Shown here one piece after another: positions 1 to 64,000 of a DNA stretch of 64,000 bases; positions within the stretch are counted from its first letter, which is position 1, and each line of letters starts with the position of its first letter. This DNA is from Desulfoscipio gibsoniae DSM 7213 (GTDB taxonomy: Bacteria > Bacillota > Desulfotomaculia > Desulfotomaculales > Desulfallaceae): the NCBI RefSeq assembly GCF_000233715.2, contig NC_021184.1, positions 2,008,001 through 2,072,000 of the forward strand, given 5' to 3'. The position numbers and the translations under genes are program-made. The notes under the pieces are model-generated. The model saw only the letters and a program-made list of their open reading frames with translations. It did no database searches and was not told where the DNA came from.

Positions 1-358
1 TGCAGCCAAGGCCAAGCAGCTAGTGAAGGAAGCAGAAGTTGACTTTTCACTTCTAGATGCTGAAATTGAGAAATTAATCTGGACCTTTACAAACCTGTTC
101 CCCAACTGTCTGCAAATGTCCATTGACATGATGAGGCAAAAGAAGAAATTCTTCTGGGATATGAACAAACTGGCGTACCGTCATTGGCTGGGTACCAATA
201 TGAGCAGTGAGGCGTACCTTGGATTTAACGCATTTAGCACTAAGAGGCTGACTGGCAAGGACACCATTGATTTCATTAAATACCGTCAACTGCTTGCCGA
301 AGCTAAGCCGTTTGACCAGGAATTGGTCGATGCGGTTATGGCGCCGCGTAAAGAATAA
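1..358 (+). CDS. bamA: 6-oxocyclohex-1-ene-1-carbonyl-CoA hydrolase, C-terminal part
   Basis: This is the 3' end of the ring-opening hydrolase of anaerobic benzoyl-CoA degradation (Oah/BamA, crotonase superfamily), which adds two waters and opens the dearomatised ring to a pimelyl-type CoA ester. Reading frame 2 is open from the window edge; about 118 codons are visible and the N-terminal two thirds lie outside. The C-terminal segments LFPNCLQMSIDMMRQKKK and FNAFSTKRLTGKDTIDF are typical of BamA and separate it from ordinary enoyl-CoA hydratases. The next two genes encode the other two steps of the same modified beta-oxidation, which supports the call. Family assignment is from recognition of the conserved tail. 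Confidence 0.88.
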   Translation, partial: AAKAKQLVKEAEVDFSLLDAEIEKLIWTFTNLFPNCLQMSIDMMRQKKKFFWDMNKLAYRHWLGTNMSSEAYLGFNAFSTKRLTGKDTIDFIKYRQLLAEAKPFDQELVDAVMAPRKE

Positions 359-484
359 GGTTGTTTTAAATAATTCCTTTATATTTGATTATGAAAAAGG
401 TGGAGGGGCGAGGCTTAGTCTCTCCGCCTGTTATAATATATAGTCCAAGTTGGCATCTTAATTAGATGTACATGGGGGGATAAT

Positions 485-1249
485 ATGAGTTACAATTTTA
501 TCAAGGTAAGTAATGAAGATGGATTGATTTCCATAACTCTTAACAGCCCGCCACTTAATGTTTTAACTATTCCGATGATGGAGGAATTAGCTGACGCATT
601 TGCATGGGCCAAGGAGCAGTCTGGTAGTCTTATCGTTTTAGGTGCCGAAGGGAAGGCCTTTTCGGCAGGTGTGGACGTTGCTGACCACACGCCGGATAAG
701 GTATCAAGAATGATTGAGGTATTTGACAGCATATTCCATAATATGTATGCCAATGACAAGCCCATTGTGGCAGCCGTTAACGGCGCGGCTTTGGGTGGTG
801 GTTATGAGTTGGTTCTTTTCTGTGATATGGTCGTAGCTTCAGAAAAAGCGAAATTCGGGCAGCCGGAAATTGCTGTCGGCGTATTTCCACCCCTGGCTTC
901 CTATATGCTCCCCAGGTTAACCTCTATGCCCCATGCCATGGAATTGCTTTTGAGTGGTGAAGTATTTAATGCCGCCAAGGCTGATAAGCTGGGACTGGTG
1001 AACACTGTTCTGCCCGTTGATTCCTTTGATGAAGGCGTGATGCAATTTTTACAAAGGTTTATGACCATGAGTCCAATAGTGCTTGCGATGACTAAAAAGG
1101 CTATTAAAGCCGGCCTAAATAAGGGCTTTGTTGATGGTCTAAAGGCTATCGATGATATTTACCTGAATGAATTAATGCCAACCGCGGATGCCGTGGAAGG
1201 ATTAAAAGCTTTTATGGAAAAGCGCAAACCTGTCTGGCAGGGTAAATAA
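485..1249 (+). CDS. dch: cyclohexa-1,5-diene-1-carbonyl-CoA hydratase
   Basis: A 254-residue crotonase-fold protein that should hydrate the cyclic dienoyl-CoA made by benzoyl-CoA reductase to 6-hydroxycyclohex-1-ene-1-carbonyl-CoA (Dch, called BamR in Geobacter). The CoA/oxyanion-hole segments are visible: GKAFSAGVDVADH near residues 57-69 and AAVNGAALGGGYELVLFCD near residues 96-114. Length is normal for the family. The ATG at 485 follows a GGGGGGA ribosome binding site. It lies 126 bases after bamA and 29 bases before the dehydrogenase, so all three are probably co-transcribed. It could in principle be a generic enoyl-CoA hydratase; the operon context makes Dch much more likely. Confidence 0.88.
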   Translation: MSYNFIKVSNEDGLISITLNSPPLNVLTIPMMEELADAFAWAKEQSGSLIVLGAEGKAFSAGVDVADHTPDKVSRMIEVFDSIFHNMYANDKPIVAAVNGAALGGGYELVLFCDMVVASEKAKFGQPEIAVGVFPPLASYMLPRLTSMPHAMELLLSGEVFNAAKADKLGLVNTVLPVDSFDEGVMQFLQRFMTMSPIVLAMTKKAIKAGLNKGFVDGLKAIDDIYLNELMPTADAVEGLKAFMEKRKPVWQGK

Positions 1250-1278
1250 AATTAATATATATAAGGAGGTTTCAGTAT

Positions 1279-2358
1279 ATGACCGTACCGACCAAGATAG
1301 ATACCTGGCAAATGGTGGAACCTGGTAAACTTGTTGAAACCAGTATTGATGTGCCGGCATTGCAAGAGGGCGAAGTACTGGTTGAAATAGCCGGATGCGG
1401 CGTGTGCCATACTGACGTGGGTTATTATTTTGATGGAGTGCCCACAGTAACTAAGCCACCATTGACACTGGGCCATGAAATTAGTGGGGTAGTTGTGGAT
1501 GGTGTTGGTGATTATGCTAAATCATTAATTGGCAAGGAAGTTATTATTCCTGCGGTTATGCCGTGCAATAATTGTGATATCTGTGCTTCGGGACGTGGTA
1601 ATCGTTGCTTAAAACAAAAAATGCCGGGCAACAGTTTAGGTATTTATGGCGGTTTCTCCAGTCATATACCTGTACCGGCTGCTGATCTTTGCGTAGTGGA
1701 AGACCGTAAGGACTTCTCTCTGGAGACATTATCAGTAGTGGCCGATGCCATTACCTCTCCTTATCAGGCCGCCATGAAGGCTGAACTGAAAGAGGGGGAT
1801 TTAGTAGTTGTTACCGGTGCCACCGGGGGCATTGGGGTTTATATGACTCAGATAGCTTCTGTGTTGGGAGCCAAACAGGTGGTGGCCATTGCAAGAAACA
1901 AAGAGAAGTTACAGCGTTCCCTTGACTTTGGGGCCACTTATGCAATAAGTACGCTGGATAAGAGCGTAAAAGATGTTGCGGCTGAATTTAAGGCTTATTG
2001 TAAAGAAAATAAATTACCTTCTGCCGGCTGGAAAATTTTCGAGTGCACCGGTAGTAAAGCAGGACAGGAAATAGCCCTGGCGATACTGTCCTTTGTAGGC
2101 CGGATGATGGTAGTTGGCTACGGCATGCAAAAGGTTGATTATATGCTGTCCAAGTTGATGGCTTTTGATGCTGAGATTATGGGGACGTGGGGCTGCCTGC
2201 CCAAGTATTACCCTGAAGTTATGAAATACGTCCTGGATGAAAAAATTAAAGTTAAGCCGTTTGTAGAATTTCGTCCCATGAGTCAAATAGAGCAGGCTTT
2301 TCAAGAGTCACATGCTGGCAAGCTAACCAAGAGAATTGTATTAACACCAGATTTTTAA
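1279..2358 (+). CDS. had: 6-hydroxycyclohex-1-ene-1-carbonyl-CoA dehydrogenase
   Basis: A 359-residue zinc-dependent medium-chain alcohol dehydrogenase (Had/BamQ) that oxidises the 6-hydroxy product of Dch to 6-oxocyclohex-1-ene-1-carbonyl-CoA with NAD. Visible are the catalytic zinc segment GCGVCHTD (about residues 38-45) with GHE (about 65-67), the structural zinc cluster CNNCDICASGRGNRC (about 96-110), and the Rossmann motif VVTGATGGIGVY (about 175-186). It starts at ATG 1279 behind a perfect AAGGAGG. It is the third gene of the beta-oxidation trio directly upstream of the reductase block. Confidence 0.9.
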   Translation: MTVPTKIDTWQMVEPGKLVETSIDVPALQEGEVLVEIAGCGVCHTDVGYYFDGVPTVTKPPLTLGHEISGVVVDGVGDYAKSLIGKEVIIPAVMPCNNCDICASGRGNRCLKQKMPGNSLGIYGGFSSHIPVPAADLCVVEDRKDFSLETLSVVADAITSPYQAAMKAELKEGDLVVVTGATGGIGVYMTQIASVLGAKQVVAIARNKEKLQRSLDFGATYAISTLDKSVKDVAAEFKAYCKENKLPSAGWKIFECTGSKAGQEIALAILSFVGRMMVVGYGMQKVDYMLSKLMAFDAEIMGTWGCLPKYYPEVMKYVLDEKIKVKPFVEFRPMSQIEQAFQESHAGKLTKRIVLTPDF

Positions 2359-2488
2359 TTATTACAATTGCCTACTTTGCTCGCACAGCTATTAGTTAGT
2401 TATCAACAAACATTAATAACCTATGCGGCTGGATCATAGCTGCAAAGATGCCCAGAGGGACTAAAAAAATACCTAGAGGGGTTTAAAT

Positions 2489-4489
2489 ATGAGGTACGCA
2501 GAGACAGGATATAATTTAGAAGTCGATCTTACCCGAGGCAACATTGAAGTTGTACAAACCGACCCAAGGGACACAGAACTCTATCTGGGTGGCCTCGGGA
2601 CGAACGCTAAGATAATATGGGATAGGGTTCCTCCCGAAGTGGAACCCTTTTCCCCTGATAATCTTTTAATATTTAGCGCTGGTCTTTTATGCGGTACACC
2701 GGCTACCGGTTGTAATCGCACCATTGTAACTTCGATTTCGCCCCAGACCAGGTTATTTGCTTATTCAATGATGGGGGGATTTTGGGCGCCGGAATTGAAG
2801 TATGCCGGTTACGACAAAGTGATCCTACGCGGCAAGTCCCCTAATCTGGTTTATCTATGGATAAACAATGACAAAGTGGAGATACGTGATGCCTCTCATT
2901 TGAAAGGTAAAGGTGCTGTTGAAACTCAAGATTTAATTCGGCAGGAATTAAATGAACCGAAAGCCCAGGTGGCCGCTATCGGTCTGGCCGGTGAAAACAG
3001 AGTCTATTTTGCTTCCATCGAGCAGGGCAGATCCAGTTGCAGCCGGCAAGGATTGGGTGCCGTTATGGGAGATAAAAATGTGAAGGCAATCGCTGTTCGC
3101 GGAACTAGGGATATCAATATCGCTCGTCCGGCTGAAATGATTGGTCTTATCAACGAAGTTTTGGAATATATCAAATGGCGAAATGAAAATCCAATACCAA
3201 ATTATATGCCTATTTTAGCCGGGCTTGGATCACCGCAAGAAATGAAACACGATGACGAAAAGTGGCATACCGAAAATTTCAGCTGGGGTAATGCCCGAGA
3301 ACGCAGAAGAGGTTTTTGGAATGAGGAAATTGCCAAAGACTGGAAAGAAACCATGGCGACTATGCAGCGGCGGACAATCAGCTGCTATAACTGTCCGATG
3401 AGATGCGGGGCAACAATTTCTCCCCCGGGTAAGTCAACATACATGATGAAGTGCTTCTCGAAACTTACCTATACAATGGCCGCTTATTTAGATCTGGAAT
3501 TTGGTCTGGGTATTGCTCAAAGTGCTACGGAGTATGGGGTGGACGGATATTCATGTCCGCAGGTTATGGCTTTCGCTCTTGAGCTTTTAGAAGCCGGTAT
3601 ATTAACCGATAATGATTTCCCTGGCATGCCGTCTGATAACGAAGGTAGATTTTACTGGCTACTTGACAGAATCGTGCGGCGGGAAGGGATCGGGGATATC
3701 TTGGCCAATGGCACCTATTGGGCAGCTCAAAAGATTGGTAATGGCGCAGAAGAATTTGCCCATAATAATATCAAGAAACATGAGCAGTTGCCGCTCAAGC
3801 TAGGCAAGTTGGATCCTATTTATTACCTTATGTATTGCACCAACGAGAAGATAACTATTACCCAAATTGAAGGGAATTTCCCTCAGGCACCGTTTATGAC
3901 AAGGGAGGAGAGGGAAGCGTTTGTAAGCAATTGGATCCAGGTTCCAAATGAAAGGATTAAACAAGTTGTCTTGGAGTGGGAACCGCGTGGAGAAAAATCA
4001 GCTCCCTATTTCCCCACGCCTGATATGTGTTGTGAGATAGTTGACTGGATGGAGAGAATGCACTATATCGATGACGCTCTCGGTATGTGTGCCGGATTGT
4101 CAGCCTTCCCCCTGAAGCCCCCTTATCATATACACAATTACCCGAAAATTATTTCGGCAGCTTCTGGGATCGAAATGGATGAAGAAGTACTGACGCAAGC
4201 AACTAAAAGGTACCGGAATTTGGTTAGAGCCAATAATATAATAAGAGGCATGAGACGAAAAGACGAGGTTCCCCCCGAGGACCACTGGAAGAAAAGATTC
4301 CCCGAGCTTGAGAAGGAACTCTTGGATAAGTATTACAAATTCAAGGGTTGGAATAACGACGGTGTTCCGACGAAAGAGACTTTACATGATTTGGGCTTGG
4401 ATTACGTCGCCGAAGAATTCGAAAAGAGGGGGATCTACTCAGAAACACCTTCCTATGAGATCTTGGCAGAAAAAGAGAAGGAGGTGTAG
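2489..4489 (+). CDS. bamB1: class II benzoyl-CoA reductase catalytic subunit BamB, copy 1
   Basis: A 666-residue aldehyde:ferredoxin oxidoreductase-family tungsten-pterin protein, the catalytic subunit that reduces benzoyl-CoA to cyclohexa-1,5-diene-1-carbonyl-CoA without ATP. The [4Fe-4S] ligands of the family are present as C299-x2-C302-x3-C306 plus C534 in LGMC. C322 sits where the tungsten ligand is described, and the active-site segment at 251-260 (EMKHDDEKWH) carries E251, E257 and H260; the ligand and proton-donor roles are recalled from the Geobacter BamB structure work. Start ATG 2489 follows CTAGAGGGG. bamC1 begins two bases after its stop. Of the two copies in this window, this one is closer to canonical BamB as I remember it. 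Confidence 0.9.
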   Translation: MRYAETGYNLEVDLTRGNIEVVQTDPRDTELYLGGLGTNAKIIWDRVPPEVEPFSPDNLLIFSAGLLCGTPATGCNRTIVTSISPQTRLFAYSMMGGFWAPELKYAGYDKVILRGKSPNLVYLWINNDKVEIRDASHLKGKGAVETQDLIRQELNEPKAQVAAIGLAGENRVYFASIEQGRSSCSRQGLGAVMGDKNVKAIAVRGTRDINIARPAEMIGLINEVLEYIKWRNENPIPNYMPILAGLGSPQEMKHDDEKWHTENFSWGNARERRRGFWNEEIAKDWKETMATMQRRTISCYNCPMRCGATISPPGKSTYMMKCFSKLTYTMAAYLDLEFGLGIAQSATEYGVDGYSCPQVMAFALELLEAGILTDNDFPGMPSDNEGRFYWLLDRIVRREGIGDILANGTYWAAQKIGNGAEEFAHNNIKKHEQLPLKLGKLDPIYYLMYCTNEKITITQIEGNFPQAPFMTREEREAFVSNWIQVPNERIKQVVLEWEPRGEKSAPYFPTPDMCCEIVDWMERMHYIDDALGMCAGLSAFPLKPPYHIHNYPKIISAASGIEMDEEVLTQATKRYRNLVRANNIIRGMRRKDEVPPEDHWKKRFPELEKELLDKYYKFKGWNNDGVPTKETLHDLGLDYVAEEFEKRGIYSETPSYEILAEKEKEV

Positions 4490-4491
4490 AC

Positions 4492-5025
4492 GTGGGTAAG
4501 AAAATCGTCAAAACAATTAAAGTTGATGCAGATAAATGCAATGGTTGCCGGGCATGTGAGGTAATCTGTGCCGCTTTTCACGCCACGCCAAAATACAGCA
4601 GCGTTAATCCAGCGAGGTCACGTATTCAGGTGGTTCGCGATCCAATAAAAGACATCTTTCTTCCTGTATATGCGGGTGAGCTTGCTGCAGCAGAATGTAT
4701 GGGCAGAAACATATATATTCTTGACGGAAGGGAATACGAAGAGTGTGCCTTCTGCAGGGCTTCCTGCCCATCCAGGGATCTTTTTAAAGAACCCGATTCC
4801 GGTCTGCCTCTAAAATGCGATATGTGTGAAGACGATCCACCACAAAAAGAGCCCTTGTGCGTTCAGTGGTGCCTGGAAGAAGCCCTGATTTATGAAGAAA
4901 GGGAAGAGGAAGTTGAAGAAGAAGTAAATCTGAGCGATATGGAGACAGGCTTGCAATCATTAGCAGACAAATATGGCTTACAGAATCTAGTGGATACAAT
5001 AGTTCGAATGGCACAAAAGGATTAA
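4492..5025 (+). CDS. bamC1: benzoyl-CoA reductase Fe-S subunit BamC, copy 1
   Basis: A 177-residue ferredoxin-like protein, the electron-transfer partner that forms the BamBC heterodimer. It has three cysteine groups for about three [4Fe-4S] clusters: CNGCRACEVIC near residue 16, CAFCRASC near residue 85, and CDMCEDDP followed by CVQWC near residues 105-126. It starts with GTG at 4492, with GAGAAGGAGGTG lying inside the end of bamB1, so translation is coupled to the catalytic subunit. An acidic stretch (about residues 130-143, many Glu) precedes the C-terminus. It is clearly paralogous to the gene at 13,910 but substantially diverged. Confidence 0.88.
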   Translation: MGKKIVKTIKVDADKCNGCRACEVICAAFHATPKYSSVNPARSRIQVVRDPIKDIFLPVYAGELAAAECMGRNIYILDGREYEECAFCRASCPSRDLFKEPDSGLPLKCDMCEDDPPQKEPLCVQWCLEEALIYEEREEEVEEEVNLSDMETGLQSLADKYGLQNLVDTIVRMAQKD

Positions 5026-5057
5026 GACATTAATATGAAGGGAGGGAGTAAGAACTC

Positions 5058-6209
5058 GTGGAGACTGAAGCCCCGATCAGAGAGGTCATCGAAGAAATAA
5101 AAGAGAGCGGTGGAGATGCCGTCAAATTCTGTTACCAATGCGGAAAATGCGATACCGTTTGCCCCTGGAACAAGGTAAGAAATTTCAGTATGCGCAAACT
5201 AATCCGGGAAGCAACATTTGGTTTGACAGAAATAGAGCACGAAGAGATCTGGCGTTGTACCACCTGCGGCAAGTGCGTTCAGAGATGCCCCAGGGACGTA
5301 CAGCAGATTAAAAATATGATCGCATTGCGCAGGATGGCCACGGGATATGGTGTATTCCCCACTGCAATCAAGCCTGTCCGCACCGTAAGCGCAGGCCTAA
5401 CCGCAGATGGTAACCCCTTTGGTGAAGATCGCACCAAAAGGGCGGAATGGGCCAAGGGTCACTCTGTAAAAACCTTCGAAGAAGGGATGGAAATATTATA
5501 TTTCCCCGGCTGCTACTTGAGCTATGACGCAAGATTAAAGAAAGTAGCTGTTGCCACAGCCAAAATCCTCAACAAGGCAGGGGTAGAATTCGGGATACTG
5601 GGTGCCGAGGAGAACTGCTGCGGTGAAAGCATCCGCAAGACAGGCAATGAGGATTTATTCAAGCAATTAGCCAGGGAAAACATCAAAACATTTATCGACA
5701 ACGGGGTCAAGAAAATCCTTGTTTCTTCCCCTCATTGCTATCACACCTTCAAGAACGAGTATCCCGAATTCAATGTGCACTTTGAGATAGTGCATATTTC
5801 CCAGTATGTATTCGAACTGATTAATGAGGGAAGGCTTCAGATCAGTAAAGAATATGCTAAAAAAATTACCTATCATGACCCCTGTTACCTGGGCCGGCAT
5901 AATGGCATATATGACGAACCGCGGGGAGTTTTACAGAAGATACCCGGTTTGGAACTGATCGAGCTGCCCGAATCCCGGGAAGATAGCCTTTGCTGCGGTA
6001 TGGGCGGAGGCAGGATCTGGATGGAAACACCCATGTCTGAAAGGTTCGCCAACCTAAGATTAGAGCAAGCTATTGGAGTTGGGGCTCAAGAATTGGTTAC
6101 TGCCTGCCCCTACTGCATCACCAACTTTGAAGATAGCAGGGTAGTCCTGAATTATGATGATGTTATCCAGGTTAAGGACATTACGGAGATCCTCCAAGAA
6201 GTTATTTAG
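5058..6209 (+). CDS. bamD1: BamD, HdrD/HdrC-B-like Fe-S protein, copy 1
   Basis: A 383-residue protein of the heterodisulfide-reductase D type. N-terminally there are two [4Fe-4S] ferredoxin motifs (C25-x2-C28-x2-C31-x3-C35 and a second CTTCGKCVQRC near residue 67). C-terminally there are two CCG (cysteine-rich) domains: FPGCYLS...ENCCGES and HDPCYLG...CCGMGGGR. In the Bam complex it is expected to relay electrons between BamE and BamBC. The GTG start at 5058 follows GAAGGGAGGG. It is almost identical to bamD2 (14,476): by eye about two dozen nucleotide changes over 1,152 bases, whereas flanking paralogues differ far more. Confidence 0.88.
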   Translation: METEAPIREVIEEIKESGGDAVKFCYQCGKCDTVCPWNKVRNFSMRKLIREATFGLTEIEHEEIWRCTTCGKCVQRCPRDVQQIKNMIALRRMATGYGVFPTAIKPVRTVSAGLTADGNPFGEDRTKRAEWAKGHSVKTFEEGMEILYFPGCYLSYDARLKKVAVATAKILNKAGVEFGILGAEENCCGESIRKTGNEDLFKQLARENIKTFIDNGVKKILVSSPHCYHTFKNEYPEFNVHFEIVHISQYVFELINEGRLQISKEYAKKITYHDPCYLGRHNGIYDEPRGVLQKIPGLELIELPESREDSLCCGMGGGRIWMETPMSERFANLRLEQAIGVGAQELVTACPYCITNFEDSRVVLNYDDVIQVKDITEILQEVI

Positions 6210-6223
6210 AGGAGCAGCTAAAC

Positions 6224-7018
6224 ATGCAAAAATCTGGAGTATCAGATATTAAAGGTGTCGCTGCAAACATAGTTTGTTATCGCTTTTCGGACGAGGGATG
6301 GTCCAGGACCTCAGTTTATGTGCCCAGCGAGATGGAGCTTACAATTTATGTAAATCAGCAGGAACTGGTCACCATCCTTTGCACTCCAACCAAGCTTAAT
6401 AGTCTTGTCCTGGGATTCCTGTATGGAGAGGGAATCATCTCTAGCATCGACGATGTGGTGAGCATGCGGATGTGTGAGGATGTATCGCTGGCCGATGTGA
6501 GGCTTAAAAACACCGAGTGTAAACTGCCGGCGCAGCGGACGATCACCTCCGGGTGTGGTGGCGGTGCAACCTTCACAGCTCGCGGACAGAGGGTTGATTC
6601 GAGTCTTGTTGTCACACCGATGGAAGTACTGTCATTAATGAAACAACTTCTAGAGCAGATGGATCTGTATCGACTAAGTGGTGGAGTGCACACTTCAGCC
6701 CTGTCTGATACCAGGAACCTGCTGGTAGTGGCTGAGGATATAGGACGGCATAACACCTTGGACAAAATCCAGGGCGAATGTCTGTTGAGGGAACTAGCAA
6801 CCAGAGACCGACTGCTATTAACTACCGGCCGCATTTCGTCGGAGATGTTACTCAAAGCGTCAAAGATGCAAACCCCGGTTGTTGTTTCGCGGCACTCACC
6901 GACAGGGAGCGCCGTTTCGCTTGCTCATGATCTGGGCATTGCCCTGGTCGGCCATGCGCGCGGAGGCCGGCTGCAGGTGTATTCCCACCCGGAGCGACTT
7001 GGCTGCTCAACAGATTAA
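6224..7018 (+). CDS. fdhD: FdhD-like sulfurtransferase (tungsten/molybdenum cofactor sulfuration)
   Basis: A 264-residue FdhD family protein. FdhD carries persulfide sulfur from a cysteine desulfurase to the metal of bis-pterin enzymes such as formate dehydrogenase. Recognisable blocks are the N-terminal LTIYVNQQELVTILCTP, the conserved-cysteine segment TSGCGGG (C111), GGVHTSAL, EDIGRHNTLDKI, TTGRISSEMLLKA and SRHSPTGSAVSLA. Only a single Cys is seen where Escherichia coli FdhD has a CxxC pair. No formate dehydrogenase gene is near; it sits 14 bases after bamD1 inside the tungsten-enzyme cluster, which suggests (inference) that it matures BamB. A decayed copy occupies the same position in the second block. 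Confidence 0.88.
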   Translation: MQKSGVSDIKGVAANIVCYRFSDEGWSRTSVYVPSEMELTIYVNQQELVTILCTPTKLNSLVLGFLYGEGIISSIDDVVSMRMCEDVSLADVRLKNTECKLPAQRTITSGCGGGATFTARGQRVDSSLVVTPMEVLSLMKQLLEQMDLYRLSGGVHTSALSDTRNLLVVAEDIGRHNTLDKIQGECLLRELATRDRLLLTTGRISSEMLLKASKMQTPVVVSRHSPTGSAVSLAHDLGIALVGHARGGRLQVYSHPERLGCSTD

Positions 7019-7035
7019 GTACTGTAAATATGACA

Positions 7036-7091
7036 GGGGACACACCTCATCTTTTTGAGTACAAGTTTGGGGTAGTCGGAAGAATGTCCCC
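7036..7091. repeat. short dispersed repeat with GGGGACA/TGTCCCC ends
   Basis: A 56-base element between fdhD and bamE1 bounded by GGGGACACACCT and GAATGTCCCC, so its ends are inverted repeats. A second copy lies at 19,932-19,983 between bamF2 and bamG, and the exact 13-mer AGGTGTGTCCCCT recurs in the other orientation at 42,421. It contains no start codon with a ribosome site. Confidence 0.6.
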
Positions 7092-7114
7092 AATTACTGG
7101 TGAGGTGATAGAAA

Positions 7115-10100
7115 GTGGAAGAACAAATGAGAGAAAAAATCGAGCAACTCTGCAAAAGCCGAGGCGACAGTAACTTTGGCGACGTAATGATAGTAGGCGG
7201 CGGAATCAGCGGCATACAGGCCTCCCTGGACCTGGCCACCGCCGGTTTTAAAGTCTACCTGGTGGAAAAAGCGCCCAGCATCGGCGGCCATATGGCCCAG
7301 CTGGACAAAACCTTTCCCACTAACGACTGCTCCATGTGAATACTCTCGCCCAAGCTGGTCGAGGTCGGCCGGCATCAAAACATAGAAGTCTTCACCTATA
7401 CCGAAGTAGAAAAAGTAGTAGGGGAAGCTGGAAACTTCAAAGTAACATTAAACAAAAAGCCCAAATATATCGACGAGAGCCAATGCACGGGCTGTACCAC
7501 CTGCGTAGAATACTGCCCGGTCCAATACCCGGACCAATTCAACCAGGAAATATCAAACAACAAAGCAGTCCACATCTACTTCCCGCAGGCTATACCACTC
7601 GTCGCCTATATAGACGAAAGCTGTCTATACCTTAAAGAAAATAAATGCCGTATCTGCGAAGGCGTATGTAAAAACAACGCCATCGACTTCAATCAAACGG
7701 CGGAGACAAAAGAAATAAACGTAGGCGCGATAATCCTGGCCACTGGCTTTGAACCCTATGATCCAAAAGAGCGTGCGGAATATCGCTACGGCGAATTCGA
7801 GAACGTCATAACCAGCATGGACTTTGAGCGGCTGCTGAGCTCAACCGGACCATACTCAGGTGAAATACTGCGCAACTCAGACAAAAAACATCCCCATAAA
7901 ATAGCCTGGATCCAATGCGTCGGCTCCAGACAAGTAACCCCGGGCGGCAACAGCTATTGTTCAGCCGTATGCTGCACCTATGCTCAAAAACACGTAATCT
8001 TAACCAAAGACCACGACGCAGAAGCCGAGTGCACCATATTCCATAACGACATCCGCTCCTACGGCAAGGACTTTGAGCAATTCTATGAAAGAACAGCCAA
8101 CCTGCCCGGAGTCCGGTTTATCAGAAGCTACACATCAATAGTGCGCGAAGACCCGGAAACCAAAAACGTCACAGTACGCTACTCCACCACCGACGATGGA
8201 GTAAAAGAAGAAGAATTCGATATGGTAGTACTATCAGTCGGATTAAATCCCCCGGTCGACGCGCAAGGCATAGCCAAAAAATTCGGCATAGAACTAAACA
8301 ACCATGACTTTTGCAAAATCAACCCCGTCAACCCAATGGAGACCAACAGACCCGGGATATATGTAAGCGGAGCCTTCCAGGGCCCTACAGACATACCCGA
8401 ATCAGTCTTCAGCGCCAGCGGAGCCGGCTCCCAATGCGGAGAACTCCTGGATTACAGGCGGGGAAATCTGGCTAAAGAAAGGATATATCCTCCGGAACAG
8501 GATGTCTCCCAAGAAGAGCCGAAGGTAGGAGTATTTGTATGCCATTGTGGAGCTAACATCTCCAGAATAGTAAACGTACCATCAACAGTAGAATATGCAC
8601 TAACCTTACCCAACGTCGTCTACGCCCAGGAACAACTGTTTTCATGCGCCACCAACTCCGCCCAGGAAATAACAGACATGATCAAAGAAAAAGGACTCAA
8701 CCGGGTGGTAGTCGCCGCCTGCTCCCCCAGGACCCTGGAACCGTTATTCAGGGACACCCTTCGGGAAGCGGGAATAAACCAATATTACTACGAAATGGCC
8801 AACATCAGAGAACATAACTCCTGGGTTCACGCCAAAGAAAAAGAAGCAGCCACCCAAAAAGCCAAAGACATAATCCGCATGTCGGTGGCGCGGGCTACCC
8901 ATTTAGAACCCTTACAGGAATTTGACCTGCCGGTAAACAAAACCGCATTAGTAGTAGGCGGCGGTATAGCCGGCATGAACTGCGCACTCTCCATAGCCAA
9001 CCAGGGACATCAAGTCTACCTGATCGAAAAAGCAACAGACCTGGGCGGAATCGCGCGAAAACTGCATTATACCCTGGAAGGCCTGGATGTACAATCGTAC
9101 TTGCGTGAACTTGAACGCAAAGTATATCAAAACCCACTGATACACGTATATACCAGCGCCACCATCCTGGAAGCCACCGGCTACATCGGCAACTTCGTAA
9201 CCAAAGTCAAGTCCGACCGGGGCGTAACAGAAATAAAACATGGCGCAGCCGTCATCGCCATCGGTGCAGATGTATACAAACCCACCGAATACCTTTACGG
9301 AGAAGACGACCGGGTAATGACCCACCTGGAACTGGAAGAACAAATCGCCGGACAAGACCAAAGGCTCATTGACGCCGAAAGCCTAGTCATGATCCAATGC
9401 GTGGGCTGCAGAAACGAAGACAGAAAATACTGCAGCCGGGTATGCTGCAGCGAATCCATAAAGAACGCCCTAAAACTAAGAGAACTAAACCCCGAAATGG
9501 ACATCTACATTCTTTTCAGAGATATGAGAACATACGGACTCAAAGAAGATTATTACCGTGAAGCGGCAAGTAAAGACATAAGATTCATCCGCTACGAGCC
9601 GCAGGATAAACCAGAAGTAGAAGTCGGCGAATCGGATGAAGGCCGGCCCGTTCTAAAGGTAACCGTAACCGATCCCATTTTAGGCAAAAAGCTTGAAATA
9701 GATGCCGATACAGTAGCACTAGCTGCTGCTGTCATACCCTCAGCAGCAACCAAAGAAATAGCCGATTTATTCAAAGTAACCCTGAGCCCCGACGGCTTCT
9801 TCAAAGAAGCCCACGTCAAATTAAGACCTGTAGAATTCGGCACAGACGGCGTTTACCTATGTGGACTGGCACACTATCCCAAGCTAATACCGGAAACCAT
9901 AAACCAGGCTTACGGAGCAGCCGGCCGGGTCTTAACGCTGCTCTCGCGTGACACAGTCGTCGCCTCGGGCTCAGTATGCGAAGTAAATGAGAAAAAATGC
10001 ATGGGCTGCGGAGCATGTTCCTCGGTATGTACCTATGGCGCCATAGAACTTCGCGAAACACGACAGAGCAAAAAGGCAGTAGTAAATCCTGTGCTCTGCA

Positions 10101-10246
10101 AAGGAGATGGTCTCTGTAACGCCAAGTGTCCGACAGGGGCTATTACACTCAAACACTTTAACGACAAAGAAATAATGAGCCAAATTGACGTCGTAATACC
10201 AGAAGCAGAAATCATAAAACAAATTGACGCGGCGGTAGGAGAATAG
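7115..10246 (+). CDS. bamE1: BamE, HdrA-like flavin/Fe-S electron-transfer protein, selenoprotein, copy 1
   Basis: A 1,043-residue double HdrA-type protein that needs UGA at 7337-7339 to be read as selenocysteine (U75, in NDCSM-U-ILSPK). The frame is open from 7115 to 10246 apart from that codon, and homology to bamE2 continues straight through it; bamE2 has Cys75 there. FAD-binding GxGxxG motifs occur near residues 26 and 610 ([13 protein letters not shown]), Fe-S motifs near 125-136 and 170-185, a second HdrA-like half with [17 protein letters not shown], and two ferredoxin motifs at the C-terminus ([22 protein letters not shown]). The GTG start follows GGTGAGGTGA. In the complex it is the likely FAD site for electron bifurcation. 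Codon use (many ATA, GTA and C-ending codons) differs visibly from bamE2. Confidence 0.9.
7344..7364 (+). promoter_or_regulatory. SECIS-like hairpin after the bamE1 UGA
   Basis: Beginning five bases after the UGA, CTCG (7345-7348) pairs with CGAG (7360-7363), extended by a T-G pair outside and, after one C-T mismatch, by CC/GG inside, leaving the five-base loop AAGCT. Position and size fit a bacterial SECIS element, which SelB reads directly downstream of the UGA. The fold was drawn by eye. Confidence 0.5.
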
Positions 10247-10279
10247 AACCTGGATTACAAACAAAGGTGGTGAGGACGA

Positions 10280-11116
10280 ATGAGTACAGGACATAAATTT
10301 ACACCAAGAATACTGGGTTTTGTATGCCATTGGTGAGTATACGGCGCTGCTGACTTGGCTGGCGTGTCCAGACTACAATATACAACAGAAATGAGACTTA
10401 TCCGGGTCATGTGTTCCGGAAGAGTTGACCTGGCACATGTACTCAGAGCCTTCTCAAATGGAATAGATGGAGTATTTATCGGCGGTTGCCGTTTAGGTGA
10501 ATGTAACTATATTACCCATGGAAATTACCACGCACTAAACATGGTGCTTCTGGGTAGAAGAATAATAGAACACCTGGGATTAAACCCCGAAAGATTAAGA
10601 ATCGAATTTATGTCCGGCAGTGAAGGAAACCTTTTTGCCGAAGTTGTTAACGATTTTGTCAAGCAGGTGAAGAACTTAGGGCCACTTGCCAAAGGGGAAG
10701 GCATAGACGAAAAAGAACTTCAGGCCAAACTCGCAGAAGTTACAAAGCTAGTCCCCTACATTAAAGTGGTCAAGCAGGAAAAACTGGCGGCACGTCTTGG
10801 GAACCCGGAAGAATACGACGGGCATTTCACAAGTGAAGAAATAGATAAGCTATTTAGTGAAGTAGTCTCGTACTATATTGACCCCGAGAAGTGCCAGGCC
10901 TGTATGACTTGCGCGAGAAGATGCCCCGCAGAGGCGATCATAAGTGCCAAGAAACAGATCCATGTAATTGATCAGGATAAATGCATCAAATGCGGAACTT
11001 GCTTTGAAGCTTGCCCACCTCGTTTTGGTGCCGTAACCAGGATTTCCGGCGGGCCTGTTCCGCCTCCTATTCCTGAGGGAGAAAGAGCTGTTGTCAGGAA
11101 GAGTAAAGAAAAATGA
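10280..11116 (+). CDS. bamF1: BamF, MvhD-like selenoprotein with C-terminal 2x[4Fe-4S], copy 1
   Basis: A 278-residue protein that needs UGA at 10334-10336 read as selenocysteine (U19, context VCHW-U-VYGAADLAG). MvhD/VhuD proteins carry Cys or Sec at this site, and the downstream MvhD core (IRVMCSGRVDLAHVLRAF, GGCRLGECNY, HGNYHALNMV) is intact in the same frame. A C-terminal ferredoxin domain follows: CQACMTCARRC (about residues 205-215) and CIKCGTCFEAC (about 236-246). The true start is ATG 10280 behind AAAGGTGGTGAGG; a caller that stops at UGA would start at the TTG at 10355 and lose the Sec site. MvhD normally passes electrons between HdrA and a hydrogenase or dehydrogenase; here the partner is probably BamE. 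Confidence 0.9.
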
Positions 11117-11176
11117 GAGCAATCCCTTTGCCGTTGATTGAAAAGAAAGTTAGTTCAAGCAAGGGAAGGGATGATT

Positions 11177-11236
11177 ATATTGGAGGCAGCATAAAATGTC
11201 GGAATAAATCCCGACATTTTATGCTGCCTCCAATAT
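11177..11236. repeat. long perfect inverted repeat at the end of bam block 1
   Basis: Two perfectly complementary 26-base arms (11177-11202 and 11211-11236) flank the eight-base spacer AATAAATC. The arm contains GGAGGCAGCATAAAATGTC. A related hairpin in opposite orientation follows bamI at 22,874-22,917. There is no U-run directly after it, so it may be a mobile palindrome or an RNA 3'-end stabiliser rather than a classical terminator. Confidence 0.75.
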
Positions 11237-11313
11237 TTAAAGCCCTCAGTTTGAAGAGACTTAATTCCAAGCGGAAATATAGCCGGAGAAGGCTGTGAAG
11301 TATGGCGTGGCGC

Positions 11314-11351
11314 AAACCCTCGGTTCCCGCGAAACTGGTAGGGGTTTTTTT
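11314..11351 (+). terminator. Rho-independent terminator after bamF1
   Basis: AAACCCT (11314-11320) pairs with AGGGGTTT (11340-11347); GGTT and AACT pair inside, and a run of seven T (11345-11351) follows. It lies about 200 bases after bamF1, so bam block 2 probably has its own promoter. Confidence 0.65.
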
Positions 11352-11936
11352 ATTGCATATTTAGACTGTATGATTTTCTGACACAGTTATTTCTAAGCAT
11401 TACGCATTTTGCCCTACCTGGTTTGGAAATGTTCGCAATGCTAGGATTATACCTTTAAAGGCGGACCGGGCGTGAAAGCCAGATTTGCAAAGAATTGAAC
11501 TTTTAAAATGAAGTGTTGTATTAATTTACAGTGTATGATAATCATACATTATTTAGACAGCCCTTTCTACTGCAAGAAATGCATTCTAAACGTTCGTTTT
11601 TTATCTGGTTTATCACTGAATGTAATTTTATTTTTTTTTTAAATGTAGTGGGGTATTATTTGCAGGCGATCATAGCTACTAAAAATGTTGATTTAAGTTT
11701 TCTTAAATTTCAAATTTGTATGCTAATTAGCATAAAAATTGCTTGATATATAAAAACAAAAAATAAAATTTGTAAGGAGGGATTTCCTGTCTATTAAAAT
11801 TATTTTAATTAATTGTAATTGGTAAAAAGGCTTAGGAATCAAAATAATACACAAACATAAAGCAATTTGCACAGCTGAAGGTCATGACTGAGGAGATTCC
11901 CGAAAGGGATAAAAAGATACTTAGAGGTGTTGAAAA
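11352..11936 (+). other. 585-base gene-free leader upstream of bamB2
   Basis: No convincing reading frame is seen; the 71-codon frame at 11531 has no ribosome site and unusual composition. The region is AT-rich after 11,500. The last 60 bases resemble the bamB1 leader: a CCC(n)GGG mini-hairpin (CCCGAAAGGG here, CCCAGAGGG upstream of bamB1), then AAAAAGATACTTAGAGG before the ATG. A promoter or leader RNA for block 2 should be here, but I could not identify a known element. Confidence 0.45.
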
Positions 11937-13907
11937 ATGAGGTACGCAGAGACAGGATATAATTTAGAAATTGATTTGTCTACAGGAAACATTGAGCGGG
12001 TTGAAACCGACCCCAATTTAACAAAACTTTTTCTAGGAGGTCAGGGTGTTAACGCCAGGATAATATGGGATAGGGTTGGTCCTGAAGTTAAACCCTTTGA
12101 TGAAGGTAATTTGCTGATATTTGGCGCCGGCCTTTTACATGGCACACCTGTTGTCGGGTGTAACCGTACCAGTGTGAATACCATTAATCCCATGACAGGC
12201 ATTTTTGGACATTCAACGATGGGAGGATATCTCGGGCCGGAAATAAAACATGCTGGTTACGACAGAATAATCATTCGCGGCAAGGCCCCGAAGCTGGTTT
12301 ATATATGGATAAAAAACGACAAGGTGGAAATACGCGATGCTTCCCATCTTAAGGGGAAAGGCGTTCGAGAAACTACGCGACTGATTAAAGAGGAGTTGAA
12401 TGAACCGTTCGCCCAGGTGGCCTGTATCGGCCCGGCTGGTGAAAACAAGGTCCTTACGGCAAGTCTCGAACATAATTGGAACAGTGCGGCTCGAGGGCCA
12501 GGCCCGATCATGGGTGACAAAATGATCAAGGCAATTGCTGTTCGCGGAACAAAGGACATCTTTGTCGCCCATCCGCAAGAACTTTTTGAGTTATGCCTCA
12601 AAATGAAGAAGGAAATCCATGCGAGCGATGGTTGCGGGGACTGGATGGCAACCGATGAGGATGACAGTTTCCACCATAATAATTTTTCTTGGGGTAATTC
12701 TCGGACACGCATAAAGAATTATTGGAGTAAAGAACTCCAAGAAAGATGGACTCGTTGGAAATATGACCATATGGACAGACAAATGGGTTGCTATAACTGT
12801 CCTAAAGGATGCATTAATATTATTTCCTGGCCGGGCCATCCAAGATTTGGTTATAAGTGTTACGGAAAAGACACCTATCATATGTCAGCCTTTAAAGAAC
12901 TGAACTATAGTTATGAATTACTTGGTTATTGTCAGGATTATGGACTGGATTCATATTCAACGCCGCAAACTCTCGCCCTCGGCATAGAACTATACGATGC
13001 CGGTATTTTAACTGACAAGGACATGCCTAATTTCCCGACTGACTCCGGGGACAGAATTAAGTACCTGATTGAAAAAGTTGTTCACCGGGAAGGAATTGGC
13101 GATATATTGGCCAATGGCTCTTGGCATGCGGCCCGTATAATTGGCAACGGCGCAGAAGAATTTGAACATAATACCGTGAAAAAAATGGAGCAGTTACCCA
13201 TCAAGCTTGGCAAACTGAACCCTGCCTATTACCTCATGATAGCCACTGGTGAGAAGATGGCCATCACCCAGATTGAAGGGTCCTTCCCCCAAGACCCTAT
13301 TCGTGATGTAGAAGAAAGGAAAAAGTTTGTCGAGCATTGGGATGCAGTCCCAAGTCAAATATTTAAAGATATATTTATGAAATGGGAAAAGCGTGATGAG
13401 ATGTCTATTGAGGATACCTGCTTAGTTACTGACTGGAATGAGGCGATGCACTACGTTGATGACTCCACCGGACTCTGTGGTTTTGTGTCATCATTCAGAG
13501 GCCAGTTTGGTGGGAAAACGGCATATTCTTTCAATAATGTGCCACAAATAATTAAGCTTGCGACCGGCATGGAGATTGACAAAGACGATCTTTGGGAAAT
13601 TTGTCGAAGGAACCGGACTTTGATCCGAGCCATTAATAATAGATTAGGTATTAGAAGAGTCGATGACGATCCACCCAAGGATCACTGGGCGGTGAGGAAC
13701 CCTGAGCTTGAAGAAAAGCTGCTTGATGCCTATTATGACTTAAGGGGATTTACCAAGGATGGAATTCCCACCAAAGAGGAATTGTATAAACTGGGTTTGG
13801 ACTATGTGGCAGATGAATTGATTCAGAGAGGGATTTTGGATCCTGACGAAGGTACTCCTTCCCAAGAGGCGGCAAAAAAAGAACAACAAAAGTCAGGGGG
13901 GTGCTAA
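11937..13907 (+). CDS. bamB2: BamB-like tungsten oxidoreductase, copy 2
   Basis: A 656-residue paralogue of BamB1 in the aldehyde:ferredoxin oxidoreductase family. The Fe-S ligands are kept (C285-x2-C288-x3-C292, and Cys in STGLC), and C308 matches C322 of copy 1. The active-site segment differs: copy 1 has EMKHDDEKWH, while copy 2 has TDEDDSFHH after a region about 14 residues shorter. The final His and an acidic residue three before it remain, but the Glu nine before it and the His six before it do not. The first 33 bases of the gene match bamB1 exactly. It may reduce benzoyl-CoA or a different aryl- or alicyclic-CoA ester; the substrate cannot be told from sequence. Confidence 0.85.
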   Translation: MRYAETGYNLEIDLSTGNIERVETDPNLTKLFLGGQGVNARIIWDRVGPEVKPFDEGNLLIFGAGLLHGTPVVGCNRTSVNTINPMTGIFGHSTMGGYLGPEIKHAGYDRIIIRGKAPKLVYIWIKNDKVEIRDASHLKGKGVRETTRLIKEELNEPFAQVACIGPAGENKVLTASLEHNWNSAARGPGPIMGDKMIKAIAVRGTKDIFVAHPQELFELCLKMKKEIHASDGCGDWMATDEDDSFHHNNFSWGNSRTRIKNYWSKELQERWTRWKYDHMDRQMGCYNCPKGCINIISWPGHPRFGYKCYGKDTYHMSAFKELNYSYELLGYCQDYGLDSYSTPQTLALGIELYDAGILTDKDMPNFPTDSGDRIKYLIEKVVHREGIGDILANGSWHAARIIGNGAEEFEHNTVKKMEQLPIKLGKLNPAYYLMIATGEKMAITQIEGSFPQDPIRDVEERKKFVEHWDAVPSQIFKDIFMKWEKRDEMSIEDTCLVTDWNEAMHYVDDSTGLCGFVSSFRGQFGGKTAYSFNNVPQIIKLATGMEIDKDDLWEICRRNRTLIRAINNRLGIRRVDDDPPKDHWAVRNPELEEKLLDAYYDLRGFTKDGIPTKEELYKLGLDYVADELIQRGILDPDEGTPSQEAAKKEQQKSGGC

Positions 13908-13909
13908 CC

Positions 13910-14443
13910 GTGGCTGGAACAGGTAAGAAAATAGTTAAAACAATAAAAGTTGATCTTGATAAATGTAATGGTTGCCGTGGATGTGAGATGGCTTGCTCCG
14001 CATATCATGCAACGCCAAAGTATAGCAGCATGAATCCGTCCAGGTCCCGGATTCGCGTGGTTATGGATCCATTTAATGATGAGTATGTTCCAATTCGCGC
14101 CACTGATTATACTAAAGCCGGGTGTGATGGCAGACGCGTTTACACAATTAAAGGAAAGGAATACAGCGAGTGTAGCTTCTGCGGCACCATCTGTCCGACC
14201 AGGGATTTATTTTTTGACCCCGATTCCGGCCTTCCTCTCAAATGCGATTTATGTGAAGATGAAAAAGAACCTTTATGTGTTCAGGCGTGTCCACAAGGCT
14301 GTCTGACTTACGTCGAGCTGGAAGAAGAAGAAATCGAAGAAGCCAAGCTGGGCGATATGGAAATAGGATTGAAATCGTTGGTAGACAAATATGGATTGAA
14401 GAAGTTAGCGGATACCTTTGCCCGAATGTCTCAGAAGGGCTAA
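13910..14443 (+). CDS. bamC2: BamC-like Fe-S subunit, copy 2
   Basis: A 177-residue ferredoxin-like partner of BamB2 with the cysteine groups CNGCRGCEMAC (about residue 19), CSFCGTIC (about 88) and CDLCEDEKEPLCVQAC (about 107). I chose GTG 13910, nine bases downstream of the first possible GTG, because the ribosome site AGGGGGGTG then sits seven bases away and the N-terminus (MAGTGKKIVKTIKV) matches BamC1. The gene lies two bases after the bamB2 stop. It is clearly diverged from bamC1, unlike the following bamD2. Confidence 0.86.
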   Translation: MAGTGKKIVKTIKVDLDKCNGCRGCEMACSAYHATPKYSSMNPSRSRIRVVMDPFNDEYVPIRATDYTKAGCDGRRVYTIKGKEYSECSFCGTICPTRDLFFDPDSGLPLKCDLCEDEKEPLCVQACPQGCLTYVELEEEEIEEAKLGDMEIGLKSLVDKYGLKKLADTFARMSQKG

Positions 14444-14475
14444 AACGTTAATGTGGAAGGAGGGATTACAAAGTC

Positions 14476-15627
14476 GTGGAGACTGAAGCCCCGATTAGAG
14501 AGGTCATCGAAGAAATAAAAGAGAGCGGTGGAGACGCCGTCAAATTCTGTTACCAATGCGGAAAATGCGATACTGTTTGCCCCTGGAACAAGGTAAGAAA
14601 TTTCAGTATGCGCAAACTAATCCGGGAAGCAACATTTGGTTTAACAGAAATAGAGCACGAAGAGATCTGGCGTTGTACCACCTGTGGCAAGTGCGTTCAG
14701 AGATGCCCCAGGGACGTACAGCAGATTAAAAATATGATCGCATTGCGCAGGATGGCCACGGGATATGGTGTATTCCCCACTGCAATCAAGCCTGTCCGCA
14801 CCGTAAGCGCAGGCCTAACCGCAGATGGTAACCCCTTTGGTGAAGATCGCACCAAAAGGGCGGAATGGGCCAAGGGTCACTCTGTAAAAACCTTCGAAGA
14901 AGGGATGGAAATATTATATTTCCCCGGCTGCTACTTAAGCTATGACGCAAGATTAAAGAAAGTAGCTGTTGCCACAGCCAAAATCCTCAACAAGGCAGGG
15001 GTGAATTTTGGGATATTGGGTGCCGGGGAGAACTGCTGCGGTGAAAGCATCCGCAAGACAGGCAATGAGGATTTATTCAAGCAATTAGCCAGGGAAAACA
15101 TCAAAACATTTATCGACAACGGGGTCAAGAAAATCCTTGTTTCTTCCCCTCATTGCTATCACACCTTCAAGAACGAGTATCCCGAATTTAATGTGCACTT
15201 TGAGATAGTGCATATTTCCCAGTATATATTCGAACTGATTAATGAGGGAAGGCTTCAGATCAGTAAAGAATATGCTAAAAAAATTACCTATCATGACCCC
15301 TGTTACCTGGGCCGACACAATGGCATATATGACGAACCGCGAGGAATCTTACGGAAGATACCCGGTTTGGAACTGATCGAGATGCCCGAATCCCGGGAAG
15401 ATAGCCTTTGCTGCGGAATGGGCGGAGGCAGGATCTGGATGGAAACACCCATGTCTGAAAGGTTTGCCAACCTAAGATTAGAGCAAGCTATTGGGGTTGG
15501 GGCTCAAGAATTAGTTACTGCCTGCCCCTACTGCATCACCAACTTTGAAGATAGCAGGGTAGTCCTGAATTATGATGATGTTATCCAGGTTAAGGACATT
15601 ACGGAGATCCTCCAAGAAGTTATTTAA
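14476..15627 (+). CDS. bamD2: BamD, HdrD-like Fe-S protein, copy 2
   Basis: A 383-residue protein with the same architecture as bamD1: two N-terminal [4Fe-4S] motifs and two C-terminal CCG domains. Only about seven residues differ between the copies (for example VEFGILGAEE versus VNFGILGAGE, and GVLQK versus GILRK). The near-identity starts at the GTG start codon and stops at the stop codon; sequences on both sides diverge immediately. BamD may therefore be interchangeable between the two complexes. Confidence 0.87.
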   Translation: METEAPIREVIEEIKESGGDAVKFCYQCGKCDTVCPWNKVRNFSMRKLIREATFGLTEIEHEEIWRCTTCGKCVQRCPRDVQQIKNMIALRRMATGYGVFPTAIKPVRTVSAGLTADGNPFGEDRTKRAEWAKGHSVKTFEEGMEILYFPGCYLSYDARLKKVAVATAKILNKAGVNFGILGAGENCCGESIRKTGNEDLFKQLARENIKTFIDNGVKKILVSSPHCYHTFKNEYPEFNVHFEIVHISQYIFELINEGRLQISKEYAKKITYHDPCYLGRHNGIYDEPRGILRKIPGLELIEMPESREDSLCCGMGGGRIWMETPMSERFANLRLEQAIGVGAQELVTACPYCITNFEDSRVVLNYDDVIQVKDITEILQEVI

Positions 15628-15649
15628 CGGAAAGGCACCTACCAGGGCG

Positions 15650-15978
15650 GAAGGAGCTATATCAACTTAATGGTGGTGTACACACTTCAACTATATCCGA
15701 TACCAGATCGGGCACATAACACCTTGAACAAAATCCAGGTTGAATGTTTGTTATCAACCTGAGTTCGAATGCTGCTGAGTACTGGTCGTGTTCCGTCAGA
15801 AATGCAACTCAAACGGCAAAGATACAGGTTCTGGTTTTACTTCGCGACACACGCCAACAGGGAGCGCCGTCGGCATACTTATTACTTTGGCATTGACTTC
15901 TTTGGTTATGCACGCGGAGGCTGGTTGGGTGTATATTCCACCCGGATCAACTTGGTTGTTCAATACATTAAATACGGC
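15650..15978 (+). pseudogene. decayed fdhD remnant
   Basis: Between bamD2 and bamE2, where block 1 has fdhD, the sequence still aligns with the second half of fdhD in pieces: GGTGGTGTACACACTTC (GGVHTS), GGGCACATAACACCTTG (GRHNTL), CTGAGTACTGGTCGTGTTCC (TTGR.S) and ACCCGGATCAACTTGGTTGT near the old 3' end. There are internal stops, an internal deletion of roughly 36 bases before GRHNTL, and frame changes, and the first half of the gene is missing. The alignment even continues past the old stop codon. This shows that the duplicated unit originally included fdhD. Confidence 0.85.
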
Positions 15979-16035
15979 TGACCCGGCCAAACCCGGACAG
16001 TACGGGTAAATAAAAACTGATGAGGACTGAGACAA

Positions 16036-19000
16036 ATGGAAAAAGAACTAGAGAGAATTGGAGGACAGCTTGTTAAAAGTCTTGCAGGCAGTAACTATGG
16101 AGATATTATGATCGTCGGTGGAGGTATCAGCGGAATTCAAGCCTCCCTTGATCTTGCCACTGCCGGTTTTAAAGTTTACCTGGTTGACAAAGCACCAACC
16201 ATAGGCGGCCACATGTCCCAGCTGGACAAAACCTTTCCCACTAATGACTGCTCCATGTGCATTGAATCGCCCAAGTTTGTTGAATGCAACAGACATCCCA
16301 ATATAGATATTATGACCTATACTGAAGTTGATAGTGTAGAAGGGGAAGCAGGAGACTTTAAGGTAACATTAGTTAAAAAGCCCAGATATGTCATAGAGAG
16401 CAAATGTACGGGTTGTGGTACCTGTGTTGAATACTGCCCGGTTACATACCCTGATCAATATAATCAAGAAATATCGGCTAATAAAGCTATTCATGTATAT
16501 TTTTCCCAAGCAGTTCCCCTAGTCACATATATAGATGAAAGCTGTCGTTACCTTAAAGGAAAGACATGTACTGTTTGCCAAGCAGTTTGTAAGAACGACG
16601 CCATAGATTTTAGTCAAACGAAGGAAAAGATAGAAGTAAAAGTAGGGGCAATAATTTTATCTTTGGGCTTTGAGCCCTTTAACCCCAAGTTGAGGGCAGA
16701 CTATGGCTACGGAAAGTATGAGAATGTGGTAACCAGTATGGACTATGAACGGCTATTATGTTCCACCGGTCCATATGAAGGAGAAATACTGCGCACCTCC
16801 GACAAAAAGCATCCCCATAAAATAGCCTGGATACAATGCGTAGGCTCCAGACAGGTCATTCCCGGCGGTAACAGCTATTGCTCAGCCGTATGCTGCACCT
16901 ACACCCAAAAGCAGGTAATTTTGACCAAAGACCACGACGCCGAAGCCGAGTGTACCATATTCCATAACGATATTCGATCCTATGGCAAGGATTTCGAGCG
17001 CTTCTACCAGAGAGCAAACAACCTTTCCGGCGTTCGATTTATAAGAAGCTATGTATCAATAGGAAGAGAAATCCCGGAAAGCAAGAACGTAACAATAAGA
17101 TATTCTACTGTTGAGGATGGAGTAAAAGAAGAAGAATTTGATATGGTAGTATTATCCGTAGGATTGAACCCGCCTACAGATGCAAATGGCCTGGCAGATA
17201 AGTTCGGCATTGAGCTTAATACGCACGGATTCTGTAAAACTAATCCCATTAATCCTATGGAGACTTCTCGCCCGGGAATTTTTATAAGCGGAGCATTCCA
17301 GGGCCCTGTAGATATACCAGAATCGGTTGTGACCGCCAGCGGAGCTGGTTCCCAATGTGGTGAACTTCTTGACTACCGGCGAGGGAATCTATCCAGAGAA
17401 AGGGTGTACCCGCCGGAAAAAGATGTCTCTAGTGAGGAGCCCAGGGTGGGTGTCTATGTGTGTCATTGTGGGGCTAACATCGGGAGAGTAGTAGATGTCC
17501 CTTCCGTAGTTGACTATGCCTTAACCTTACCTAATGTTGTTCACGCCGAAGATAACCTTTTTATATGTTCTACTGATGCTGCCAAACATATATCAAACTC
17601 GATTCGAGAAAAAGGTATCAATCGTGTGGTTGTCGCCGCCTGCACACCCAGGACACATGAGCCGTTATTCCGGGACACACTTAGGGAGGCGGGAATTAAT
17701 CAATATTACTTTGAATTTGCTAATATTAGAGAACATTGCTCTTGGGTCCACTCCAAAGAAAAGGAGGAGGCCACACAAAAGGCAAAAGAAATAATCCGAA
17801 TGTCGGTAGCCCGAACTGCTCTCTTGGAACCATTACAGGAATTTGATCTTTCCGTTAACAAAACGGCTTTAGTGGTCGGAGGGGGCCTGGCGGGTATGAT
17901 CAGTGCTCTATCCATAGCTCACCAGGGACATGAAGTTAACCTGGTGGAAAAGAATACGGACCTGGGTGGGATGGCCAAAAAAGTTTACTATACCCTGGAA
18001 GGGCTCAATGTTCAAGCTTATTTGCATGATGTTATACGCAAAGTTTATCAACATCCATTAATACATGTATATACTGATGCCGCCATTACGGAGGCTACCG
18101 GTTATGTAGGTAATTTCATAACCAGGGTAAAATCTGAAAGAGGGGTTACAGAGATAAAACATGGTGCAGCCATCATCGCAACTGGTGCCCAAGTATATAA
18201 ACCCACCGAATACCTTTATGGTCAAGATGACCGGGTAATGACCCACCTGGAATTAGAGGAGCAAATCGCCAAACGAAACGAAAAAATAATTAACGCAGAA
18301 AGCCTCGTCATGATCCAATGCGTAGGCTGCAGAAACGAAGACAGAAATTACTGCAGCCGGGTATGTTGCAGCGAGTCTATAAAAAACGCCTTAAAACTTA
18401 AAGAACTAAACCCCGAGATGGATATCTACATTCTCTTTAGAGATATAAGGACGTATGGTTTCAAAGAAGACTATTACCGTGAAGCAGCAAGTAAGGAGGT
18501 AAGATTCATCCGCTATGAGCCTGATGATAAACCACAGGTGGAAATAGGTGAATCCGATGAAGGCCGGCCAGTTCTAAAAGTTACCGTAGCCGATCCTATT
18601 TTAGGTAAAAAGCTTGAAATAGATGCCGATGCACTTGCCTTAGCTGCCGCCGTTATTCCCTCCACAGGAAGTCAAGAAATAGCCGGATTATTTAAGGTAT
18701 CCTTAAACCCGGATGGTTTCTTCCAGGAAGCCCATGTCAAATTAAGGCCTGTAGACTTTGCCGCGGAAGGAATTTACTTGTGCGGGATAGCTCACTATCC
18801 CAAGCTTATATCGGAAACGATTAGCCAGGCTTATGGAGCAGCCGGCCGGGTCTTAACTCTTCTCTCACATGATGCAGTCACGGCCTCCGGCTCTGTTTGC
18901 GAAGTAGATGAGGACAACTGCATTTCATGTGGAGCATGTATCTCAGCCTGCACTTACGGCGCCATAGAATTTCGTGAGACACAAAAGGGCAGAAAAGCTG

Positions 19001-19155
19001 TCGTTAATCCCGTGCTCTGTAAAGGAGATGGACTCTGTAATACAAAGTGTCCAACAGGGGCTATTTCACTAAAGCACTATACGCACGAACAAGTCTTTCG
19101 TCAAATTGACGCGGCGGTTCCGGAGGCAGAGATTATAACTAAAGAGGTGAGATAA
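16036..19155 (+). CDS. bamE2: BamE, HdrA-like flavin/Fe-S electron-transfer protein, Cys form, copy 2
   Basis: A 1,039-residue double HdrA protein collinear with bamE1 but with Cys75 (NDCSMCIESPK) in place of selenocysteine. Features in order: FAD motif [13 protein letters not shown] near residue 26; CTGCGTCVEYC near 124; CRYL...CTVCQAVC near 160-175; CHCGANIGRV near 475; second FAD motif VVGGGLAGMISAL near 615; [17 protein letters not shown] near 765; and C-terminal CISCGACISAC and [14 protein letters not shown] 16036 follows GAGGACTGAG. It ends two bases before the bamF2 start. Expected role: FAD-containing electron bifurcating or confurcating core of the second complex. Confidence 0.89.
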   Translation: MEKELERIGGQLVKSLAGSNYGDIMIVGGGISGIQASLDLATAGFKVYLVDKAPTIGGHMSQLDKTFPTNDCSMCIESPKFVECNRHPNIDIMTYTEVDSVEGEAGDFKVTLVKKPRYVIESKCTGCGTCVEYCPVTYPDQYNQEISANKAIHVYFSQAVPLVTYIDESCRYLKGKTCTVCQAVCKNDAIDFSQTKEKIEVKVGAIILSLGFEPFNPKLRADYGYGKYENVVTSMDYERLLCSTGPYEGEILRTSDKKHPHKIAWIQCVGSRQVIPGGNSYCSAVCCTYTQKQVILTKDHDAEAECTIFHNDIRSYGKDFERFYQRANNLSGVRFIRSYVSIGREIPESKNVTIRYSTVEDGVKEEEFDMVVLSVGLNPPTDANGLADKFGIELNTHGFCKTNPINPMETSRPGIFISGAFQGPVDIPESVVTASGAGSQCGELLDYRRGNLSRERVYPPEKDVSSEEPRVGVYVCHCGANIGRVVDVPSVVDYALTLPNVVHAEDNLFICSTDAAKHISNSIREKGINRVVVAACTPRTHEPLFRDTLREAGINQYYFEFANIREHCSWVHSKEKEEATQKAKEIIRMSVARTALLEPLQEFDLSVNKTALVVGGGLAGMISALSIAHQGHEVNLVEKNTDLGGMAKKVYYTLEGLNVQAYLHDVIRKVYQHPLIHVYTDAAITEATGYVGNFITRVKSERGVTEIKHGAAIIATGAQVYKPTEYLYGQDDRVMTHLELEEQIAKRNEKIINAESLVMIQCVGCRNEDRNYCSRVCCSESIKNALKLKELNPEMDIYILFRDIRTYGFKEDYYREAASKEVRFIRYEPDDKPQVEIGESDEGRPVLKVTVADPILGKKLEIDADALALAAAVIPSTGSQEIAGLFKVSLNPDGFFQEAHVKLRPVDFAAEGIYLCGIAHYPKLISETISQAYGAAGRVLTLLSHDAVTASGSVCEVDEDNCISCGACISACTYGAIEFRETQKGRKAVVNPVLCKGDGLCNTKCPTGAISLKHYTHEQVFRQIDAAVPEAEIITKEVR

Positions 19156-19157
19156 AA

Positions 19158-19925
19158 GTGGGTACAGGAACAGAGTTCAAGCCAAGAATTCTAGGTTTTT
19201 TATGTAATTGGTGAGCATACGGCGCTGCTGATTTGGCTGGAGTTTCCAGACAACAATATGTAACTTATGCTAAGCTTATACGCGTGATGTGTACTGGCCG
19301 AGTCGAAATAGAATTTATACTCAGAGCTTTATCAAACGGAACGGATGGGGTAGTTATCGGTGGTTGTCATCTTGGAGACTGCCATTATAATACTCATGGA
19401 AACTACCACGCACTAAACATGGTGTTTCTATGTAAAAAAATAATGGAACACATGGGTCTAAACCCCGAAAGATTAAGGATGGAATTTATGTCTGCCGGTG
19501 AAGGAATCCGTTTCACCGAAGTTATGAATGACTTTGGTAAAACGGTGAAGGAATTAGGACCACTAGGCCAAAGTGAAGGAATAGACGAGACTGTATTAAA
19601 GTTAAAACTTAAAGCAATTACAAAGCTGGCCCCCTACATTAGACTTGTACTTAATGAAAGGCTAAGAGTACATTTTAATACAGTAGAAGAATATAAAAAA
19701 TTCTACTCCGGTGAACAGTTAGAAAAAATATTTCGTGAATTAATAGCAGATAAATTTGCACTAAGTCAAATTATGTTACTCTTGCGGGAAAGACCCCTTT
19801 CAACTGAAGAAATAACTAAGATTTTAGGACTAACCCCATCTGAAATATCAAGGCACCTTAATACTTCAGCAAGGCAAGGATTAGTCAAATACGAAGATAG
19901 CCAGAAACGCTTTGCTCTCGTTTAG
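19158..19925 (+). CDS. bamF2: BamF, MvhD-like selenoprotein with C-terminal winged-helix domain, copy 2
   Basis: A 255-residue protein that needs UGA at 19212-19214 read as selenocysteine (U19, context LCNW-U-AYGAADLAG), exactly as in bamF1. The MvhD core follows (RVMCTGRVEIEFILRAL, GGCHLGDCHY, HGNYHALNMV). From about residue 195 the ferredoxin domain of bamF1 is replaced by an ArsR-type winged helix: LSTEEITKILGLTPSEISRH then QGLVKYEDSQKRFAL. I chose GTG 19158, coupled to the bamE2 end with GGTGAG upstream. The winged helix could be regulatory or structural; its function is unknown to me. Confidence 0.88.
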
Positions 19926-19931
19926 AGGAAA

Positions 19932-19983
19932 GGGGACACACCTCAGCTTTGGGGTCAAGGCTTTGGGGTCGAGGAATGTCCCC
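19932..19983. repeat. second copy of the GGGGACA/TGTCCCC element
   Basis: A 52-base element between bamF2 and bamG with ends GGGGACACACCTCA and GAATGTCCCC, matching the element at 7,036. The interior has the direct repeat CTTTGGGGTC twice. Confidence 0.6.
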
Positions 19984-20041
19984 AACGTATGAAAAGGCAG
20001 ACAGTGGCTCAGGGGAAAGAAGGAGGTCAGGTAAAGAGACT

Positions 20042-20494
20042 ATGGATAACGATAGAATTGAACAAATATTAAATGAACATCAGGGCCAAGCCGGTTCACT
20101 GATTAAAGTATTAATGGAAATTCAGGAACAAAATCATTGGCTGCCTAGAGAAGTATTAGTGAAGGTTAGTGAAAAATTAGAGGTGCCTTTAAGCCGGGTA
20201 TTGAGAATAGCTACCTTTTATAAAACATTCTCTTTAACTCCTAAAGGACGTCATGAAATTCACGTTTGTACGGGTACTGCCTGTAAAGTTCGTGGTGCGC
20301 AGCGGGTTCTCGACGAGGTGCAAGAACTGACTGGAATTAAACCCGGCGAAACTGACTCGGATTTGAAGTTTAGCCTGGAGACCGTTAACTGCCAGGGCTG
20401 CTGTTCTTTAGGTCCAATGATCGAAGTCGATGGAAAGACTCACAGTAAGATATCGCCTGCCGAGATAGCAGACGCGTTAAAAAAATATGAGTGA
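20042..20494 (+). CDS. bamG: BamG, NuoE-like [2Fe-2S] subunit
   Basis: A 150-residue NuoE/thioredoxin-like [2Fe-2S] protein. Cluster ligands are visible as CTGTAC (about residues 78-83) and NCQGCC (about 117-122). I chose ATG 20042 (MDNDRIEQ), although the frame is open 31 codons further upstream through the repeat element. AGGAGGT lies 14 bases upstream, a rather long spacing. Together with the next two genes it forms an NADH-dehydrogenase-type module that would hand electrons to, or take them from, BamE/F. Confidence 0.86.
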   Translation: MDNDRIEQILNEHQGQAGSLIKVLMEIQEQNHWLPREVLVKVSEKLEVPLSRVLRIATFYKTFSLTPKGRHEIHVCTGTACKVRGAQRVLDEVQELTGIKPGETDSDLKFSLETVNCQGCCSLGPMIEVDGKTHSKISPAEIADALKKYE

Positions 20495-20503
20495 GGGAGC
20501 ATT

Positions 20504-22198
20504 ATGGCACGTATAAATTCAGTCGCTGAATTGGAAGAACTTAGGAAGGGTATCTTATCAAAAATAGAACCCGATAAGCCTTGTATTGCCATATGCGCGG
20601 GAATCGCCTGCCTCGGCCTCGGCAACGACAGGGTTATCAGCGCTTTTGAAGAAGAGATCAGGAAACAATCCTTAGAAACTAAAGTTGATATTAGAGCAAC
20701 CGGCTGCCATGGCTTTTGTGAAAAAGGACCTATTGTTGTTATCTATCCTGAAGAAATCTGCTATTTGGAAGTAACGCCGGAGGATGTACCGGAGATTATA
20801 ACTCAGACTGTAGTTGGAAAGAAAGTGATTGATCGACTAATTTACACCGATCCCAACACTGGTGCAAAAGCAGTGCATCAATTTGAGATACCTTTTTACA
20901 AGAATCAATCGCGGCTACTTATTGGCAATAACCCTAAAATTAATCCCAAAAGCATAGAAGATTATCTGGCAATTGGCGGTTATTCTGCGTTAGCCAAAGC
21001 GCTTTTTGCGATGAACCCCGAGCAAGTCCTTGAAGAAATAAAGAAAGCCAACTTGCGCGGCCGGGGCGGCGGTGGATTCCCTGCCGGTTCGAAGTGGGAG
21101 ACTACCCGAAACGCGCCCGGAGAAGAAAAGTATGTAATTGTCAATGCTCACGAGGGTGAGCCCGGGGCGTTTATGGATCGAGCCCTCTTCACTGGGAACC
21201 CGCATCTCGTGTTGGAAGGCTTAATCATCGGAGCCTATACCATCGGTTCACATCAGGGATTTATCTATACCCGGCATGATACCCCTCAGCTAAGAGAAAA
21301 TATTGATATTGCCCTATCTGAGGCAAAGGAGTACGGACTCTTAGGTAAAAATATCCTTGGCTCCGGCTTCAACTTTAATGTTGAGGTGCATCTAGATGTA
21401 GGGATATTCGTTTCCGGCGAGTCCAGTGCATTAATGAGGTCAATAGAAGGGAAAGCACCGGAACCAAGACCCAAATATATTCGTACTTCGGTTAGTGGTA
21501 TTTGGAATAAGCCCAGTAACTTAAACAACGTGGAGACCTGGGCTAACGTGCCTCAGATAATTAATAATGGCTCAAAATGGTATAGCAGTATCGGGACAGA
21601 GCGGAGCAAGGGAACAAAACTAATATCTTTATCAGGTAATATATGTAATACAGGAGTCGTGGAAGTTCCCATGGGTACCTCGCTTAAAGAGATTATCTAT
21701 AACTTTGGTGGTGGAATACCAAACGGAAAGAAACTTAAAGCAGTTCACTTTGGAGGACCTATGGGAGGTTCTATTCCCGAGAGTCTCATCGATAGTCCAC
21801 TTGACTTCGATGTGCTTTCAAAACTGGGCACTTCACTGGGCGCAGGCGACATGCTGGTATTGGATGAAGATAACTGTATGGTTGAAGTCGCCAGGTACTT
21901 CCTTGATTTCCTCAGTGGTGAATCGTGCGGCAAATGTGTACCATGCCGTGAAGGTATCAGGCAGATGCTTAAAATCCTCACTGATATCACCGATGGAAAA
22001 GGAAAAGAAGGGGACATTGAGCTTTTGGAGGAAATAGCCGGGGTAGTTGGTGAAGCAGCTCTTTGTTCGTTGGGCAGGAGTGTCCCTAAACCATTATTGA
22101 GCATGTTAAAGTACTTTAGAGATGAGTATGAGGCGCACATCAAGGATAAACGGTGCCCGGCTCTTTTCTGCAAGGAGCTGAAGAAGGGAGAACTATAA
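20504..22198 (+). CDS. bamH: BamH, NuoF-like FMN/NADH-binding subunit
   Basis: A 564-residue NuoF/HydB-like protein. An N-terminal thioredoxin-like [2Fe-2S] domain (CAGIAC near residues 28-33, TGCHGFC near 65-71) is followed by the NADH/FMN-binding core: GRGGGGFPAGSKW near residue 186, NAHEGEPGAFMDR near 213, SGESSALMRSIEG near 306. A C-terminal [4Fe-4S] site SCGKCVPCREG lies near 475. The extra C-terminal ferredoxin domain found in many HydB proteins is absent. The gene lies nine bases after bamG. It probably oxidises NADH (or reduces NAD) for the shared electron-transfer complex. Confidence 0.88.
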   Translation: MARINSVAELEELRKGILSKIEPDKPCIAICAGIACLGLGNDRVISAFEEEIRKQSLETKVDIRATGCHGFCEKGPIVVIYPEEICYLEVTPEDVPEIITQTVVGKKVIDRLIYTDPNTGAKAVHQFEIPFYKNQSRLLIGNNPKINPKSIEDYLAIGGYSALAKALFAMNPEQVLEEIKKANLRGRGGGGFPAGSKWETTRNAPGEEKYVIVNAHEGEPGAFMDRALFTGNPHLVLEGLIIGAYTIGSHQGFIYTRHDTPQLRENIDIALSEAKEYGLLGKNILGSGFNFNVEVHLDVGIFVSGESSALMRSIEGKAPEPRPKYIRTSVSGIWNKPSNLNNVETWANVPQIINNGSKWYSSIGTERSKGTKLISLSGNICNTGVVEVPMGTSLKEIIYNFGGGIPNGKKLKAVHFGGPMGGSIPESLIDSPLDFDVLSKLGTSLGAGDMLVLDEDNCMVEVARYFLDFLSGESCGKCVPCREGIRQMLKILTDITDGKGKEGDIELLEEIAGVVGEAALCSLGRSVPKPLLSMLKYFRDEYEAHIKDKRCPALFCKELKKGEL

Positions 22199-22219
22199 CC
22201 TAAAGGGAGCAAAGAAAAA

Positions 22220-22834
22220 ATGAGTGAAATTATTTTACAAATTGACGGAAGGGAAGTTGCAGCAGAGAGCGGGATGACCGTTTTAGAGGCAGCACAAGGG
22301 GCGGGAATATCGATTCCGACACTTTGTCACCACGAGATATTAGAACCTTATGGTGCTTGCCGCCTTTGCACAGTAGAAGCAGAAGTTCGCGGTCGAACCA
22401 AGCTTGTTGCCTCCTGCCTTTACCCGGTGGAAAAAGATTTAATCGTAAGAACCAGGTCTGAGAAGGTAGACAAGATTCGCAAAATGATTTTAGAATTGTT
22501 ACTGGCCCATGCTCCTGAAGCCAGGGAATTGCAGGGTTTGGCACAAGAGTATGGCGCAGACAAAAACCGTTTTGAAAAAGAACCTTCATTTTGCATTCAT
22601 TGTGGTTTATGTGTAAGATACTGTGCTGAGGTTAAAAAGAAGCATGCTATTGAATTTGTTGATAAAGGAACAAAACGGGAGATAAGCTTTATTCCAGAGA
22701 TAGCCTCTAAGGAGTGCTGGAATTGTAAAGAATGTTTTCCGCTTTGTCCTACAGAGGCGTTACAAGCAGCTTTCGTTTTAACAAAAGAACTTGCGTTTTT
22801 CTCTCTTTCTTCGGAACCCGTGCCGGCGGAATAG
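22220..22834 (+). CDS. bamI: BamI, NuoG N-terminal-like Fe-S subunit
   Basis: A 204-residue protein equal to the N-terminal part of NuoG/HydA. It has a plant-type [2Fe-2S] domain (CHHEILEPYGACRLC then ASC about 14 residues later) and two [4Fe-4S] motifs, CIHCGLCVRYC near residue 126 and CWNCKECFPLC near 168. The molybdopterin-like domain of full NuoG is absent, as expected for BamI. ATG 22220 follows AAAGGGAGC. It is the last gene of the bam locus; both bam blocks probably share this single GHI module. Confidence 0.87.
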   Translation: MSEIILQIDGREVAAESGMTVLEAAQGAGISIPTLCHHEILEPYGACRLCTVEAEVRGRTKLVASCLYPVEKDLIVRTRSEKVDKIRKMILELLLAHAPEARELQGLAQEYGADKNRFEKEPSFCIHCGLCVRYCAEVKKKHAIEFVDKGTKREISFIPEIASKECWNCKECFPLCPTEALQAAFVLTKELAFFSLSSEPVPAE

Positions 22835-23347
22835 TATACAATTAATACCCTTGTGGAACGAAATCAAAATTGGGGCAGCATAGAATTTTGGGATTTATTC
22901 TGAAATTCTATGCTGCCTCCGGTATTTTCTTAATAAATTACTTCCGATAATAGATATTATGTAAACTAATAAGAGCAGCATACCCATTTCTGACAAGTGT
23001 TTTAAAACCTTTACTAATCTCTGGAATATGACGGCAGCTAGTAGTCATACTGTTGTAATGAACGCTGTTAAAACATCTGGGCTAAAATAAAACTTTGGCA
23101 AAATGATTATATAAGTGCAGTCACTAATATTTAAAATTCGATTATATTTGATTATAATTGTCAAGCATAATTGTTAAAGATTACTGTTGCGTTTAGGGCC
23201 ATGATTGGAAAAACTGGTTTACCGCACGGTTTGACAACCTGTATGATCTCTGATATGCATTTTCGGGTGATGAAATAAGGTTTCCATATCGGGAAACCTT
23301 ATGAGCATTAATTGTGAGCATTAATTGTATTATGTAAACTTAACGCT
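22835..23347. other. 513-base gene-free convergent interval
   Basis: It separates bamI (+) from a minus-strand gene. It contains the long hairpin repeat at 22,874, a second hairpin at 23,275-23,302 (ATAAGGTTTCC and its complement around ATATCG), and a direct repeat of GAGCATTAATTGT just after. No coding region is supported. Confidence 0.6.
22874..22917. repeat. long inverted repeat at the end of bam block 2
   Basis: The 15-base perfect arms (22874-22888 and 22903-22917; GGCAGCATAGAATTT) surround TGGGATTTATTCTG. The spacer is the inverted form of the centre of the hairpin at 11,177, and both copies end in GCTGCCTCC. It may act as the 3' end of the bam block 2 transcript. Confidence 0.72.
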
Positions 23348-23887
23348 TTACTTGCCTTTCTTTACTGGGAATACGCCACCATGAATTCTTTTGGCATCAG
23401 AGACGTTAAAGAAAACCTCCGGGCAAATTTGATTAATTATTTTCATTGCTTTACTAAGATCTTTCCTTTTTATTAAAACAAACAATATTATTCTTTCACC
23501 ATCTCGTCCACAACCGGTTACGCTGGTTACACCAAAACCTTCGTTGCGCATTTGATTAGTAATATCATTTACAAGACTCATGGGCGGATATATCTGTATT
23601 GATAAGAACCCCATGGCCAGTCGCTCTTCTATCAAGCTTCCTATATAGTTTCCAGTTGCAAAACCGCCCGCGTAGGCGATTACTTTGCCCGGGTCATTCA
23701 AACCACCCTTTAGAACTTCGTTTAATGCCAGTACAAATACGGTAACCTCAAAAAAACCAATTACGGCAGCTAAAATTCTGCGGTCACGCATTAACATTAA
23801 TATGCGTATCACGTCCAGGGACATATCTATAACTCTGGCCCCAAAAATAAACAGGTAACCGAATAGTATTGGTAGCCACTGCTCCAT
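23348..23887 (-). CDS. UPF0316/DUF2179 membrane protein
   Basis: A 179-residue protein of the UPF0316 family: three N-terminal hydrophobic segments (about residues 5-25, 33-52 and 65-80) followed by a soluble domain with SIQIYPPMSLVNDI and VTGCGRDGERIILFVLIKR, which matches the DUF2179 ligand-binding-like fold. I chose ATG 23887, six codons inside the longest frame, because GGAGG lies 11 bases upstream of it and overlaps the TTG alternative. Function is unknown. It is a monocistronic minus-strand gene. Confidence 0.8.
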   Translation of the reverse strand: MEQWLPILFGYLFIFGARVIDMSLDVIRILMLMRDRRILAAVIGFFEVTVFVLALNEVLKGGLNDPGKVIAYAGGFATGNYIGSLIEERLAMGFLSIQIYPPMSLVNDITNQMRNEGFGVTSVTGCGRDGERIILFVLIKRKDLSKAMKIINQICPEVFFNVSDAKRIHGGVFPVKKGK

Positions 23888-24005
23888 TGCTAACCTATCC
23901 TCCAAATTTATTAAGTTTATAAGATTTATAAGTCCATAGTGAGTATAGCATTAAAGTATAAATACAGTATGTTCGTAAGTATGAGCACAATTATAAACTT
24001 AATAT

Positions 24006-24041
24006 ATTAAAGTGGGAACATATATGTGTTCCCACTTTAAT
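24006..24041 (-). terminator. hairpin downstream of the GT4 gene
   Basis: The 15-base arms ATTAAAGTGGGAACA and complement surround TATATG. It lies 20 bases after the stop of the minus-strand glycosyltransferase in an AT-rich setting. Confidence 0.6.
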
Positions 24042-24060
24042 ATCATTTGCTTTTTACTTG

Positions 24061-25251
24061 CTAACTTGTTTTAGGTGCTATTAACTTATTTTTATTGCAT
24101 TTCTCCATTACGTAATAATAGTTTTGTAGTAATTTTTTTGTGCAATGTTGTGATGAAATAGATTCAGCATTCATTATGGCGTTTTGACTCATTGTATAAT
24201 GCAAATTTTCGTCGCCCAATAGCAATTTTACTTTATTTACAAACTGGTCAGTATCTAATTCTGTTAAAAATCCATCAACACCGTGTACCACCATTTCGGA
24301 TATGCCAAAGGCTTTAACTGCCACTGTTGGTAACCCTGCCGCTTTAGCCTCCCCCACCACCAGTCCCTGGGTTTCAGTAACCGATGCAAAAACGAAAATA
24401 TGGGCACTATTATATGCTTTGGCCATTTCTTCTTTGGATAATGTGCCGGTGAAGATAACCTTTTCTAAAATCCCAAGCCTATCAGCCAGAGTTACCAGCG
24501 CATCTTTTTCAGGACCGCCGCCCACCAGTATTAATCTAGTGTTTTGGAAAGCAGCATTGATGTCTGCAAAGCTTTTGACAATAAATGAAAAGTTTTTTTC
24601 TTTGGCCAAACGGCCTACGGATATTAATAATTTTTCGTCGCTATCGATATTAAATTTTTGGTGCAGCCAATTTTTTTCATTGGTTTTGAAGCTGCTGATA
24701 TTTATACCGGTGGGTAACGTTTTTATTTCGGTGTTTACCCCCCATTTTTGCAAATGTTCACCAATAATGTCGGTGGGTACGATTACCAAATCGCAGTGGT
24801 TGCAAAAATCTGTACAAAACTTTTTGGTAATCTCTTTAGTTATATTTTGCCCTATGGGCACATAATGAACATATTGATCATAAAGAGTATGAAATGTAAA
24901 TACCAGTGGTATATTCAATTTTTTGGCGCAGCGTGCTCCCAAACGACCCAGTAAAAAAGGTGAATGGACGTGAATGACATCCAGTCCAATTTTCTTCAAG
25001 GTAGGGCGCAGTCGTATGGAAAATGGTACAGCCAGGGCAAAATCATGGTTTGTCGGTGCTGGTATGGAAGAAAATCTAAATACCCCGTTTTCTTTCAATT
25101 GCTGTTGATGTTGATTCGGGTAGTCGGGTGCAAAAATGAAAATTTCGTGACCCTGAGCCTTTAATTCCTCAGAGAATGTTTCGATCGACCGGACCACTCC
25201 GCTGGTATACGGCCGGTAACTGTCTGTAAAGATGCCTATTTTCAGGCTCAA
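24061..25251 (-). CDS. GT4-family glycosyltransferase
   Basis: A 396-residue GT-B glycosyltransferase. The N-terminal acceptor domain starts IGIFTDSYRPYTSGVVRSIE and has VIHVHSPFLLGRLG; the C-terminal nucleotide-sugar domain has SVGRLAKEKNF, LVGGGPEKD and the E-x7-E type motif TETQGLVVGEAKAAG. It most resembles diacylglycerol glycosyltransferases and other lipid-linked GT4 enzymes, but the acceptor cannot be settled. It starts at TTG 25251 with GGGAGGTGA seven bases upstream, and its start overlaps the stop of the upstream exported protein (TTGA). Confidence 0.83.
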   Translation of the reverse strand: MSLKIGIFTDSYRPYTSGVVRSIETFSEELKAQGHEIFIFAPDYPNQHQQQLKENGVFRFSSIPAPTNHDFALAVPFSIRLRPTLKKIGLDVIHVHSPFLLGRLGARCAKKLNIPLVFTFHTLYDQYVHYVPIGQNITKEITKKFCTDFCNHCDLVIVPTDIIGEHLQKWGVNTEIKTLPTGINISSFKTNEKNWLHQKFNIDSDEKLLISVGRLAKEKNFSFIVKSFADINAAFQNTRLILVGGGPEKDALVTLADRLGILEKVIFTGTLSKEEMAKAYNSAHIFVFASVTETQGLVVGEAKAAGLPTVAVKAFGISEMVVHGVDGFLTELDTDQFVNKVKLLLGDENLHYTMSQNAIMNAESISSQHCTKKLLQNYYYVMEKCNKNKLIAPKTS

Positions 25252-25769
25252 AGATTAGTCACCTCCCGGGATAATGGATGGTTGTTATCATGGTACCAGT
25301 AACAATCCATTTCTTTAATGCGCCAACCTTCATTTATTTTATTTAAAATAAACACTCCCCTGCCCGTTTGTACACTATGTGTTATAACATCGGTTTCTGT
25401 TAAATAGGCTATAGCTATGGCTATATTACCATTGTTATAAACAATATGACAGTTTTCTAAAAAAGTCAAGCTGTACCAATCTGTACTTGTTTCTCTATAT
25501 TGCTCCACTTGTTTTGTAATCTTTTCCAACGTAGGAGATGCAAATAATTTGCTTAGTTCCACCCGGTAATGAGTTCCTTCTGTCCACCATTCATATTCCA
25601 CCGCTTGTTTGATTAACTGTGTAATTTCTTGATTATCAGCATCGTAAAAAAAGTTTTGCGATCTAACTGAACATTGAACAACGGAACAGCTGCCGATAGA
25701 GCAGTTAATGAAATAACTTAATGATAAGAAAACGCAAATAATAAAAGAAATTAAAGTTTTAATGAACAA
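25248..25769 (-). CDS. small exported protein of unknown function
   Basis: It has an N-terminal hydrophobic segment with a charged start (FIKTLISFIICVFLSLSYF) that looks like a signal peptide or anchor, then a polar domain with four Cys within the first 35 residues and aromatic-rich motifs (YEWWTEGTHY, CYWYHDN). I do not recognise the family; the size and fold hint at an NTF2/DUF4878-like secreted domain, but that is a guess. I prefer TTG 25769 with GGGGG upstream; the longer frame to 25823 would run through a large palindrome. It is translationally coupled to the GT4 gene. Confidence 0.55.
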   Translation of the reverse strand: MFIKTLISFIICVFLSLSYFINCSIGSCSVVQCSVRSQNFFYDADNQEITQLIKQAVEYEWWTEGTHYRVELSKLFASPTLEKITKQVEQYRETSTDWYSLTFLENCHIVYNNGNIAIAIAYLTETDVITHSVQTGRGVFILNKINEGWRIKEMDCYWYHDNNHPLSREVTNL

Positions 25770-25784
25770 AAGCAATTGCCCCCT

Positions 25785-25818
25785 TTTTATGGTAATATAA
25801 GTATATATTACCATAAAA
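25785..25818. promoter_or_regulatory. 15-base-arm palindrome at the promoter of the exported protein gene
   Basis: TTTTATGGTAATATA and its exact complement are separated by AGTA, and GCAATTGC occurs on both sides. Its place just upstream of the ribosome site suggests an operator or a structured 5' leader. Confidence 0.45.
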
Positions 25819-25858
25819 TACAAGCAATTGCTTTATGATTTACTGTATTTATTAAAGT

Positions 25859-26734
25859 TTATAGTCCCCTGCTGTTTTCTGGCCTTAAAGGTATTGCTCC
25901 TGGTTGGGTTATGGCCCGATCCAATATGGCTATTAGACTGTCCCTATCTCTGTTTAAAACCCCGCGCAGCGGTAGATAATTAGATGCGTGATTGGTCCTA
26001 AAAACGCAGTTAGTTAAATTTATGTGTTCCAGCAAGCATCTCATTTCCTGTAGCATTTGCATGGCATCGGGCAATACAAACTTTCCTTCTTGTATTTGGC
26101 GATATAATACTGTATTGCGAACCGGCATCAACGTCAGCGCACTTAGATAAGTGGGATTCATAGCGCTAATGACCCTGGCGGTTTCCCTGGCGTGTTCCTC
26201 CCATAATGCAGTACCCCCTAGACCGTTGATGATGGTCACTGATAGTTCAAAACCCGCCTGAAGAGCCTTTTTACCTGCCTGTATCATTTCCTCGGCAGTT
26301 ACTCCTTTGCAAACGGCTCGCAGAATATTGTCACTGCCACTTTCCACGCCCATGTATAATAACTTAACACCTGCGGCTCGAATATCCTTTAACTCATCCA
26401 TTGACTTTTCCAGGATATCTTTAGGAGCAGCGTACATGCTAATTCTCTCTAGACCCGGAAATTTTTTATTAATGTGAAAAGAAGTTTTTAATATAAGGGG
26501 TGTGGCTGCCGCCAGAGCGTCGCCGTCCGCTAAAAAAACCTTTTGAACACCCGTCATTTGAGATGCACATACATCAATGTCATTTTTTATTTCTTCCCAA
26601 TCTTTAATGCGGTATTTTTTGCGTTTATAACTACCGCAGAAAGTGCAGGCATTATGCCGACATCCAATGGTAAGCTGCAGTATAAGGCTAAATGCTTCAC
26701 TGGGCGGTCTGAATACCGGTGGTTCCAGATGCAT
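25859..26734 (-). CDS. radical SAM protein (Elp3-like)
   Basis: A 291-residue radical SAM enzyme with the iron-sulfur motif CRHNACTFC (spacing C-x4-C-x2-C, near residue 28), followed by a TIM-barrel part with DGDALAA, YMGVESGSD and NGLGGTALWEEHA, all typical of the group of radical SAM proteins annotated only as Elp3/MiaB-like. I chose ATG 26734 (MHLEPPVFRPP) over an ATG 15 codons upstream because homologues begin there and GAGGAG lies about 12 bases upstream. The substrate is unknown. Confidence 0.75.
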   Translation of the reverse strand: MHLEPPVFRPPSEAFSLILQLTIGCRHNACTFCGSYKRKKYRIKDWEEIKNDIDVCASQMTGVQKVFLADGDALAAATPLILKTSFHINKKFPGLERISMYAAPKDILEKSMDELKDIRAAGVKLLYMGVESGSDNILRAVCKGVTAEEMIQAGKKALQAGFELSVTIINGLGGTALWEEHARETARVISAMNPTYLSALTLMPVRNTVLYRQIQEGKFVLPDAMQMLQEMRCLLEHINLTNCVFRTNHASNYLPLRGVLNRDRDSLIAILDRAITQPGAIPLRPENSRGL

Positions 26735-26863
26735 ACTAAAATAACACTCCTCTCTTTGTTTTCTCATTCTGAATACCAATGTATTACCTTCTCAATTTTG
26801 CATCAGTTATAGCACCCTTTTCCCTATAAATAAAATATAAATTTATAATCTATCATCGTTGTA

Positions 26864-27961
26864 TTAATCGCCCAGACAAATACCCAGCTGCCTGGCTACC
26901 CTGACTAATTCCCCATCAACGGGCACTGTATGCGATTCACCTATGGCCTGTTCCAGTGGCGCTGACTTAATGTTCTGGCCTTTGAGGCATACCATGCTGC
27001 CGAATTGGCCTTCGGCGATTAAATTTACCGCTCCTGTGCCATAGCGGGTGGCTAAAATGCGATCATATGCTGTTGGTGACCCACCTCTTTGCAGGTGTCC
27101 CAGCACAGTCACCCTAGATTCTTTGCCGGTGGCGGATTCAACAGCCTGAGCCACCACATTGCCGATGCCGCCCAATCGTATGGGATCAAAACTGTCTTCT
27201 ACATGTTTGCTGACCACCATTTCACCACCCAGGGGTTTGGCGCCCTCGGCCACTACTATGATACTGAATTTTTTCTTTTCACGGCTGCGGGCATTGATCT
27301 TTTCCACTACAATATCCATATTGTACGGTATTTCAGGTATTAAAATAACATCGGCCCCGCCGGCTAAACCTGATGCCAGTGCTATCCACCCTGCGTAACG
27401 TCCCATTACCTCCAACACCATAACCCGGTGATGGGATTCAGCTGTGGTATGAAGTTTGTCAATGGCATCAGAGGCAGTGGTGAGGGCGGTATCAAAACCA
27501 AATGTCTGGTCGGTGGCCGAAAGGTCATTGTCAATAGTCTTGGGAACTCCTACAACCTTTAAACCCTGATCATATAATTCTTTACCAATAGCCAGGCTAC
27601 CATCACCGCCTATCACGATGAGTGCCTCAATGCCGTGAATGCTGATATTTTCAAAAACCCGGTCCGATACATCAGCAAAAGTTTTTTCATTGCCTTTAAC
27701 CACCGGGTAATGGAATGGATTATCACGATTAGTGGTGCCGAGAATGGTTCCACCTCTTGGTAATATGCCCACTACGTCCGCCTCGGTCAATTCCCGGGCT
27801 TGATTTTTAATTAAACCACCAAAACCGTTTTCAAAACCGACTACGGTCATTTGGTACTCCTGGATGGCAGTTTTTACAACAGCGCGGATTACGGCATTTA
27901 AACCGGGTGCATCGCCTCCCCCGGTCAGAACTCCAATGCGTTTAACCACAGACTTAGCCAT
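26864..27961 (-). CDS. pfkA: 6-phosphofructokinase
   Basis: A 365-residue phosphofructokinase with TGGGDAPGLNA near residue 13, the nucleotide site IGGDGS and the catalytic PKTIDNDL. The pairing of Gly in GGDGS (ATP-type) with Lys in PKTIDND (PPi-type) marks the mixed group III PFKs, so the phosphoryl donor is not certain, though Gly at the first site favours ATP. ATG 27961 follows GAGGGATATAC. It is placed 33 bases downstream of the alpha/beta hydrolase gene on the same strand. Confidence 0.88.
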   Translation of the reverse strand: MAKSVVKRIGVLTGGGDAPGLNAVIRAVVKTAIQEYQMTVVGFENGFGGLIKNQARELTEADVVGILPRGGTILGTTNRDNPFHYPVVKGNEKTFADVSDRVFENISIHGIEALIVIGGDGSLAIGKELYDQGLKVVGVPKTIDNDLSATDQTFGFDTALTTASDAIDKLHTTAESHHRVMVLEVMGRYAGWIALASGLAGGADVILIPEIPYNMDIVVEKINARSREKKKFSIIVVAEGAKPLGGEMVVSKHVEDSFDPIRLGGIGNVVAQAVESATGKESRVTVLGHLQRGGSPTAYDRILATRYGTGAVNLIAEGQFGSMVCLKGQNIKSAPLEQAIGESHTVPVDGELVRVARQLGICLGD

Positions 27962-27994
27962 GTATATCCCTCCCTAAATATATTTGATAGAACA

Positions 27995-28771
27995 TTAAAC
28001 CGTTGATGCCATACTGGTTATAAAATGCTCAATACAAGTGTTTGTTTGCTGGGGATTTTCCAACATGATCATATGACCTGCCTGTTCAATTATTTCTAAT
28101 TGTGAGTTGGGGATATTATCCGCTAGATATTGGCTGTACTTAGGCGGTGTTAAACGGTCTGCAGCGCCCCCGAGGACCAGTGTGGGTGTATTAATGGCCT
28201 GAACACGCTCCATATAATTAAACCCGTCACAGGCCATAAAATCATTATAATATATACTGGGGTCGGTATTTTCCATTTCCCATTTGGCCTGTTTTATTAG
28301 TTCAGGGCTCGCCGCTTCGCTGTAAGCATAATTAACTAAATCGGGAAATAATTTGCCGGCTGCAAAGGTATCTAATATAGCGGATGCAACGCGCAAGCGA
28401 GCCCCGGTGCCAATTAAAATAAGTCCATTCAGTTTAGTAGGATAACGAAGGGCAAAGTCCATGGCGATGGCTCCCCCCATGGAATGACCGGCTATAACAA
28501 ACTTGGTGCCCAGAACCCGCTCGGTCAGGTCAAATATAAAATCAGCATAACCCTCAATTTTATTGTATGGTTTTCCTTCCGAGTTACCATGCCCAGGCAG
28601 GTCAACGGCTATGGTTAGAAATTTTTTGCCCAGTGCTGTGGTTTGATAGGCCCAGTGTTTATGGCTGCCCCCTGCACCGTGGATAAATACAATGGCGCAT
28701 TGGATATTATTCTGGGGGGGAACCCCGGCCGCATAATGATACATTTTACTTTCGATAACAACTTTAGGCAT
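27995..28771 (-). CDS. alpha/beta hydrolase
   Basis: A 258-residue alpha/beta hydrolase: oxyanion HGAGGSHKHW, nucleophile elbow GHSMGG (Ser near residue 94), acidic residue in GGAADRLTP and the catalytic His in EQAGHMIM. The substrate is unknown; esterase or C-C hydrolase are both possible. I chose ATG 28771 since GGAGGG lies seven bases upstream and overlaps the longer alternative. A strong terminator separates it from the small genes upstream. Confidence 0.8.
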   Translation of the reverse strand: MPKVVIESKMYHYAAGVPPQNNIQCAIVFIHGAGGSHKHWAYQTTALGKKFLTIAVDLPGHGNSEGKPYNKIEGYADFIFDLTERVLGTKFVIAGHSMGGAIAMDFALRYPTKLNGLILIGTGARLRVASAILDTFAAGKLFPDLVNYAYSEAASPELIKQAKWEMENTDPSIYYNDFMACDGFNYMERVQAINTPTLVLGGAADRLTPPKYSQYLADNIPNSQLEIIEQAGHMIMLENPQQTNTCIEHFITSMASTV

Positions 28772-28788
28772 TGATAAACCCTCCATTA

Positions 28789-28824
28789 TAAAAAAGCCAC
28801 CGGTATTTTTAGAACCGGTGGCTT
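28789..28824 (-). terminator. Rho-independent terminator
   Basis: AAGCCACCGGT and its complement (28794-28804 / 28814-28824) with a T-run on the minus strand (28789-28795). It overlaps the stop codon of the 21-codon frame just upstream. Confidence 0.75.
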
Positions 28825-28874
28825 ATGCTAAATTTCAGGAAACCGGTTGCTAGTGTTCTGAATAACGCTGCCAT
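28809..28874 (-). CDS. candidate 21-residue micro-protein
   Basis: The short frame starts MAALFRTLATGFLKFS with ATG 28874 six bases after AGGAG, a near-ideal ribosome site. The peptide would be a basic amphipathic helix. Its stop lies in the left arm of the terminator, the same layout as the small gene at 43,755. The upstream bases also form an outer stem (GCTAGTGTTC with GGACACTAGC), so a structured RNA is the alternative. No family is recognised. Confidence 0.4.
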   Translation of the reverse strand: MAALFRTLATGFLKFSISHRF

Positions 28875-28935
28875 TTTTCGCTCCTAAAGGTCGGCAGTAA
28901 TACTAAAAATTATTTGGACACTAGCATAAAATGTT

Positions 28936-29085
28936 TTAGTGGTGGACATTGCATGATTGTTTAGGCTTGTTGTTCTCCCCGGTAAATTTACTCCATTTTA
29001 ATGCAAAGGCATAACAAATGGCCAGCATTGCGGTGGTAGTAACCACGCCGAATACTAATCCCTGCCACCAGCTTTCAAAAAACAT
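28936..29085 (-). CDS. small single-span membrane protein (49 residues)
   Basis: Begins MFFESWWQGLVFGVVTTT with ATG 29085 preceded by AAGGAGATGAGCAGATT. One hydrophobic span (about residues 9-29) is followed by a basic, polar tail ending HH. It is too short for most gene callers. It lies 36 bases after the UPF0182 gene on the same strand, so it is probably in its operon. Function is unknown. Confidence 0.65.
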   Translation of the reverse strand: MFFESWWQGLVFGVVTTTAMLAICYAFALKWSKFTGENNKPKQSCNVHH

Positions 29086-29121
29086 AATCTGCTCATCTCC
29101 TTCCCTGTAAATATTATAACG

Positions 29122-31872
29122 CTATTCCGCCTGTGCGGACATATCATTTAGTGTTTCTTTTAATTTGCCAATTGCTTCACCGTACCCCGCCCAGTCGCCA
29201 TTTTGCAGTTTGCTTTGGGCTTCATTATATAAATTGTTAGCTGTGTTTATTAAATCTCTAAGCGTTGCCACCGGCACTTCGTCTGTGGGCGGCTGCTGCT
29301 GCTGTTCATTGGGGCCGGTATCATTAACCGCAGTGCCGAAAATTCTATTCAAAGCGATATCCAAAGTGGGTTCCATGACAACTTGGTCATGATGGGCAAC
29401 GATCACCCGGCGCAGTTCCGGCATTCTGCTTTGTTCAGATTGTAAATACAGCGGTTCCACGTAAAGTAAAGAGTCCTTGACAGGTATAACCAGCATGTTC
29501 CCCCTGATTACTGATGATCCCCGCTGGTTCCACAGCGTCAGCTGCTGGGAAATTACAGTATCCTGGTCGATGCGGGCCTCTATTTGCATGGGGCCGTATA
29601 CCAATTCCTGTTTGGGGAACTCATATACGAGCAGATCGCCGTAATTAGGTGCGTCAGACCTGGCAGCCATCCAGCCAATCATATTTGTTTTGTTGTTTGG
29701 CGTAAAAGGCAGTATTAAAACATATTCCGTCTTTTCACTTTCCGGCAGCCTGATAATGTTATAATAGGGTTCCAACTCTACTTCTTCATTATAAAACTTT
29801 TCAGTAGGCAGGTTCCATCTATTCTCTTGATTATACAATACTTCAGTATTGGTCATGTGATAGACTGTATATTTTTCCGCCTGAATATTAAAAAGGTCAA
29901 TGGGATAACGGATATGCTCCCTTAAATCTCCTGGCATTTTATCTAGCGGCTTAAAAACACCGGGAAATATTTTAGCATAAGTTTGTATAACCGGATCTTC
30001 AGCATCAGCTACGTAAAAATCCACCTGTCCGGTATAGGCGTTGACTACTACCTTTACCGCATTGCGAATGTAGTTGTTCCCACCCTTGTAAGGCTCTGAA
30101 TAGGGATACATGTTCGATGTGGTATAGGCATCCCACATCCAGTGAAGAGCACCGTCATTATCAATCACTAAATACGGATCACTGTCGTAATTGAGAAAAG
30201 GGGCCAGTTTGGGAACTCTGTCCTGGATATTGCGGTAATACAATATTTGGCTGCTATTCTCAACATCACTGGCCAGAAGCATTTTATAGTCGGCAAAGGC
30301 CAGTGCAAAAATTACCTTGCGTAAAAATCCATTTACCTTTACGCCATTGTCACCCTCGTAGGTGGTGTAGGCGTTTTCGGTTCCCACCGGGTAGTCAAAC
30401 TCCTCGGCTTTTGTGTTTACTATCACATAATTATCCGTTAACTCACCAAAATATATTTCGGGCCGTGTTATATTTTTATCAACGGCGCTGGTGGGAGGAA
30501 TATTTTTGATAAATAGCTCCGGCAGTCCTTCCGAGGTCGTTTTGTTGACGGGGTTCATAGTTAAGCCATAACCATGGGTGTATTTCAGCCGCTGGTTAAT
30601 CCAAGTTTTAGCGTTATCCGGCAATTGTGCCTGGTCAAGTTCCCTGGCTGCCAACATGACCTGCCGGTATTCACTATTAATCGTATAGCGGTCGATATCG
30701 ATATTTTCCAGCTCGTAATATGGTCTAATCTCTTGCAATTGTTGGTATGTTTCGCTCAGTGGCCGCCAGTCCCAAAGTCTTATGTTGTTTACCGTTTCCC
30801 GGTTGTTTTCTATATCGGCTTTACTGAGTACCTGTCCCGCAGGGAATTTTTTTACCTCCACCCGGTCCAGGTTGTATGCCATGCTGGTGTATTTTATGGA
30901 GTTGGCAATGTAGGGTGACTCTTTGTTCAGCTCATTTGGTCTTACTATAAGACTTTGAATTGCTGATGGATAAATGCTGCCTAAAAGTATTGATGCCAAG
31001 AATAAACCGCCAATGCTGTAAAGGATAAGTTTAAACCGGCGTAAAAAAATGTTGATAATGATAATCACGGCAATGAGCAGGGCAATGAAAAATAATGCCT
31101 TATATGCCAGTAACCGGGCATGAATATCTGTATAACCTGGTCCAAAAGTGACACCGTTGCCGGAATATAAAAGCATATATTGTTCTAATCGATAACCCCA
31201 GGCACGAACCAAGAAAAAAAGCGCCGCTAAAAAAGACAGATGCAGCCTGGCAGCCATGGAATTAAAAATTTTACCCAATCCATCTCTGCCGGTTTCTGCC
31301 AGAAAGTATACCATAGCCACGGTGAAGGCGGACAAGATAATGAACCAAGTCAACAGCTTGTAAAGGAACTGATAAAATGGCAGATTAAAAATATATTTGC
31401 CTATATCATTATTGAAAATAGGATCGGTAACGCCAAAGGCGGTGCTGTGCAAAAATTTTTGCACTATAACCCAATCACCGGTTACCGCCGTGCTTACGAA
31501 TATACCCAGGGCGGCGCTGATGGCCAGGTAGGTTAAGGTAAGTAAACGCGGTGTTAAATACTTGTTTAGGGGTGATTGGTGAATTGTTATAATATCATCG
31601 TCAGTTTTATTAATCTGGCGGGCACTTATGCTCTGGAGTACTGATTTTCTTGTTAGCATTAAATTAATAAAGATAAACAGAAATGCTATTAACCCTACCA
31701 GCACTCGCAGTCCTATCTCGGAAAGCAATATTGTTTTAAATATATTACTATAACCAAGAGACTGGAACCACAGCCAATCAATATAAAGATGCGAACCCCA
31801 CCAAGCTACAAGCAGGATTATTGCTAAAACTGCAGCAACTATACTTATTAGCCACTTAAAGCCTTTTTGCAA
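29122..31872 (-). CDS. UPF0182 family membrane protein
   Basis: A 916-residue member of UPF0182 (COG1615). The N-terminal third has about seven transmembrane segments (for example residues 8-28, 48-68, 109-130, 163-190, 260-280); the rest is a large extracytoplasmic domain with family blocks such as YTHGYGLTMNPVN, RPEIYFGELTDNYVIVNT and PFTPNNKTNMIGWMAARSD. An acidic, Gln-rich linker (EQQQQPP) precedes a short helical tail. It starts at TTG 31872, with AAGGAGG seven bases upstream. Function is not known for the family. Confidence 0.88.
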   Translation of the reverse strand: MQKGFKWLISIVAAVLAIILLVAWWGSHLYIDWLWFQSLGYSNIFKTILLSEIGLRVLVGLIAFLFIFINLMLTRKSVLQSISARQINKTDDDIITIHQSPLNKYLTPRLLTLTYLAISAALGIFVSTAVTGDWVIVQKFLHSTAFGVTDPIFNNDIGKYIFNLPFYQFLYKLLTWFIILSAFTVAMVYFLAETGRDGLGKIFNSMAARLHLSFLAALFFLVRAWGYRLEQYMLLYSGNGVTFGPGYTDIHARLLAYKALFFIALLIAVIIIINIFLRRFKLILYSIGGLFLASILLGSIYPSAIQSLIVRPNELNKESPYIANSIKYTSMAYNLDRVEVKKFPAGQVLSKADIENNRETVNNIRLWDWRPLSETYQQLQEIRPYYELENIDIDRYTINSEYRQVMLAARELDQAQLPDNAKTWINQRLKYTHGYGLTMNPVNKTTSEGLPELFIKNIPPTSAVDKNITRPEIYFGELTDNYVIVNTKAEEFDYPVGTENAYTTYEGDNGVKVNGFLRKVIFALAFADYKMLLASDVENSSQILYYRNIQDRVPKLAPFLNYDSDPYLVIDNDGALHWMWDAYTTSNMYPYSEPYKGGNNYIRNAVKVVVNAYTGQVDFYVADAEDPVIQTYAKIFPGVFKPLDKMPGDLREHIRYPIDLFNIQAEKYTVYHMTNTEVLYNQENRWNLPTEKFYNEEVELEPYYNIIRLPESEKTEYVLILPFTPNNKTNMIGWMAARSDAPNYGDLLVYEFPKQELVYGPMQIEARIDQDTVISQQLTLWNQRGSSVIRGNMLVIPVKDSLLYVEPLYLQSEQSRMPELRRVIVAHHDQVVMEPTLDIALNRIFGTAVNDTGPNEQQQQPPTDEVPVATLRDLINTANNLYNEAQSKLQNGDWAGYGEAIGKLKETLNDMSAQAE

Positions 31873-31926
31873 TAAATCTCCTCCTTAATTATAAAACCAA
31901 AAACAGGTATGTTAAGTTATCGCAGT

Positions 31927-32115
31927 TTACATTGGTTTAGATGGCTTTTTAATGTCATCTGCCTCATGACGTATCTTTGCTTCGCACAACTGGCAAAAAG
32001 AAGGTACCTTTTTGGGCATATCTTCGTCGTCATCAAGGAAAGGGTTTTTATTATCCTCTACGATCTGGTCTGGATCGAACATTCTACCGCACATAATACA
32101 TTTTTTCATAGCCAT
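31927..32115 (-). CDS. small zinc-ribbon-like protein
   Basis: A 62-residue protein with two CxxC pairs (KKCIMCGRMF near residue 6, FCQLCEAKI near residue 42) separated by an acidic linker, which looks like a zinc ribbon. ATG 32115 follows GGAGGTGAGCCTAA, a strong ribosome site. It is near UPF0182 on the same strand. Function is unknown. Confidence 0.68.
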   Translation of the reverse strand: MAMKKCIMCGRMFDPDQIVEDNKNPFLDDDEDMPKKVPSFCQLCEAKIRHEADDIKKPSKPM

Positions 32116-32240
32116 TTAGGCTCACCTCCGGGCATGTTGTTATAACATAATATTCTCCGCCGGATGTGTGATTCCTGCCCGGATTTAAACCGTGCCCCTG
32201 AAAACAAGCGGCACTTATGCGTTCAGACCAGCAATTTATT

Positions 32241-33266
32241 TTAAAAGTAGGTTTTTAATTCTTGGGCGATGGCTTCCGGTAATATTACCGTCCAGGGGTC
32301 ATCATGCAGAATTTGCATATGGGTAATATCGCTGCCCACAAGGGGGAATATGGTAAACCTGCCAACAATCCTGGCGTGAATGGAAAAACCGGCATGTTCA
32401 GATCGGGCAAAATACAAGGCAGCATTAAAGGAAGTGATGTTGCTTTGTTTATAGAATTTAATTACCCTACACAGACCTACAGCAAGATCATATAAATCAT
32501 CGTCGGAAATATCGTGTATGGTTTTCTTGCCCGGCAATATACCCATGATATCGCCGACGTGTCGTGGCGCAAATGCGCTGAGCCAGTGTACCTTACCGGT
32601 TTGGCCGACATACCTTTCTTTGGCTTTTAATTCGCTATTAATTAGATCGGTCCAGTAATTACTCTTATAATCACTTAAATATTTTTCGGAAGCATTGATC
32701 AACTGTTTGTCAAATGTGCATGGTTCCTTACCGGCCAGTATTTGTAAATGGGGGTGGATTAATGAACCTCCGGCATAAGGCATATAGTTCCAGTTAATAG
32801 ATACATAGCGGGCTTCGTCCGGATCTAACGCTGTTACTCTTTGTAAATAGTCCAACCCGGCCCGGAAACTGTTGATGATTAACTCTGTTTCAATTTCCTC
32901 CATGGCAATGTAATGGCGGCATGACATGACTACCAGTGAGGCGTATTTTTCATAAGGGTTTAAATTGGGGATTACTGTTGCATCACCGAGTTTGATGCGT
33001 CCCTCGGGGGCTATGTCTGCAGAAAACATAGGTGTTACCTTTTCCAATACATCGGGGCAAAACGGGCAAAATTTTTGCCTGGACTCTTCCACAAAGGGTG
33101 TCCAGTCGTGGTTGTGTATATTAAACTTGCGAAAAGGAAATATGCGGGAAATTTGTCCCGTTAGCGGGTCATGGCGTATCTCGCTGACTACGGTTTTAGG
33201 TTCGAAATTATTCATTGGGTCCAAAAAACTGGACTCTTTTAAATCTTTAGTAAACTTTATGGACAT
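32241..33266 (-). CDS. GalT-like nucleotidyltransferase (HIT superfamily)
   Basis: A 341-residue protein of the galactose-1-phosphate uridylyltransferase fold. The catalytic H-x-H motif is present in GGSLIHPHLQ (about residue 175), and an N-terminal CPFCP zinc-type pair is near residue 65. Other blocks are NLNPYEKYASLVV and SFNAALYFARSEHAGF. ATG 33266 was chosen because AAGGAGGAG lies a few bases upstream; the longer frame runs through that site. A perfect Fur-type box sits about 77 bases upstream. Whether the substrate is galactose-1-phosphate or another sugar phosphate is open. Confidence 0.75.
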   Translation of the reverse strand: MSIKFTKDLKESSFLDPMNNFEPKTVVSEIRHDPLTGQISRIFPFRKFNIHNHDWTPFVEESRQKFCPFCPDVLEKVTPMFSADIAPEGRIKLGDATVIPNLNPYEKYASLVVMSCRHYIAMEEIETELIINSFRAGLDYLQRVTALDPDEARYVSINWNYMPYAGGSLIHPHLQILAGKEPCTFDKQLINASEKYLSDYKSNYWTDLINSELKAKERYVGQTGKVHWLSAFAPRHVGDIMGILPGKKTIHDISDDDLYDLAVGLCRVIKFYKQSNITSFNAALYFARSEHAGFSIHARIVGRFTIFPLVGSDITHMQILHDDPWTVILPEAIAQELKTYF

Positions 33267-33342
33267 ATCTTCTCCTCCTTGCAATTTATAAATTTAGTTT
33301 ATTTGCTAAGACCAAATAATTTAAGATTTAACTGGCAAAATA

Positions 33343-33357
33343 TGATAATAATTATCA
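33343..33357. promoter_or_regulatory. perfect 7-1-7 Fur-type box
   Basis: TGATAATAATTATCA matches the Bacillus Fur consensus TGATAATNATTATCA at every position. It lies between the GalT-like gene (minus strand) and the 3' end of ddl, so the GalT-like gene is the only plausible target. Confidence 0.6.
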
Positions 33358-33472
33358 TCGGCAGCTTTATAGTAAACATTTTGTAAATTGGATTTTCCCA
33401 GTGAAACAAATATTATGTAAACTCACTCCATGATACTTGTCCACGTTTGTTATGCATGGATTATAGTATTTA

Positions 33473-33500
33473 GAGCGACCTGCCCATTGGCCGGTCGCTC
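33473..33500 (-). terminator. hairpin after ddl
   Basis: GAGCGACC and its complement flank a 12-base loop, 16 bases past the ddl stop. No T-run is seen, so efficiency is uncertain. Confidence 0.45.
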
Positions 33501-33515
33501 ACCAGAGGCAATGGG

Positions 33516-34451
33516 TTACTTTTCCATGGCCAGCTCTACTATTTTGCCTACCAATGCTTCAAATGATATGCCCGCCGCCCTTGCCGCGTCAGGAAATAGG
33601 CTGGTCTCTGTCATGCCGGGTATGGTGTTGACTTCTAAAACATAAGGATGACCGGATTGGTCTACCATGAAATCCACTCGTGACAGTCCCCGGCAGCCAA
33701 TGGCCAGGTATGCTTTATAAGCCAGTTCTTTTATATTTTGTTGTACATCATCTGGCAGCCGGGGCGGTATAATATGGTCGCTTAATCCTACAGTGTACTT
33801 GGCTGTATAGTCATAGACCCCTGTGGTCGAAAAAATCTCAATTAAAGGCAGTACTTGGGGATTCTCATTGCCCAGCACAGAGGCAGTTACCTCTACACCA
33901 TCCACCATTTTTTCCACCAGTACATTGGGATCGTACTGAAAAGCCTGCTCGATGGCACTGTTTATATCATCCCTGTGACGAACAAATGAGATGCCGATGG
34001 TTGAACCCTGGGTGGCTGCTTTTACCACCACAGGCAAACCCATAGCTATGATTTTTTCGGCGATGGTATCCATTGCGTCATTGCTGTACTGGCTGCGTGA
34101 TACGGTAAAGAATTCGGGAGTGGGTAATCCTTCGTATAATAATATCTTTTTAGTGGCAATTTTATTTATGGCAATGGCACTTGCCAATACATCGGATCCG
34201 GTATAAGGTATATCCAGCATCTCCAATAGACCTTGAACGGTGCCATCTTCACCATATTTGCCATGCAGGGCGATAAAAGCCAGCTCAATTTGCTGGGCTT
34301 TTAAATTTTCCACTATGTTATTATCTACATCGATTTTTACCGCATCATAACCAATGGACAGTAATGCCCGGTGGATTGCTTCTCCAGTGCGCAATGATAC
34401 TTCCCTTTCCGCCGAACGCCCGCCCAGTAAAACACCGATTTTGGGGCCCAT
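33516..34451 (-). CDS. ddl: D-alanine--D-alanine ligase
   Basis: A 311-residue ATP-grasp ligase that makes D-Ala-D-Ala for peptidoglycan. Visible signatures: LLGGRSAEREVSLRTG at the N-terminus, ALHGKYGEDG near residue 60, KAATQGSTIG near 145, SRVDFMVD and EVNTIPGMTETSLFP near the C-terminus. Length is normal. ATG 34451 follows CGGAGGTGGCTTA. It appears monocistronic, with a hairpin after it. Confidence 0.93.
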   Translation of the reverse strand: MGPKIGVLLGGRSAEREVSLRTGEAIHRALLSIGYDAVKIDVDNNIVENLKAQQIELAFIALHGKYGEDGTVQGLLEMLDIPYTGSDVLASAIAINKIATKKILLYEGLPTPEFFTVSRSQYSNDAMDTIAEKIIAMGLPVVVKAATQGSTIGISFVRHRDDINSAIEQAFQYDPNVLVEKMVDGVEVTASVLGNENPQVLPLIEIFSTTGVYDYTAKYTVGLSDHIIPPRLPDDVQQNIKELAYKAYLAIGCRGLSRVDFMVDQSGHPYVLEVNTIPGMTETSLFPDAARAAGISFEALVGKIVELAMEK

Positions 34452-34531
34452 TAAGCCACCTCCGAGAATAGTAATTGTTTATATATATTCGGTTGGGTTC
34501 GCAAAAATCCTTTATGCTCCACATATTTCCC

Positions 34532-34560
34532 TTGACTGGCCGTAAATATTATTTTATAAT
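34532..34560 (+). promoter_or_regulatory. sigma-70 type promoter of tRNA-Trp
   Basis: TTGACT (34532-34537), a 17-base spacer and TATAAT (34555-34560), 30 bases before the mature tRNA 5' end. Confidence 0.8.
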
Positions 34561-34590
34561 TACTTTTGTTACGGTAATTAAATAAGTTTT

Positions 34591-34666
<76 letters not shown>

Positions 34667-34669
34667 GTA

Positions 34670-34699
34670 ATACCAAGGCTTTCGGGCTTTGGTATTTTT
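34670..34699 (+). terminator. terminator of tRNA-Trp
   Basis: ATACCAAGGC pairs with GCTTTGGTAT around TTTCGG, followed by TTTTT. Confidence 0.8.
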
Positions 34700-34806
34700 C
34701 ATTTTTACCCCCTGGTAGACAGATTTGTATATGTGTTCACAGAACGTGAATTTGAAATAGCTCAAAAACGCTTGTCCATTGTTAGCAAAGAAAGGAGGCC
34801 CTAACT

Positions 34807-34986
34807 ATGGATGACCTAAACCGTCACATAAAAGAACTACTTCAAGATCCTGAATTCAATAAAGCCTGGCAAGAGAGTGAACGTGATTATCGAATGGAAA
34901 AGATTAAGATAAATAATCGTCTTAGGAAAAAAGTTACGTTAAAAACCTTTAACCCAAAATCTACAGTAACGGGTTCTCACAAATAA
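34807..34986 (+). CDS. 59-residue protein, XRE-antitoxin-like N-terminal segment
   Basis: The frame begins MDDLNRHIKELLQDPEFNKA with ATG 34807 after AAGGAGGCCCTAACT. The piece LLQDPEFNKAWQESERDY resembles the start of HigA/XRE-type antitoxins (DPEF-x-x-x-W/Y-x-x-x-E), but the helix-turn-helix part is missing and the tail is short and basic (RLRKKV), so it may be a truncated antitoxin or an unrelated small protein. A perfect terminator begins at its stop codon. A TTCAC-AGAAC-GTGAA palindrome about 60 bases upstream could be an operator. Confidence 0.6.
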   Translation: MDDLNRHIKELLQDPEFNKAWQESERDYRMEKIKINNRLRKKVTLKTFNPKSTVTGSHK

Positions 34987-35011
34987 CCTCCGGTGCTACC
35001 GGAGGTTATTT
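34981..35011 (+). terminator. terminator of the 59-residue gene
   Basis: Perfect 13-base arms AAATAACCTCCGG / complement around TGCTA, ending in ATTT on either strand, so it can work both ways. Confidence 0.75.
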
Positions 35012-35014
35012 ATA

Positions 35015-35150
35015 TAGTGAGTTGTGCACAGACAATTCCAACGCTTTTAGGCCCCATAAAATTTATATGCTGATGCGGTCAGTAAATCTACGTCTAAATC
35101 CGTTATATCAACAGGAATATGTCCAACCGCTTGTACTACATTCGTGAACA
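35015..35150 (-). pseudogene. cysteine desulfurase (NifS/IscS) fragment
   Basis: The minus strand reads VVQAVGHIPVDITDLDVDLL then TASAYKFYG, the unmistakable block before and around the PLP lysine of class V aminotransferases (usually DAVQAVGHIPVD...SAHKFYGPKG). A one-base shift after FYG restores PKSVGIVCA. There is no start codon and nothing upstream of the fragment, so it is a remnant of about 45 codons. Confidence 0.8.
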
Positions 35151-35220
35151 TCAGCCATAGCTTAATTTGCCTAACGACACATATCTATTTCCCACCATGG
35201 CTGGTAACGACTGTTAATAC

Positions 35221-36084
35221 TTATAATATACCCTCTTCTTGCAGCTCCGCCGTCAGCTGTTCTACTAGATCCTGGGGCATGCTAAAGGAATGTTCCTTGT
35301 CCGGGAATGCGCCTTCGCGCACTTCGCTGGCATAGGTATTTAACGCCTTTTGCATATCTTCACCCAAATTGGCATAACGTTTAACAAACTTGGGAATATA
35401 CCTGTCAAACAAGCCTAAAAGGTCGTGGATGACCAGCACCTGGCCATCGCAGTTATTTCCGGCCCCGATGCCGATTGTTGGCACCTGAACGCTTTCAGTG
35501 ATAATTTTGGCTACCGGGCCGGGTATGGCCTCCAGGACGATGGCAAATACACCCGCCCTTTCCAGGGCCAGCGCATCTTTTATTATTTGCTTGGCATCCT
35601 GGAGGTTTTTGCCCTGCACTTTGAAACCACCCAGCTGGGCGGCGCTCTGTGGCGTTAAGCCAATATGGCCCATCACTGGTATACCGGCCCTGACTAAGGC
35701 GGCCACGGTATGGGCTATGCGTTCCCCGCCTTCCAGCTTAATAGCATCCATGCGCCCTTCCCTAATCATCCGGCCTGCGTTGGCCATTGCTTGCTCCGTA
35801 CTTATTTCATAAGTCATGAAGGGCATGTCTCCTACCAGGAAAGTGTGTTTGCCCGCGTTGGCTACGGCTTTGCAAAAAACCAGCATGGTATCCAGGTCAA
35901 TTTGCACCGTTCCTTCATAGCCCATCATGGTATTAGCTGCCGAATCGCCCACCAGTATCATATCTATGTCGGACTTGTCCACTTGTGACATCATGGCAAA
36001 ATCATATGTGGTCACCATAGTGATTTTCTTACCCTGCTTCTTCATTTCCTTAAATGTTAATATATTGGCTTTTTGTTTTTCCAC
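35221..36084 (-). CDS. panB: 3-methyl-2-oxobutanoate hydroxymethyltransferase
   Basis: A 287-residue PanB, first step of pantothenate/CoA synthesis (methylene-THF plus ketoisovalerate to ketopantoate). Clear blocks: TMVTTYDFAMM, LVGDSAANTMMGYEGT, IKLEGGERIAHTVAAL, GIPVMGHIGLTPQSA, ALERAGVFAIVLEAIP and GIGAGNNCDGQVLVIHDLLGL. I chose GTG 36084 (MEKQKANIL) because AAGGAG lies eight bases upstream; the GTG three codons earlier overlaps that site. panC and panD are not next to it. A transcribed leader with promoter and terminator lies upstream. Confidence 0.93.
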   Translation of the reverse strand: MEKQKANILTFKEMKKQGKKITMVTTYDFAMMSQVDKSDIDMILVGDSAANTMMGYEGTVQIDLDTMLVFCKAVANAGKHTFLVGDMPFMTYEISTEQAMANAGRMIREGRMDAIKLEGGERIAHTVAALVRAGIPVMGHIGLTPQSAAQLGGFKVQGKNLQDAKQIIKDALALERAGVFAIVLEAIPGPVAKIITESVQVPTIGIGAGNNCDGQVLVIHDLLGLFDRYIPKFVKRYANLGEDMQKALNTYASEVREGAFPDKEHSFSMPQDLVEQLTAELQEEGIL

Positions 36085-36228
36085 TACATTCACTCCTTAT
36101 GCATTTTGCATTATTGTTTCTGTAAATTATATAATTATTAATATAATGCTTCCAAAATTTAAAAGTTCGGCTTGGTTCTTTATAGAGTTAAAGGACATAA
36201 TATTATTGGGAAAATTATGTTCGAATAA

Positions 36229-36393
36229 CAAAAAAACCTCCGGACAAGTCCGAAGGATATAAATATCCCTTGTACAAACCCGTCTCGGTCCTACCGGCTC
36301 CAAGCGGAGGTATGTTAGCTTAATCCAAAACGCATCACCTACCCAACCAACCCAAACAAGTGGTGCGGTTCTAATCAGATACCGCCCAAACCT
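36229..36393 (-). ncRNA. structured RNA or leader upstream of panB
   Basis: A promoter (36,428-36,400) and an intrinsic terminator (stem CCUUCGGAC/GUCCGGAGG on the RNA with a T-run at 36,236-36,230) bound a transcript of about 165 nucleotides with no open frame. It contains further pairing: GGATAT/ATATCC directly before the terminator and an AGGT-ATG/CAT-ACCT stem. It lies 145 bases before panB on the same strand, so it may be a premature-termination leader for panB (the pan RNA motif is known upstream of panB in Firmicutes) or an independent small RNA. I could not match a consensus by eye. Confidence 0.5.
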
Positions 36394-36399
36394 TGAATT

Positions 36400-36428
36400 A
36401 TTTTAACATACTAACAATGTTGTGACAA
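36400..36428 (-). promoter_or_regulatory. sigma-70 type promoter upstream of the panB leader
   Basis: On the minus strand TTGTCA (36428-36423), a 17-base spacer and TAAAAT (36405-36400). Confidence 0.65.
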
Positions 36429-36463
36429 TATTGTTATAATTCTTACTACAGTAAAAATGGCAT

Positions 36464-36499
36464 AAAAAAAGCCGGTTATAAACTTATAAACAAACCGGC
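36464..36499 (-). terminator. terminator of the EF-G-like gene
   Basis: GCCGGTT (36471-36477) pairs with AACCGGC (36493-36499) and is followed on the minus strand by seven T. Confidence 0.75.
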
Positions 36500-36517
36500 C
36501 TATTTTCAGTGCTATGT

Positions 36518-38539
36518 CTATTTTTCTGCTTCCGCTTCGGCTTTGGCCTTTTGTATAATATCCTCGGCCAGTTTAGCGGGCACCTCTTCATAACTGTTAA
36601 ATTCCATCTTGAATTGGCCCCGTCCCTGGGTCATGGATTTAAGATCATTGGCATACTTGAACATTTCGGCCAGCGGCACGTGGGCTTTTACTACGGTGCC
36701 CTCTTCAACCTGGTCTGTACCAAGCACGCGACCGCGCTTGGTGTTAAAGTCGCCGATAATATCCCCCATGAATTCGTCGGGTACAGTTACTTCTACATAC
36801 ATAATCGGTTCCAGTATGGCTGGTTTGGCCATAGGAACTGCCTTTTTAAAGGCTAATGATGCAGCAATTTTAAAGGCCATTTCAGATGAGTCTACGTTGT
36901 GGTAGGAACCATCATATAATGTGGCTTTTAATCCCACCGTTGGGTAACCTGCCAGGGCACCTTCCACCATTGTCTCCCGTAATCCTTTTTCCACTGCCGG
37001 GAAGTAGTTGCGGGGCACGGCACCGCCGAAGACTTCTTCATTAAATTCAAAGTCGCCTTCAGCCAACGGCTCAAACCTTATCCAGACATGACCATACTGA
37101 CCACGGCCACCGGATTGTTTCTTATGTTTACCTTCTACTTCTACTTTGGCGCGGATGGTCTCCCGGTAGGGTACCTTGGGCTCTTCGGTGACCACGTCAA
37201 CACCGTAACGACGTTTTAAGTTACTGATCATAATGTTTACATGGGCTTCACCCATACCGGTGAGCAGGGTTTGCTTGGTCTCAATGTTCTTTTCCACCCG
37301 GAGCGAAGGATCTTCTTCCAGCAGTTTATGGACTGCATCACCCAGCTTATCCTCGTCGTTTTTACTCTTGGGGGCTATGGCCAGGGTGTAGTTAGGCACC
37401 GGGAAGTCAATCCCCTCCAGAGCCTCTTTATTATCCTTATCGCACAGGGTATCTCCGGAACTGGTGTCGGTTAATTTGACCACTACTGCCAAATCGCCGC
37501 AAGAAACCTGGGGAGTTTGCTCTGAGTGTTTACCGCGCACAAATAATACCTGACCAATTTTCTCGTTCTTCTCCTTGATGGCATTATACACCTGGGAGTC
37601 TGCCTTTAAAGATCCGCGGAAAACACGGATGAAGTTCATACGGCCTACGTAAGGGTCGGCCAGTGTTTTAAATACCAATGCGGCCATTGGACCGTCTTCG
37701 TTTTTGGGTGCCGGTAGATACTGGGACAAAAAGCCACTTAAATCTGAAATGGCCATATTCTTGGTCGCCGATCCGCATAGCACCGGTACAGCCTTGGCAG
37801 TGGCAATACTATTGTGCAATCCTGACTTAATTTCCTCCGGAGTTAATTCTTCTCCTTCTAAATATTTCATGGTCAGGTCATCGTCGCCTTCGGCTGCGGC
37901 CTCCACCAACTTTTCACGATACTCTTCCAGTTGATCCTGGAGTTCATCGGGAATAGCGATTTCCTTAGCTTTCCCGTCACCGCCGAACTCGTAAGCCTTT
38001 TGGTTGAGCACATCCATGATCCCTTTGAAATCCAGTCCGTCACCAATGGGAAAATTGATGGGAACAAAGTTGGCTTTAAACTTGGCGTTTAAATCATCTA
38101 GTAACTTGGAAAAACTAGCGTTTTCCCGATCCATTTTATTAATGAAAGCCACCCGGGGGAGCTCAGACTTTTGAACAAATTTCCAGATAAGTTCATGCTG
38201 CACCTGCACGCCATCCACGGCGGAGAGTACAAACATAGCTGTATCAGCTACCCGTAAAGCACCCTTTACCTCGCCTATAAAATCGGAAAAACCGGGGGTG
38301 TCCAAAAGGTTTAATTTAACACTGTTTAATTCTACGGGTACCAGGCTGGTATGCACCGTGGATTGGCGCTGTGCTTCTTCAGGATGGTAGTCTGACACGG
38401 TGGTGCCGTCTTCTACCCGGCCAATGCGATTTATTACTCCGGTGTTAAAAAGCATTGCTTCCACCAGAGATGTTTTTCCCGCACCACCGTGACCCACAAT
38501 GGCGATGTTGCGGAGTTGTTCGGTAGTATAATTCTTCAA
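36518..38539 (-). CDS. fusA: elongation factor G paralogue
   Basis: A 673-residue EF-G-type translational GTPase: P-loop GHGGAGKTSL, switch/G3 DTPGFSDF, G4 NKMD, then the EF-G domains II-V (for example GMGEAHVNIMISNLKRRYGV and SGGRGQYGHVWI). It is of the divergent EF-G2-like class common in Firmicutes, and no ribosomal protein or tuf genes adjoin it. I chose TTG 38539 (MKNYTTEQLRNIAIVG) because AAGGAGG lies eight bases upstream; the extra 50 codons of the longest frame look non-coding. It has a strong terminator. Confidence 0.85.
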   Translation of the reverse strand: MKNYTTEQLRNIAIVGHGGAGKTSLVEAMLFNTGVINRIGRVEDGTTVSDYHPEEAQRQSTVHTSLVPVELNSVKLNLLDTPGFSDFIGEVKGALRVADTAMFVLSAVDGVQVQHELIWKFVQKSELPRVAFINKMDRENASFSKLLDDLNAKFKANFVPINFPIGDGLDFKGIMDVLNQKAYEFGGDGKAKEIAIPDELQDQLEEYREKLVEAAAEGDDDLTMKYLEGEELTPEEIKSGLHNSIATAKAVPVLCGSATKNMAISDLSGFLSQYLPAPKNEDGPMAALVFKTLADPYVGRMNFIRVFRGSLKADSQVYNAIKEKNEKIGQVLFVRGKHSEQTPQVSCGDLAVVVKLTDTSSGDTLCDKDNKEALEGIDFPVPNYTLAIAPKSKNDEDKLGDAVHKLLEEDPSLRVEKNIETKQTLLTGMGEAHVNIMISNLKRRYGVDVVTEEPKVPYRETIRAKVEVEGKHKKQSGGRGQYGHVWIRFEPLAEGDFEFNEEVFGGAVPRNYFPAVEKGLRETMVEGALAGYPTVGLKATLYDGSYHNVDSSEMAFKIAASLAFKKAVPMAKPAILEPIMYVEVTVPDEFMGDIIGDFNTKRGRVLGTDQVEEGTVVKAHVPLAEMFKYANDLKSMTQGRGQFKMEFNSYEEVPAKLAEDIIQKAKAEAEAEK

Positions 38540-38829
38540 AACACGTGCCTCCTTTTGTAAATAATGGTTTCCCTCAAACCCCTTTTCTATACTTATTGGT
38601 ATCCAAAACTGGCCAAAATTGGTTTTAAACACAAAAATAGCCCGGAAGGGCTCCTTGGCCGCCAAGAAACGGGTTTTCCTGTTTAGCATTCAGTACTTCT
38701 ACAAGCTAAGCTTAAAATCCTTGTTTTCTATAGTATACAAAAAAAATTTTTTGTTAGTTTTCGCTGGTTTTTCATAGTCTAACGCCTATTGACATAAATA
38801 TATTCTAGCCTTGGAAAGGATGGTAATAT

Positions 38830-40398
38830 ATGGCGGGGTATTCTTTTTTGCAAGGAGCCTTTATTTTATTGATAGCTGGTCTAATTAACCGTTTTTTAGG
38901 CTTTGGTTATCAAATAGCCATAATACGTTTAATTGGTCCCGAAGGTGTAGGGCTGTTTAATATAGTATTCCCGGTATATATTATGATGCTGGTGCTGGCT
39001 AGTGCCGGAATACCCCTGGCCATAGCTAAACTCGTAGCCGAAGAGGTAGCCAATAATAATATACCCGGCGCTTATAGGATTTTTAAGCTTTCTTTGTTCA
39101 TACTGTTAATTACCAGCTTGTTTTTTACCGTGGTTTTAATTATTGCTGCACCTATTCTGACGGAGTCCTATTTCCCCAATCCAAGGGTGTATTATTGTCT
39201 GATCAGTTTGGTGCCAGGAATTATCATTGTTACTTTGTGCTCCGCCTTTCGTGGCTTTTTCCAAGGTTTGCAGCAAATGTCCCCTACAGCCATTACTCAG
39301 ACAATTGAACAATTGGTACGGGTGGTGTCAGGACTGGTCTTTGCCTATATCATGCTTCCCTTGGGTATTGAGTATGCTGCAGTTGGTCTTTCCGTGGGGG
39401 TTATATTGGGGGAATTAACGGGCTTTGTTCTTATGCTGCGCATTTATGCCAATTATAGACCAATAGCCTTGCATTACGTACCAGGGTCGTGGCGCAAAAT
39501 TTATCATTTGGGCAATAGTATGAAAAAGATTTTTACGCTGGCCATACCAGTAACCCTTACCAGGATTGTAGCCACAGCGCTGATGTCTATACAGGCTGTA
39601 TTAATACCACAGCGGCTGCAGGTCGCCGGGCTATCGATAGAACAGGCCACCAGCGCGTATGGGCAATTTATAGGAATCGCCGAGGCTCTGCTGTTTATGC
39701 CCGGTGTTTTAACCATGGCACTGGCCACTTCATTGGTACCGGCCATGTCCGATGCCATAGCCGCCAACAATTTGGCTTTGGCCAGGTCGCGCATATTAGA
39801 CGCTGTTAGATTAACTTTACAGGTGGGGGTGCCTGCAGCTTTTATTTTTCTTTTGCTGGCGGACGAGCTTTGTGGTGTTCTTTTTGGTTACGTCCAGGCC
39901 GGTGCCATTTTAAAGGTTTTAGCGCTGTCCGGCCCGTTTTTATACCTGCAGCAAACCACTACGGGTATTTTGCAGGGTGTGGGTAAGGCTGATGTGCCCT
40001 TTAAAAACCTGGTAGCATCATCGCTGGTGTGTATCATGGGTATTTATTACTTGACGGCAGTGCCGCAGTTGGGTATGGGGGGGACTGCTGCTGCTGTGGC
40101 CATTGGTTTCATTATTATGCCCATTTTAAATATGCTGCATCTTTTCAAAATGGGTCTGTTTACGCTCTCCGCCAGGGAAAATGTTTTAAAACCATTAGTA
40201 GCGGCACTGGGTATGTCACTATTAATTATTTATACAAAAAAAATAATGTACGGGTATGGTATTCACGATGGCTTGGTGTTGGTAATTACCCTGTTGGCCG
40301 GTGGATTTACATACCTGGTATTAATGCAGATAACCGGCGGTATAAATGACCAGGACAGACAAAAATTTGGCATGCTGTTTAAGTTCAATAGACGCTAG
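38830..40398 (+). CDS. spoVB: SpoVB-like polysaccharide/lipid flippase
   Basis: A 522-residue MOP-superfamily membrane protein with about 14 transmembrane segments, no signal-peptide cleavage site, and SpoVB family blocks: LLIAGLINRFLGFGYQIAIIRLIGPEGVGLFN (N-terminus, split across residues 15-46) and GVLTMALATSLVPAMSDA near 295. SpoVB is needed for spore cortex synthesis and is thought to move lipid-linked precursors; MurJ or O-antigen flippase are related options. ATG 38830 follows AAAGGATGG. It converges with surE, leaving three bases between stops. Confidence 0.82.
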   Translation: MAGYSFLQGAFILLIAGLINRFLGFGYQIAIIRLIGPEGVGLFNIVFPVYIMMLVLASAGIPLAIAKLVAEEVANNNIPGAYRIFKLSLFILLITSLFFTVVLIIAAPILTESYFPNPRVYYCLISLVPGIIIVTLCSAFRGFFQGLQQMSPTAITQTIEQLVRVVSGLVFAYIMLPLGIEYAAVGLSVGVILGELTGFVLMLRIYANYRPIALHYVPGSWRKIYHLGNSMKKIFTLAIPVTLTRIVATALMSIQAVLIPQRLQVAGLSIEQATSAYGQFIGIAEALLFMPGVLTMALATSLVPAMSDAIAANNLALARSRILDAVRLTLQVGVPAAFIFLLLADELCGVLFGYVQAGAILKVLALSGPFLYLQQTTTGILQGVGKADVPFKNLVASSLVCIMGIYYLTAVPQLGMGGTAAAVAIGFIIMPILNMLHLFKMGLFTLSARENVLKPLVAALGMSLLIIYTKKIMYGYGIHDGLVLVITLLAGGFTYLVLMQITGGINDQDRQKFGMLFKFNRR

Positions 40399-40401
40399 AA
40401 T

Positions 40402-41223
40402 TTAGTAAGGGAATTTATTTTGGATCATTTTATCGATTTGCTTTATGGCAGCAAAATCAGTTAAGTCAAAATGCAGCGGTGTTATAGATATATAGTTACT
40501 TTTTACTGCCTTTACATCTATATCAACGTCCACGGCAGGATGCGCAATATTAGCACCTTCCTTAAAATCTGGCTGCATAGCCGGGTACTCGGGCATTGTG
40601 TCTTCGGGTTCACCGGCCATCCAGTAATAAATATTTCCCCGTGGGTCGGTCCTTTTATGAAAAACATTAATATAACGTCTCATTCCAAGTCTGGTTACCT
40701 GAACTCCCTGGGGCTTACCCGGGGGCACGTTGATATTAATTAAAATGCGTTTCATTTCACTACTGGCGTCAACTAGTAATGGCACAATATGCGAAGCAAA
40801 AGCAGCAGCCTGGCTATAGTCATCGCTTTCAAAGCTGGCCAATGATATAGCCACAGATGGAAAGCCATTAATTATACCTTCAATGGCTGCGGATACTGTG
40901 CCGGAATAAAGCACATCAGTACCTAAATTGGCGCCCCGGTTGATACCTGAAACAACAATATCTGGTTTTTGGGGCATTAATGCCTCAACGGCTAGTTTAA
41001 CACAATCTGCCGGTGTGCCGTTCAGTGACCAGCCATAAGTACCATCCGAAAAGTTAACTTTCTTAGGGCGCAGCGGTTTATGTGAAGTTATGCCATGCCC
41101 GGCGCCGCTTCTTTCCTTCTCAGGCGCCACCACCAGCACTTCACCCAGAGTGGATAAAGATTTTCTAAGTGTTTGCAAACCCGGGGCATTAATACCGTCA
41201 TCATTACTAATTAATATGCGCAT
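40402..41223 (-). CDS. surE: 5'-nucleotidase SurE
   Basis: A 273-residue SurE acid phosphatase/nucleotidase: metal-binding ISNDDGINAPG at the N-terminus, PEKERSGAGHGITSHKPLR, and SGINRGANLGTDVLYSGTVSAA. ATG 41223 (MRILISNDDG) sits five bases after GGAGG; the longer frame starts seven codons earlier. It lies 17 bases downstream of the DUF4264 gene and near folE, probably one operon. Confidence 0.92.
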   Translation of the reverse strand: MRILISNDDGINAPGLQTLRKSLSTLGEVLVVAPEKERSGAGHGITSHKPLRPKKVNFSDGTYGWSLNGTPADCVKLAVEALMPQKPDIVVSGINRGANLGTDVLYSGTVSAAIEGIINGFPSVAISLASFESDDYSQAAAFASHIVPLLVDASSEMKRILININVPPGKPQGVQVTRLGMRRYINVFHKRTDPRGNIYYWMAGEPEDTMPEYPAMQPDFKEGANIAHPAVDVDIDVKAVKSNYISITPLHFDLTDFAAIKQIDKMIQNKFPY

Positions 41224-41240
41224 GGTATCCTCCGTCAAAT

Positions 41241-41426
41241 TCAAAACTCATATATGGTTATGGTTAGGTTGTTTTCCTCTTTATTTTTGGTAAGGCCGAA
41301 CATTATTTTTTTATCCTTGAGGTTTTTATTTAAAAAATCTATCACTTTATACATTTCTTCATAGTTAGCAAAAGATTTAAACGCAATCAGCTCCAGTTTT
41401 CCCTGGTCCGCATCAGCGTGATCCAT
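41241..41426 (-). CDS. YpmA-like DUF4264 protein
   Basis: A 61-residue protein; the core YKVIDFLNKNLKDKKIMFGL and the end TITIYEF match what I remember of the small YpmA/DUF4264 family of Firmicutes. ATG 41426 follows GGGGGAGAG. It lies between folE and surE with short spacings (15 and 17 bases). Function is unknown. Confidence 0.68.
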   Translation of the reverse strand: MDHADADQGKLELIAFKSFANYEEMYKVIDFLNKNLKDKKIMFGLTKNKEENNLTITIYEF

Positions 41427-41441
41427 AAATCTCTCCCCCTA

Positions 41442-42002
41442 TTATTTCCTTATTAATGAGAATGCCTCCGCTCTGGTGGCCTCGTTGCGCTGGAATGATC
41501 CCCGTACAGCCGACGTAAGGGTTTTTGAACCCGGCTTACGTACCCCGCGCAAAGTCATGCACATGTGCTCCGCTTCAATTACTACCAATACTCCGTGTGG
41601 ATTTAATTTTTTCATAATTGTGTCTGCTATTTGCGAGGTTAATCTTTCTTGCAGCTGAGGTCTCTTGGAAAATCCCTCTACAACCCGGGCTAATTTTGAT
41701 AGACCGGTTACATTACCCTTGCGGGGAATGTACGCCACGTGTGCTTTGCCGTAAAATGGCAGCAAATGATGCTCGCACATGGAATAAATAGGAATATCCT
41801 TTACCAGCACCATCTCTTCATGTTCTTCAGAAAACATTTTCTGCAAGTGTCTTTCCGGGTCGTCCCAAAGCCCGCAAAAAATTTCATTATACATTCTTGC
41901 TACTCTGGCCGGGGTTTCTTTTAAACCTTCTCTGTCCGGGTCTTCGCCGATAGCTTCCAGGATCATGCGTACAGCTACTTCTATTTTTTCCATATCTATC
42001 AT
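41442..42002 (-). CDS. folE: GTP cyclohydrolase I
   Basis: A 186-residue GTP cyclohydrolase I (first step of tetrahydrofolate synthesis). The zinc ligands are present in [11 protein letters not shown] and [28 protein letters not shown] and [15 protein letters not shown] are family blocks. I chose ATG 42002 ([13 protein letters not shown]) with AAAGGGGAAA upstream; the longest frame adds 28 codons of non-homologous sequence. Confidence 0.93.
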
Positions 42003-42509
42003 TATAATTTCCCCTTTCTTGCCTTTATTATTAAAAGCTATGTTTAATATCAGTCCTGGTTTGGGAATAACCCAGGGCGTTTTCATTTCATAGCGACTAA
42101 AAAAACAGTTCTATAAAGCCATTGCGTGGTATTGTTTACTAAACAGGCACACAAATTGCGATTTGCTATCGGCATTTGGCGTTACAAGGGTGCAGAGTAG
42201 TACAATTGATGTAATAGCATATATGGTGTAGCTCCTTTTAGTGTTTTATTATTACTCACACAACAATTTAACTATTTCGCCATGATACGATTTCGTCCTC
42301 CTAACTAATACAAAAAAAGACCTGGTATATTACCAGAGTCTTTTTTTCTCGCGCTTTCATTAATTTTATAAACAAATTTTTGACCCAAGGGGTTCTAATG
42401 AGCGGTATTGGGGTTTCAGCAGGTGTGTCCCCTTTTCTTAAATAAGCGGTAATATTAGTGGTATTAGCTTAGGATATACTTTAAGAATAATTTCCATTTG
42501 TTTAACGGG
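42003..42509. other. 507-base interval without a gene
   Basis: It contains a terminator pair at 42,312-42,347 and the 13-mer AGGTGTGTCCCCT at 42,421-42,433, an inverted partial copy of the repeat seen in the bam locus. Short frames behind AAAAGGAG and GGAGG on the minus strand close after 12 and 3 codons. No gene is supported. Confidence 0.6.
42312..42347 (-). terminator. terminator after the TPR gene
   Basis: AAAAGAC-CTGGTA pairs with TACCAG-GTCTTTT around TAT, with A and T runs on both sides, so it can act in both directions. Confidence 0.7.
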
Positions 42510-43583
42510 CTATCTGGTTAAACCAAAAGCTTTGCGATAATACTCAGCGGCTTCGCTGATTTTGCCCAATTCATTAAGCAATTCGCCCCTGATGCTCCAT
42601 AATTCAAAATCATGTTCCTCCTCCTGCTGACTATCACAAAGTACCAATGCCTCTTGATATTTTTGTAAAGTAATTAAACATTTAATCTTGTTCAACGCTA
42701 TAATTTTTTTATTTGTTTCTTTTTTCTCCCATTGCAGTGCCATATCATAGTGTTTTAAGGCTTCATCTTTTTGATCGGAGGTTTCCAGGCACATAGCTAA
42801 ATTGTTGGCCAGTGTGGCATCGCCGGGATGGTTTTGTATCGCTTTTTTAAAAAATTTCACTGCCTTATCACACTGGTTTGTTTTTATATAACAGGCCGCC
42901 AGGTTGTTTAAAATACCATAGTCGGTGGGCGCCAGTCCCCGGGCCAGCTCATAGCAGGTTTGCGCTTCCTCAAAACGATTAAGCAGGAATAAACTATAAC
43001 CTTTGTTATTGAAGAGCTCTATGCTATTAAGTCCCAGGCTCTGCGCCCTTTCATAAAATTCTAGCGCCTTATGGTGACTGTTCAGCTTACTGAGGACATG
43101 CCCAATATTGAAGTATAAGATAGCATCAGCTCCGCCTTCCTCCAATTCCTTCATGAAAACTTTCAAAGCTTCTGGTGTACATCCTCTCTCCAGTAGCTCC
43201 AACCCAGTGTTGTTTGAATTTTTATTATTATTGCCATAATATCTTTCTTTTTCCACCTGGCGGTGTGGCCACTGACCATAGTATGCTTGCTCCTCTTTTA
43301 GCGAACCTTTTCTGTGGCCACGCAGCCAATATAAAAAACAACCGATATTCTCCCGTCCTGCAACCTTTTTCCAATAATAGACAGCATTATCTACTTGCCC
43401 CTTTTTTAGGTATAAGCGACTGGCATGCAAACATAACTTAGGGTTATTGGGGGCATTGGTAATGGCCCATTTAACCATGTTTAAGGCGTTGGTAAGGGAA
43501 CCAAGTTTCTCCATTACCACTGCCAGGCTATATACTACCTGAATGTATACGTTGATGCCGAGCTGTTTTTTAATACCATCCAT
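42510..43583 (-). CDS. TPR-repeat protein
   Basis: A 357-residue protein made of about seven or eight tetratricopeptide repeats. Clear units include ALNMVKWAITNAPNNP (about residue 33), ILYFNIGHVLSKLNSHHKAL (about 155), ELFNNKGYSLFLLNRFEEA, ILNNLAACYIKTNQCDKAV and TLANNLAMCLETSDQKDEAL. There is no signal peptide or membrane span, so it is probably a cytoplasmic scaffold. An Asn-rich linker (NNNKNSNN) near residue 118 separates two repeat arrays. The partner is unknown. Confidence 0.8.
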   Translation of the reverse strand: MDGIKKQLGINVYIQVVYSLAVVMEKLGSLTNALNMVKWAITNAPNNPKLCLHASRLYLKKGQVDNAVYYWKKVAGRENIGCFLYWLRGHRKGSLKEEQAYYGQWPHRQVEKERYYGNNNKNSNNTGLELLERGCTPEALKVFMKELEEGGADAILYFNIGHVLSKLNSHHKALEFYERAQSLGLNSIELFNNKGYSLFLLNRFEEAQTCYELARGLAPTDYGILNNLAACYIKTNQCDKAVKFFKKAIQNHPGDATLANNLAMCLETSDQKDEALKHYDMALQWEKKETNKKIIALNKIKCLITLQKYQEALVLCDSQQEEEHDFELWSIRGELLNELGKISEAAEYYRKAFGLTR

Positions 43584-43754
43584 ATATACACACCCCTTTA
43601 AGATTTATTGGTTATATTCGCCAAGTGTTCACCATATCCTTCCAATTAGATATAAAAATATTGTAATGTTTTGAATAATTTAGTAATTGTGAGCTTGTTG
43701 GTATTTTGGTTGTTCTATAACGCATAATAAAAAGGGAAAAATGGGGGTGATAAA

Positions 43755-43904
43755 TTGGAAAAGAATAAGCATAAAAGCTCCAAAGAAACAGGTGATGCTT
43801 TTGTGGAGGAACCCACTGGTTCAGCAACAATGGTAAACTTGGACGGGCAGTGGGATCATGACTTTACCGATCGTTTTAGCAACAATAAAACAGCCGGCAA
43901 ATGA
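43755..43904 (+). CDS. 49-residue conserved-looking small protein
   Basis: The frame begins MEKNKHKSSKETGDAFVEE (TTG 43755) after GGGGGTGATAAA and ends NNKTAGK. It is hydrophilic without a membrane span. The stop codon lies inside the loop of a good terminator, which is typical for small Firmicute genes. I recognise no family. Confidence 0.55.
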   Translation: MEKNKHKSSKETGDAFVEEPTGSATMVNLDGQWDHDFTDRFSNNKTAGK

Positions 43905-43917
43905 ACCGGCTGTTTTT
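43889..43917 (+). terminator. terminator of the 49-residue gene
   Basis: AACAGCCGG pairs with CCGGCTGTT around CAAATGAA, followed by TTTTTCTTTT. Confidence 0.8.
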
Positions 43918-43980
43918 CTTTTAAGCATATTATGTTATTTATGACATAAAATTTAAATTAAACAGGGAGGTGTGGATTAA

Positions 43981-44385
43981 ATGGTTGCTTTAAAAAATGA
44001 AAAAACAACTTACCCGCCGCTTAGCTTAAGTGCTGTTTTAAAAGGAGTACTGGCGGCGTTAATCGTCACCGTGCTGGGTAGCGCCTTGCTGGGCATATTA
44101 TACCATGTCACGTCCCTTGGTGAAAAAACACTACCTCTAGCCTCAAATACACTTTATTATGTTAGTGTTTTTGCTGGTGGCCTTTTGGCTGCCCGTTGGG
44201 CGGGGTATAAGGGTTTAGTGCATGGTATTGGTGTGGCTGTAGTATTTCTACTTTTTAGTTGGTTGATTAGTAGCTTTCTTTTGCATACCCAGTCTGCAGC
44301 TGGTGCAACGTTTCAGAGAGTTATCATTTCCTGCCTGACTGGTGCCGTTGGGGGTATACTGGGTGTTGGTGTGTCCAGGCAATGA
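43981..44385 (+). CDS. TIGR04086 family membrane protein
   Basis: A 134-residue protein with four hydrophobic spans (about residues 23-44, 56-75, 80-100 and 110-130) and the motifs SAVLKGVLAALIVT and GGLLAARWAGYKGLVHG, typical of the YrzE/TIGR04086 family of spore-forming Firmicutes. Start ATG 43981 after AGGGAGGTGTG. Function is unknown. Confidence 0.78.
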   Translation: MVALKNEKTTYPPLSLSAVLKGVLAALIVTVLGSALLGILYHVTSLGEKTLPLASNTLYYVSVFAGGLLAARWAGYKGLVHGIGVAVVFLLFSWLISSFLLHTQSAAGATFQRVIISCLTGAVGGILGVGVSRQ

Positions 44386-44500
44386 TGTAGTTGTAAAAGG
44401 CCTTAAAGATTGAACGTCAGACTAAAGAGGTTAAATGCCCGGCCGGTCTACCGATTAATTTGATTATTGTTAACAATAATTTAAAAGATTATATGATTCT

Positions 44501-44528
44501 AAAAAGGAGCAGGTTATAGCCTGCTCCT
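44501..44528 (-). terminator. terminator of spoVM
   Basis: AGGAGCAGG pairs with CCTGCTCCT around a six-base loop, followed on the minus strand by a T-run (44,505-44,501). Confidence 0.75.
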
Positions 44529-44535
44529 AATTTCG

Positions 44536-44601
44536 TCACTTAATGAATTTCATCAGCCAGCTGCGCAAAAAAGAAGGAAGCCGTACATAATAGACCCGCA
44601 A
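44536..44601 (-). CDS. spoVM: SpoVM-like sporulation peptide (21 residues)
   Basis: The minus strand encodes MRVYYVRLPSFL followed by RSWLMKFIK, with TTG 44601 nine bases after GAAGGAG. Bacillus subtilis SpoVM begins MKFYTIKLPKFL; Tyr4, basic 7, Leu8, Pro9, Phe11 and Leu12 coincide, and the rest is again an amphipathic basic helix. SpoVM recognises the curved forespore membrane and anchors SpoIVA. The gene is too small for normal callers. It has its own terminator eight bases downstream. The tail is about five residues shorter than in B. subtilis. Confidence 0.78.
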   Translation of the reverse strand: MRVYYVRLPSFLRSWLMKFIK

Positions 44602-44688
44602 AACTTTCACTCTCCTTCACCTGGTTTTTATTATCTATATTAATATTATTGATGACATGCCTTTAATGTGCATATAAAATTAAACAGT

Positions 44689-47511
44689 TTACCCCAGCCA
44701 GACAGTCAATTTTTGGGTGATTTCATTGATATTGCCTCGCAAATGGGATTTTACGGGCAATGAATTTAAAAAAATCTTTCCATATCTTTTTTCAATTATG
44801 CGTTTATCCAACACTACCACCGCACCTCGATCCTGCTCACTTCTAATCAGTCTACCGAATCCTTGTTTAAAACGGATAACGGCGTTGGGCAGGCTTAATC
44901 CATAAAAGCTGTTTTGCCCGAGGGCGGCTATCCTTTCGTTGCGGGCTTCCAGTACCGGGTCGTCGGGAGGTGCAAAGGGCAGTTTAACAATGATTACATT
45001 AACAAGGGCATCACCTGGAATGTCAATACCCTCCCAGAAACTAAAAGCTCCAAACAACACGCTGCGCTGGTTTTGATGGAATTCGTTAACCAGCTTGGTA
45101 CGGCCGCCATCTATACTTTGTCCCAGCACGCAAATATCAACTTCGTCGAGAAGTGGCTTAATTTTATGGTACGTGTCCCGCAGTAGTTTGTGTGAAGTAA
45201 AAAGCACCAGTGTTCGGCCACCTGTGGCTACGGATAGTTCATAAATGGTGTTGATAAGTGTTGTTAAATAATCTCCGGCACTAATTTCACCAATATTAGG
45301 AAAATCCCTGGCTACGCACAGCAAGCATTGCTGGTCATAATTAAAGGGTGAATCCGCAATAATTTGCTGTATAGCACTGTCAGGCAACCGGTTAAGCCCA
45401 CATTGCTTTATAAAATGATCAAACTTTTTATTAACCGTAAGGGTCGCGGAAGTAAGTATGATGGCTTTAGGTTTATTAAACAATTTTTCATGAAGTATGG
45501 CGCTAATATCTATTGGTGTTGCGTGCAAAGTACACTGGTAGCTTTCCCTTTCCAGCACACTTAAGTTAGGTGCCTCCACCCAGCACACGTAATTCTCCTC
45601 TGGTGATTTAAGTATAAAATCAAGATTAGCCAGGTAGTCGTTGCCGGAGGTTATGCTAATAATAATGTCCTGTAGTTTATCCTCCCAGGCGTTATTGGTC
45701 ACTGTCCATATTTCCAGCCAGTCGGCAAGATTTCTTAATTTTACTATGAAATCCCGCATTCGGTAAAGCAAATTTTGGTATTCAGCCTCAAATTCATCCA
45801 TAAGTTCTGTTTCCCGGTGTAAGCGTACTTTAATTTGATAGTGTCCTTGGTTATGATTATATTTATGAATGGTTTGAATAAATAAATAAAAAAAACTGTT
45901 TATATTTGTTATTAGCATGTGCCTAGTTTCTTCAACTTTTTTAATGGTTTCCAGCCAGCGCCGGCCATCCTGGGGCGGGGCTAATTCATTTAGCTTCTTA
46001 ATATTTTTGCCCGTTATGGTTAGCCATTGCAGTATTTGGCTCCGAGAAACCTTTTTGCCCATATGTTTGGCTGCCGTTTCCTCAATATTATGTGCTTCAT
46101 CCATTACCAGCGCTCCGTGGTTCGGCAGTATATTTACTTCAGAGACAATATCAGCGAACAGCAGTGAATGGTTTATAATAACCAGGTGGGCATTTTCCGC
46201 ATTGCGTCTTGCCCTTGTTACGAAACAGTACTGGTTGCACCAGCGGCAGGCATTACCAAGGCATGTATCACTTTCGGAGCACAGTTGCATCCAAGTTTCA
46301 TTATCAGGGCCAAAAAGGTTGAGTTCACTTTTATCACCACTGTCTGTATGTTGTAGCCATACTAGAATGCGGGCCACCAGCATGGCCTCGCTGGCGGTGA
46401 TGCCGGCCGCATGGGTGATGAAATTTATAAAGCGGCGTAAACAGATATAATTGGATCGCCCTTTGAGCAGTGCTGCCTGAAAAGGTAACTCCAACAAGCT
46501 TCTTAATAGCGGTATATCTTTATGCCAGATTTGTTCCTGAAGGTTAATGGTATTGGTGGCAATGATGGCACGCTGCTCATGCTGCAGAGCCCAGAGTAAG
46601 GCCGGGAGCAGGTAGGCAATGGACTTGCCTGTACCGGTACCTGCTTCCACCAATAATATCTTTTGTTTAGTTAGGGTTTCAGCGACGACTCCCGCCATTT
46701 TTATTTGTTCCTTGCGGAACTGGTAGTTGGGCATAAGTCGCCCAAGTGGGCTCCGGGGGCCGAGCAGGTAGTCCAATTGATATTGTGTTTGGTCATGAAT
46801 GTCGGGGATGTCTTCTTTAGCGCTATATCCGGCATAAATCGGTTCTTTGATGGGTATGCCCTTAATTCTTTCCCCCGGCATGGTCTTTATTTTATCTTTT
46901 ATAATTGATTCCACGATTGGTGCCAGGGGGGAATTACCATGTTGTAATAGTGGCAGGAGTTGCAGCAGTACGTCAAGCTTTAGATTTTTGGCCATGTCCA
47001 GCAGGGCAAAATACAGTGCTGTGGCCGCCAGGGCATCATCCAGGGCACGGTGCAGGGGCTTTTGTGCCAGTTGCAGGGATTGTACCAGATTGGATAGGCT
47101 GTAGCCGGGTACGGCGGGCATAATTAAACGGGCCATCTCCAGGGTATCTATACATTGGGTAAATGGTAAATGACCTATCTTGGCAGATAAAAAGGAATGG
47201 TCGAAATTGATATTGTGCCCCAGTAGCGGGCATTGTTCCATAAAATCAAACACTAAGGGGGTCACCTGATCCATCGTTGGGCTAGCGGCCAGCTGCTCAT
47301 CCGTAATACCGGTTAATCTCTTGATTTTCAGCGGTATTTTACACTTGGGATTCACCAGTGTGCTGAAGGTGTCCGTTATTTGTCCGTCTACCACTTTTAC
47401 CATGGCTATTTCAATTATTTTATCATTTACAGGGTCAAGGCCGGTGGTTTCCAGGTCACAGGCTATAAAGTTCAATGATGTTTCACATCCCATAATAAAC
47501 TGTATTTGCAT
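44689..47511 (-). CDS. dinG: DinG-type helicase with N-terminal DEDD exonuclease domain
   Basis: A 940-residue protein. Residues 15-180 form a DnaQ-like 3'-5' exonuclease (CDLETTGLDP, GHNINFDHSFL, HRALDDALAA). The rest is an XPD/DinG superfamily 2 helicase: Walker A VEAGTGTGKSIAYLLPALL, DEAH box MDEAHNIEE, a four-Cys iron-sulfur set (CSESDTCLGNACRWCNQYC), and the C-terminal LFGAFSFWEGIDIPGD and QGFGRLIRSEQDRG. This is the exonuclease-helicase fusion usual in Firmicutes. The start is uncertain between ATG 47511 and ATG 47493. Confidence 0.9.
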   Translation of the reverse strand: MQIQFIMGCETSLNFIACDLETTGLDPVNDKIIEIAMVKVVDGQITDTFSTLVNPKCKIPLKIKRLTGITDEQLAASPTMDQVTPLVFDFMEQCPLLGHNINFDHSFLSAKIGHLPFTQCIDTLEMARLIMPAVPGYSLSNLVQSLQLAQKPLHRALDDALAATALYFALLDMAKNLKLDVLLQLLPLLQHGNSPLAPIVESIIKDKIKTMPGERIKGIPIKEPIYAGYSAKEDIPDIHDQTQYQLDYLLGPRSPLGRLMPNYQFRKEQIKMAGVVAETLTKQKILLVEAGTGTGKSIAYLLPALLWALQHEQRAIIATNTINLQEQIWHKDIPLLRSLLELPFQAALLKGRSNYICLRRFINFITHAAGITASEAMLVARILVWLQHTDSGDKSELNLFGPDNETWMQLCSESDTCLGNACRWCNQYCFVTRARRNAENAHLVIINHSLLFADIVSEVNILPNHGALVMDEAHNIEETAAKHMGKKVSRSQILQWLTITGKNIKKLNELAPPQDGRRWLETIKKVEETRHMLITNINSFFYLFIQTIHKYNHNQGHYQIKVRLHRETELMDEFEAEYQNLLYRMRDFIVKLRNLADWLEIWTVTNNAWEDKLQDIIISITSGNDYLANLDFILKSPEENYVCWVEAPNLSVLERESYQCTLHATPIDISAILHEKLFNKPKAIILTSATLTVNKKFDHFIKQCGLNRLPDSAIQQIIADSPFNYDQQCLLCVARDFPNIGEISAGDYLTTLINTIYELSVATGGRTLVLFTSHKLLRDTYHKIKPLLDEVDICVLGQSIDGGRTKLVNEFHQNQRSVLFGAFSFWEGIDIPGDALVNVIIVKLPFAPPDDPVLEARNERIAALGQNSFYGLSLPNAVIRFKQGFGRLIRSEQDRGAVVVLDKRIIEKRYGKIFLNSLPVKSHLRGNINEITQKLTVWLG

Positions 47512-47579
47512 TACATGTATTCTTGCTACACCTGATTTATCCTGCTGGAGCGGGTCACATTAACTAGGGAGATGATAAT

Positions 47580-48449
47580 ATGCGGCATAAAGAAATAAAC
47601 CCAGCCAGGGCACTGGATGACTTGGAATCAATACTGGGTAAAGATTGGCTCGAGGAAAATCTTAAGTCCATGAAAGATGGCCAAAACGGTAAAGGAGGTT
47701 TTGGTAGATTTATTGATTTTACTGAGTTGGGGATTGCCCATGTTGTTAAAATATGGTATAAGGCCAGAGAGGAAACCATTGACAGGGAGATTGTCGGGGG
47801 TGGCATGCCTGGACCTTACACATTAGCCGTCGCCGCTATGGCCGGTGACCTTGAGCCATTATATTTAAACGCTGGTTTATCAAACAAGATTGATGAGCTA
47901 AAAGAGACCAAACTTTCGCTGAGAGTTATGCACGAACTGGGCATTGCATCCGGTTATGCCCGAAAAGGGTATCGCATTGATTTTATCAAACGGCAGGTAG
48001 TAGGGTCTATTCAAGGCTGCGATGTCCTGCCTGGCTTGGGCGTATTTATGGTTGAGAGTGGGGTAAGTAAAGCAGCTATTATATGTGCTGACGCACATCC
48101 GCAAAATGATTTAGGTGATATATTTTACTGCGCCAGGCACTTTCCTGGTGCATCACAAAATGCAGGGGACGGTGGAGACGCAGCACTCCTGCAGCGGGTA
48201 TTATGTTTATATGTAGCAGATGGATTAACTGATGGGGCTTCCCGGCTAGATGAATGGGCAGTACACCCTGAATTGATGCGGTTGTCTAAAGATGATAATC
48301 TACCGGTGCTGTTGTACACCGATGGTATAAAAAACATGCACAACCGGTCTGTTTATGTGCGGTGGGGCCGGTTAGTTGAAGGTAATCAAGCTGCATTGTT
48401 TAAGGATATTTATATTCCCGATGAGATAATAACCGCTGCCGAGCTATAA
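47580..48449 (+). CDS. conserved-looking protein of unknown function
   Basis: A 289-residue soluble protein I do not recognise. It starts at ATG 47580 behind AGGGAGATGATA. Notable stretches are the mixed N-terminal DLESILGKDWLEENL, the glycine-rich REIVGGGMPGPYTLAVAAMAGDLEPL, and the acidic GDGGDAALLQRVL and YTDGIKNMH. There is no signal peptide, membrane span, metal-binding Cys cluster or P-loop. It is the only plus-strand gene between dinG and meaB, with a hairpin after it. Confidence 0.7.
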   Translation: MRHKEINPARALDDLESILGKDWLEENLKSMKDGQNGKGGFGRFIDFTELGIAHVVKIWYKAREETIDREIVGGGMPGPYTLAVAAMAGDLEPLYLNAGLSNKIDELKETKLSLRVMHELGIASGYARKGYRIDFIKRQVVGSIQGCDVLPGLGVFMVESGVSKAAIICADAHPQNDLGDIFYCARHFPGASQNAGDGGDAALLQRVLCLYVADGLTDGASRLDEWAVHPELMRLSKDDNLPVLLYTDGIKNMHNRSVYVRWGRLVEGNQAALFKDIYIPDEIITAAEL

Positions 48450-48456
48450 AAATGAT

Positions 48457-48478
48457 ACCACCGCCATACGGCGGTGGT
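48457..48478. terminator. hairpin between convergent genes
   Basis: ACCACCGCC pairs with GGCGGTGGT around ATAC, between the stops of the unknown gene (+) and meaB (-). It lacks a T-run. Confidence 0.45.
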
Positions 48479-48486
48479 GATAATCA

Positions 48487-49728
48487 TTACTGGTCATTCG
48501 GTTTTTCTTGACAGTCACACTGATGTTCAGTGAGTACCGGCCTAATCAGCAGACCTGCCTTTTCCCCCCAGTTGCCGGGTCCAGGGTAAAGCTGGCGCAG
48601 TGCCAGACTAATACCATATATTTCCCCATGTAAGTAAACCTGATAATTCTGGTCTGGTAAGTCAAATTTTTCAGTTTTCTGCAATTGATCCACCAGCTGT
48701 TGCAAATGGTTAAAAATAACTTCCACGTTCCGGTTCGATAAGGTGGGCATGGATCTGCTCTCATCCTCGCCCTCGACCTGGTTGGCTGCTACATATTCTA
48801 AAATGGCATATGCCGCTGTATAATAATCTAATTCCTTTTGTTCCACCCGGTCAAGTAATTCATTGACCAGGCCGGGTAAACGCATTTGTTTAAAAACCTT
48901 TTGCTGCCATTTGTAATTGACTATATCAAGGGTTTCTGAGCGCACGCGCTTTTGGCGCCTGTGCTTCAGTGAATTGGTTGTGCTGTGCAATTGGTGCTGT
49001 CGGTGACCTTCAATAGCTTGCACCAGTTCAGTAATGCCCGCGCCGGTCAGGCTGGAACATAATTGTACCGGTGGCCGCCAGCTGGTTCCGTCCCGCCGTT
49101 GATCGAGCATAATTTCTACTTCAGTAGCGATTTTATCCGCGCCTGGCAGATCACTTTTATTTACGGCAAACACATCGGCAATTTCCATAATCCCTGCTTT
49201 GATAGTTTGGATGGCATCCCCTGCCCCGGGAGTTAAAACCACAACTGTACTATCAGCCACATGCATGATATCCAGTTCGGCCTGTCCCACACCCACTGTT
49301 TCTATAATAACCCGGTCAAAGCCGAAGGCATCCATGGCTTTTACAACGTCCTTGGTGGTTTTAGCCAACCCACCGAGGCTGCCTCTCGTACCCATACTTC
49401 GGATAAAAACACCTTTATCAAGCGCATGCTGCTGCATTCTGATGCGATCACCCAGCAATGCACCCCCAGTAAAGGGGCTGGTGGGGTCGACGGCGATAAT
49501 GCCCACTGTATTACCTGCCTTGCGCAGCTGCTTGACCACTTGGTCCACCAGTGAACTTTTACCTGCTCCCGGTGACCCGGTGAAACCGATTACATAAGCT
49601 TGGCCGGTGCGTTTAAAGAGTTCCTTTAAAATTTGTTCGTGCTTATCGTCCTCATTTTCCAGCAGCGATATAAGGCGGGCCAATGCCCGGGTTTCTCCGG
49701 CAATGAATCTATCTATTAAGTCTTGCAC
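48487..49728 (-). CDS. meaB: MeaB/ArgK-type G3E GTPase with C-terminal extension
   Basis: A 413-residue metallochaperone-type GTPase that protects or loads cobalamin mutases such as methylmalonyl-CoA mutase. P-loop GSPGAGKSS, base region AVDPTSPFTGGALLGDRIRM, IETVGVGQAELD and NKSDLPGAD. Family members usually have about 310-330 residues; here about 85 further residues follow EGEDESRS and form a separate helical/beta piece. I chose GTG 49728 with AAGGAGGTG seven bases upstream. No mutase gene adjoins it; the cobalamin operon 7 kb away fits its role. Confidence 0.87.
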   Translation of the reverse strand: MQDLIDRFIAGETRALARLISLLENEDDKHEQILKELFKRTGQAYVIGFTGSPGAGKSSLVDQVVKQLRKAGNTVGIIAVDPTSPFTGGALLGDRIRMQQHALDKGVFIRSMGTRGSLGGLAKTTKDVVKAMDAFGFDRVIIETVGVGQAELDIMHVADSTVVVLTPGAGDAIQTIKAGIMEIADVFAVNKSDLPGADKIATEVEIMLDQRRDGTSWRPPVQLCSSLTGAGITELVQAIEGHRQHQLHSTTNSLKHRRQKRVRSETLDIVNYKWQQKVFKQMRLPGLVNELLDRVEQKELDYYTAAYAILEYVAANQVEGEDESRSMPTLSNRNVEVIFNHLQQLVDQLQKTEKFDLPDQNYQVYLHGEIYGISLALRQLYPGPGNWGEKAGLLIRPVLTEHQCDCQEKPNDQ

Positions 49729-49825
49729 TTGAGTGCACCTCCTTGAATTGCGCTGCATATGTATATAGTGCAGTTTTCTCCGGCCAAAGGTTGAAATCCT
49801 GTTTGAATTATCGATATTTACAAAT

Positions 49826-49853
49826 AAAAGGCCTCCCAGAACCTGGGAGGGCC
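49826..49853 (-). terminator. terminator after trxB
   Basis: CCTCCCAG pairs with CTGGGAGG around AAC, extended by GG/CC, with a T-run on the minus strand. It is about 170 bases past the trxB stop. Confidence 0.55.
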
Positions 49854-50022
49854 GGGTAATACCGATTTATAGTTCATTTTTCCGTTTGCACCTTAAATTA
49901 TACCATTTAAGCAATAATCATTTACCTTATTATAATTTAAAAATAAAATAGACTTATCCAAAACATTAATATGTTAATAACCTAATCTCCTCTCCCTTTC
50001 TCCGCTGTATCATTGGATACAG

Positions 50023-50949
50023 CTATTTTTTTTGTGTTTCTTCGATATATTTTTCCGCTGACACAGCCGCTATGGCACCATCAGCCACAGCGGTGACTAC
50101 CTGGCGGAGTATTTTTTGTCTAACGTCACCGGCTGCAAAAATACCCGGCCGGGAGGTGTGCATATTTTCATCAGCGATGATATAGCCGCGCTGGTCCAGA
50201 TTAATTAACCCAGCCACTAAATCGGATACCGGCCGGGTGCCTACATAAATAAAAATTCCATCCACGGCCAGTGGTTTGGTTTCCCCGCTGCGCACATCCT
50301 TAATGATGATTTCCTTAACAGTTGCTTCACCTGAAATCTTTTCCACTACGCTATGCCAGTGCATAACAATTTTTTCATTGTCCATGGCCCGCTGCTGAAG
50401 AACCTTCGTTGCTCTCAATTCACCCCGGCGGTGAATTATGTGCACCTTGCTGGCAAATTTAGTTAAATAAATAGCTTCCTCCACTGCTGAGTCCCCACCA
50501 CCAATCACGGCAACTTCCTTATCCCTAAAGAAAGCTCCGTCACAGGTAGCGCAATAGGAAACGCCTCGCCCGTGGAACTCTTCTTCGCCGGGAGTTTTTA
50601 GCTTTTGCGGCTGGGCGCCTGTGGCCAGGATAATGGTTTTTGTGAGGATGGCTCCATCGTCGGTTTTAATGGTAAAATAATCTTCCCCTGCTTCAATGGT
50701 TTCAGCGTTGGCCGATTGCACCTCCATGCCGAACCTGCGCGCTTGGGCATCCATCTGCATCATTAATTCCGGTCCGCCCACGCCTTCAGCAAATCCCGGG
50801 TAGTTTTCAATAAATTCAGTGCTGGCGGCCAGGCCGCCGGGCATGCCCTTTTCCAAGAGCAATGTTTTTAAGGCCGCACGGGACGAATATATTCCCGCGG
50901 CCAGTCCCGCCGGACCTCCCCCAATAATGGTTACATCATATATATGCAT
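50023..50949 (-). CDS. trxB: thioredoxin reductase
   Basis: A 308-residue thioredoxin reductase: FAD motif IIGGGPAGLAAGIYSSRA, redox-active CATC (about residues 132-135), NADPH motif VIGGGDSAVEEA, HRRGELRA and the C-terminal FAAGDVRQK. The HRR triplet supports NADPH use. ATG 50949 follows GGGGGTTATAAA. It is preceded by no other gene on its strand for about 200 bases. Confidence 0.92.
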   Translation of the reverse strand: MHIYDVTIIGGGPAGLAAGIYSSRAALKTLLLEKGMPGGLAASTEFIENYPGFAEGVGGPELMMQMDAQARRFGMEVQSANAETIEAGEDYFTIKTDDGAILTKTIILATGAQPQKLKTPGEEEFHGRGVSYCATCDGAFFRDKEVAVIGGGDSAVEEAIYLTKFASKVHIIHRRGELRATKVLQQRAMDNEKIVMHWHSVVEKISGEATVKEIIIKDVRSGETKPLAVDGIFIYVGTRPVSDLVAGLINLDQRGYIIADENMHTSRPGIFAAGDVRQKILRQVVTAVADGAIAAVSAEKYIEETQKK

Positions 50950-51161
50950 TTTATAACCCCCATGGAAAATTATTTAAGTATAATATCTTAATTTTACAAT
51001 ATTGTTCGCAGCATTGTCAATGATGCAGCCGGCTGTGGTACGTATCCCGACCTGGCACGACCATTGTAAAAGCATAAAAAAAGCGGATAGACACCCGCGT
51101 TAAATAGAAAAACCACTGCTTGTATTAAGTTAACTCAGTGGGTATGAAGGGACATTACCGG

Positions 51162-51905
51162 TCAGTCACTTTTTTGTGCTACGTAAAAATGGCGGATACT
51201 GTTGTACTGGATGGGTTCAAAGGTGAAAGCGTTGAAGCTGCCCAGCAAAGTGAATCCCGCATCTCTCAGGCAGGCAGTAATTTCCTCAGGATGGTAGGCC
51301 TTTTCCCGGTGGTATTCTGTGAATTTCCGGTATATATCACCTTCCCTTACAAAGCCGGTTAGCTTGATTTGCCAGGTACTTTGGTTACTATCGTAACTTG
51401 TTTCCCAAATTAAAGTCATATCCTGGTCATCTATCATGGTAATGCTGTTATCCGCTTTGGACAGCCAGTGAACAGCATTGAGGTCAAAAATAAAAGCACC
51501 TTTATCGTTTAATTGCCGGTGTACTTGTTGGAACGTCTTTTTAATATCCATAATATCAAGCAAATAATTTAAGCCATCGTGGAAACAGGTTACCAGACCT
51601 ACCTTTCCCGGCAGCTTGAAAGTGCGCATGTCTTGCTCTAAAAAATTAATAGACAGTTTTTTAGCTGCTGCTTTGGATCTGGCCAGGTTCAGCATTTCTC
51701 CGGCCAGGTCGATGCCGGTGGCTTTATAGCCGCGCCGGGCAAAGGGAATCACGGTATTGCCTGTGCCACAGGCAAGATCCGCAACACTGTCGGTGTGCAG
51801 CTGAAAACGGTTCAGCAATGCTTCAACGTAATCAATCCAACCCTCAAAATCCACTCCGGCTACCAGGTAATCATATATGTAAGATAAACCGCTGTATTGA
51901 TTCAT
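51162..51905 (-). CDS. class I SAM-dependent methyltransferase
   Basis: A 247-residue methyltransferase with SAM motif I VADLACGTGNTVIPFARRG, motif II TGIDLAGEML and EQDMRTFKLP. The substrate is unknown; it resembles small-molecule methyltransferases that act downstream of housekeeping genes. It starts at ATG 51905 with a weak ribosome site. A GCGG/CCGC hairpin with seven T on the minus strand near 51,080 may end the transcript. Confidence 0.78.
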   Translation of the reverse strand: MNQYSGLSYIYDYLVAGVDFEGWIDYVEALLNRFQLHTDSVADLACGTGNTVIPFARRGYKATGIDLAGEMLNLARSKAAAKKLSINFLEQDMRTFKLPGKVGLVTCFHDGLNYLLDIMDIKKTFQQVHRQLNDKGAFIFDLNAVHWLSKADNSITMIDDQDMTLIWETSYDSNQSTWQIKLTGFVREGDIYRKFTEYHREKAYHPEEITACLRDAGFTLLGSFNAFTFEPIQYNSIRHFYVAQKSD

Positions 51906-51930
51906 TTCATCACGCCCAGTACTGTTTAAT

Positions 51931-51959
51931 TTAATAACCCCCGGTTTATAAACCGGGGG
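51931..51959 (-). terminator. hairpin after adk
   Basis: CCCCCGGTT and its complement around TATA, about ten bases past the adk stop. The tail is T-rich but interrupted. Confidence 0.6.
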
Positions 51960-51969
51960 CTAGAGATTA

Positions 51970-52647
<678 letters not shown>

Positions 52648-52727
52648 TCAGCTTGTACACATTATAGCATTAATATTTATCAGTGAAAATAATAAATTCT
52701 TGAACTGGTCTTCTGTCTAAATCATCA

Positions 52728-52756
52728 TTGACAATCAGGCCAAGTTAAGTTATTAT
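52728..52756 (+). promoter_or_regulatory. sigma-70 type promoter of tRNA-Pro
   Basis: TTGACA (52728-52733), a 17-base spacer and TATTAT (52751-52756), 26 bases before the mature tRNA. Confidence 0.8.
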
Positions 52757-52782
52757 AGTGTTTGTCGGAAAAATTATTACTT

Positions 52783-52859
52783 CGGGGCGTAGCGCAGTTT
52801 GGTAGCGCGTACGGTTCGGGACCGTAAGGCCGCAGGTTCAAGTCCTGTCGCCCCGACCA
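52783..52859 (+). tRNA. trnP: tRNA-Pro (CGG anticodon)
   Basis: Acceptor CGGGGCG/CGCCCCG, D-arm GCGC/GCGC, anticodon stem TACGG/CCGTA with loop TTCGGGA (anticodon CGG), T-arm GCAGG/CCTGT, discriminator A and an encoded CCA. It is a single gene with promoter and terminator. Confidence 0.95.
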
Positions 52860-52865
52860 CAGGTA

Positions 52866-52900
52866 AACTCCTTCTTTTAAAGAGGGAGTTCATTTTTTTT
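52866..52900 (+). terminator. terminator of tRNA-Pro
   Basis: AACTCCTTC pairs with GAGGGAGTT around TTTTAAA, followed by CATTTTTTTT. Confidence 0.8.
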
Positions 52901-53054
52901 ATATCCCCTGCGCGTTTAACTTGCCCCGAGTTAGATCTTTCATGTAACTTGGAAATGTTTTATTCATACCTTGAGAATTAATGACAAATTAAAAACTAAT
53001 AAATAGATTTTTTTTGTTTAAACTATATCATGAAAAGAAAAAAGGAGGTGGCAT

Positions 53055-53375
53055 ATGAGTACATTAAGCCCTTTTACCTTTTCCTCGCCCATCCAGGGGG
53101 TTCAGGTTAAACCGCTGAAGCAGGATGGTAAAGAAATACGCATCAGGTATAGCGGCATGTTAAATAAGAACGGGGCCAATCAGGTTTGGATGCATGCCGG
53201 TATTGGCGAAGTTGAGGAATGGGTTGATTCCAAAGATTATCTTATGGAAAAAACCAGCGAAGGCTGGGAACATACCGTTGATGTAAAGGGAAAACAATTT
53301 AATTTTTGTTTCAGGGATGATGCCCATAACTGGGATAATAATAACGGGACCAACTGGATCTATAGAATTACTTAA
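53055..53375 (+). CDS. stand-alone starch-binding-type domain (CBM25/53-like)
   Basis: A 106-residue protein that is nearly all one carbohydrate-binding domain of the CBM25/53 kind: IRYSGMLNKNGANQVWMHAG, then FNFCFRDDAHNWDNNNG, the aromatic/Asn signature of starch-binding modules. There is no signal peptide and no catalytic domain, so it probably acts inside the cell, perhaps on glycogen. ATG 53055 follows AAAGGAGGTGGC. A terminator overlaps its stop. Confidence 0.75.
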   Translation: MSTLSPFTFSSPIQGVQVKPLKQDGKEIRIRYSGMLNKNGANQVWMHAGIGEVEEWVDSKDYLMEKTSEGWEHTVDVKGKQFNFCFRDDAHNWDNNNGTNWIYRIT

Positions 53376-53403
53376 AAGCCGGACTTTAGCCGGCTTTTTT
53401 TTT
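53374..53403 (+). terminator. terminator of the CBM gene
   Basis: AAAAGCCGG pairs with CCGGCTTTT around ACTTTAG, followed by a T-run. Confidence 0.82.
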
Positions 53404-53425
53404 GCAAAAAGGCTTATTCGATCAC

Positions 53426-54022
53426 TTATGGATTAATCATTTTCTGGGCCAATTCACAGCCCAGTACCCACAGGGCTGCCGTGGTCAGGTGGTGGGGGGC
53501 GATGCTGTCAAATAAAATATTGGCTTTGGCTGGAAATTCATCGTCTCCCTGCCATATGGCAACAGCCAGGGGTAGTTTAGGAAAAGCGGATATCTGAGCA
53601 CCAGCATCGCCCATTTTAATGGGCTGGCCGTCAAGCCGGGCAGCACGCTGCATGAATAAAACCGGATTATTGCTTAGTGCTTCACTAATTGGTTGACAAG
53701 CATCTTTTAAAAATGGTACATGATGGTGAATGCCCTGGGGCAATTCTAAAAAAGAAATCCATTTGCCCCTGGGTGGCAACCCGCTGCTTTGTTTGAGATA
53801 CTGCAATATCAGAGTGGCATCTTTGGGGGCTGCATTTTTATTGTTTCCCGCCATTACCACCCCGTCCTTTAAGGAAACGGTATAAGTCCGGCCAAAATAT
53901 TCAATGTTAATGCCTTCCCTATTCTTTGAATAACTTGCCCCGCTTCTTAAAATCATTTCTTCCGGGTCTGTATCCAAAAAGTTCTTGATTGCCGCGGTGT
54001 GTGCTGTTAATTCATGACACAA
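53426..54022 (-). CDS. DUF3786 family protein
   Basis: A 198-residue protein with the DUF3786 signatures GKWISFLELPQG, MGDAGAQISAFPKLPLAVAIWQ (two halves of one block) and GDDEFPAKANILFDS. The family occurs in anaerobes, often near corrinoid or CO-dehydrogenase genes; no such link is visible here. I prefer TTG 54022 (MCHELTAH), nine bases after GGGAG, to the TTG three codons upstream that touches that site. Confidence 0.72.
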   Translation of the reverse strand: MCHELTAHTAAIKNFLDTDPEEMILRSGASYSKNREGINIEYFGRTYTVSLKDGVVMAGNNKNAAPKDATLILQYLKQSSGLPPRGKWISFLELPQGIHHHVPFLKDACQPISEALSNNPVLFMQRAARLDGQPIKMGDAGAQISAFPKLPLAVAIWQGDDEFPAKANILFDSIAPHHLTTAALWVLGCELAQKMINP

Positions 54023-54054
54023 AAGAAACAACTCCCTGTTCTTAATTGATTTTT

Positions 54055-54486
54055 TTAACGTGCCATCAAATACAATACCAGCGCCGTTATGGCACCGACC
54101 AGCATGATAACGGTGCCCAGCCCGCCGAAATTGACCAGCATTTTTAGTTTTACACCATCGCTTTCGGATTTAGCCCGGAGATGATTGTACACCGTCAAAT
54201 GGCCGATGACTTTCATCATCAATGCATCACTGATATCCGGGTCGCCGCCCCGGTCCAGCATGCTTTGCACTACTGTGTCCAACCATCGCTTTTGACCATC
54301 GGGCCCAAGGGATTGATAATAGTCCTTTAAATAATGGACAAATTTTTTCTCTTGGGTTTTTAAATGCTGGTAATAGTAACGGCGCTCAGCACGGTTAAGT
54401 TCTCGCATGGTTTTTTGCAGTAATTGAGTATCTTCCCTGGTTAAGTTAAATTCATTTTGTAATATTCCTATGAATAATGTGCCCAT
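54055..54486 (-). CDS. hypothetical protein with C-terminal membrane anchor
   Basis: A 143-residue protein: an N-terminal charged helical region (TMRELNRAERRYYYQHLKTQ) and one C-terminal hydrophobic span (FGGLGTVIMLVGAITALVL). No family is recognised. Two ATGs four codons apart are possible; I chose the inner one (54486) with GGGGA five bases upstream. It lies 32 bases upstream of the DUF3786 gene on the same strand, probably one operon. Confidence 0.6.
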   Translation of the reverse strand: MGTLFIGILQNEFNLTREDTQLLQKTMRELNRAERRYYYQHLKTQEKKFVHYLKDYYQSLGPDGQKRWLDTVVQSMLDRGGDPDISDALMMKVIGHLTVYNHLRAKSESDGVKLKMLVNFGGLGTVIMLVGAITALVLYLMAR

Positions 54487-54654
54487 GCTTATCCCCATTC
54501 CCCTGAAATAATATAGCCCAGGTATGTAATTATTACATATTGATAATATATAATAATGTTAGCGGTACTTATACTGCCAGGATAAAGCCATTATCAAAAG
54601 TATATAGTTTTTATCCATCGATAGCAATTTAAAACTGAGGAATGAGGGATTTTG

Positions 54655-55482
54655 TTGGAAGTGTATGCACTGGTGGGTCCCAGCGGTACGGGTAAAAGCC
54701 ACCGGGCCGTGATGCTGGCCGGTTACTTAGGTTGCGAAGTTATCATAGATGACGGATTAATTATTAAAGGAGATAGAATAATTGCCGGTGTGTCGGCCAA
54801 AAAACAACCAACCCGGATTGGGGCCATTAAAACAGCCCTTTTTATTGATGCAGAGCACCGGAGAGTCGCCGGTGAAGCTATTGCCATGCAGGCTCCGGAA
54901 AAGATTTTAATTTTAGGGACATCAAGGGGTATGACGGAAAGGATTGCTGCAGGATTGAATCTGCCCAATATTAAAGAGTACATCCATATCGACCAAATCG
55001 CCTCGGCTAAGGAGATAAGGAAAGCACGTGTTATGCGCACCCAACACAGCAAACATGTCATTCCTGCACCTATTATAGAAGTAAAAAAAAGTTTTCCTGA
55101 AAGTATTATTGATCCATTACAGGTTTTTATGCGCCGTAAAGGGCTAAGGGGGCGGCGTAGTTGGACGGAGCAGTCGGTGGTTAGACCCACCTTCACATTG
55201 TATGGTAAATTTACCATATCTCAGGGGGCCTTGGGCTCCATCGCCAGTTATGCGGCCACAGCAATTCCGGGTGTGGTGGGGGTAAAACACGCCCATATCA
55301 TCAGGGAAGGACAAGGTGTGACCATAGAACTGTTCGTGGTGGCGAATTTAAACTTTAAGCTGGATGAACTTAGCAGGGAAGTACAAAGGGTGGTTAAACA
55401 GCAGTTGGAAAATATGACCGGATTAACTGTGAAGTACATCAACGTGACTGTAGCGGACATTCAAGTTGGGGAGTTAGGCTAA
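54655..55482 (+). CDS. P-loop ATPase fused to an Asp23-like domain
   Basis: A 275-residue protein. The N-terminal half is a P-loop NTPase (VGPSGTGKSHRAVMLAGYLG, then ILILGTSRGMTERIA). The C-terminal 90 residues match the Asp23/DUF322 alkaline-shock fold (GKFTISQGALGSIASYAATA, IPGVVGV). The two are joined by a basic linker (FMRRKGLRGRRSW). TTG 54655 follows GAGGGA at five bases; the TTG just before it is possible. Asp23 proteins attach to membranes through partners, so it may be a membrane-linked ATPase; the role is unknown. Confidence 0.72.
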   Translation: MEVYALVGPSGTGKSHRAVMLAGYLGCEVIIDDGLIIKGDRIIAGVSAKKQPTRIGAIKTALFIDAEHRRVAGEAIAMQAPEKILILGTSRGMTERIAAGLNLPNIKEYIHIDQIASAKEIRKARVMRTQHSKHVIPAPIIEVKKSFPESIIDPLQVFMRRKGLRGRRSWTEQSVVRPTFTLYGKFTISQGALGSIASYAATAIPGVVGVKHAHIIREGQGVTIELFVVANLNFKLDELSREVQRVVKQQLENMTGLTVKYINVTVADIQVGELG

Positions 55483-55517
55483 CGTGGTGACGCTAACAAA
55501 GTATTTTGATTTATAAT

Positions 55518-55570
55518 AAAAAAGGCATCTCTAAACCATTTACTAAAAATGGTTTAGAGCGTGCCTTTAT
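55518..55570. terminator. bidirectional terminator
   Basis: CTCTAAACCATT and complement form the inner stem and AAAGGC/GCCTTT the outer, with A and T runs outside. It serves both convergent genes. Confidence 0.75.
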
Positions 55571-55573
55571 TTT

Positions 55574-56251
55574 TTATGTTTTAGTAGCAAAAACATGGCT
55601 GCCTATTTTTGTTAGCACGGGTAAAGACCTGATCCAACGATCAGATGCAATGCTGGGATTATAGAAAAACAGTGCACCATTGGTTGGATCATAACCTTCC
55701 AGTGCCTTTGTGGCAGCTTTAATGGCCGTCTCGTCAGGGCTTAGATTAATGGTACCATCAGAAACAGGAGTGAACTGATACAGGTTTTTACTGCGCTGGA
55801 AAACCACTTCCCTGACGCTATCGGGGAAGTGCGGGCTATGCAGGCGGTTTAAAATCACCGCCCCAACCGCCACCTGGCCTTCAAAGCTTTCACCCCTGGC
55901 TTCGGCATGAATAGCCCGGGCCAAAAGCAGCAAGTCTTCCCTGGAAATATCACCCCGGCTGATATTGTCCGAGTCGGCCTTTTCCCCTGAAGGAATGGTT
56001 AAAACCTGATAAGGCCTTATTACCGATGTTTCCAGACTGTTAGCGCGTATTAATTGATTTAAGTCAACACCAAATGCCCTGGCTATTTCGGATAGAGTAT
56101 CACCCGGCTGCACCGTATATTTGACCGTTATGCCGTTTGATCCTCCAGCCACTTCTTTTTCCGCACCGGCTTGTGCACCATGCGCATTGTATATCACCAG
56201 GCACAGCGCAAACAATATAATACCGGCAAGCTTGGAAAAATGAGTGTTCAT
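55574..56251 (-). CDS. LysM-SleB spore cortex/cell wall hydrolase
   Basis: A 225-residue exported hydrolase: signal peptide (KLAGIILFALCLVIYNAHGAQA), one LysM domain (YTVQPGDTLSEIARAFGVDL, about residues 45-90), then a SleB/Hydrolase_2 domain with ARAIHAEARGESFEGQVAVG, VILNRL and GALFFYNPSI. SleB-type enzymes cleave spore cortex peptidoglycan during germination. ATG 56251 follows GAAAGGAGGAAAAG. Confidence 0.88.
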   Translation of the reverse strand: MNTHFSKLAGIILFALCLVIYNAHGAQAGAEKEVAGGSNGITVKYTVQPGDTLSEIARAFGVDLNQLIRANSLETSVIRPYQVLTIPSGEKADSDNISRGDISREDLLLLARAIHAEARGESFEGQVAVGAVILNRLHSPHFPDSVREVVFQRSKNLYQFTPVSDGTINLSPDETAIKAATKALEGYDPTNGALFFYNPSIASDRWIRSLPVLTKIGSHVFATKT

Positions 56252-56323
56252 CTTTTCCTCCTTTCTGACCAACAAATATTTTGCTCAATATATATATATT
56301 CTATACTGGTAAATATATCCATA

Positions 56324-56358
56324 AAAAAGGACAGGCCTTTGATAAGCCTGTCCTTTTT
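56324..56358 (-). terminator. terminator of the cobalamin operon
   Basis: AAAAAGGACAGGC pairs with GCCTGTCCTTTTT around CTTTGATAA, 31 bases past the cbiC stop, with T-runs on both strands. Confidence 0.8.
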
Positions 56359-56388
56359 ATGGTGGGATAGAATTCCTTATAATTGTAT

Positions 56389-57006
56389 TTACATATATAA
56401 CAGAGCGTTTACTATGGAAGCGGCGATGGTGCTGCCGCCTCTGGTGCCCTGCACGGTTATATAGGGCACTTTATTCAAGCTGACCAGCAGTTCTTTAGAT
56501 TCGCTGGCACCCACAAAGCCCACAGGGGTACCGATAACCAGGGCAGGGTCGGCCTCCCCTTGTTCAATCATGGCGCAAAGGGTGAACAGGGCAGTGGGTG
56601 CATTGCCAATTACCACAATATCTCCCTGCAGTGCACCGGCCTGGCGCATGGTCACCATAGCCCGGGTTTGGCCTGTGCGCGTAGCTTCTGCTGCAACGGA
56701 CGGGTCGGCGATGCGACAAATTGCTTGAACGCCAAACTCAGTTAATTTTTTATTATTCAGCCCGGCCAGTACCATATTGACATCGGTGAAAATAGTACAG
56801 CCCCGGTGAATCGCAGCCAGGCCGCGTTCCACGGCCTGCGGGTGTATTTTCACCAGAGGAGCGATGTTAAAATCCCCGGTGGTATGGATAATTCTTTTAA
56901 CAATGGACTGTTCCCTGGCTGGCAGCAGGGCCAGGGAGGGAACATTTTTTTCAATAATAGCCATACTTTCCTGCTCAATGGCTCCGGGATCAACTGTAAA
57001 TTTCAA
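56389..57006 (-). CDS. cbiC: cobalt-precorrin-8 methylmutase
   Basis: A 205-residue CbiC/CobH that moves a methyl group from C11 to C12 to give cobyrinate. Seen: the active-site HTTGDFNIAP (His near 41), HRGCTIFTDVNMV, TRTGQTRAM, IGNAPTALF and TPVGFVGASESKE. It is last in the operon; its ATG overlaps the cbiX stop by four bases. Confidence 0.93.
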   Translation of the reverse strand: MKFTVDPGAIEQESMAIIEKNVPSLALLPAREQSIVKRIIHTTGDFNIAPLVKIHPQAVERGLAAIHRGCTIFTDVNMVLAGLNNKKLTEFGVQAICRIADPSVAAEATRTGQTRAMVTMRQAGALQGDIVVIGNAPTALFTLCAMIEQGEADPALVIGTPVGFVGASESKELLVSLNKVPYITVQGTRGGSTIAASIVNALLYM

Positions 57007-57374
57007 ACTGCCGCCCCCCTGACCCTGTCCAGGATGATATCCAGCAGCCGGGGGTCTGTCCCAATATGTTCGATCATAGATATACTGATGTCAGGGTAGA
57101 GTTTTCTTTGTTCCTCTAATATCTCTGGAATATCTCTCTGCATGTGTAGTCCAAGGTAAAGAAAAAGAGGTACAACAACTAGTCGCTCAGCTCCACGTTC
57201 CACAATCCGGGCAATGGCTGTGGGCAGATCCGGCTGGTTAAATTGCAGTGCCGCGCCTTCTATTAAAAAATCTTTTGTTGCACCCGCTTCAATCATAGTC
57301 GTTATTTTCTGTAAAGTAGCCTGGGCTTCAGGCAGACGGCTACCGTGACTTAATATGATAACTCCTGTTTTCAA
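57003..57374 (-). CDS. cbiX: sirohydrochlorin cobaltochelatase, small form
   Basis: A 123-residue CbiX-S, the short homodimeric cobalt chelatase that inserts cobalt into sirohydrochlorin at the start of the anaerobic route. Metal-binding His residues lie in ILSHGSRLPEAQ and YLGLHMQRDIPE. It lacks the duplicated half and Fe-S or His-rich tail of longer CbiX. It lies 57 bases after cbiJ. Confidence 0.9.
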   Translation of the reverse strand: MKTGVIILSHGSRLPEAQATLQKITTMIEAGATKDFLIEGAALQFNQPDLPTAIARIVERGAERLVVVPLFLYLGLHMQRDIPEILEEQRKLYPDISISMIEHIGTDPRLLDIILDRVRGAAV

Positions 57375-57431
57375 AAAGCCTCCCGTCCTTTCATTATATT
57401 ATAAAAGTAACTTTTTCATTGATAAGTACTC

Positions 57432-58205
57432 TTATTGTCTCATAGTTATTTTTATTTGGTTAATTAGTTCATCCAGATCACTTATGGCTCCTGCCGGGGC
57501 CGGAGGTCGTTTTATAACCACCACTGGTATGGAAAGGTCCAAAGCAGCTTTTATTTTAGTGTCAGAGCCACCGGCCGGACCGCTTTCTTTAGTTACTAAC
57601 ACGCTGGCTTTGTAATGAGTTAATAGTGCCTTATTCATATCAACTGAAAACGGTCCTTGCATGGCTACGATATCTTCCGGAGCTATGCCTAAATCGAGAC
57701 AGAGGCGTAGACCAGCCGGGTCAGGTAATATGCGGGCCACCGCCCGCAAGCCGGCGGCATGAGCTGCGCCGGCGAACAAAGGCAATGTTTTGGTGCCGGT
57801 GGTAATAAAAACAGTTTGGCTGGCCAGCTCAACCGCCCGGCGGGCCGCAGCTTGATAGGTGTTTACCTGAACCACCAGCGGGTGATCGGGAAGCGGTAAT
57901 GAGGGTCTCTCAAAGCGCAAGTATAAAACACCGGAGCGGGCACAGGCCCTCTGGGCTGTGGCTGTGGCCAGCTCAGCAAAGGGATGCGTCATATCAATAA
58001 GTACTGTTATATTTTGGGCAACCATTAGTCCAGCCAGTTCATCTTCGTTTAACCGGCCTGTAATAATTTGTGCATTACCTCTGCATTCTTTAAGTAAGTC
58101 GCCCCCGTAAGGAGTGGCTGTGCAGACAATAAGTGGTTGGCCAGGCCCGGCCAGCCTGGTGACTAGCTGGCGGCTTTCCGATGTGCCTCCCAGCACTAAA
58201 ATCAT
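57432..58205 (-). CDS. cbiJ: cobalt-precorrin-6A reductase
   Basis: A 257-residue CbiJ/CobK that reduces precorrin-6A with a pyridine nucleotide. Signatures: MILVLGGTSESRQLVTRL, LIDMTHPFAELATATAQRA, RFERPSLPLP and VTKESGPAGGSDTKIKAAL. ATG 58205 overlaps the cbiH stop (ATGA), which settles the start against a longer frame. Confidence 0.92.
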   Translation of the reverse strand: MILVLGGTSESRQLVTRLAGPGQPLIVCTATPYGGDLLKECRGNAQIITGRLNEDELAGLMVAQNITVLIDMTHPFAELATATAQRACARSGVLYLRFERPSLPLPDHPLVVQVNTYQAAARRAVELASQTVFITTGTKTLPLFAGAAHAAGLRAVARILPDPAGLRLCLDLGIAPEDIVAMQGPFSVDMNKALLTHYKASVLVTKESGPAGGSDTKIKAALDLSIPVVVIKRPPAPAGAISDLDELINQIKITMRQ

Positions 58206-58927
58206 AGGGCATAGCCCCGGGGAGTGATAATGAATTCGCCGATCCGCCTGGTGGAACAATTACCCACAATGACGGTGGTGAGCATGTCTATGGGGTAATC
58301 CAGCATGCCGGACAAATCTGTAATATATATTTCTTCGTCTTCCCGTGCGGCATTTTTTACTATGCCCACCGGGGTAGTCGGAGTTTTATGCTGCAGGCAT
58401 ATTTCCCGAGCCTTTTTAATTTGCCAGTCCCTTTTTTTACTAGCAGGGTTATATAATACAATGACAAAGTCCGCCATAGCTGCGGCTTCAAGTCTCTTTT
58501 CAATGGTTTCCCAGGGAGTTAACAAATCACTGAGGCTGATGACTGCAAAATCGTGCATCAGCGGTGCGCCTAGCCGGGCAGCAGACGCGGTGGCTGAAGT
58601 AATGCCGGGTATGATTTGCACTGGTATGGTTTTTAATTGGCCAGTGCTTTCAAGTAATTCCAGTATTAGTCCCGCCATGCCGTATACGCCGGGGTCGCCG
58701 CTGCTGACCACGGCTACCCGGTAACCGGCGGCGGCTTGTTCTATAGCTGCCTCGCAGCGTTCCTTTTCCCTGGTCATGGCGGTGCTGATTACTTGCTTTT
58801 CTTGAATAATGTCTTGAATTAAATCGATATATGTTTTATAGCCCACAATGACGTCGGCGGATTGCAAGGCCTCCAGAGCCCGGGCGCTTATATCGGCAGC
58901 TGCTCCCGGCCCTGTGCCGATTATCAG
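58202..58927 (-). CDS. cbiH: cobalt-precorrin-3 C17-methyltransferase, CTG start
   Basis: A CbiH/CobJ ring-contraction methyltransferase of about 241 residues. The family's N-terminal IIGTGPGAAADISARALEAL is encoded upstream of the first ATG/GTG/TTG (a TTG at 58865-58867), so the real start must be earlier. The only sensible codon is CTG 58927-58925, which overlaps the cbiG stop as CTGA, the same four-base overlap as its neighbours; GGCGGAGGA lies just upstream. Later blocks: ADVIVGYKTYIDLI, VSSGDPGVYGMAGL, GITSATASAARLGAPL and FVIVLYNPASKKRDW. Confidence 0.87.
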   Translation of the reverse strand: MIIGTGPGAAADISARALEALQSADVIVGYKTYIDLIQDIIQEKQVISTAMTREKERCEAAIEQAAAGYRVAVVSSGDPGVYGMAGLILELLESTGQLKTIPVQIIPGITSATASAARLGAPLMHDFAVISLSDLLTPWETIEKRLEAAAMADFVIVLYNPASKKRDWQIKKAREICLQHKTPTTPVGIVKNAAREDEEIYITDLSGMLDYPIDMLTTVIVGNCSTRRIGEFIITPRGYAL

Positions 58928-59991
58928 CAGCGATCCTCCGCCAGTGCCACCGTGATGCCCTGATATTTTTGCTTGGCTAATATTAATTCACCCTTTCTTG
59001 TTGCCAGTAGGGCCACCGGTTCACTAACTCCGGGCACCCCCATGTTTTTTTGTACAAAATCCGAACGCTGTAGCGCTTGGCTTGGGTTGAGCATTAGTGT
59101 ATTGATTTGTTCCCGGGAAAAGCAAGCCAACGGCAGTTTCAGTTCGGCGGCTACTTGCTGTAGGCCTGGTTCACCGGCTTTTTGCTCAATGGTGGCCAGG
59201 GCCCGCAGACTTAATAAAGATCGGCGGCAGCCGGCCAGGGCGTTCTGGATGGCTGCTCGTATCTTCTCCCCCGGCGTGCCTGAGCGGCAGCCCACCCCTG
59301 CCACCAAGTTGCGGGGTCGTAAAAACATAGTATTGGCCAGGGGTTCGTCCAGACAGCGGTTGGTGATTACCACATGATAGGCGACCTGGCTGCCCGGTTT
59401 CGGATAATCTCTGGTTGAATATATTTTTAATTGACTGCCTGTCTCAATGTGTAGAGGGATATCAGTGTAGATATGTACCTTTCTACCGTTAACGATGGCG
59501 CTGTTAACCCGGCGTACTGCTGTCAAAGGGTCAATGGCCATATTATATTCCCTGGCCAGGTCGTCTATCGCCGGCAAACCGTGTACATCAGTGGCGGTGG
59601 TGATCACGGGCCGGGCGCCGATAATCCTTGCTATCTGCCGGGCCAGCTGGTTGGCTCCCCCCAGGTGCCCTGCCAGCACGCTAATAACGTGCTGGCCCGC
59701 TTCATCCAGTACCACCACGGCCGGGTCGGTGGTTTTATCACGAATATGCCCGGCCAGCATGCGCACCACGATGCCCAGTGCCATAATAAAAATTAGTTGA
59801 CGGTTGCGGTTGAAAACGGACTGTACCACCGGGGCAAGCTCATTAAATATCAGGGCGTCCGCCGGGTCGACATAATCTCGATCTGGAGCGTACAACACTG
59901 TGCTGTTGGGGTTAACAGCGTTTATTTCATTTTTAATTCTTTGGCCTAATTGGTAACCCCGGGCGGTCAGGCAGATTATGGCGGTGCTCAC
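58924..59991 (-). CDS. cbiG: cobalt-precorrin-5A hydrolase
   Basis: A 355-residue CbiG that opens the C20 bridge lactone and releases acetaldehyde. Blocks: IFIMALGIVVRMLAGHIRDK, TTDPAVVVLDEAGQHVISVL, LAGHLGGANQLARQIA, ATDVHGLPAIDDLA and, in the C-terminal domain, LVAGVGCRSGTPGEKI. GTG 59991 overlaps the cbiF stop by four bases. Confidence 0.93.
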   Translation of the reverse strand: MSTAIICLTARGYQLGQRIKNEINAVNPNSTVLYAPDRDYVDPADALIFNELAPVVQSVFNRNRQLIFIMALGIVVRMLAGHIRDKTTDPAVVVLDEAGQHVISVLAGHLGGANQLARQIARIIGARPVITTATDVHGLPAIDDLAREYNMAIDPLTAVRRVNSAIVNGRKVHIYTDIPLHIETGSQLKIYSTRDYPKPGSQVAYHVVITNRCLDEPLANTMFLRPRNLVAGVGCRSGTPGEKIRAAIQNALAGCRRSLLSLRALATIEQKAGEPGLQQVAAELKLPLACFSREQINTLMLNPSQALQRSDFVQKNMGVPGVSEPVALLATRKGELILAKQKYQGITVALAEDRC

Positions 59992-60743
59992 TGGCCGCCC
60001 TCTCGGAAACCATGATTAAAGTTGCCATCATAAAGCCGGGACGGGGTGTAATCTGCTTTAAATGATGCTCCCACCAAGATCATGGCTGTGCGGGTGATGC
60101 CTGCCTGCTTCACCCGGGCCGTAATATCGTCCAGGGTACCCGAGATGATTTGCTCATCAGGCCAGGTAGCCTTCTCAACTACCAACACAGGTGTATCTAA
60201 CGGGTAGCCTCCAGCCAGTAAATCTTTAGCTAATTGATCTATTAGATGAACGCTTAAAAAAATGCACATTGTGGCCTGGTGGGCAGCCAGACCGGTCATG
60301 GATTCGGCCACGGGCACTGCCGTACGTCCCTTATACCTGGTTAGTATCACGGTCTGGGTTACACCTGGCAAAGTAAGTTCGTGGGGAATGGCCGCAGCGG
60401 CCGCCACAAATGAGCTTACACCGGGAATTACAGCAAAAGGCACGTCAGCCTTTCGCAGTTCATCCATTTGTTCCTGGATGGCACCGTAAAGGGATGGGTC
60501 ACCGGTATGCAGGCGAACCACCTCTTGCCCGGCCTGGTGGGCTTTAATCATTACATCGATAATTTGTTGCAGCGTCATGTTAGCGCTGTTATATATTTTA
60601 GTACCGGGGGCGCATCTGCTTAGCAGTTCCTTATTCACCAGTGAGCCCGCGTAAACAACTACCTGGGCTTGGGCCAGTAACCGGGCTCCTTTAACGGTAA
60701 TAAGGTCCGGGTCGCCCGGGCCGGCACCAACAAAATAAATCAT
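59988..60743 (-). CDS. cbiF: cobalt-precorrin-4 C11-methyltransferase
   Basis: A 251-residue CbiF/CobM methyltransferase: IYFVGAGPGDPDLITVKGARLL at the N-terminus (in two halves), VYAGSLVNKELL, RLHTGDPSLYGAIQEQMD, VIPGVSSFVAAAAAIPHELT. It overlaps cbiL and cbiG by four bases each. Confidence 0.93.
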   Translation of the reverse strand: MIYFVGAGPGDPDLITVKGARLLAQAQVVVYAGSLVNKELLSRCAPGTKIYNSANMTLQQIIDVMIKAHQAGQEVVRLHTGDPSLYGAIQEQMDELRKADVPFAVIPGVSSFVAAAAAIPHELTLPGVTQTVILTRYKGRTAVPVAESMTGLAAHQATMCIFLSVHLIDQLAKDLLAGGYPLDTPVLVVEKATWPDEQIISGTLDDITARVKQAGITRTAMILVGASFKADYTPSRLYDGNFNHGFREGGQ

Positions 60744-61453
60744 CGGCTTTCCCTCCGCTTTTTAACAATCATCAGTGACATGTAATGCAGTTTTTGATTC
60801 AGCAGGGTTTCGGGTTGGTTTGTAGCAAATTGATCCTGATAACCACAGCGATGTACAAAGTACGTATCAAAATTTCCAGTGTGTTTAAGATACTCCATAA
60901 GCTCTCCCAACCGCCGGTTAACCTTCATTAACACCACGGTGTCGAAGATATCCAGAATTTGTTTTAAATCATCCAAATTATAGGTAGCCGGGATGACCGC
61001 CAGCTTTTCGTCACCTTCCACCAGCGGTTCCTGTATATAGGCCGGACAGGCTGTGATGGAAGAAACTCCGGGAACGGTTTCGGTGATTAAATCCGGGTGG
61101 TTGGCCCTCAAGTAACGTAATAGATAGCCGTAGGTACTGTATAGGGTGGGATCTCCTATGGTGATAAAAGCCACATTTCGCCCGGTGATCAGCTCCCTGG
61201 CAACTTGCTGGCCGGCTTGTTGCCAGCTTTGTTCCAGCAGTACCTGGTCTTTGGACATGGGAAACTGCAACTCCAAAAACGTGTATTCCTTAGGTACGGC
61301 CATCTGGACAACAGATAAAGCCAGGCTGTCCTTCTCCATTTTCGATTTGGGCACACATAGTACATCCACTGCCGATAAAACCCTGTGGGCTTTTATGGTG
61401 AGCAGCTCCGGATCGCCGGGACCCACCCCGATGCCATAAAATTTACCAGCCAA
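60740..61453 (-). CDS. cbiL: cobalt-precorrin-2 C20-methyltransferase
   Basis: A 237-residue CbiL/CobI: FYGIGVGPGDPELLTIKAHR, VPKSKMEKDSLAL, FITIGDPTLYSTYGYLLRYL, TVPGVSSITACPAYIQEPL and VVLMKVNRRLGEL. It lies six bases after cbiT and overlaps cbiF by four bases. Confidence 0.93.
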   Translation of the reverse strand: MAGKFYGIGVGPGDPELLTIKAHRVLSAVDVLCVPKSKMEKDSLALSVVQMAVPKEYTFLELQFPMSKDQVLLEQSWQQAGQQVARELITGRNVAFITIGDPTLYSTYGYLLRYLRANHPDLITETVPGVSSITACPAYIQEPLVEGDEKLAVIPATYNLDDLKQILDIFDTVVLMKVNRRLGELMEYLKHTGNFDTYFVHRCGYQDQFATNQPETLLNQKLHYMSLMIVKKRRESR

Positions 61454-61459
61454 TGTTAA

Positions 61460-62056
61460 TTACACTTCCTCCCTGTCTTTTTCCGCGGTAAATATGTAAA
61501 CCGGGTTAAGGGCACGCCACAGGTGGACTTTACCGGTGGGCACAGCCCGGGATATATTGACTTGTATAACTTCCCGGCACCAACCTTCAAGCAGCTTGCT
61601 GCACAGGTTAAATGTTTCTACTGTTACGGCATTGATTACCAACCTGCCTCCGGGATGCAGTCTGTCACGGACTGCTTGTAATATTTGGGGCAGTTTTCCA
61701 CCGCTGCCTCCAACCAACACCCGGTGGGGGGCAGGTAAATGCCCTAGTACTTTTGGTGCCTCACCCGGCACTATAACCACGTTTTTTATCGAGAACTGTT
61801 CGGTATTGCACAACGTCATTTCCAGCCCGCTAGGATTTCTTTCCACCGAATACACTGTTCCCCCGGGCACCAACAGGGCTGCCTCAACGGATAGTGAACC
61901 AGTGCCTGAACCGATGTCCCACACAATTTGCCCCGGGGCCAGTCTAGCTTTGGCCAGAGTCAGCACTCTAATTTCCTCTTTGGTCATGGGCACTTCGTTG
62001 CGTGTAAATAAATCATCCGGGATACCAGGGGTAGTAAAAGACCATTGGTTATTCAT
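61460..62056 (-). CDS. cbiT: cobalt-precorrin-7 C15-methyltransferase (decarboxylating)
   Basis: A 198-residue CbiT with a class I methyltransferase fold rather than the tetrapyrrole-methylase fold: GIPDDLFTRNEVPMTKEEIR, then DIGSGTGSLSVEAALLVPGG and VGGSGGKLPQILQ. Start ATG 62056 lies within the end of cbiE (eight-base overlap). CbiE and CbiT together equal CobL. Confidence 0.93.
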   Translation of the reverse strand: MNNQWSFTTPGIPDDLFTRNEVPMTKEEIRVLTLAKARLAPGQIVWDIGSGTGSLSVEAALLVPGGTVYSVERNPSGLEMTLCNTEQFSIKNVVIVPGEAPKVLGHLPAPHRVLVGGSGGKLPQILQAVRDRLHPGGRLVINAVTVETFNLCSKLLEGWCREVIQVNISRAVPTGKVHLWRALNPVYIFTAEKDREEV

Positions 62057-62681
62057 TAATAATCACCATCACGCAATTATTTTCCCGCCATTTTGGAACG
62101 GCTGCCAGCTGCTCCAGAGTGGTGGCTGTGATCAGTTCATCTGGGTAGGATAAGTTGCAGGCCACATATACTTTTCTGGCAGTTACCCCTTTATTTAATA
62201 AGATCCTGGCCAGCTCAGCAGGGTTGTGACGCGGGTCTGTAAGGGTAATCACTTTGTGGTGATCTTTAACTGCCCTGGCCAGGTGCCCGTAATCCCTACC
62301 GTGGCAGCTGGTTAAAAAAACGTCGTGCCAGGGCAGACCCAGCCTGGCGCAGGCCAGCTGTATTGAAGAGACCCCCGGCAGTACATTGATGGTGAAACCG
62401 GGCAGGCGGTTCTGTAAAGTAGACTGTATACCGTAAAAGCCTGGGTCCCCAGAGGCCAGTACGACAATTTTTTTTCCGGCCCGGGCATTATCGGCCAGGT
62501 AGTCAATCAGCTTGTCCATAGCCGCTGTGATAACGTATTTTTCTGAGGTTAAGTGGCTGAACAGCGCCAGCTGTCGCCTGCCGCCCACCAGTATATCAGC
62601 TTGTTCGGCTGCTTCAATACAGGCTCGGGTCAGGTATTTTTCGCTGCCCGGCCCCACACCCGCTACAGTGATATGTGCCAT
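62049..62681 (-). CDS. cbiE: cobalt-precorrin-7 C5-methyltransferase
   Basis: A 210-residue CbiE: ITVAGVGPGSEKYLTRACIE, ADILVGGRRQLALF, VVLASGDPGFYGIQSTLQ and VLPGVSSIQLACARLGLPW. Its ATG lies 19 bases inside the end of cbiD. It is separate from cbiT here, as in most anaerobic-route genomes. Confidence 0.93.
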   Translation of the reverse strand: MAHITVAGVGPGSEKYLTRACIEAAEQADILVGGRRQLALFSHLTSEKYVITAAMDKLIDYLADNARAGKKIVVLASGDPGFYGIQSTLQNRLPGFTINVLPGVSSIQLACARLGLPWHDVFLTSCHGRDYGHLARAVKDHHKVITLTDPRHNPAELARILLNKGVTARKVYVACNLSYPDELITATTLEQLAAVPKWRENNCVMVIINE

Positions 62682-63772
62682 CCCAGTTCCCTCCCAATAA
62701 CCCGGGCCGGCCGGTCGGCAGCCAGTACTTCACCCTTCATGTTTAAAAGTGCCGTACCTACAACAAGCTTCCCCTGAACATGGATCGCGGCTCTGGCGCT
62801 AGCCCGCTGGGCGGCTAGATCAAGTACTTTGGTTAGTCTCTCTTGGGTTAAAATATCTACAATGGCTTCGGTGGTGGTGCAGGCCAGAACATTTGACACG
62901 ATAGCTGGCCCGGCACCCAGTGACGCGGCCAGCGCAGCCAGGGTTTCCTGCCGGGCGTCTGCCACTTTGCTATGGGTGTGAAAAATCCCTGCGGCTATTT
63001 TAATTAGCTTGCCGTGGTGCCCCCACAGCAGAACTTTTTTAATTCCCCTGGCCACACAGCCCTCCAACATAAAGCCTACAAAATTGCTCATTTCCACCAC
63101 TGCCTTTTCCGGCAATCCCTGATTGGTGGCCCATCTTACCCCCATGCGTCCGGGGGTAAGCACCACCTGATCATACCCGTGGGCTACCGCCATATCAATC
63201 AAGGGAAGAAGAGAATTTTTAAAAGCCTCTTCGGACATGGGGCGAACGATGCCAGTGGTGCCTAAAATGGAAATACCGCCCACAATACCCAGCCGTGGGT
63301 TCAGGGTGCGCCGGGCCACTGCTTCGCCGCCCGGTACGCTAATAGTGACCGTACATCCCGTATCGGGGGGGATAACCTCGGCCAGGGCGTTGTTAATCAT
63401 CCACAGGGGTACGGGGTTGATGGCGCTCTGACCTACCGCAACTTGTAAACCAGGTTTGGTAACCGTACCCACACCTTCCCCGCCCTGGATAGTGATGGTT
63501 CCGTCATGGGTTCTGCTAATTGAAGCGATTATTTCCAAACCATGGGTAACGTCGGGGTCATCTCCGCCATCCTTGATAACCACTGCCCCCTGGCCGTCTG
63601 GTATTTTGATATAACGATTGATGGGCACCGTTATTTTTCTGCCCTGTGGGTTGGTAACCGTTAATTGATTATGGTATTTATTTTTAAACAAGGCTAATGC
63701 GGCTGCTTTTGCTGCTGCGGCTGCACAGGCCCCTGTGCTGATCCCTGATTTGAGCTTTTGATTACCGGTCAT
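62663..63772 (-). CDS. cbiD: cobalt-precorrin-5B C1-methyltransferase
   Basis: A 369-residue CbiD, first gene of the operon: SGISTGACAAAAAKAAALAL, VVIKDGGDDPDVTHGLEI, GGEGVGTVTKPGLQVAVG, INPVPLWMI, GGISILGTTGIVRPMSEEA and LLWGHHGKLIKIAAGIFHTH. ATG 63772 follows AAGGAGAAACAGC. Upstream are two hairpins but no recognised riboswitch. Confidence 0.93.
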   Translation of the reverse strand: MTGNQKLKSGISTGACAAAAAKAAALALFKNKYHNQLTVTNPQGRKITVPINRYIKIPDGQGAVVIKDGGDDPDVTHGLEIIASISRTHDGTITIQGGEGVGTVTKPGLQVAVGQSAINPVPLWMINNALAEVIPPDTGCTVTISVPGGEAVARRTLNPRLGIVGGISILGTTGIVRPMSEEAFKNSLLPLIDMAVAHGYDQVVLTPGRMGVRWATNQGLPEKAVVEMSNFVGFMLEGCVARGIKKVLLWGHHGKLIKIAAGIFHTHSKVADARQETLAALAASLGAGPAIVSNVLACTTTEAIVDILTQERLTKVLDLAAQRASARAAIHVQGKLVVGTALLNMKGEVLAADRPARVIGRELGWHISL

Positions 63773-64000
63773 GCTGTTTCTCCTTGACAGCCTGCCTGGC
63801 CCGGTGAAGCCGGCAGGCTTTCCTCTTCATATTTTCTTTTCACAAATAAACCCGCTCCGCATGAAAAGAACGGGTCTTCTTTCATTAATTGATAAAGAGC
63901 CTTTGTGTGCAAGCTGTATTAAAAATAATGGAACCGGGTTTGGCCCGGGTAGTATGCCTGTTATGTTTGCGGCTCAATTATGTGCATTTTTTACAGCCAG
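63773..64000 (-). promoter_or_regulatory. cbiD leader with two hairpins
   Basis: Hairpin 1, ACCCGTTC/GAGCGGGT with a T-rich tail (63,875-63,844 on the minus strand), looks like a terminator. Hairpin 2, AGCCTGCC/GGCAGGCT (63,819-63,789), lies just before the ribosome site. An attenuator or the tail of a riboswitch expression platform is possible, but I see no cobalamin-aptamer consensus in the 125 bases that remain before the window ends. Confidence 0.45.

Follow-up and report, generated by a model that had tools for sequence, protein, structure and literature searches.

bamE1, a probable selenoprotein gene with an in-frame UGA in a class II benzoyl-CoA reductase cluster of Desulfoscipio gibsoniae

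Our results suggest that bamE1, part of a class II benzoyl-CoA reductase cluster in Desulfoscipio gibsoniae DSM 7213, is very probably a functional selenoprotein gene: SelB, tRNA-Sec and a hairpin would recode UGA 7337, and Sec75 would be a likely Fe-S cluster ligand. The assignment as a selenoprotein gene, made in a first-pass annotation, is well supported at the sequence level by selenocysteine machinery in the genome, a TGA conserved elsewhere, frozen codons in the hairpin and two near-identical copies with the TGA. We infer actual read-through of the UGA from computed evidence: the open frame, the conserved TGA, the Sec machinery, the frozen codons and the alignment.

The bamE1 reading frame and its locus

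The window, that is, the whole 64,000-nucleotide stretch of DNA analysed (NC_021184.1, positions 2,008,001 to 2,072,000), contains two bam modules with the following features.

2489..4489, plus strand: bamB1, tungsten benzoyl-CoA reductase catalytic subunit (4z3w_A, 1202.8 bits, residues 1-651)
4492..5025, plus strand: bamC1, Fe-S subunit
5058..6209, plus strand: bamD1, HdrD-like CCG-domain subunit
6224..7018, plus strand: fdhD, sulfurtransferase-like accessory gene in the bamD1-bamE1 gap (TIGR00129, 174.3 bits, cut-off 140.9)
7115..10246, plus strand: bamE1, predicted fused double-HdrA subunit of 1,043 codons, with predicted Sec at residue 75 and an assumed GTG start
7337..7339, plus strand: in-frame UGA (Sec75), aligned with Cys197 of the HdrA chain 5odc_A
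10280..11116, plus strand: bamF1, MvhD/FlpD-type with C-terminal [4Fe-4S] domains and an in-frame UGA at 10334-10336 (Sec19)
11937..13907, plus strand: bamB2 (4z3w_A, 730.3 bits)
13901..14443, plus strand: bamC2
14476..15627, plus strand: bamD2, 98.4% identical to bamD1
16036..19155, plus strand: bamE2, Cys75 paralogue of bamE1 (TGC 16258-16260)
19158..19925, plus strand: bamF2, MvhD-type with a C-terminal HTH-like region and an in-frame UGA at 19212-19214, adjoining the Cys-type bamE2
19949..20494, plus strand: bamG-like ORF, by cluster position, the neighbour relation being kept in other loci
20504..22198, plus strand: bamH, NuoF-like
22220..22834, plus strand: bamI-like ORF, by position in the cluster

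The frame 7115-10246 is open over 1,043 codons with TGA 7337-7339, at residue 75, as its sole interruption, and the 969 codons past this TGA stay open. BamE2 has Cys at residue 75, and the homology runs unbroken through the site, with 800 of 1,036 residues identical in an ungapped alignment. An in-frame UGA aligned with the Cys of homologues is a criterion for a selenoprotein gene, and bamE1 shows exactly this arrangement. The reading of the frame and of its paralogue in the first-pass annotation was thereby borne out, as was its expectation that automatic calling would split the gene: a mechanical ORF list yields a fragment at 7817-10246 (809 aa) and leaves a 74-codon stub. Such a split by standard ORF calling would cause the reductase locus to be misread in annotation.

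In agreement with a class II benzoyl-CoA reductase cluster, the locus encodes a BamB-type tungsten enzyme with BamC, BamD, BamE and BamF alongside, and a 6-hydroxycyclohex-1-ene-carbonyl-CoA dehydrogenase lies upstream (TIGR03201, 487.6 versus 338.65 bits). The reference structure 4z3w is that of Geobacter BamB. Module 1 has the order bamB1-C1-D1-fdhD-E1-F1, with no BamGHI genes between bamF1, which ends at 11116, and bamB2, which starts at 11937; G, H and I follow bamF2 in module 2.

Several further features were observed in the window. A decayed fdhD remnant precedes bamE2 at about 15790-15990, while fdhD is intact before bamE1, and fragments also occur in L127, another module of this chromosome. 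The two bamD genes are 98.4% identical against 51.6% for bamB1 and bamB2, which we read as recent gene conversion or recombination. A 29-nt inverted repeat lies 3' of bamF1 (11177-11236; 97% complementary, 2 nt between the arms), and a pan motif RNA (RF01749) was found at 36276-36388 on the minus strand (45.1 versus 36.2 bits).

Conservation of the UGA, the hairpin and the decoding machinery

Among BamE sites of at least 60% identity in 79 loci of other genomes, drawn from the best 80 of 323 relatives and thus biased to E1-like genes and Bacillota, 71 of 82 carry TGA and 11 of 82 carry Cys. Inclusion of the own copies gives 88 sites at this identity, comprising 74 TGA and 14 Cys codons. The TGA rows come from Thermodesulfobacteriota, Bacillota, Chloroflexota, Spirochaetota, Fibrobacterota and Bathyarchaeota bins, many of them MAGs in which single taxa may be mislabelled. 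The chromosome itself holds six BamE copies at least 60% identical, with TGA in those at 2015115, 3877639 and 452420 and Cys in those at 1793855, 1131377 and 2024054. A TAA in the copy 1131377-1134496 was considered as a sign of decay and discarded, as it is the ordinary stop at the frame end.

The scanned genome consists of one chromosomal contig of 4,855,529 bp, equal to the size published for Desulfotomaculum (now Desulfoscipio) gibsoniae Groll (PMC4148979). It encodes a tRNA-Sec (67.9 bits against an Rfam gathering score of 47; read by ARAGORN as tRNA-SeC with anticodon tca), and two further matches lie barely above the same gathering score, at 48.3 and 47.6. The selA and selB genes adjoin at 2156121-2159422 and score 619.3 and 390.6 bits, both above cut-off, as do two selD genes at 395.3 and 370.6 bits. 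Thus selA, selB and selC, whose presence the first-pass annotation had asked to be checked, are all found in the chromosome together with selD, and an absence of selB or selC, which would have spoken against the gene, is excluded. Each of the two selD genes (L021, L022) has one internal TGA.

A hairpin with the geometry of a bacterial SECIS element follows the UGA.

7354..7373, plus strand: predicted bacterial SECIS hairpin, 8-bp stem 7354-7361/7366-7373 with the loop AGGU at 7362-7365

The hairpin had been placed five bases past the UGA; in fact 14 nt separate the UGA from the stem and 22 nt separate it from the loop. Bacterial SECIS criteria, as printed in the section cited, comprise a loop of 3-9 nt, a stem of 4-16 bp, a G in the first two loop positions, a spacing of 16-37 nt and an energy of at most -7.5 kcal/mol (PMC13188914). 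The E1 hairpin agrees with every one of them, at -12.5 kcal/mol; the hairpin of bamE2 (16275-16294) falls outside them. The proposal that 7337-7380 folds as a SECIS element holds to this extent, but the single-sequence fold surpasses shuffles just modestly, with 19 of 200 shuffles of the segment, and in a second count 9 of 200, folding as well as the native one, and geometry plus energy alone are passed by 127 of the 5,909 codons of the locus; on these two counts the fold by itself is weak evidence. Segments of three relatives fold no better than shuffles, and the best fold in one relative (L047) lacks the hairpin. A search of Rfam gave no family matching the E1 hairpin, and four matches in 6900-11200, all below the gathering score, were discarded as chance.

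Strong evidence for a SECIS element comes instead from codon conservation across relatives. In 72 Sec-type genes (the 74 minus the window copy and its near-identical twin), we examined codon choice at the 316 conserved positions whose codons are at least four-fold degenerate. The four codons of lowest entropy, 81, 82, 86 and 84, all lie inside the hairpin 7354-7373 and are nearly invariant (81 CTG 70/70; 82 GTC 71/71; 86 CGG 70/72; 84 GTC 69/71), with codon 32 next in rank. No frozen block is present in the 14 Cys-type genes, where codon 86 ranks 202 of 344 and codons 81, 82 and 84 do not qualify. Across 66 distinct sequences, 486 of 528 cells of the E1-type stem are paired, and two of the pairs show double changes; in 42 of the 66, an A faces a C at the outermost position.

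We then propose that SelB and tRNA-Sec, recruited by the hairpin 7354-7373, would decode UGA 7337 as selenocysteine, and that read-through would produce a fused double-HdrA flavoprotein of 1,043 residues. The competing view that TGA 7337-7339 is a true stop, making bamE1 a pseudogene or ending translation there as regulation, accords with the stub and the restart ORF at 7817 obtained under the standard code. It is nevertheless very unlikely, given a frame intact for 969 codons beyond the TGA, the recurrence of the TGA in many phyla, synonymous codons frozen just 3' of it and Sec machinery in the genome. A sequencing or assembly error can be dismissed: the same TGA occurs in two more copies on the chromosome (98.8% and 93.3% identical) as well as in most sites of the relatives, so the codon is genuine.

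Fold of BamE1 and possible role of Sec75

The HdrA2 equivalog NF040770 has a curated cut-off of 1100 bits, and BamE1 and BamE2 score 953.6 and 943.1 bits; judged by these scores, both are HdrA-like and are not filed under the equivalog. BamE1 contains the N-terminal, thioredoxin-reductase/FAD and ferredoxin domains of the HdrA fold family in the wide sense, in permuted order. It aligns with 5odc_A in three stretches, namely 25-393, 467-625 (the HdrA N-terminal domain) and 853-1026, an order that fits a fused double HdrA. Such fusions are known from ANME and Moorella proteins (PMC9012536). In the HdrA dimer, Cys197 of one chain is a ligand to the partner chain's N-terminal [4Fe-4S] cluster, and the described fusions have the N-terminal domain in the first HdrA and Cys197 in the second (PMC9012536, in the part cited). 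BamE1 is reversed, with the Cys197-type residue in the first half and the N-terminal domain in the second; the complementarity is the same.

Residue 75 of BamE1 aligns with position 197 of 5odc_A, the cluster domain lies in the second half, and the second half itself lacks the residue, having Tyr662 at the matching place. Because of this arrangement, Sec75 would most likely provide a selenolate ligand to the [4Fe-4S] cluster held by the second half of the same chain, as judged by alignment to the methanogen structure. The cluster so ligated would sit on the branch towards low-potential acceptors, where Sec75 may affect redox potential or rate.

The bamF1 gene, directly after bamE1, would be another Sec gene, the second in this module. 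Both bamF1 and bamF2 have an in-frame UGA, within a CxWU motif, and these two UGAs had been overlooked in the first-pass annotation. Over 90 Sec-type BamF sites (duplicates kept), codons 30, 27, 31, 28 and 29 are the five of lowest entropy among 33; the F1 and F2 hairpins, at -2.3 and -4.0 kcal/mol in our measure, fall short of the bSECIS energy limit of -7.5. In MvhD a [2Fe-2S] cluster sits close to the bifurcating FAD (PMC12350162, in the part cited), and Sec19 of BamF could be a ligand of such an MvhD-type cluster.

Sec and Cys forms on one chromosome and in known systems

The Sec form of BamE travels with the Sec form of BamF. In a first set (the best 80 of 323 relatives plus the own copies), Sec-F accompanies Sec-E at 73 of 73 sites with a called BamF (one uncalled), while the Cys-E sites, 13 with a BamF and one without, have Sec-F in 8 and Cys-F in 5. 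A second set of 14 sites, at least three of which recur from the first (L129, L132 and L136 match L086, L110 and L090 exactly, and L158 is probably on the same contig as L100, the length of 59,065 bp being shared), gives Sec-F for 6 of 6 Sec-E sites (two uncalled) and 2 Sec-F against 4 Cys-F for Cys-E. Sec-E with Cys-F was never seen among the sites with a called BamF. The Fisher p of 3.7e-5 for the association was computed on related sequences with relatedness ignored and Sec-E may have a single origin, so it is no evidence of repeated events.

Three modules of the D. gibsoniae chromosome read B-C-D-fdhD-E(Sec)-F(Sec) (window, L125, L126) and two read B-C-D-decayed fdhD-E(Cys)-F(Sec)-G-H-I (window, L127), while at about 1.793-1.797 Mb an E(Cys)-F(Cys) pair stands as an orphan (L124). 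The orphan pair (6959-10942 of L124; G000:C1:1792958-1796941) lies near an ORF that reads as transposase-like, and upstream of it is a 72-residue BamF-like fragment with an in-frame TGA. It is tempting to speculate, tentatively, that these modules form a three-step selenium ladder (Sec-E/Sec-F, Cys-E/Sec-F, Cys-E/Cys-F). Both Sec residues might then serve as selenolate ligands to Fe-S clusters that neighbour each other, namely the [4Fe-4S] cluster that HdrA Cys197 binds in trans and the MvhD [2Fe-2S] cluster. Selenium would in that case tune the low-potential branch supplying ring reduction, and a Sec in E would pay only once F has Sec.

The direction of the Sec/Cys change was read from trees of BamE. 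Sec and Cys rows separate cleanly when unrooted, and on these trees E1 and E2 are old paralogues and not a recent tandem copy. The quick and careful trees disagree on the root. In a quick 90-row tree, 13 Cys rows form one clade (SH-aLRT 99) within the Sec rows, and E2 retains a hairpin at the homologous place (16275-16294); both would be expected if Cys-type BamE derived from a Sec ancestor, with the hairpin as a SECIS relic. This derivation appears rather doubtful. In a careful 41-row tree, 20 Sec rows group as one clade (99/99) that excludes 15 Cys rows, and holding the Cys rows together is 34.5 log-likelihood units worse, though not rejected (AU p 0.102). The quick tree on 62 rows lies 50.9 likelihood units below a tree with Sec as a clade. 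Moreover, the Cys-type hairpin shows no retention above the shuffled level, with 184 of 1,000 shuffles as good. The Sec-to-Cys reversion first read off the quick tree was dropped after the careful tree, which leans towards, without proving, a single Cys-to-Sec gain.

Another explanation of the two forms is a selenium switch, with Sec-BamE used in the presence of selenium and Cys-BamE2 in its absence, as for the Sec/Cys HdrA isoforms of Methanococcus maripaludis, which are switched by selenium (PMC11097638, in the part cited). The fully Cys pair of L124 would suit it. However, the Cys set of a selenium-switched isozyme should be free of selenium, and bamF2 is UGA-coded, as is the F beside the other Cys-E module (L127/L029), so that selenium is still required by both Cys-E modules. 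BamB1 and BamB2 share only about half of their residues, which fits different substrates better than isozymes, and within the 19-kb stretch searched the Cys/Cys pair, which adjoins the transposase-like ORF, is not accompanied by bamBCD. We thus consider a switch unlikely. The UGA in bamF2 rules out module 2 as a selenium-free backup, and with a Sec gene for BamF next to Cys-BamE2, E1 and E2 are not a Sec versus selenium-free pair.

A Sec/Cys paralogue pair within one locus, presented in the first-pass annotation as the novelty, is not supported as new in kind: it also occurs in 2 of the 79 other loci from the best 80 of 323 relatives (L045, L064), many of these loci being cut by contig ends, and Sec/Cys HdrA isoforms are published for M. 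maripaludis. Of 10 Bacillota genomes that have matches of at least 66% identity, 5 or more contain both forms (two best matches scored per genome). In the open-access literature we found no report of a Sec/Cys BamE pair or of the Sec-E/Sec-F link, and in the part consulted of the genome paper on this species the word 'seleno' has 0 occurrences. With near-identical electron-transfer modules containing two, one and no selenocysteines in the same bacterium, this genome lends itself to comparison, and what a Sec ligand does to a low-potential Fe-S cluster could be tested in it.

Selenium versions of BamE/HdrA are already known. In the Sec HdrA family of bacteria and archaea, Sec occurs in HdrA and in its FrhD/MvhD partner, as here: a 2026 review table gives CxxU for both HdrA and MvhD (PMC13188914, in the part cited), and Sec HdrA and FrhD were listed for Desulfotomaculum reducens in 2006 (PMC1794560, in the part cited). 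These papers group by HdrA family, of which the fused double HdrA of the bam cluster is a sub-case. M. maripaludis combines Sec and Cys forms of both HdrA and its MvhD-type partner within a single genome (PMC11097638, in the part cited), but that set is archaeal and a selenium-regulated replacement, whereas here Cys-E2 is paired with Sec-F2. The Bam complex of Geobacter metallireducens shares the bamBCDEFGHI content (PMC1924859, in the part cited). BamB1 matches the BamB chain 4z3w_A over its length. The G. metallireducens selenoproteome, in the part of the list cited, has FrhD and not HdrA (PMC1794560), and this species may have a Cys-E/Sec-F module like module 2. Another close likeness, by listing, is BamE of Desulfococcus multivorans, given in the genome paper as a Sec-UGA gene with a SECIS element (PMC5109826); the part cited names one bamE for that species, in contrast to the three Sec and three Cys copies on the chromosome described here.
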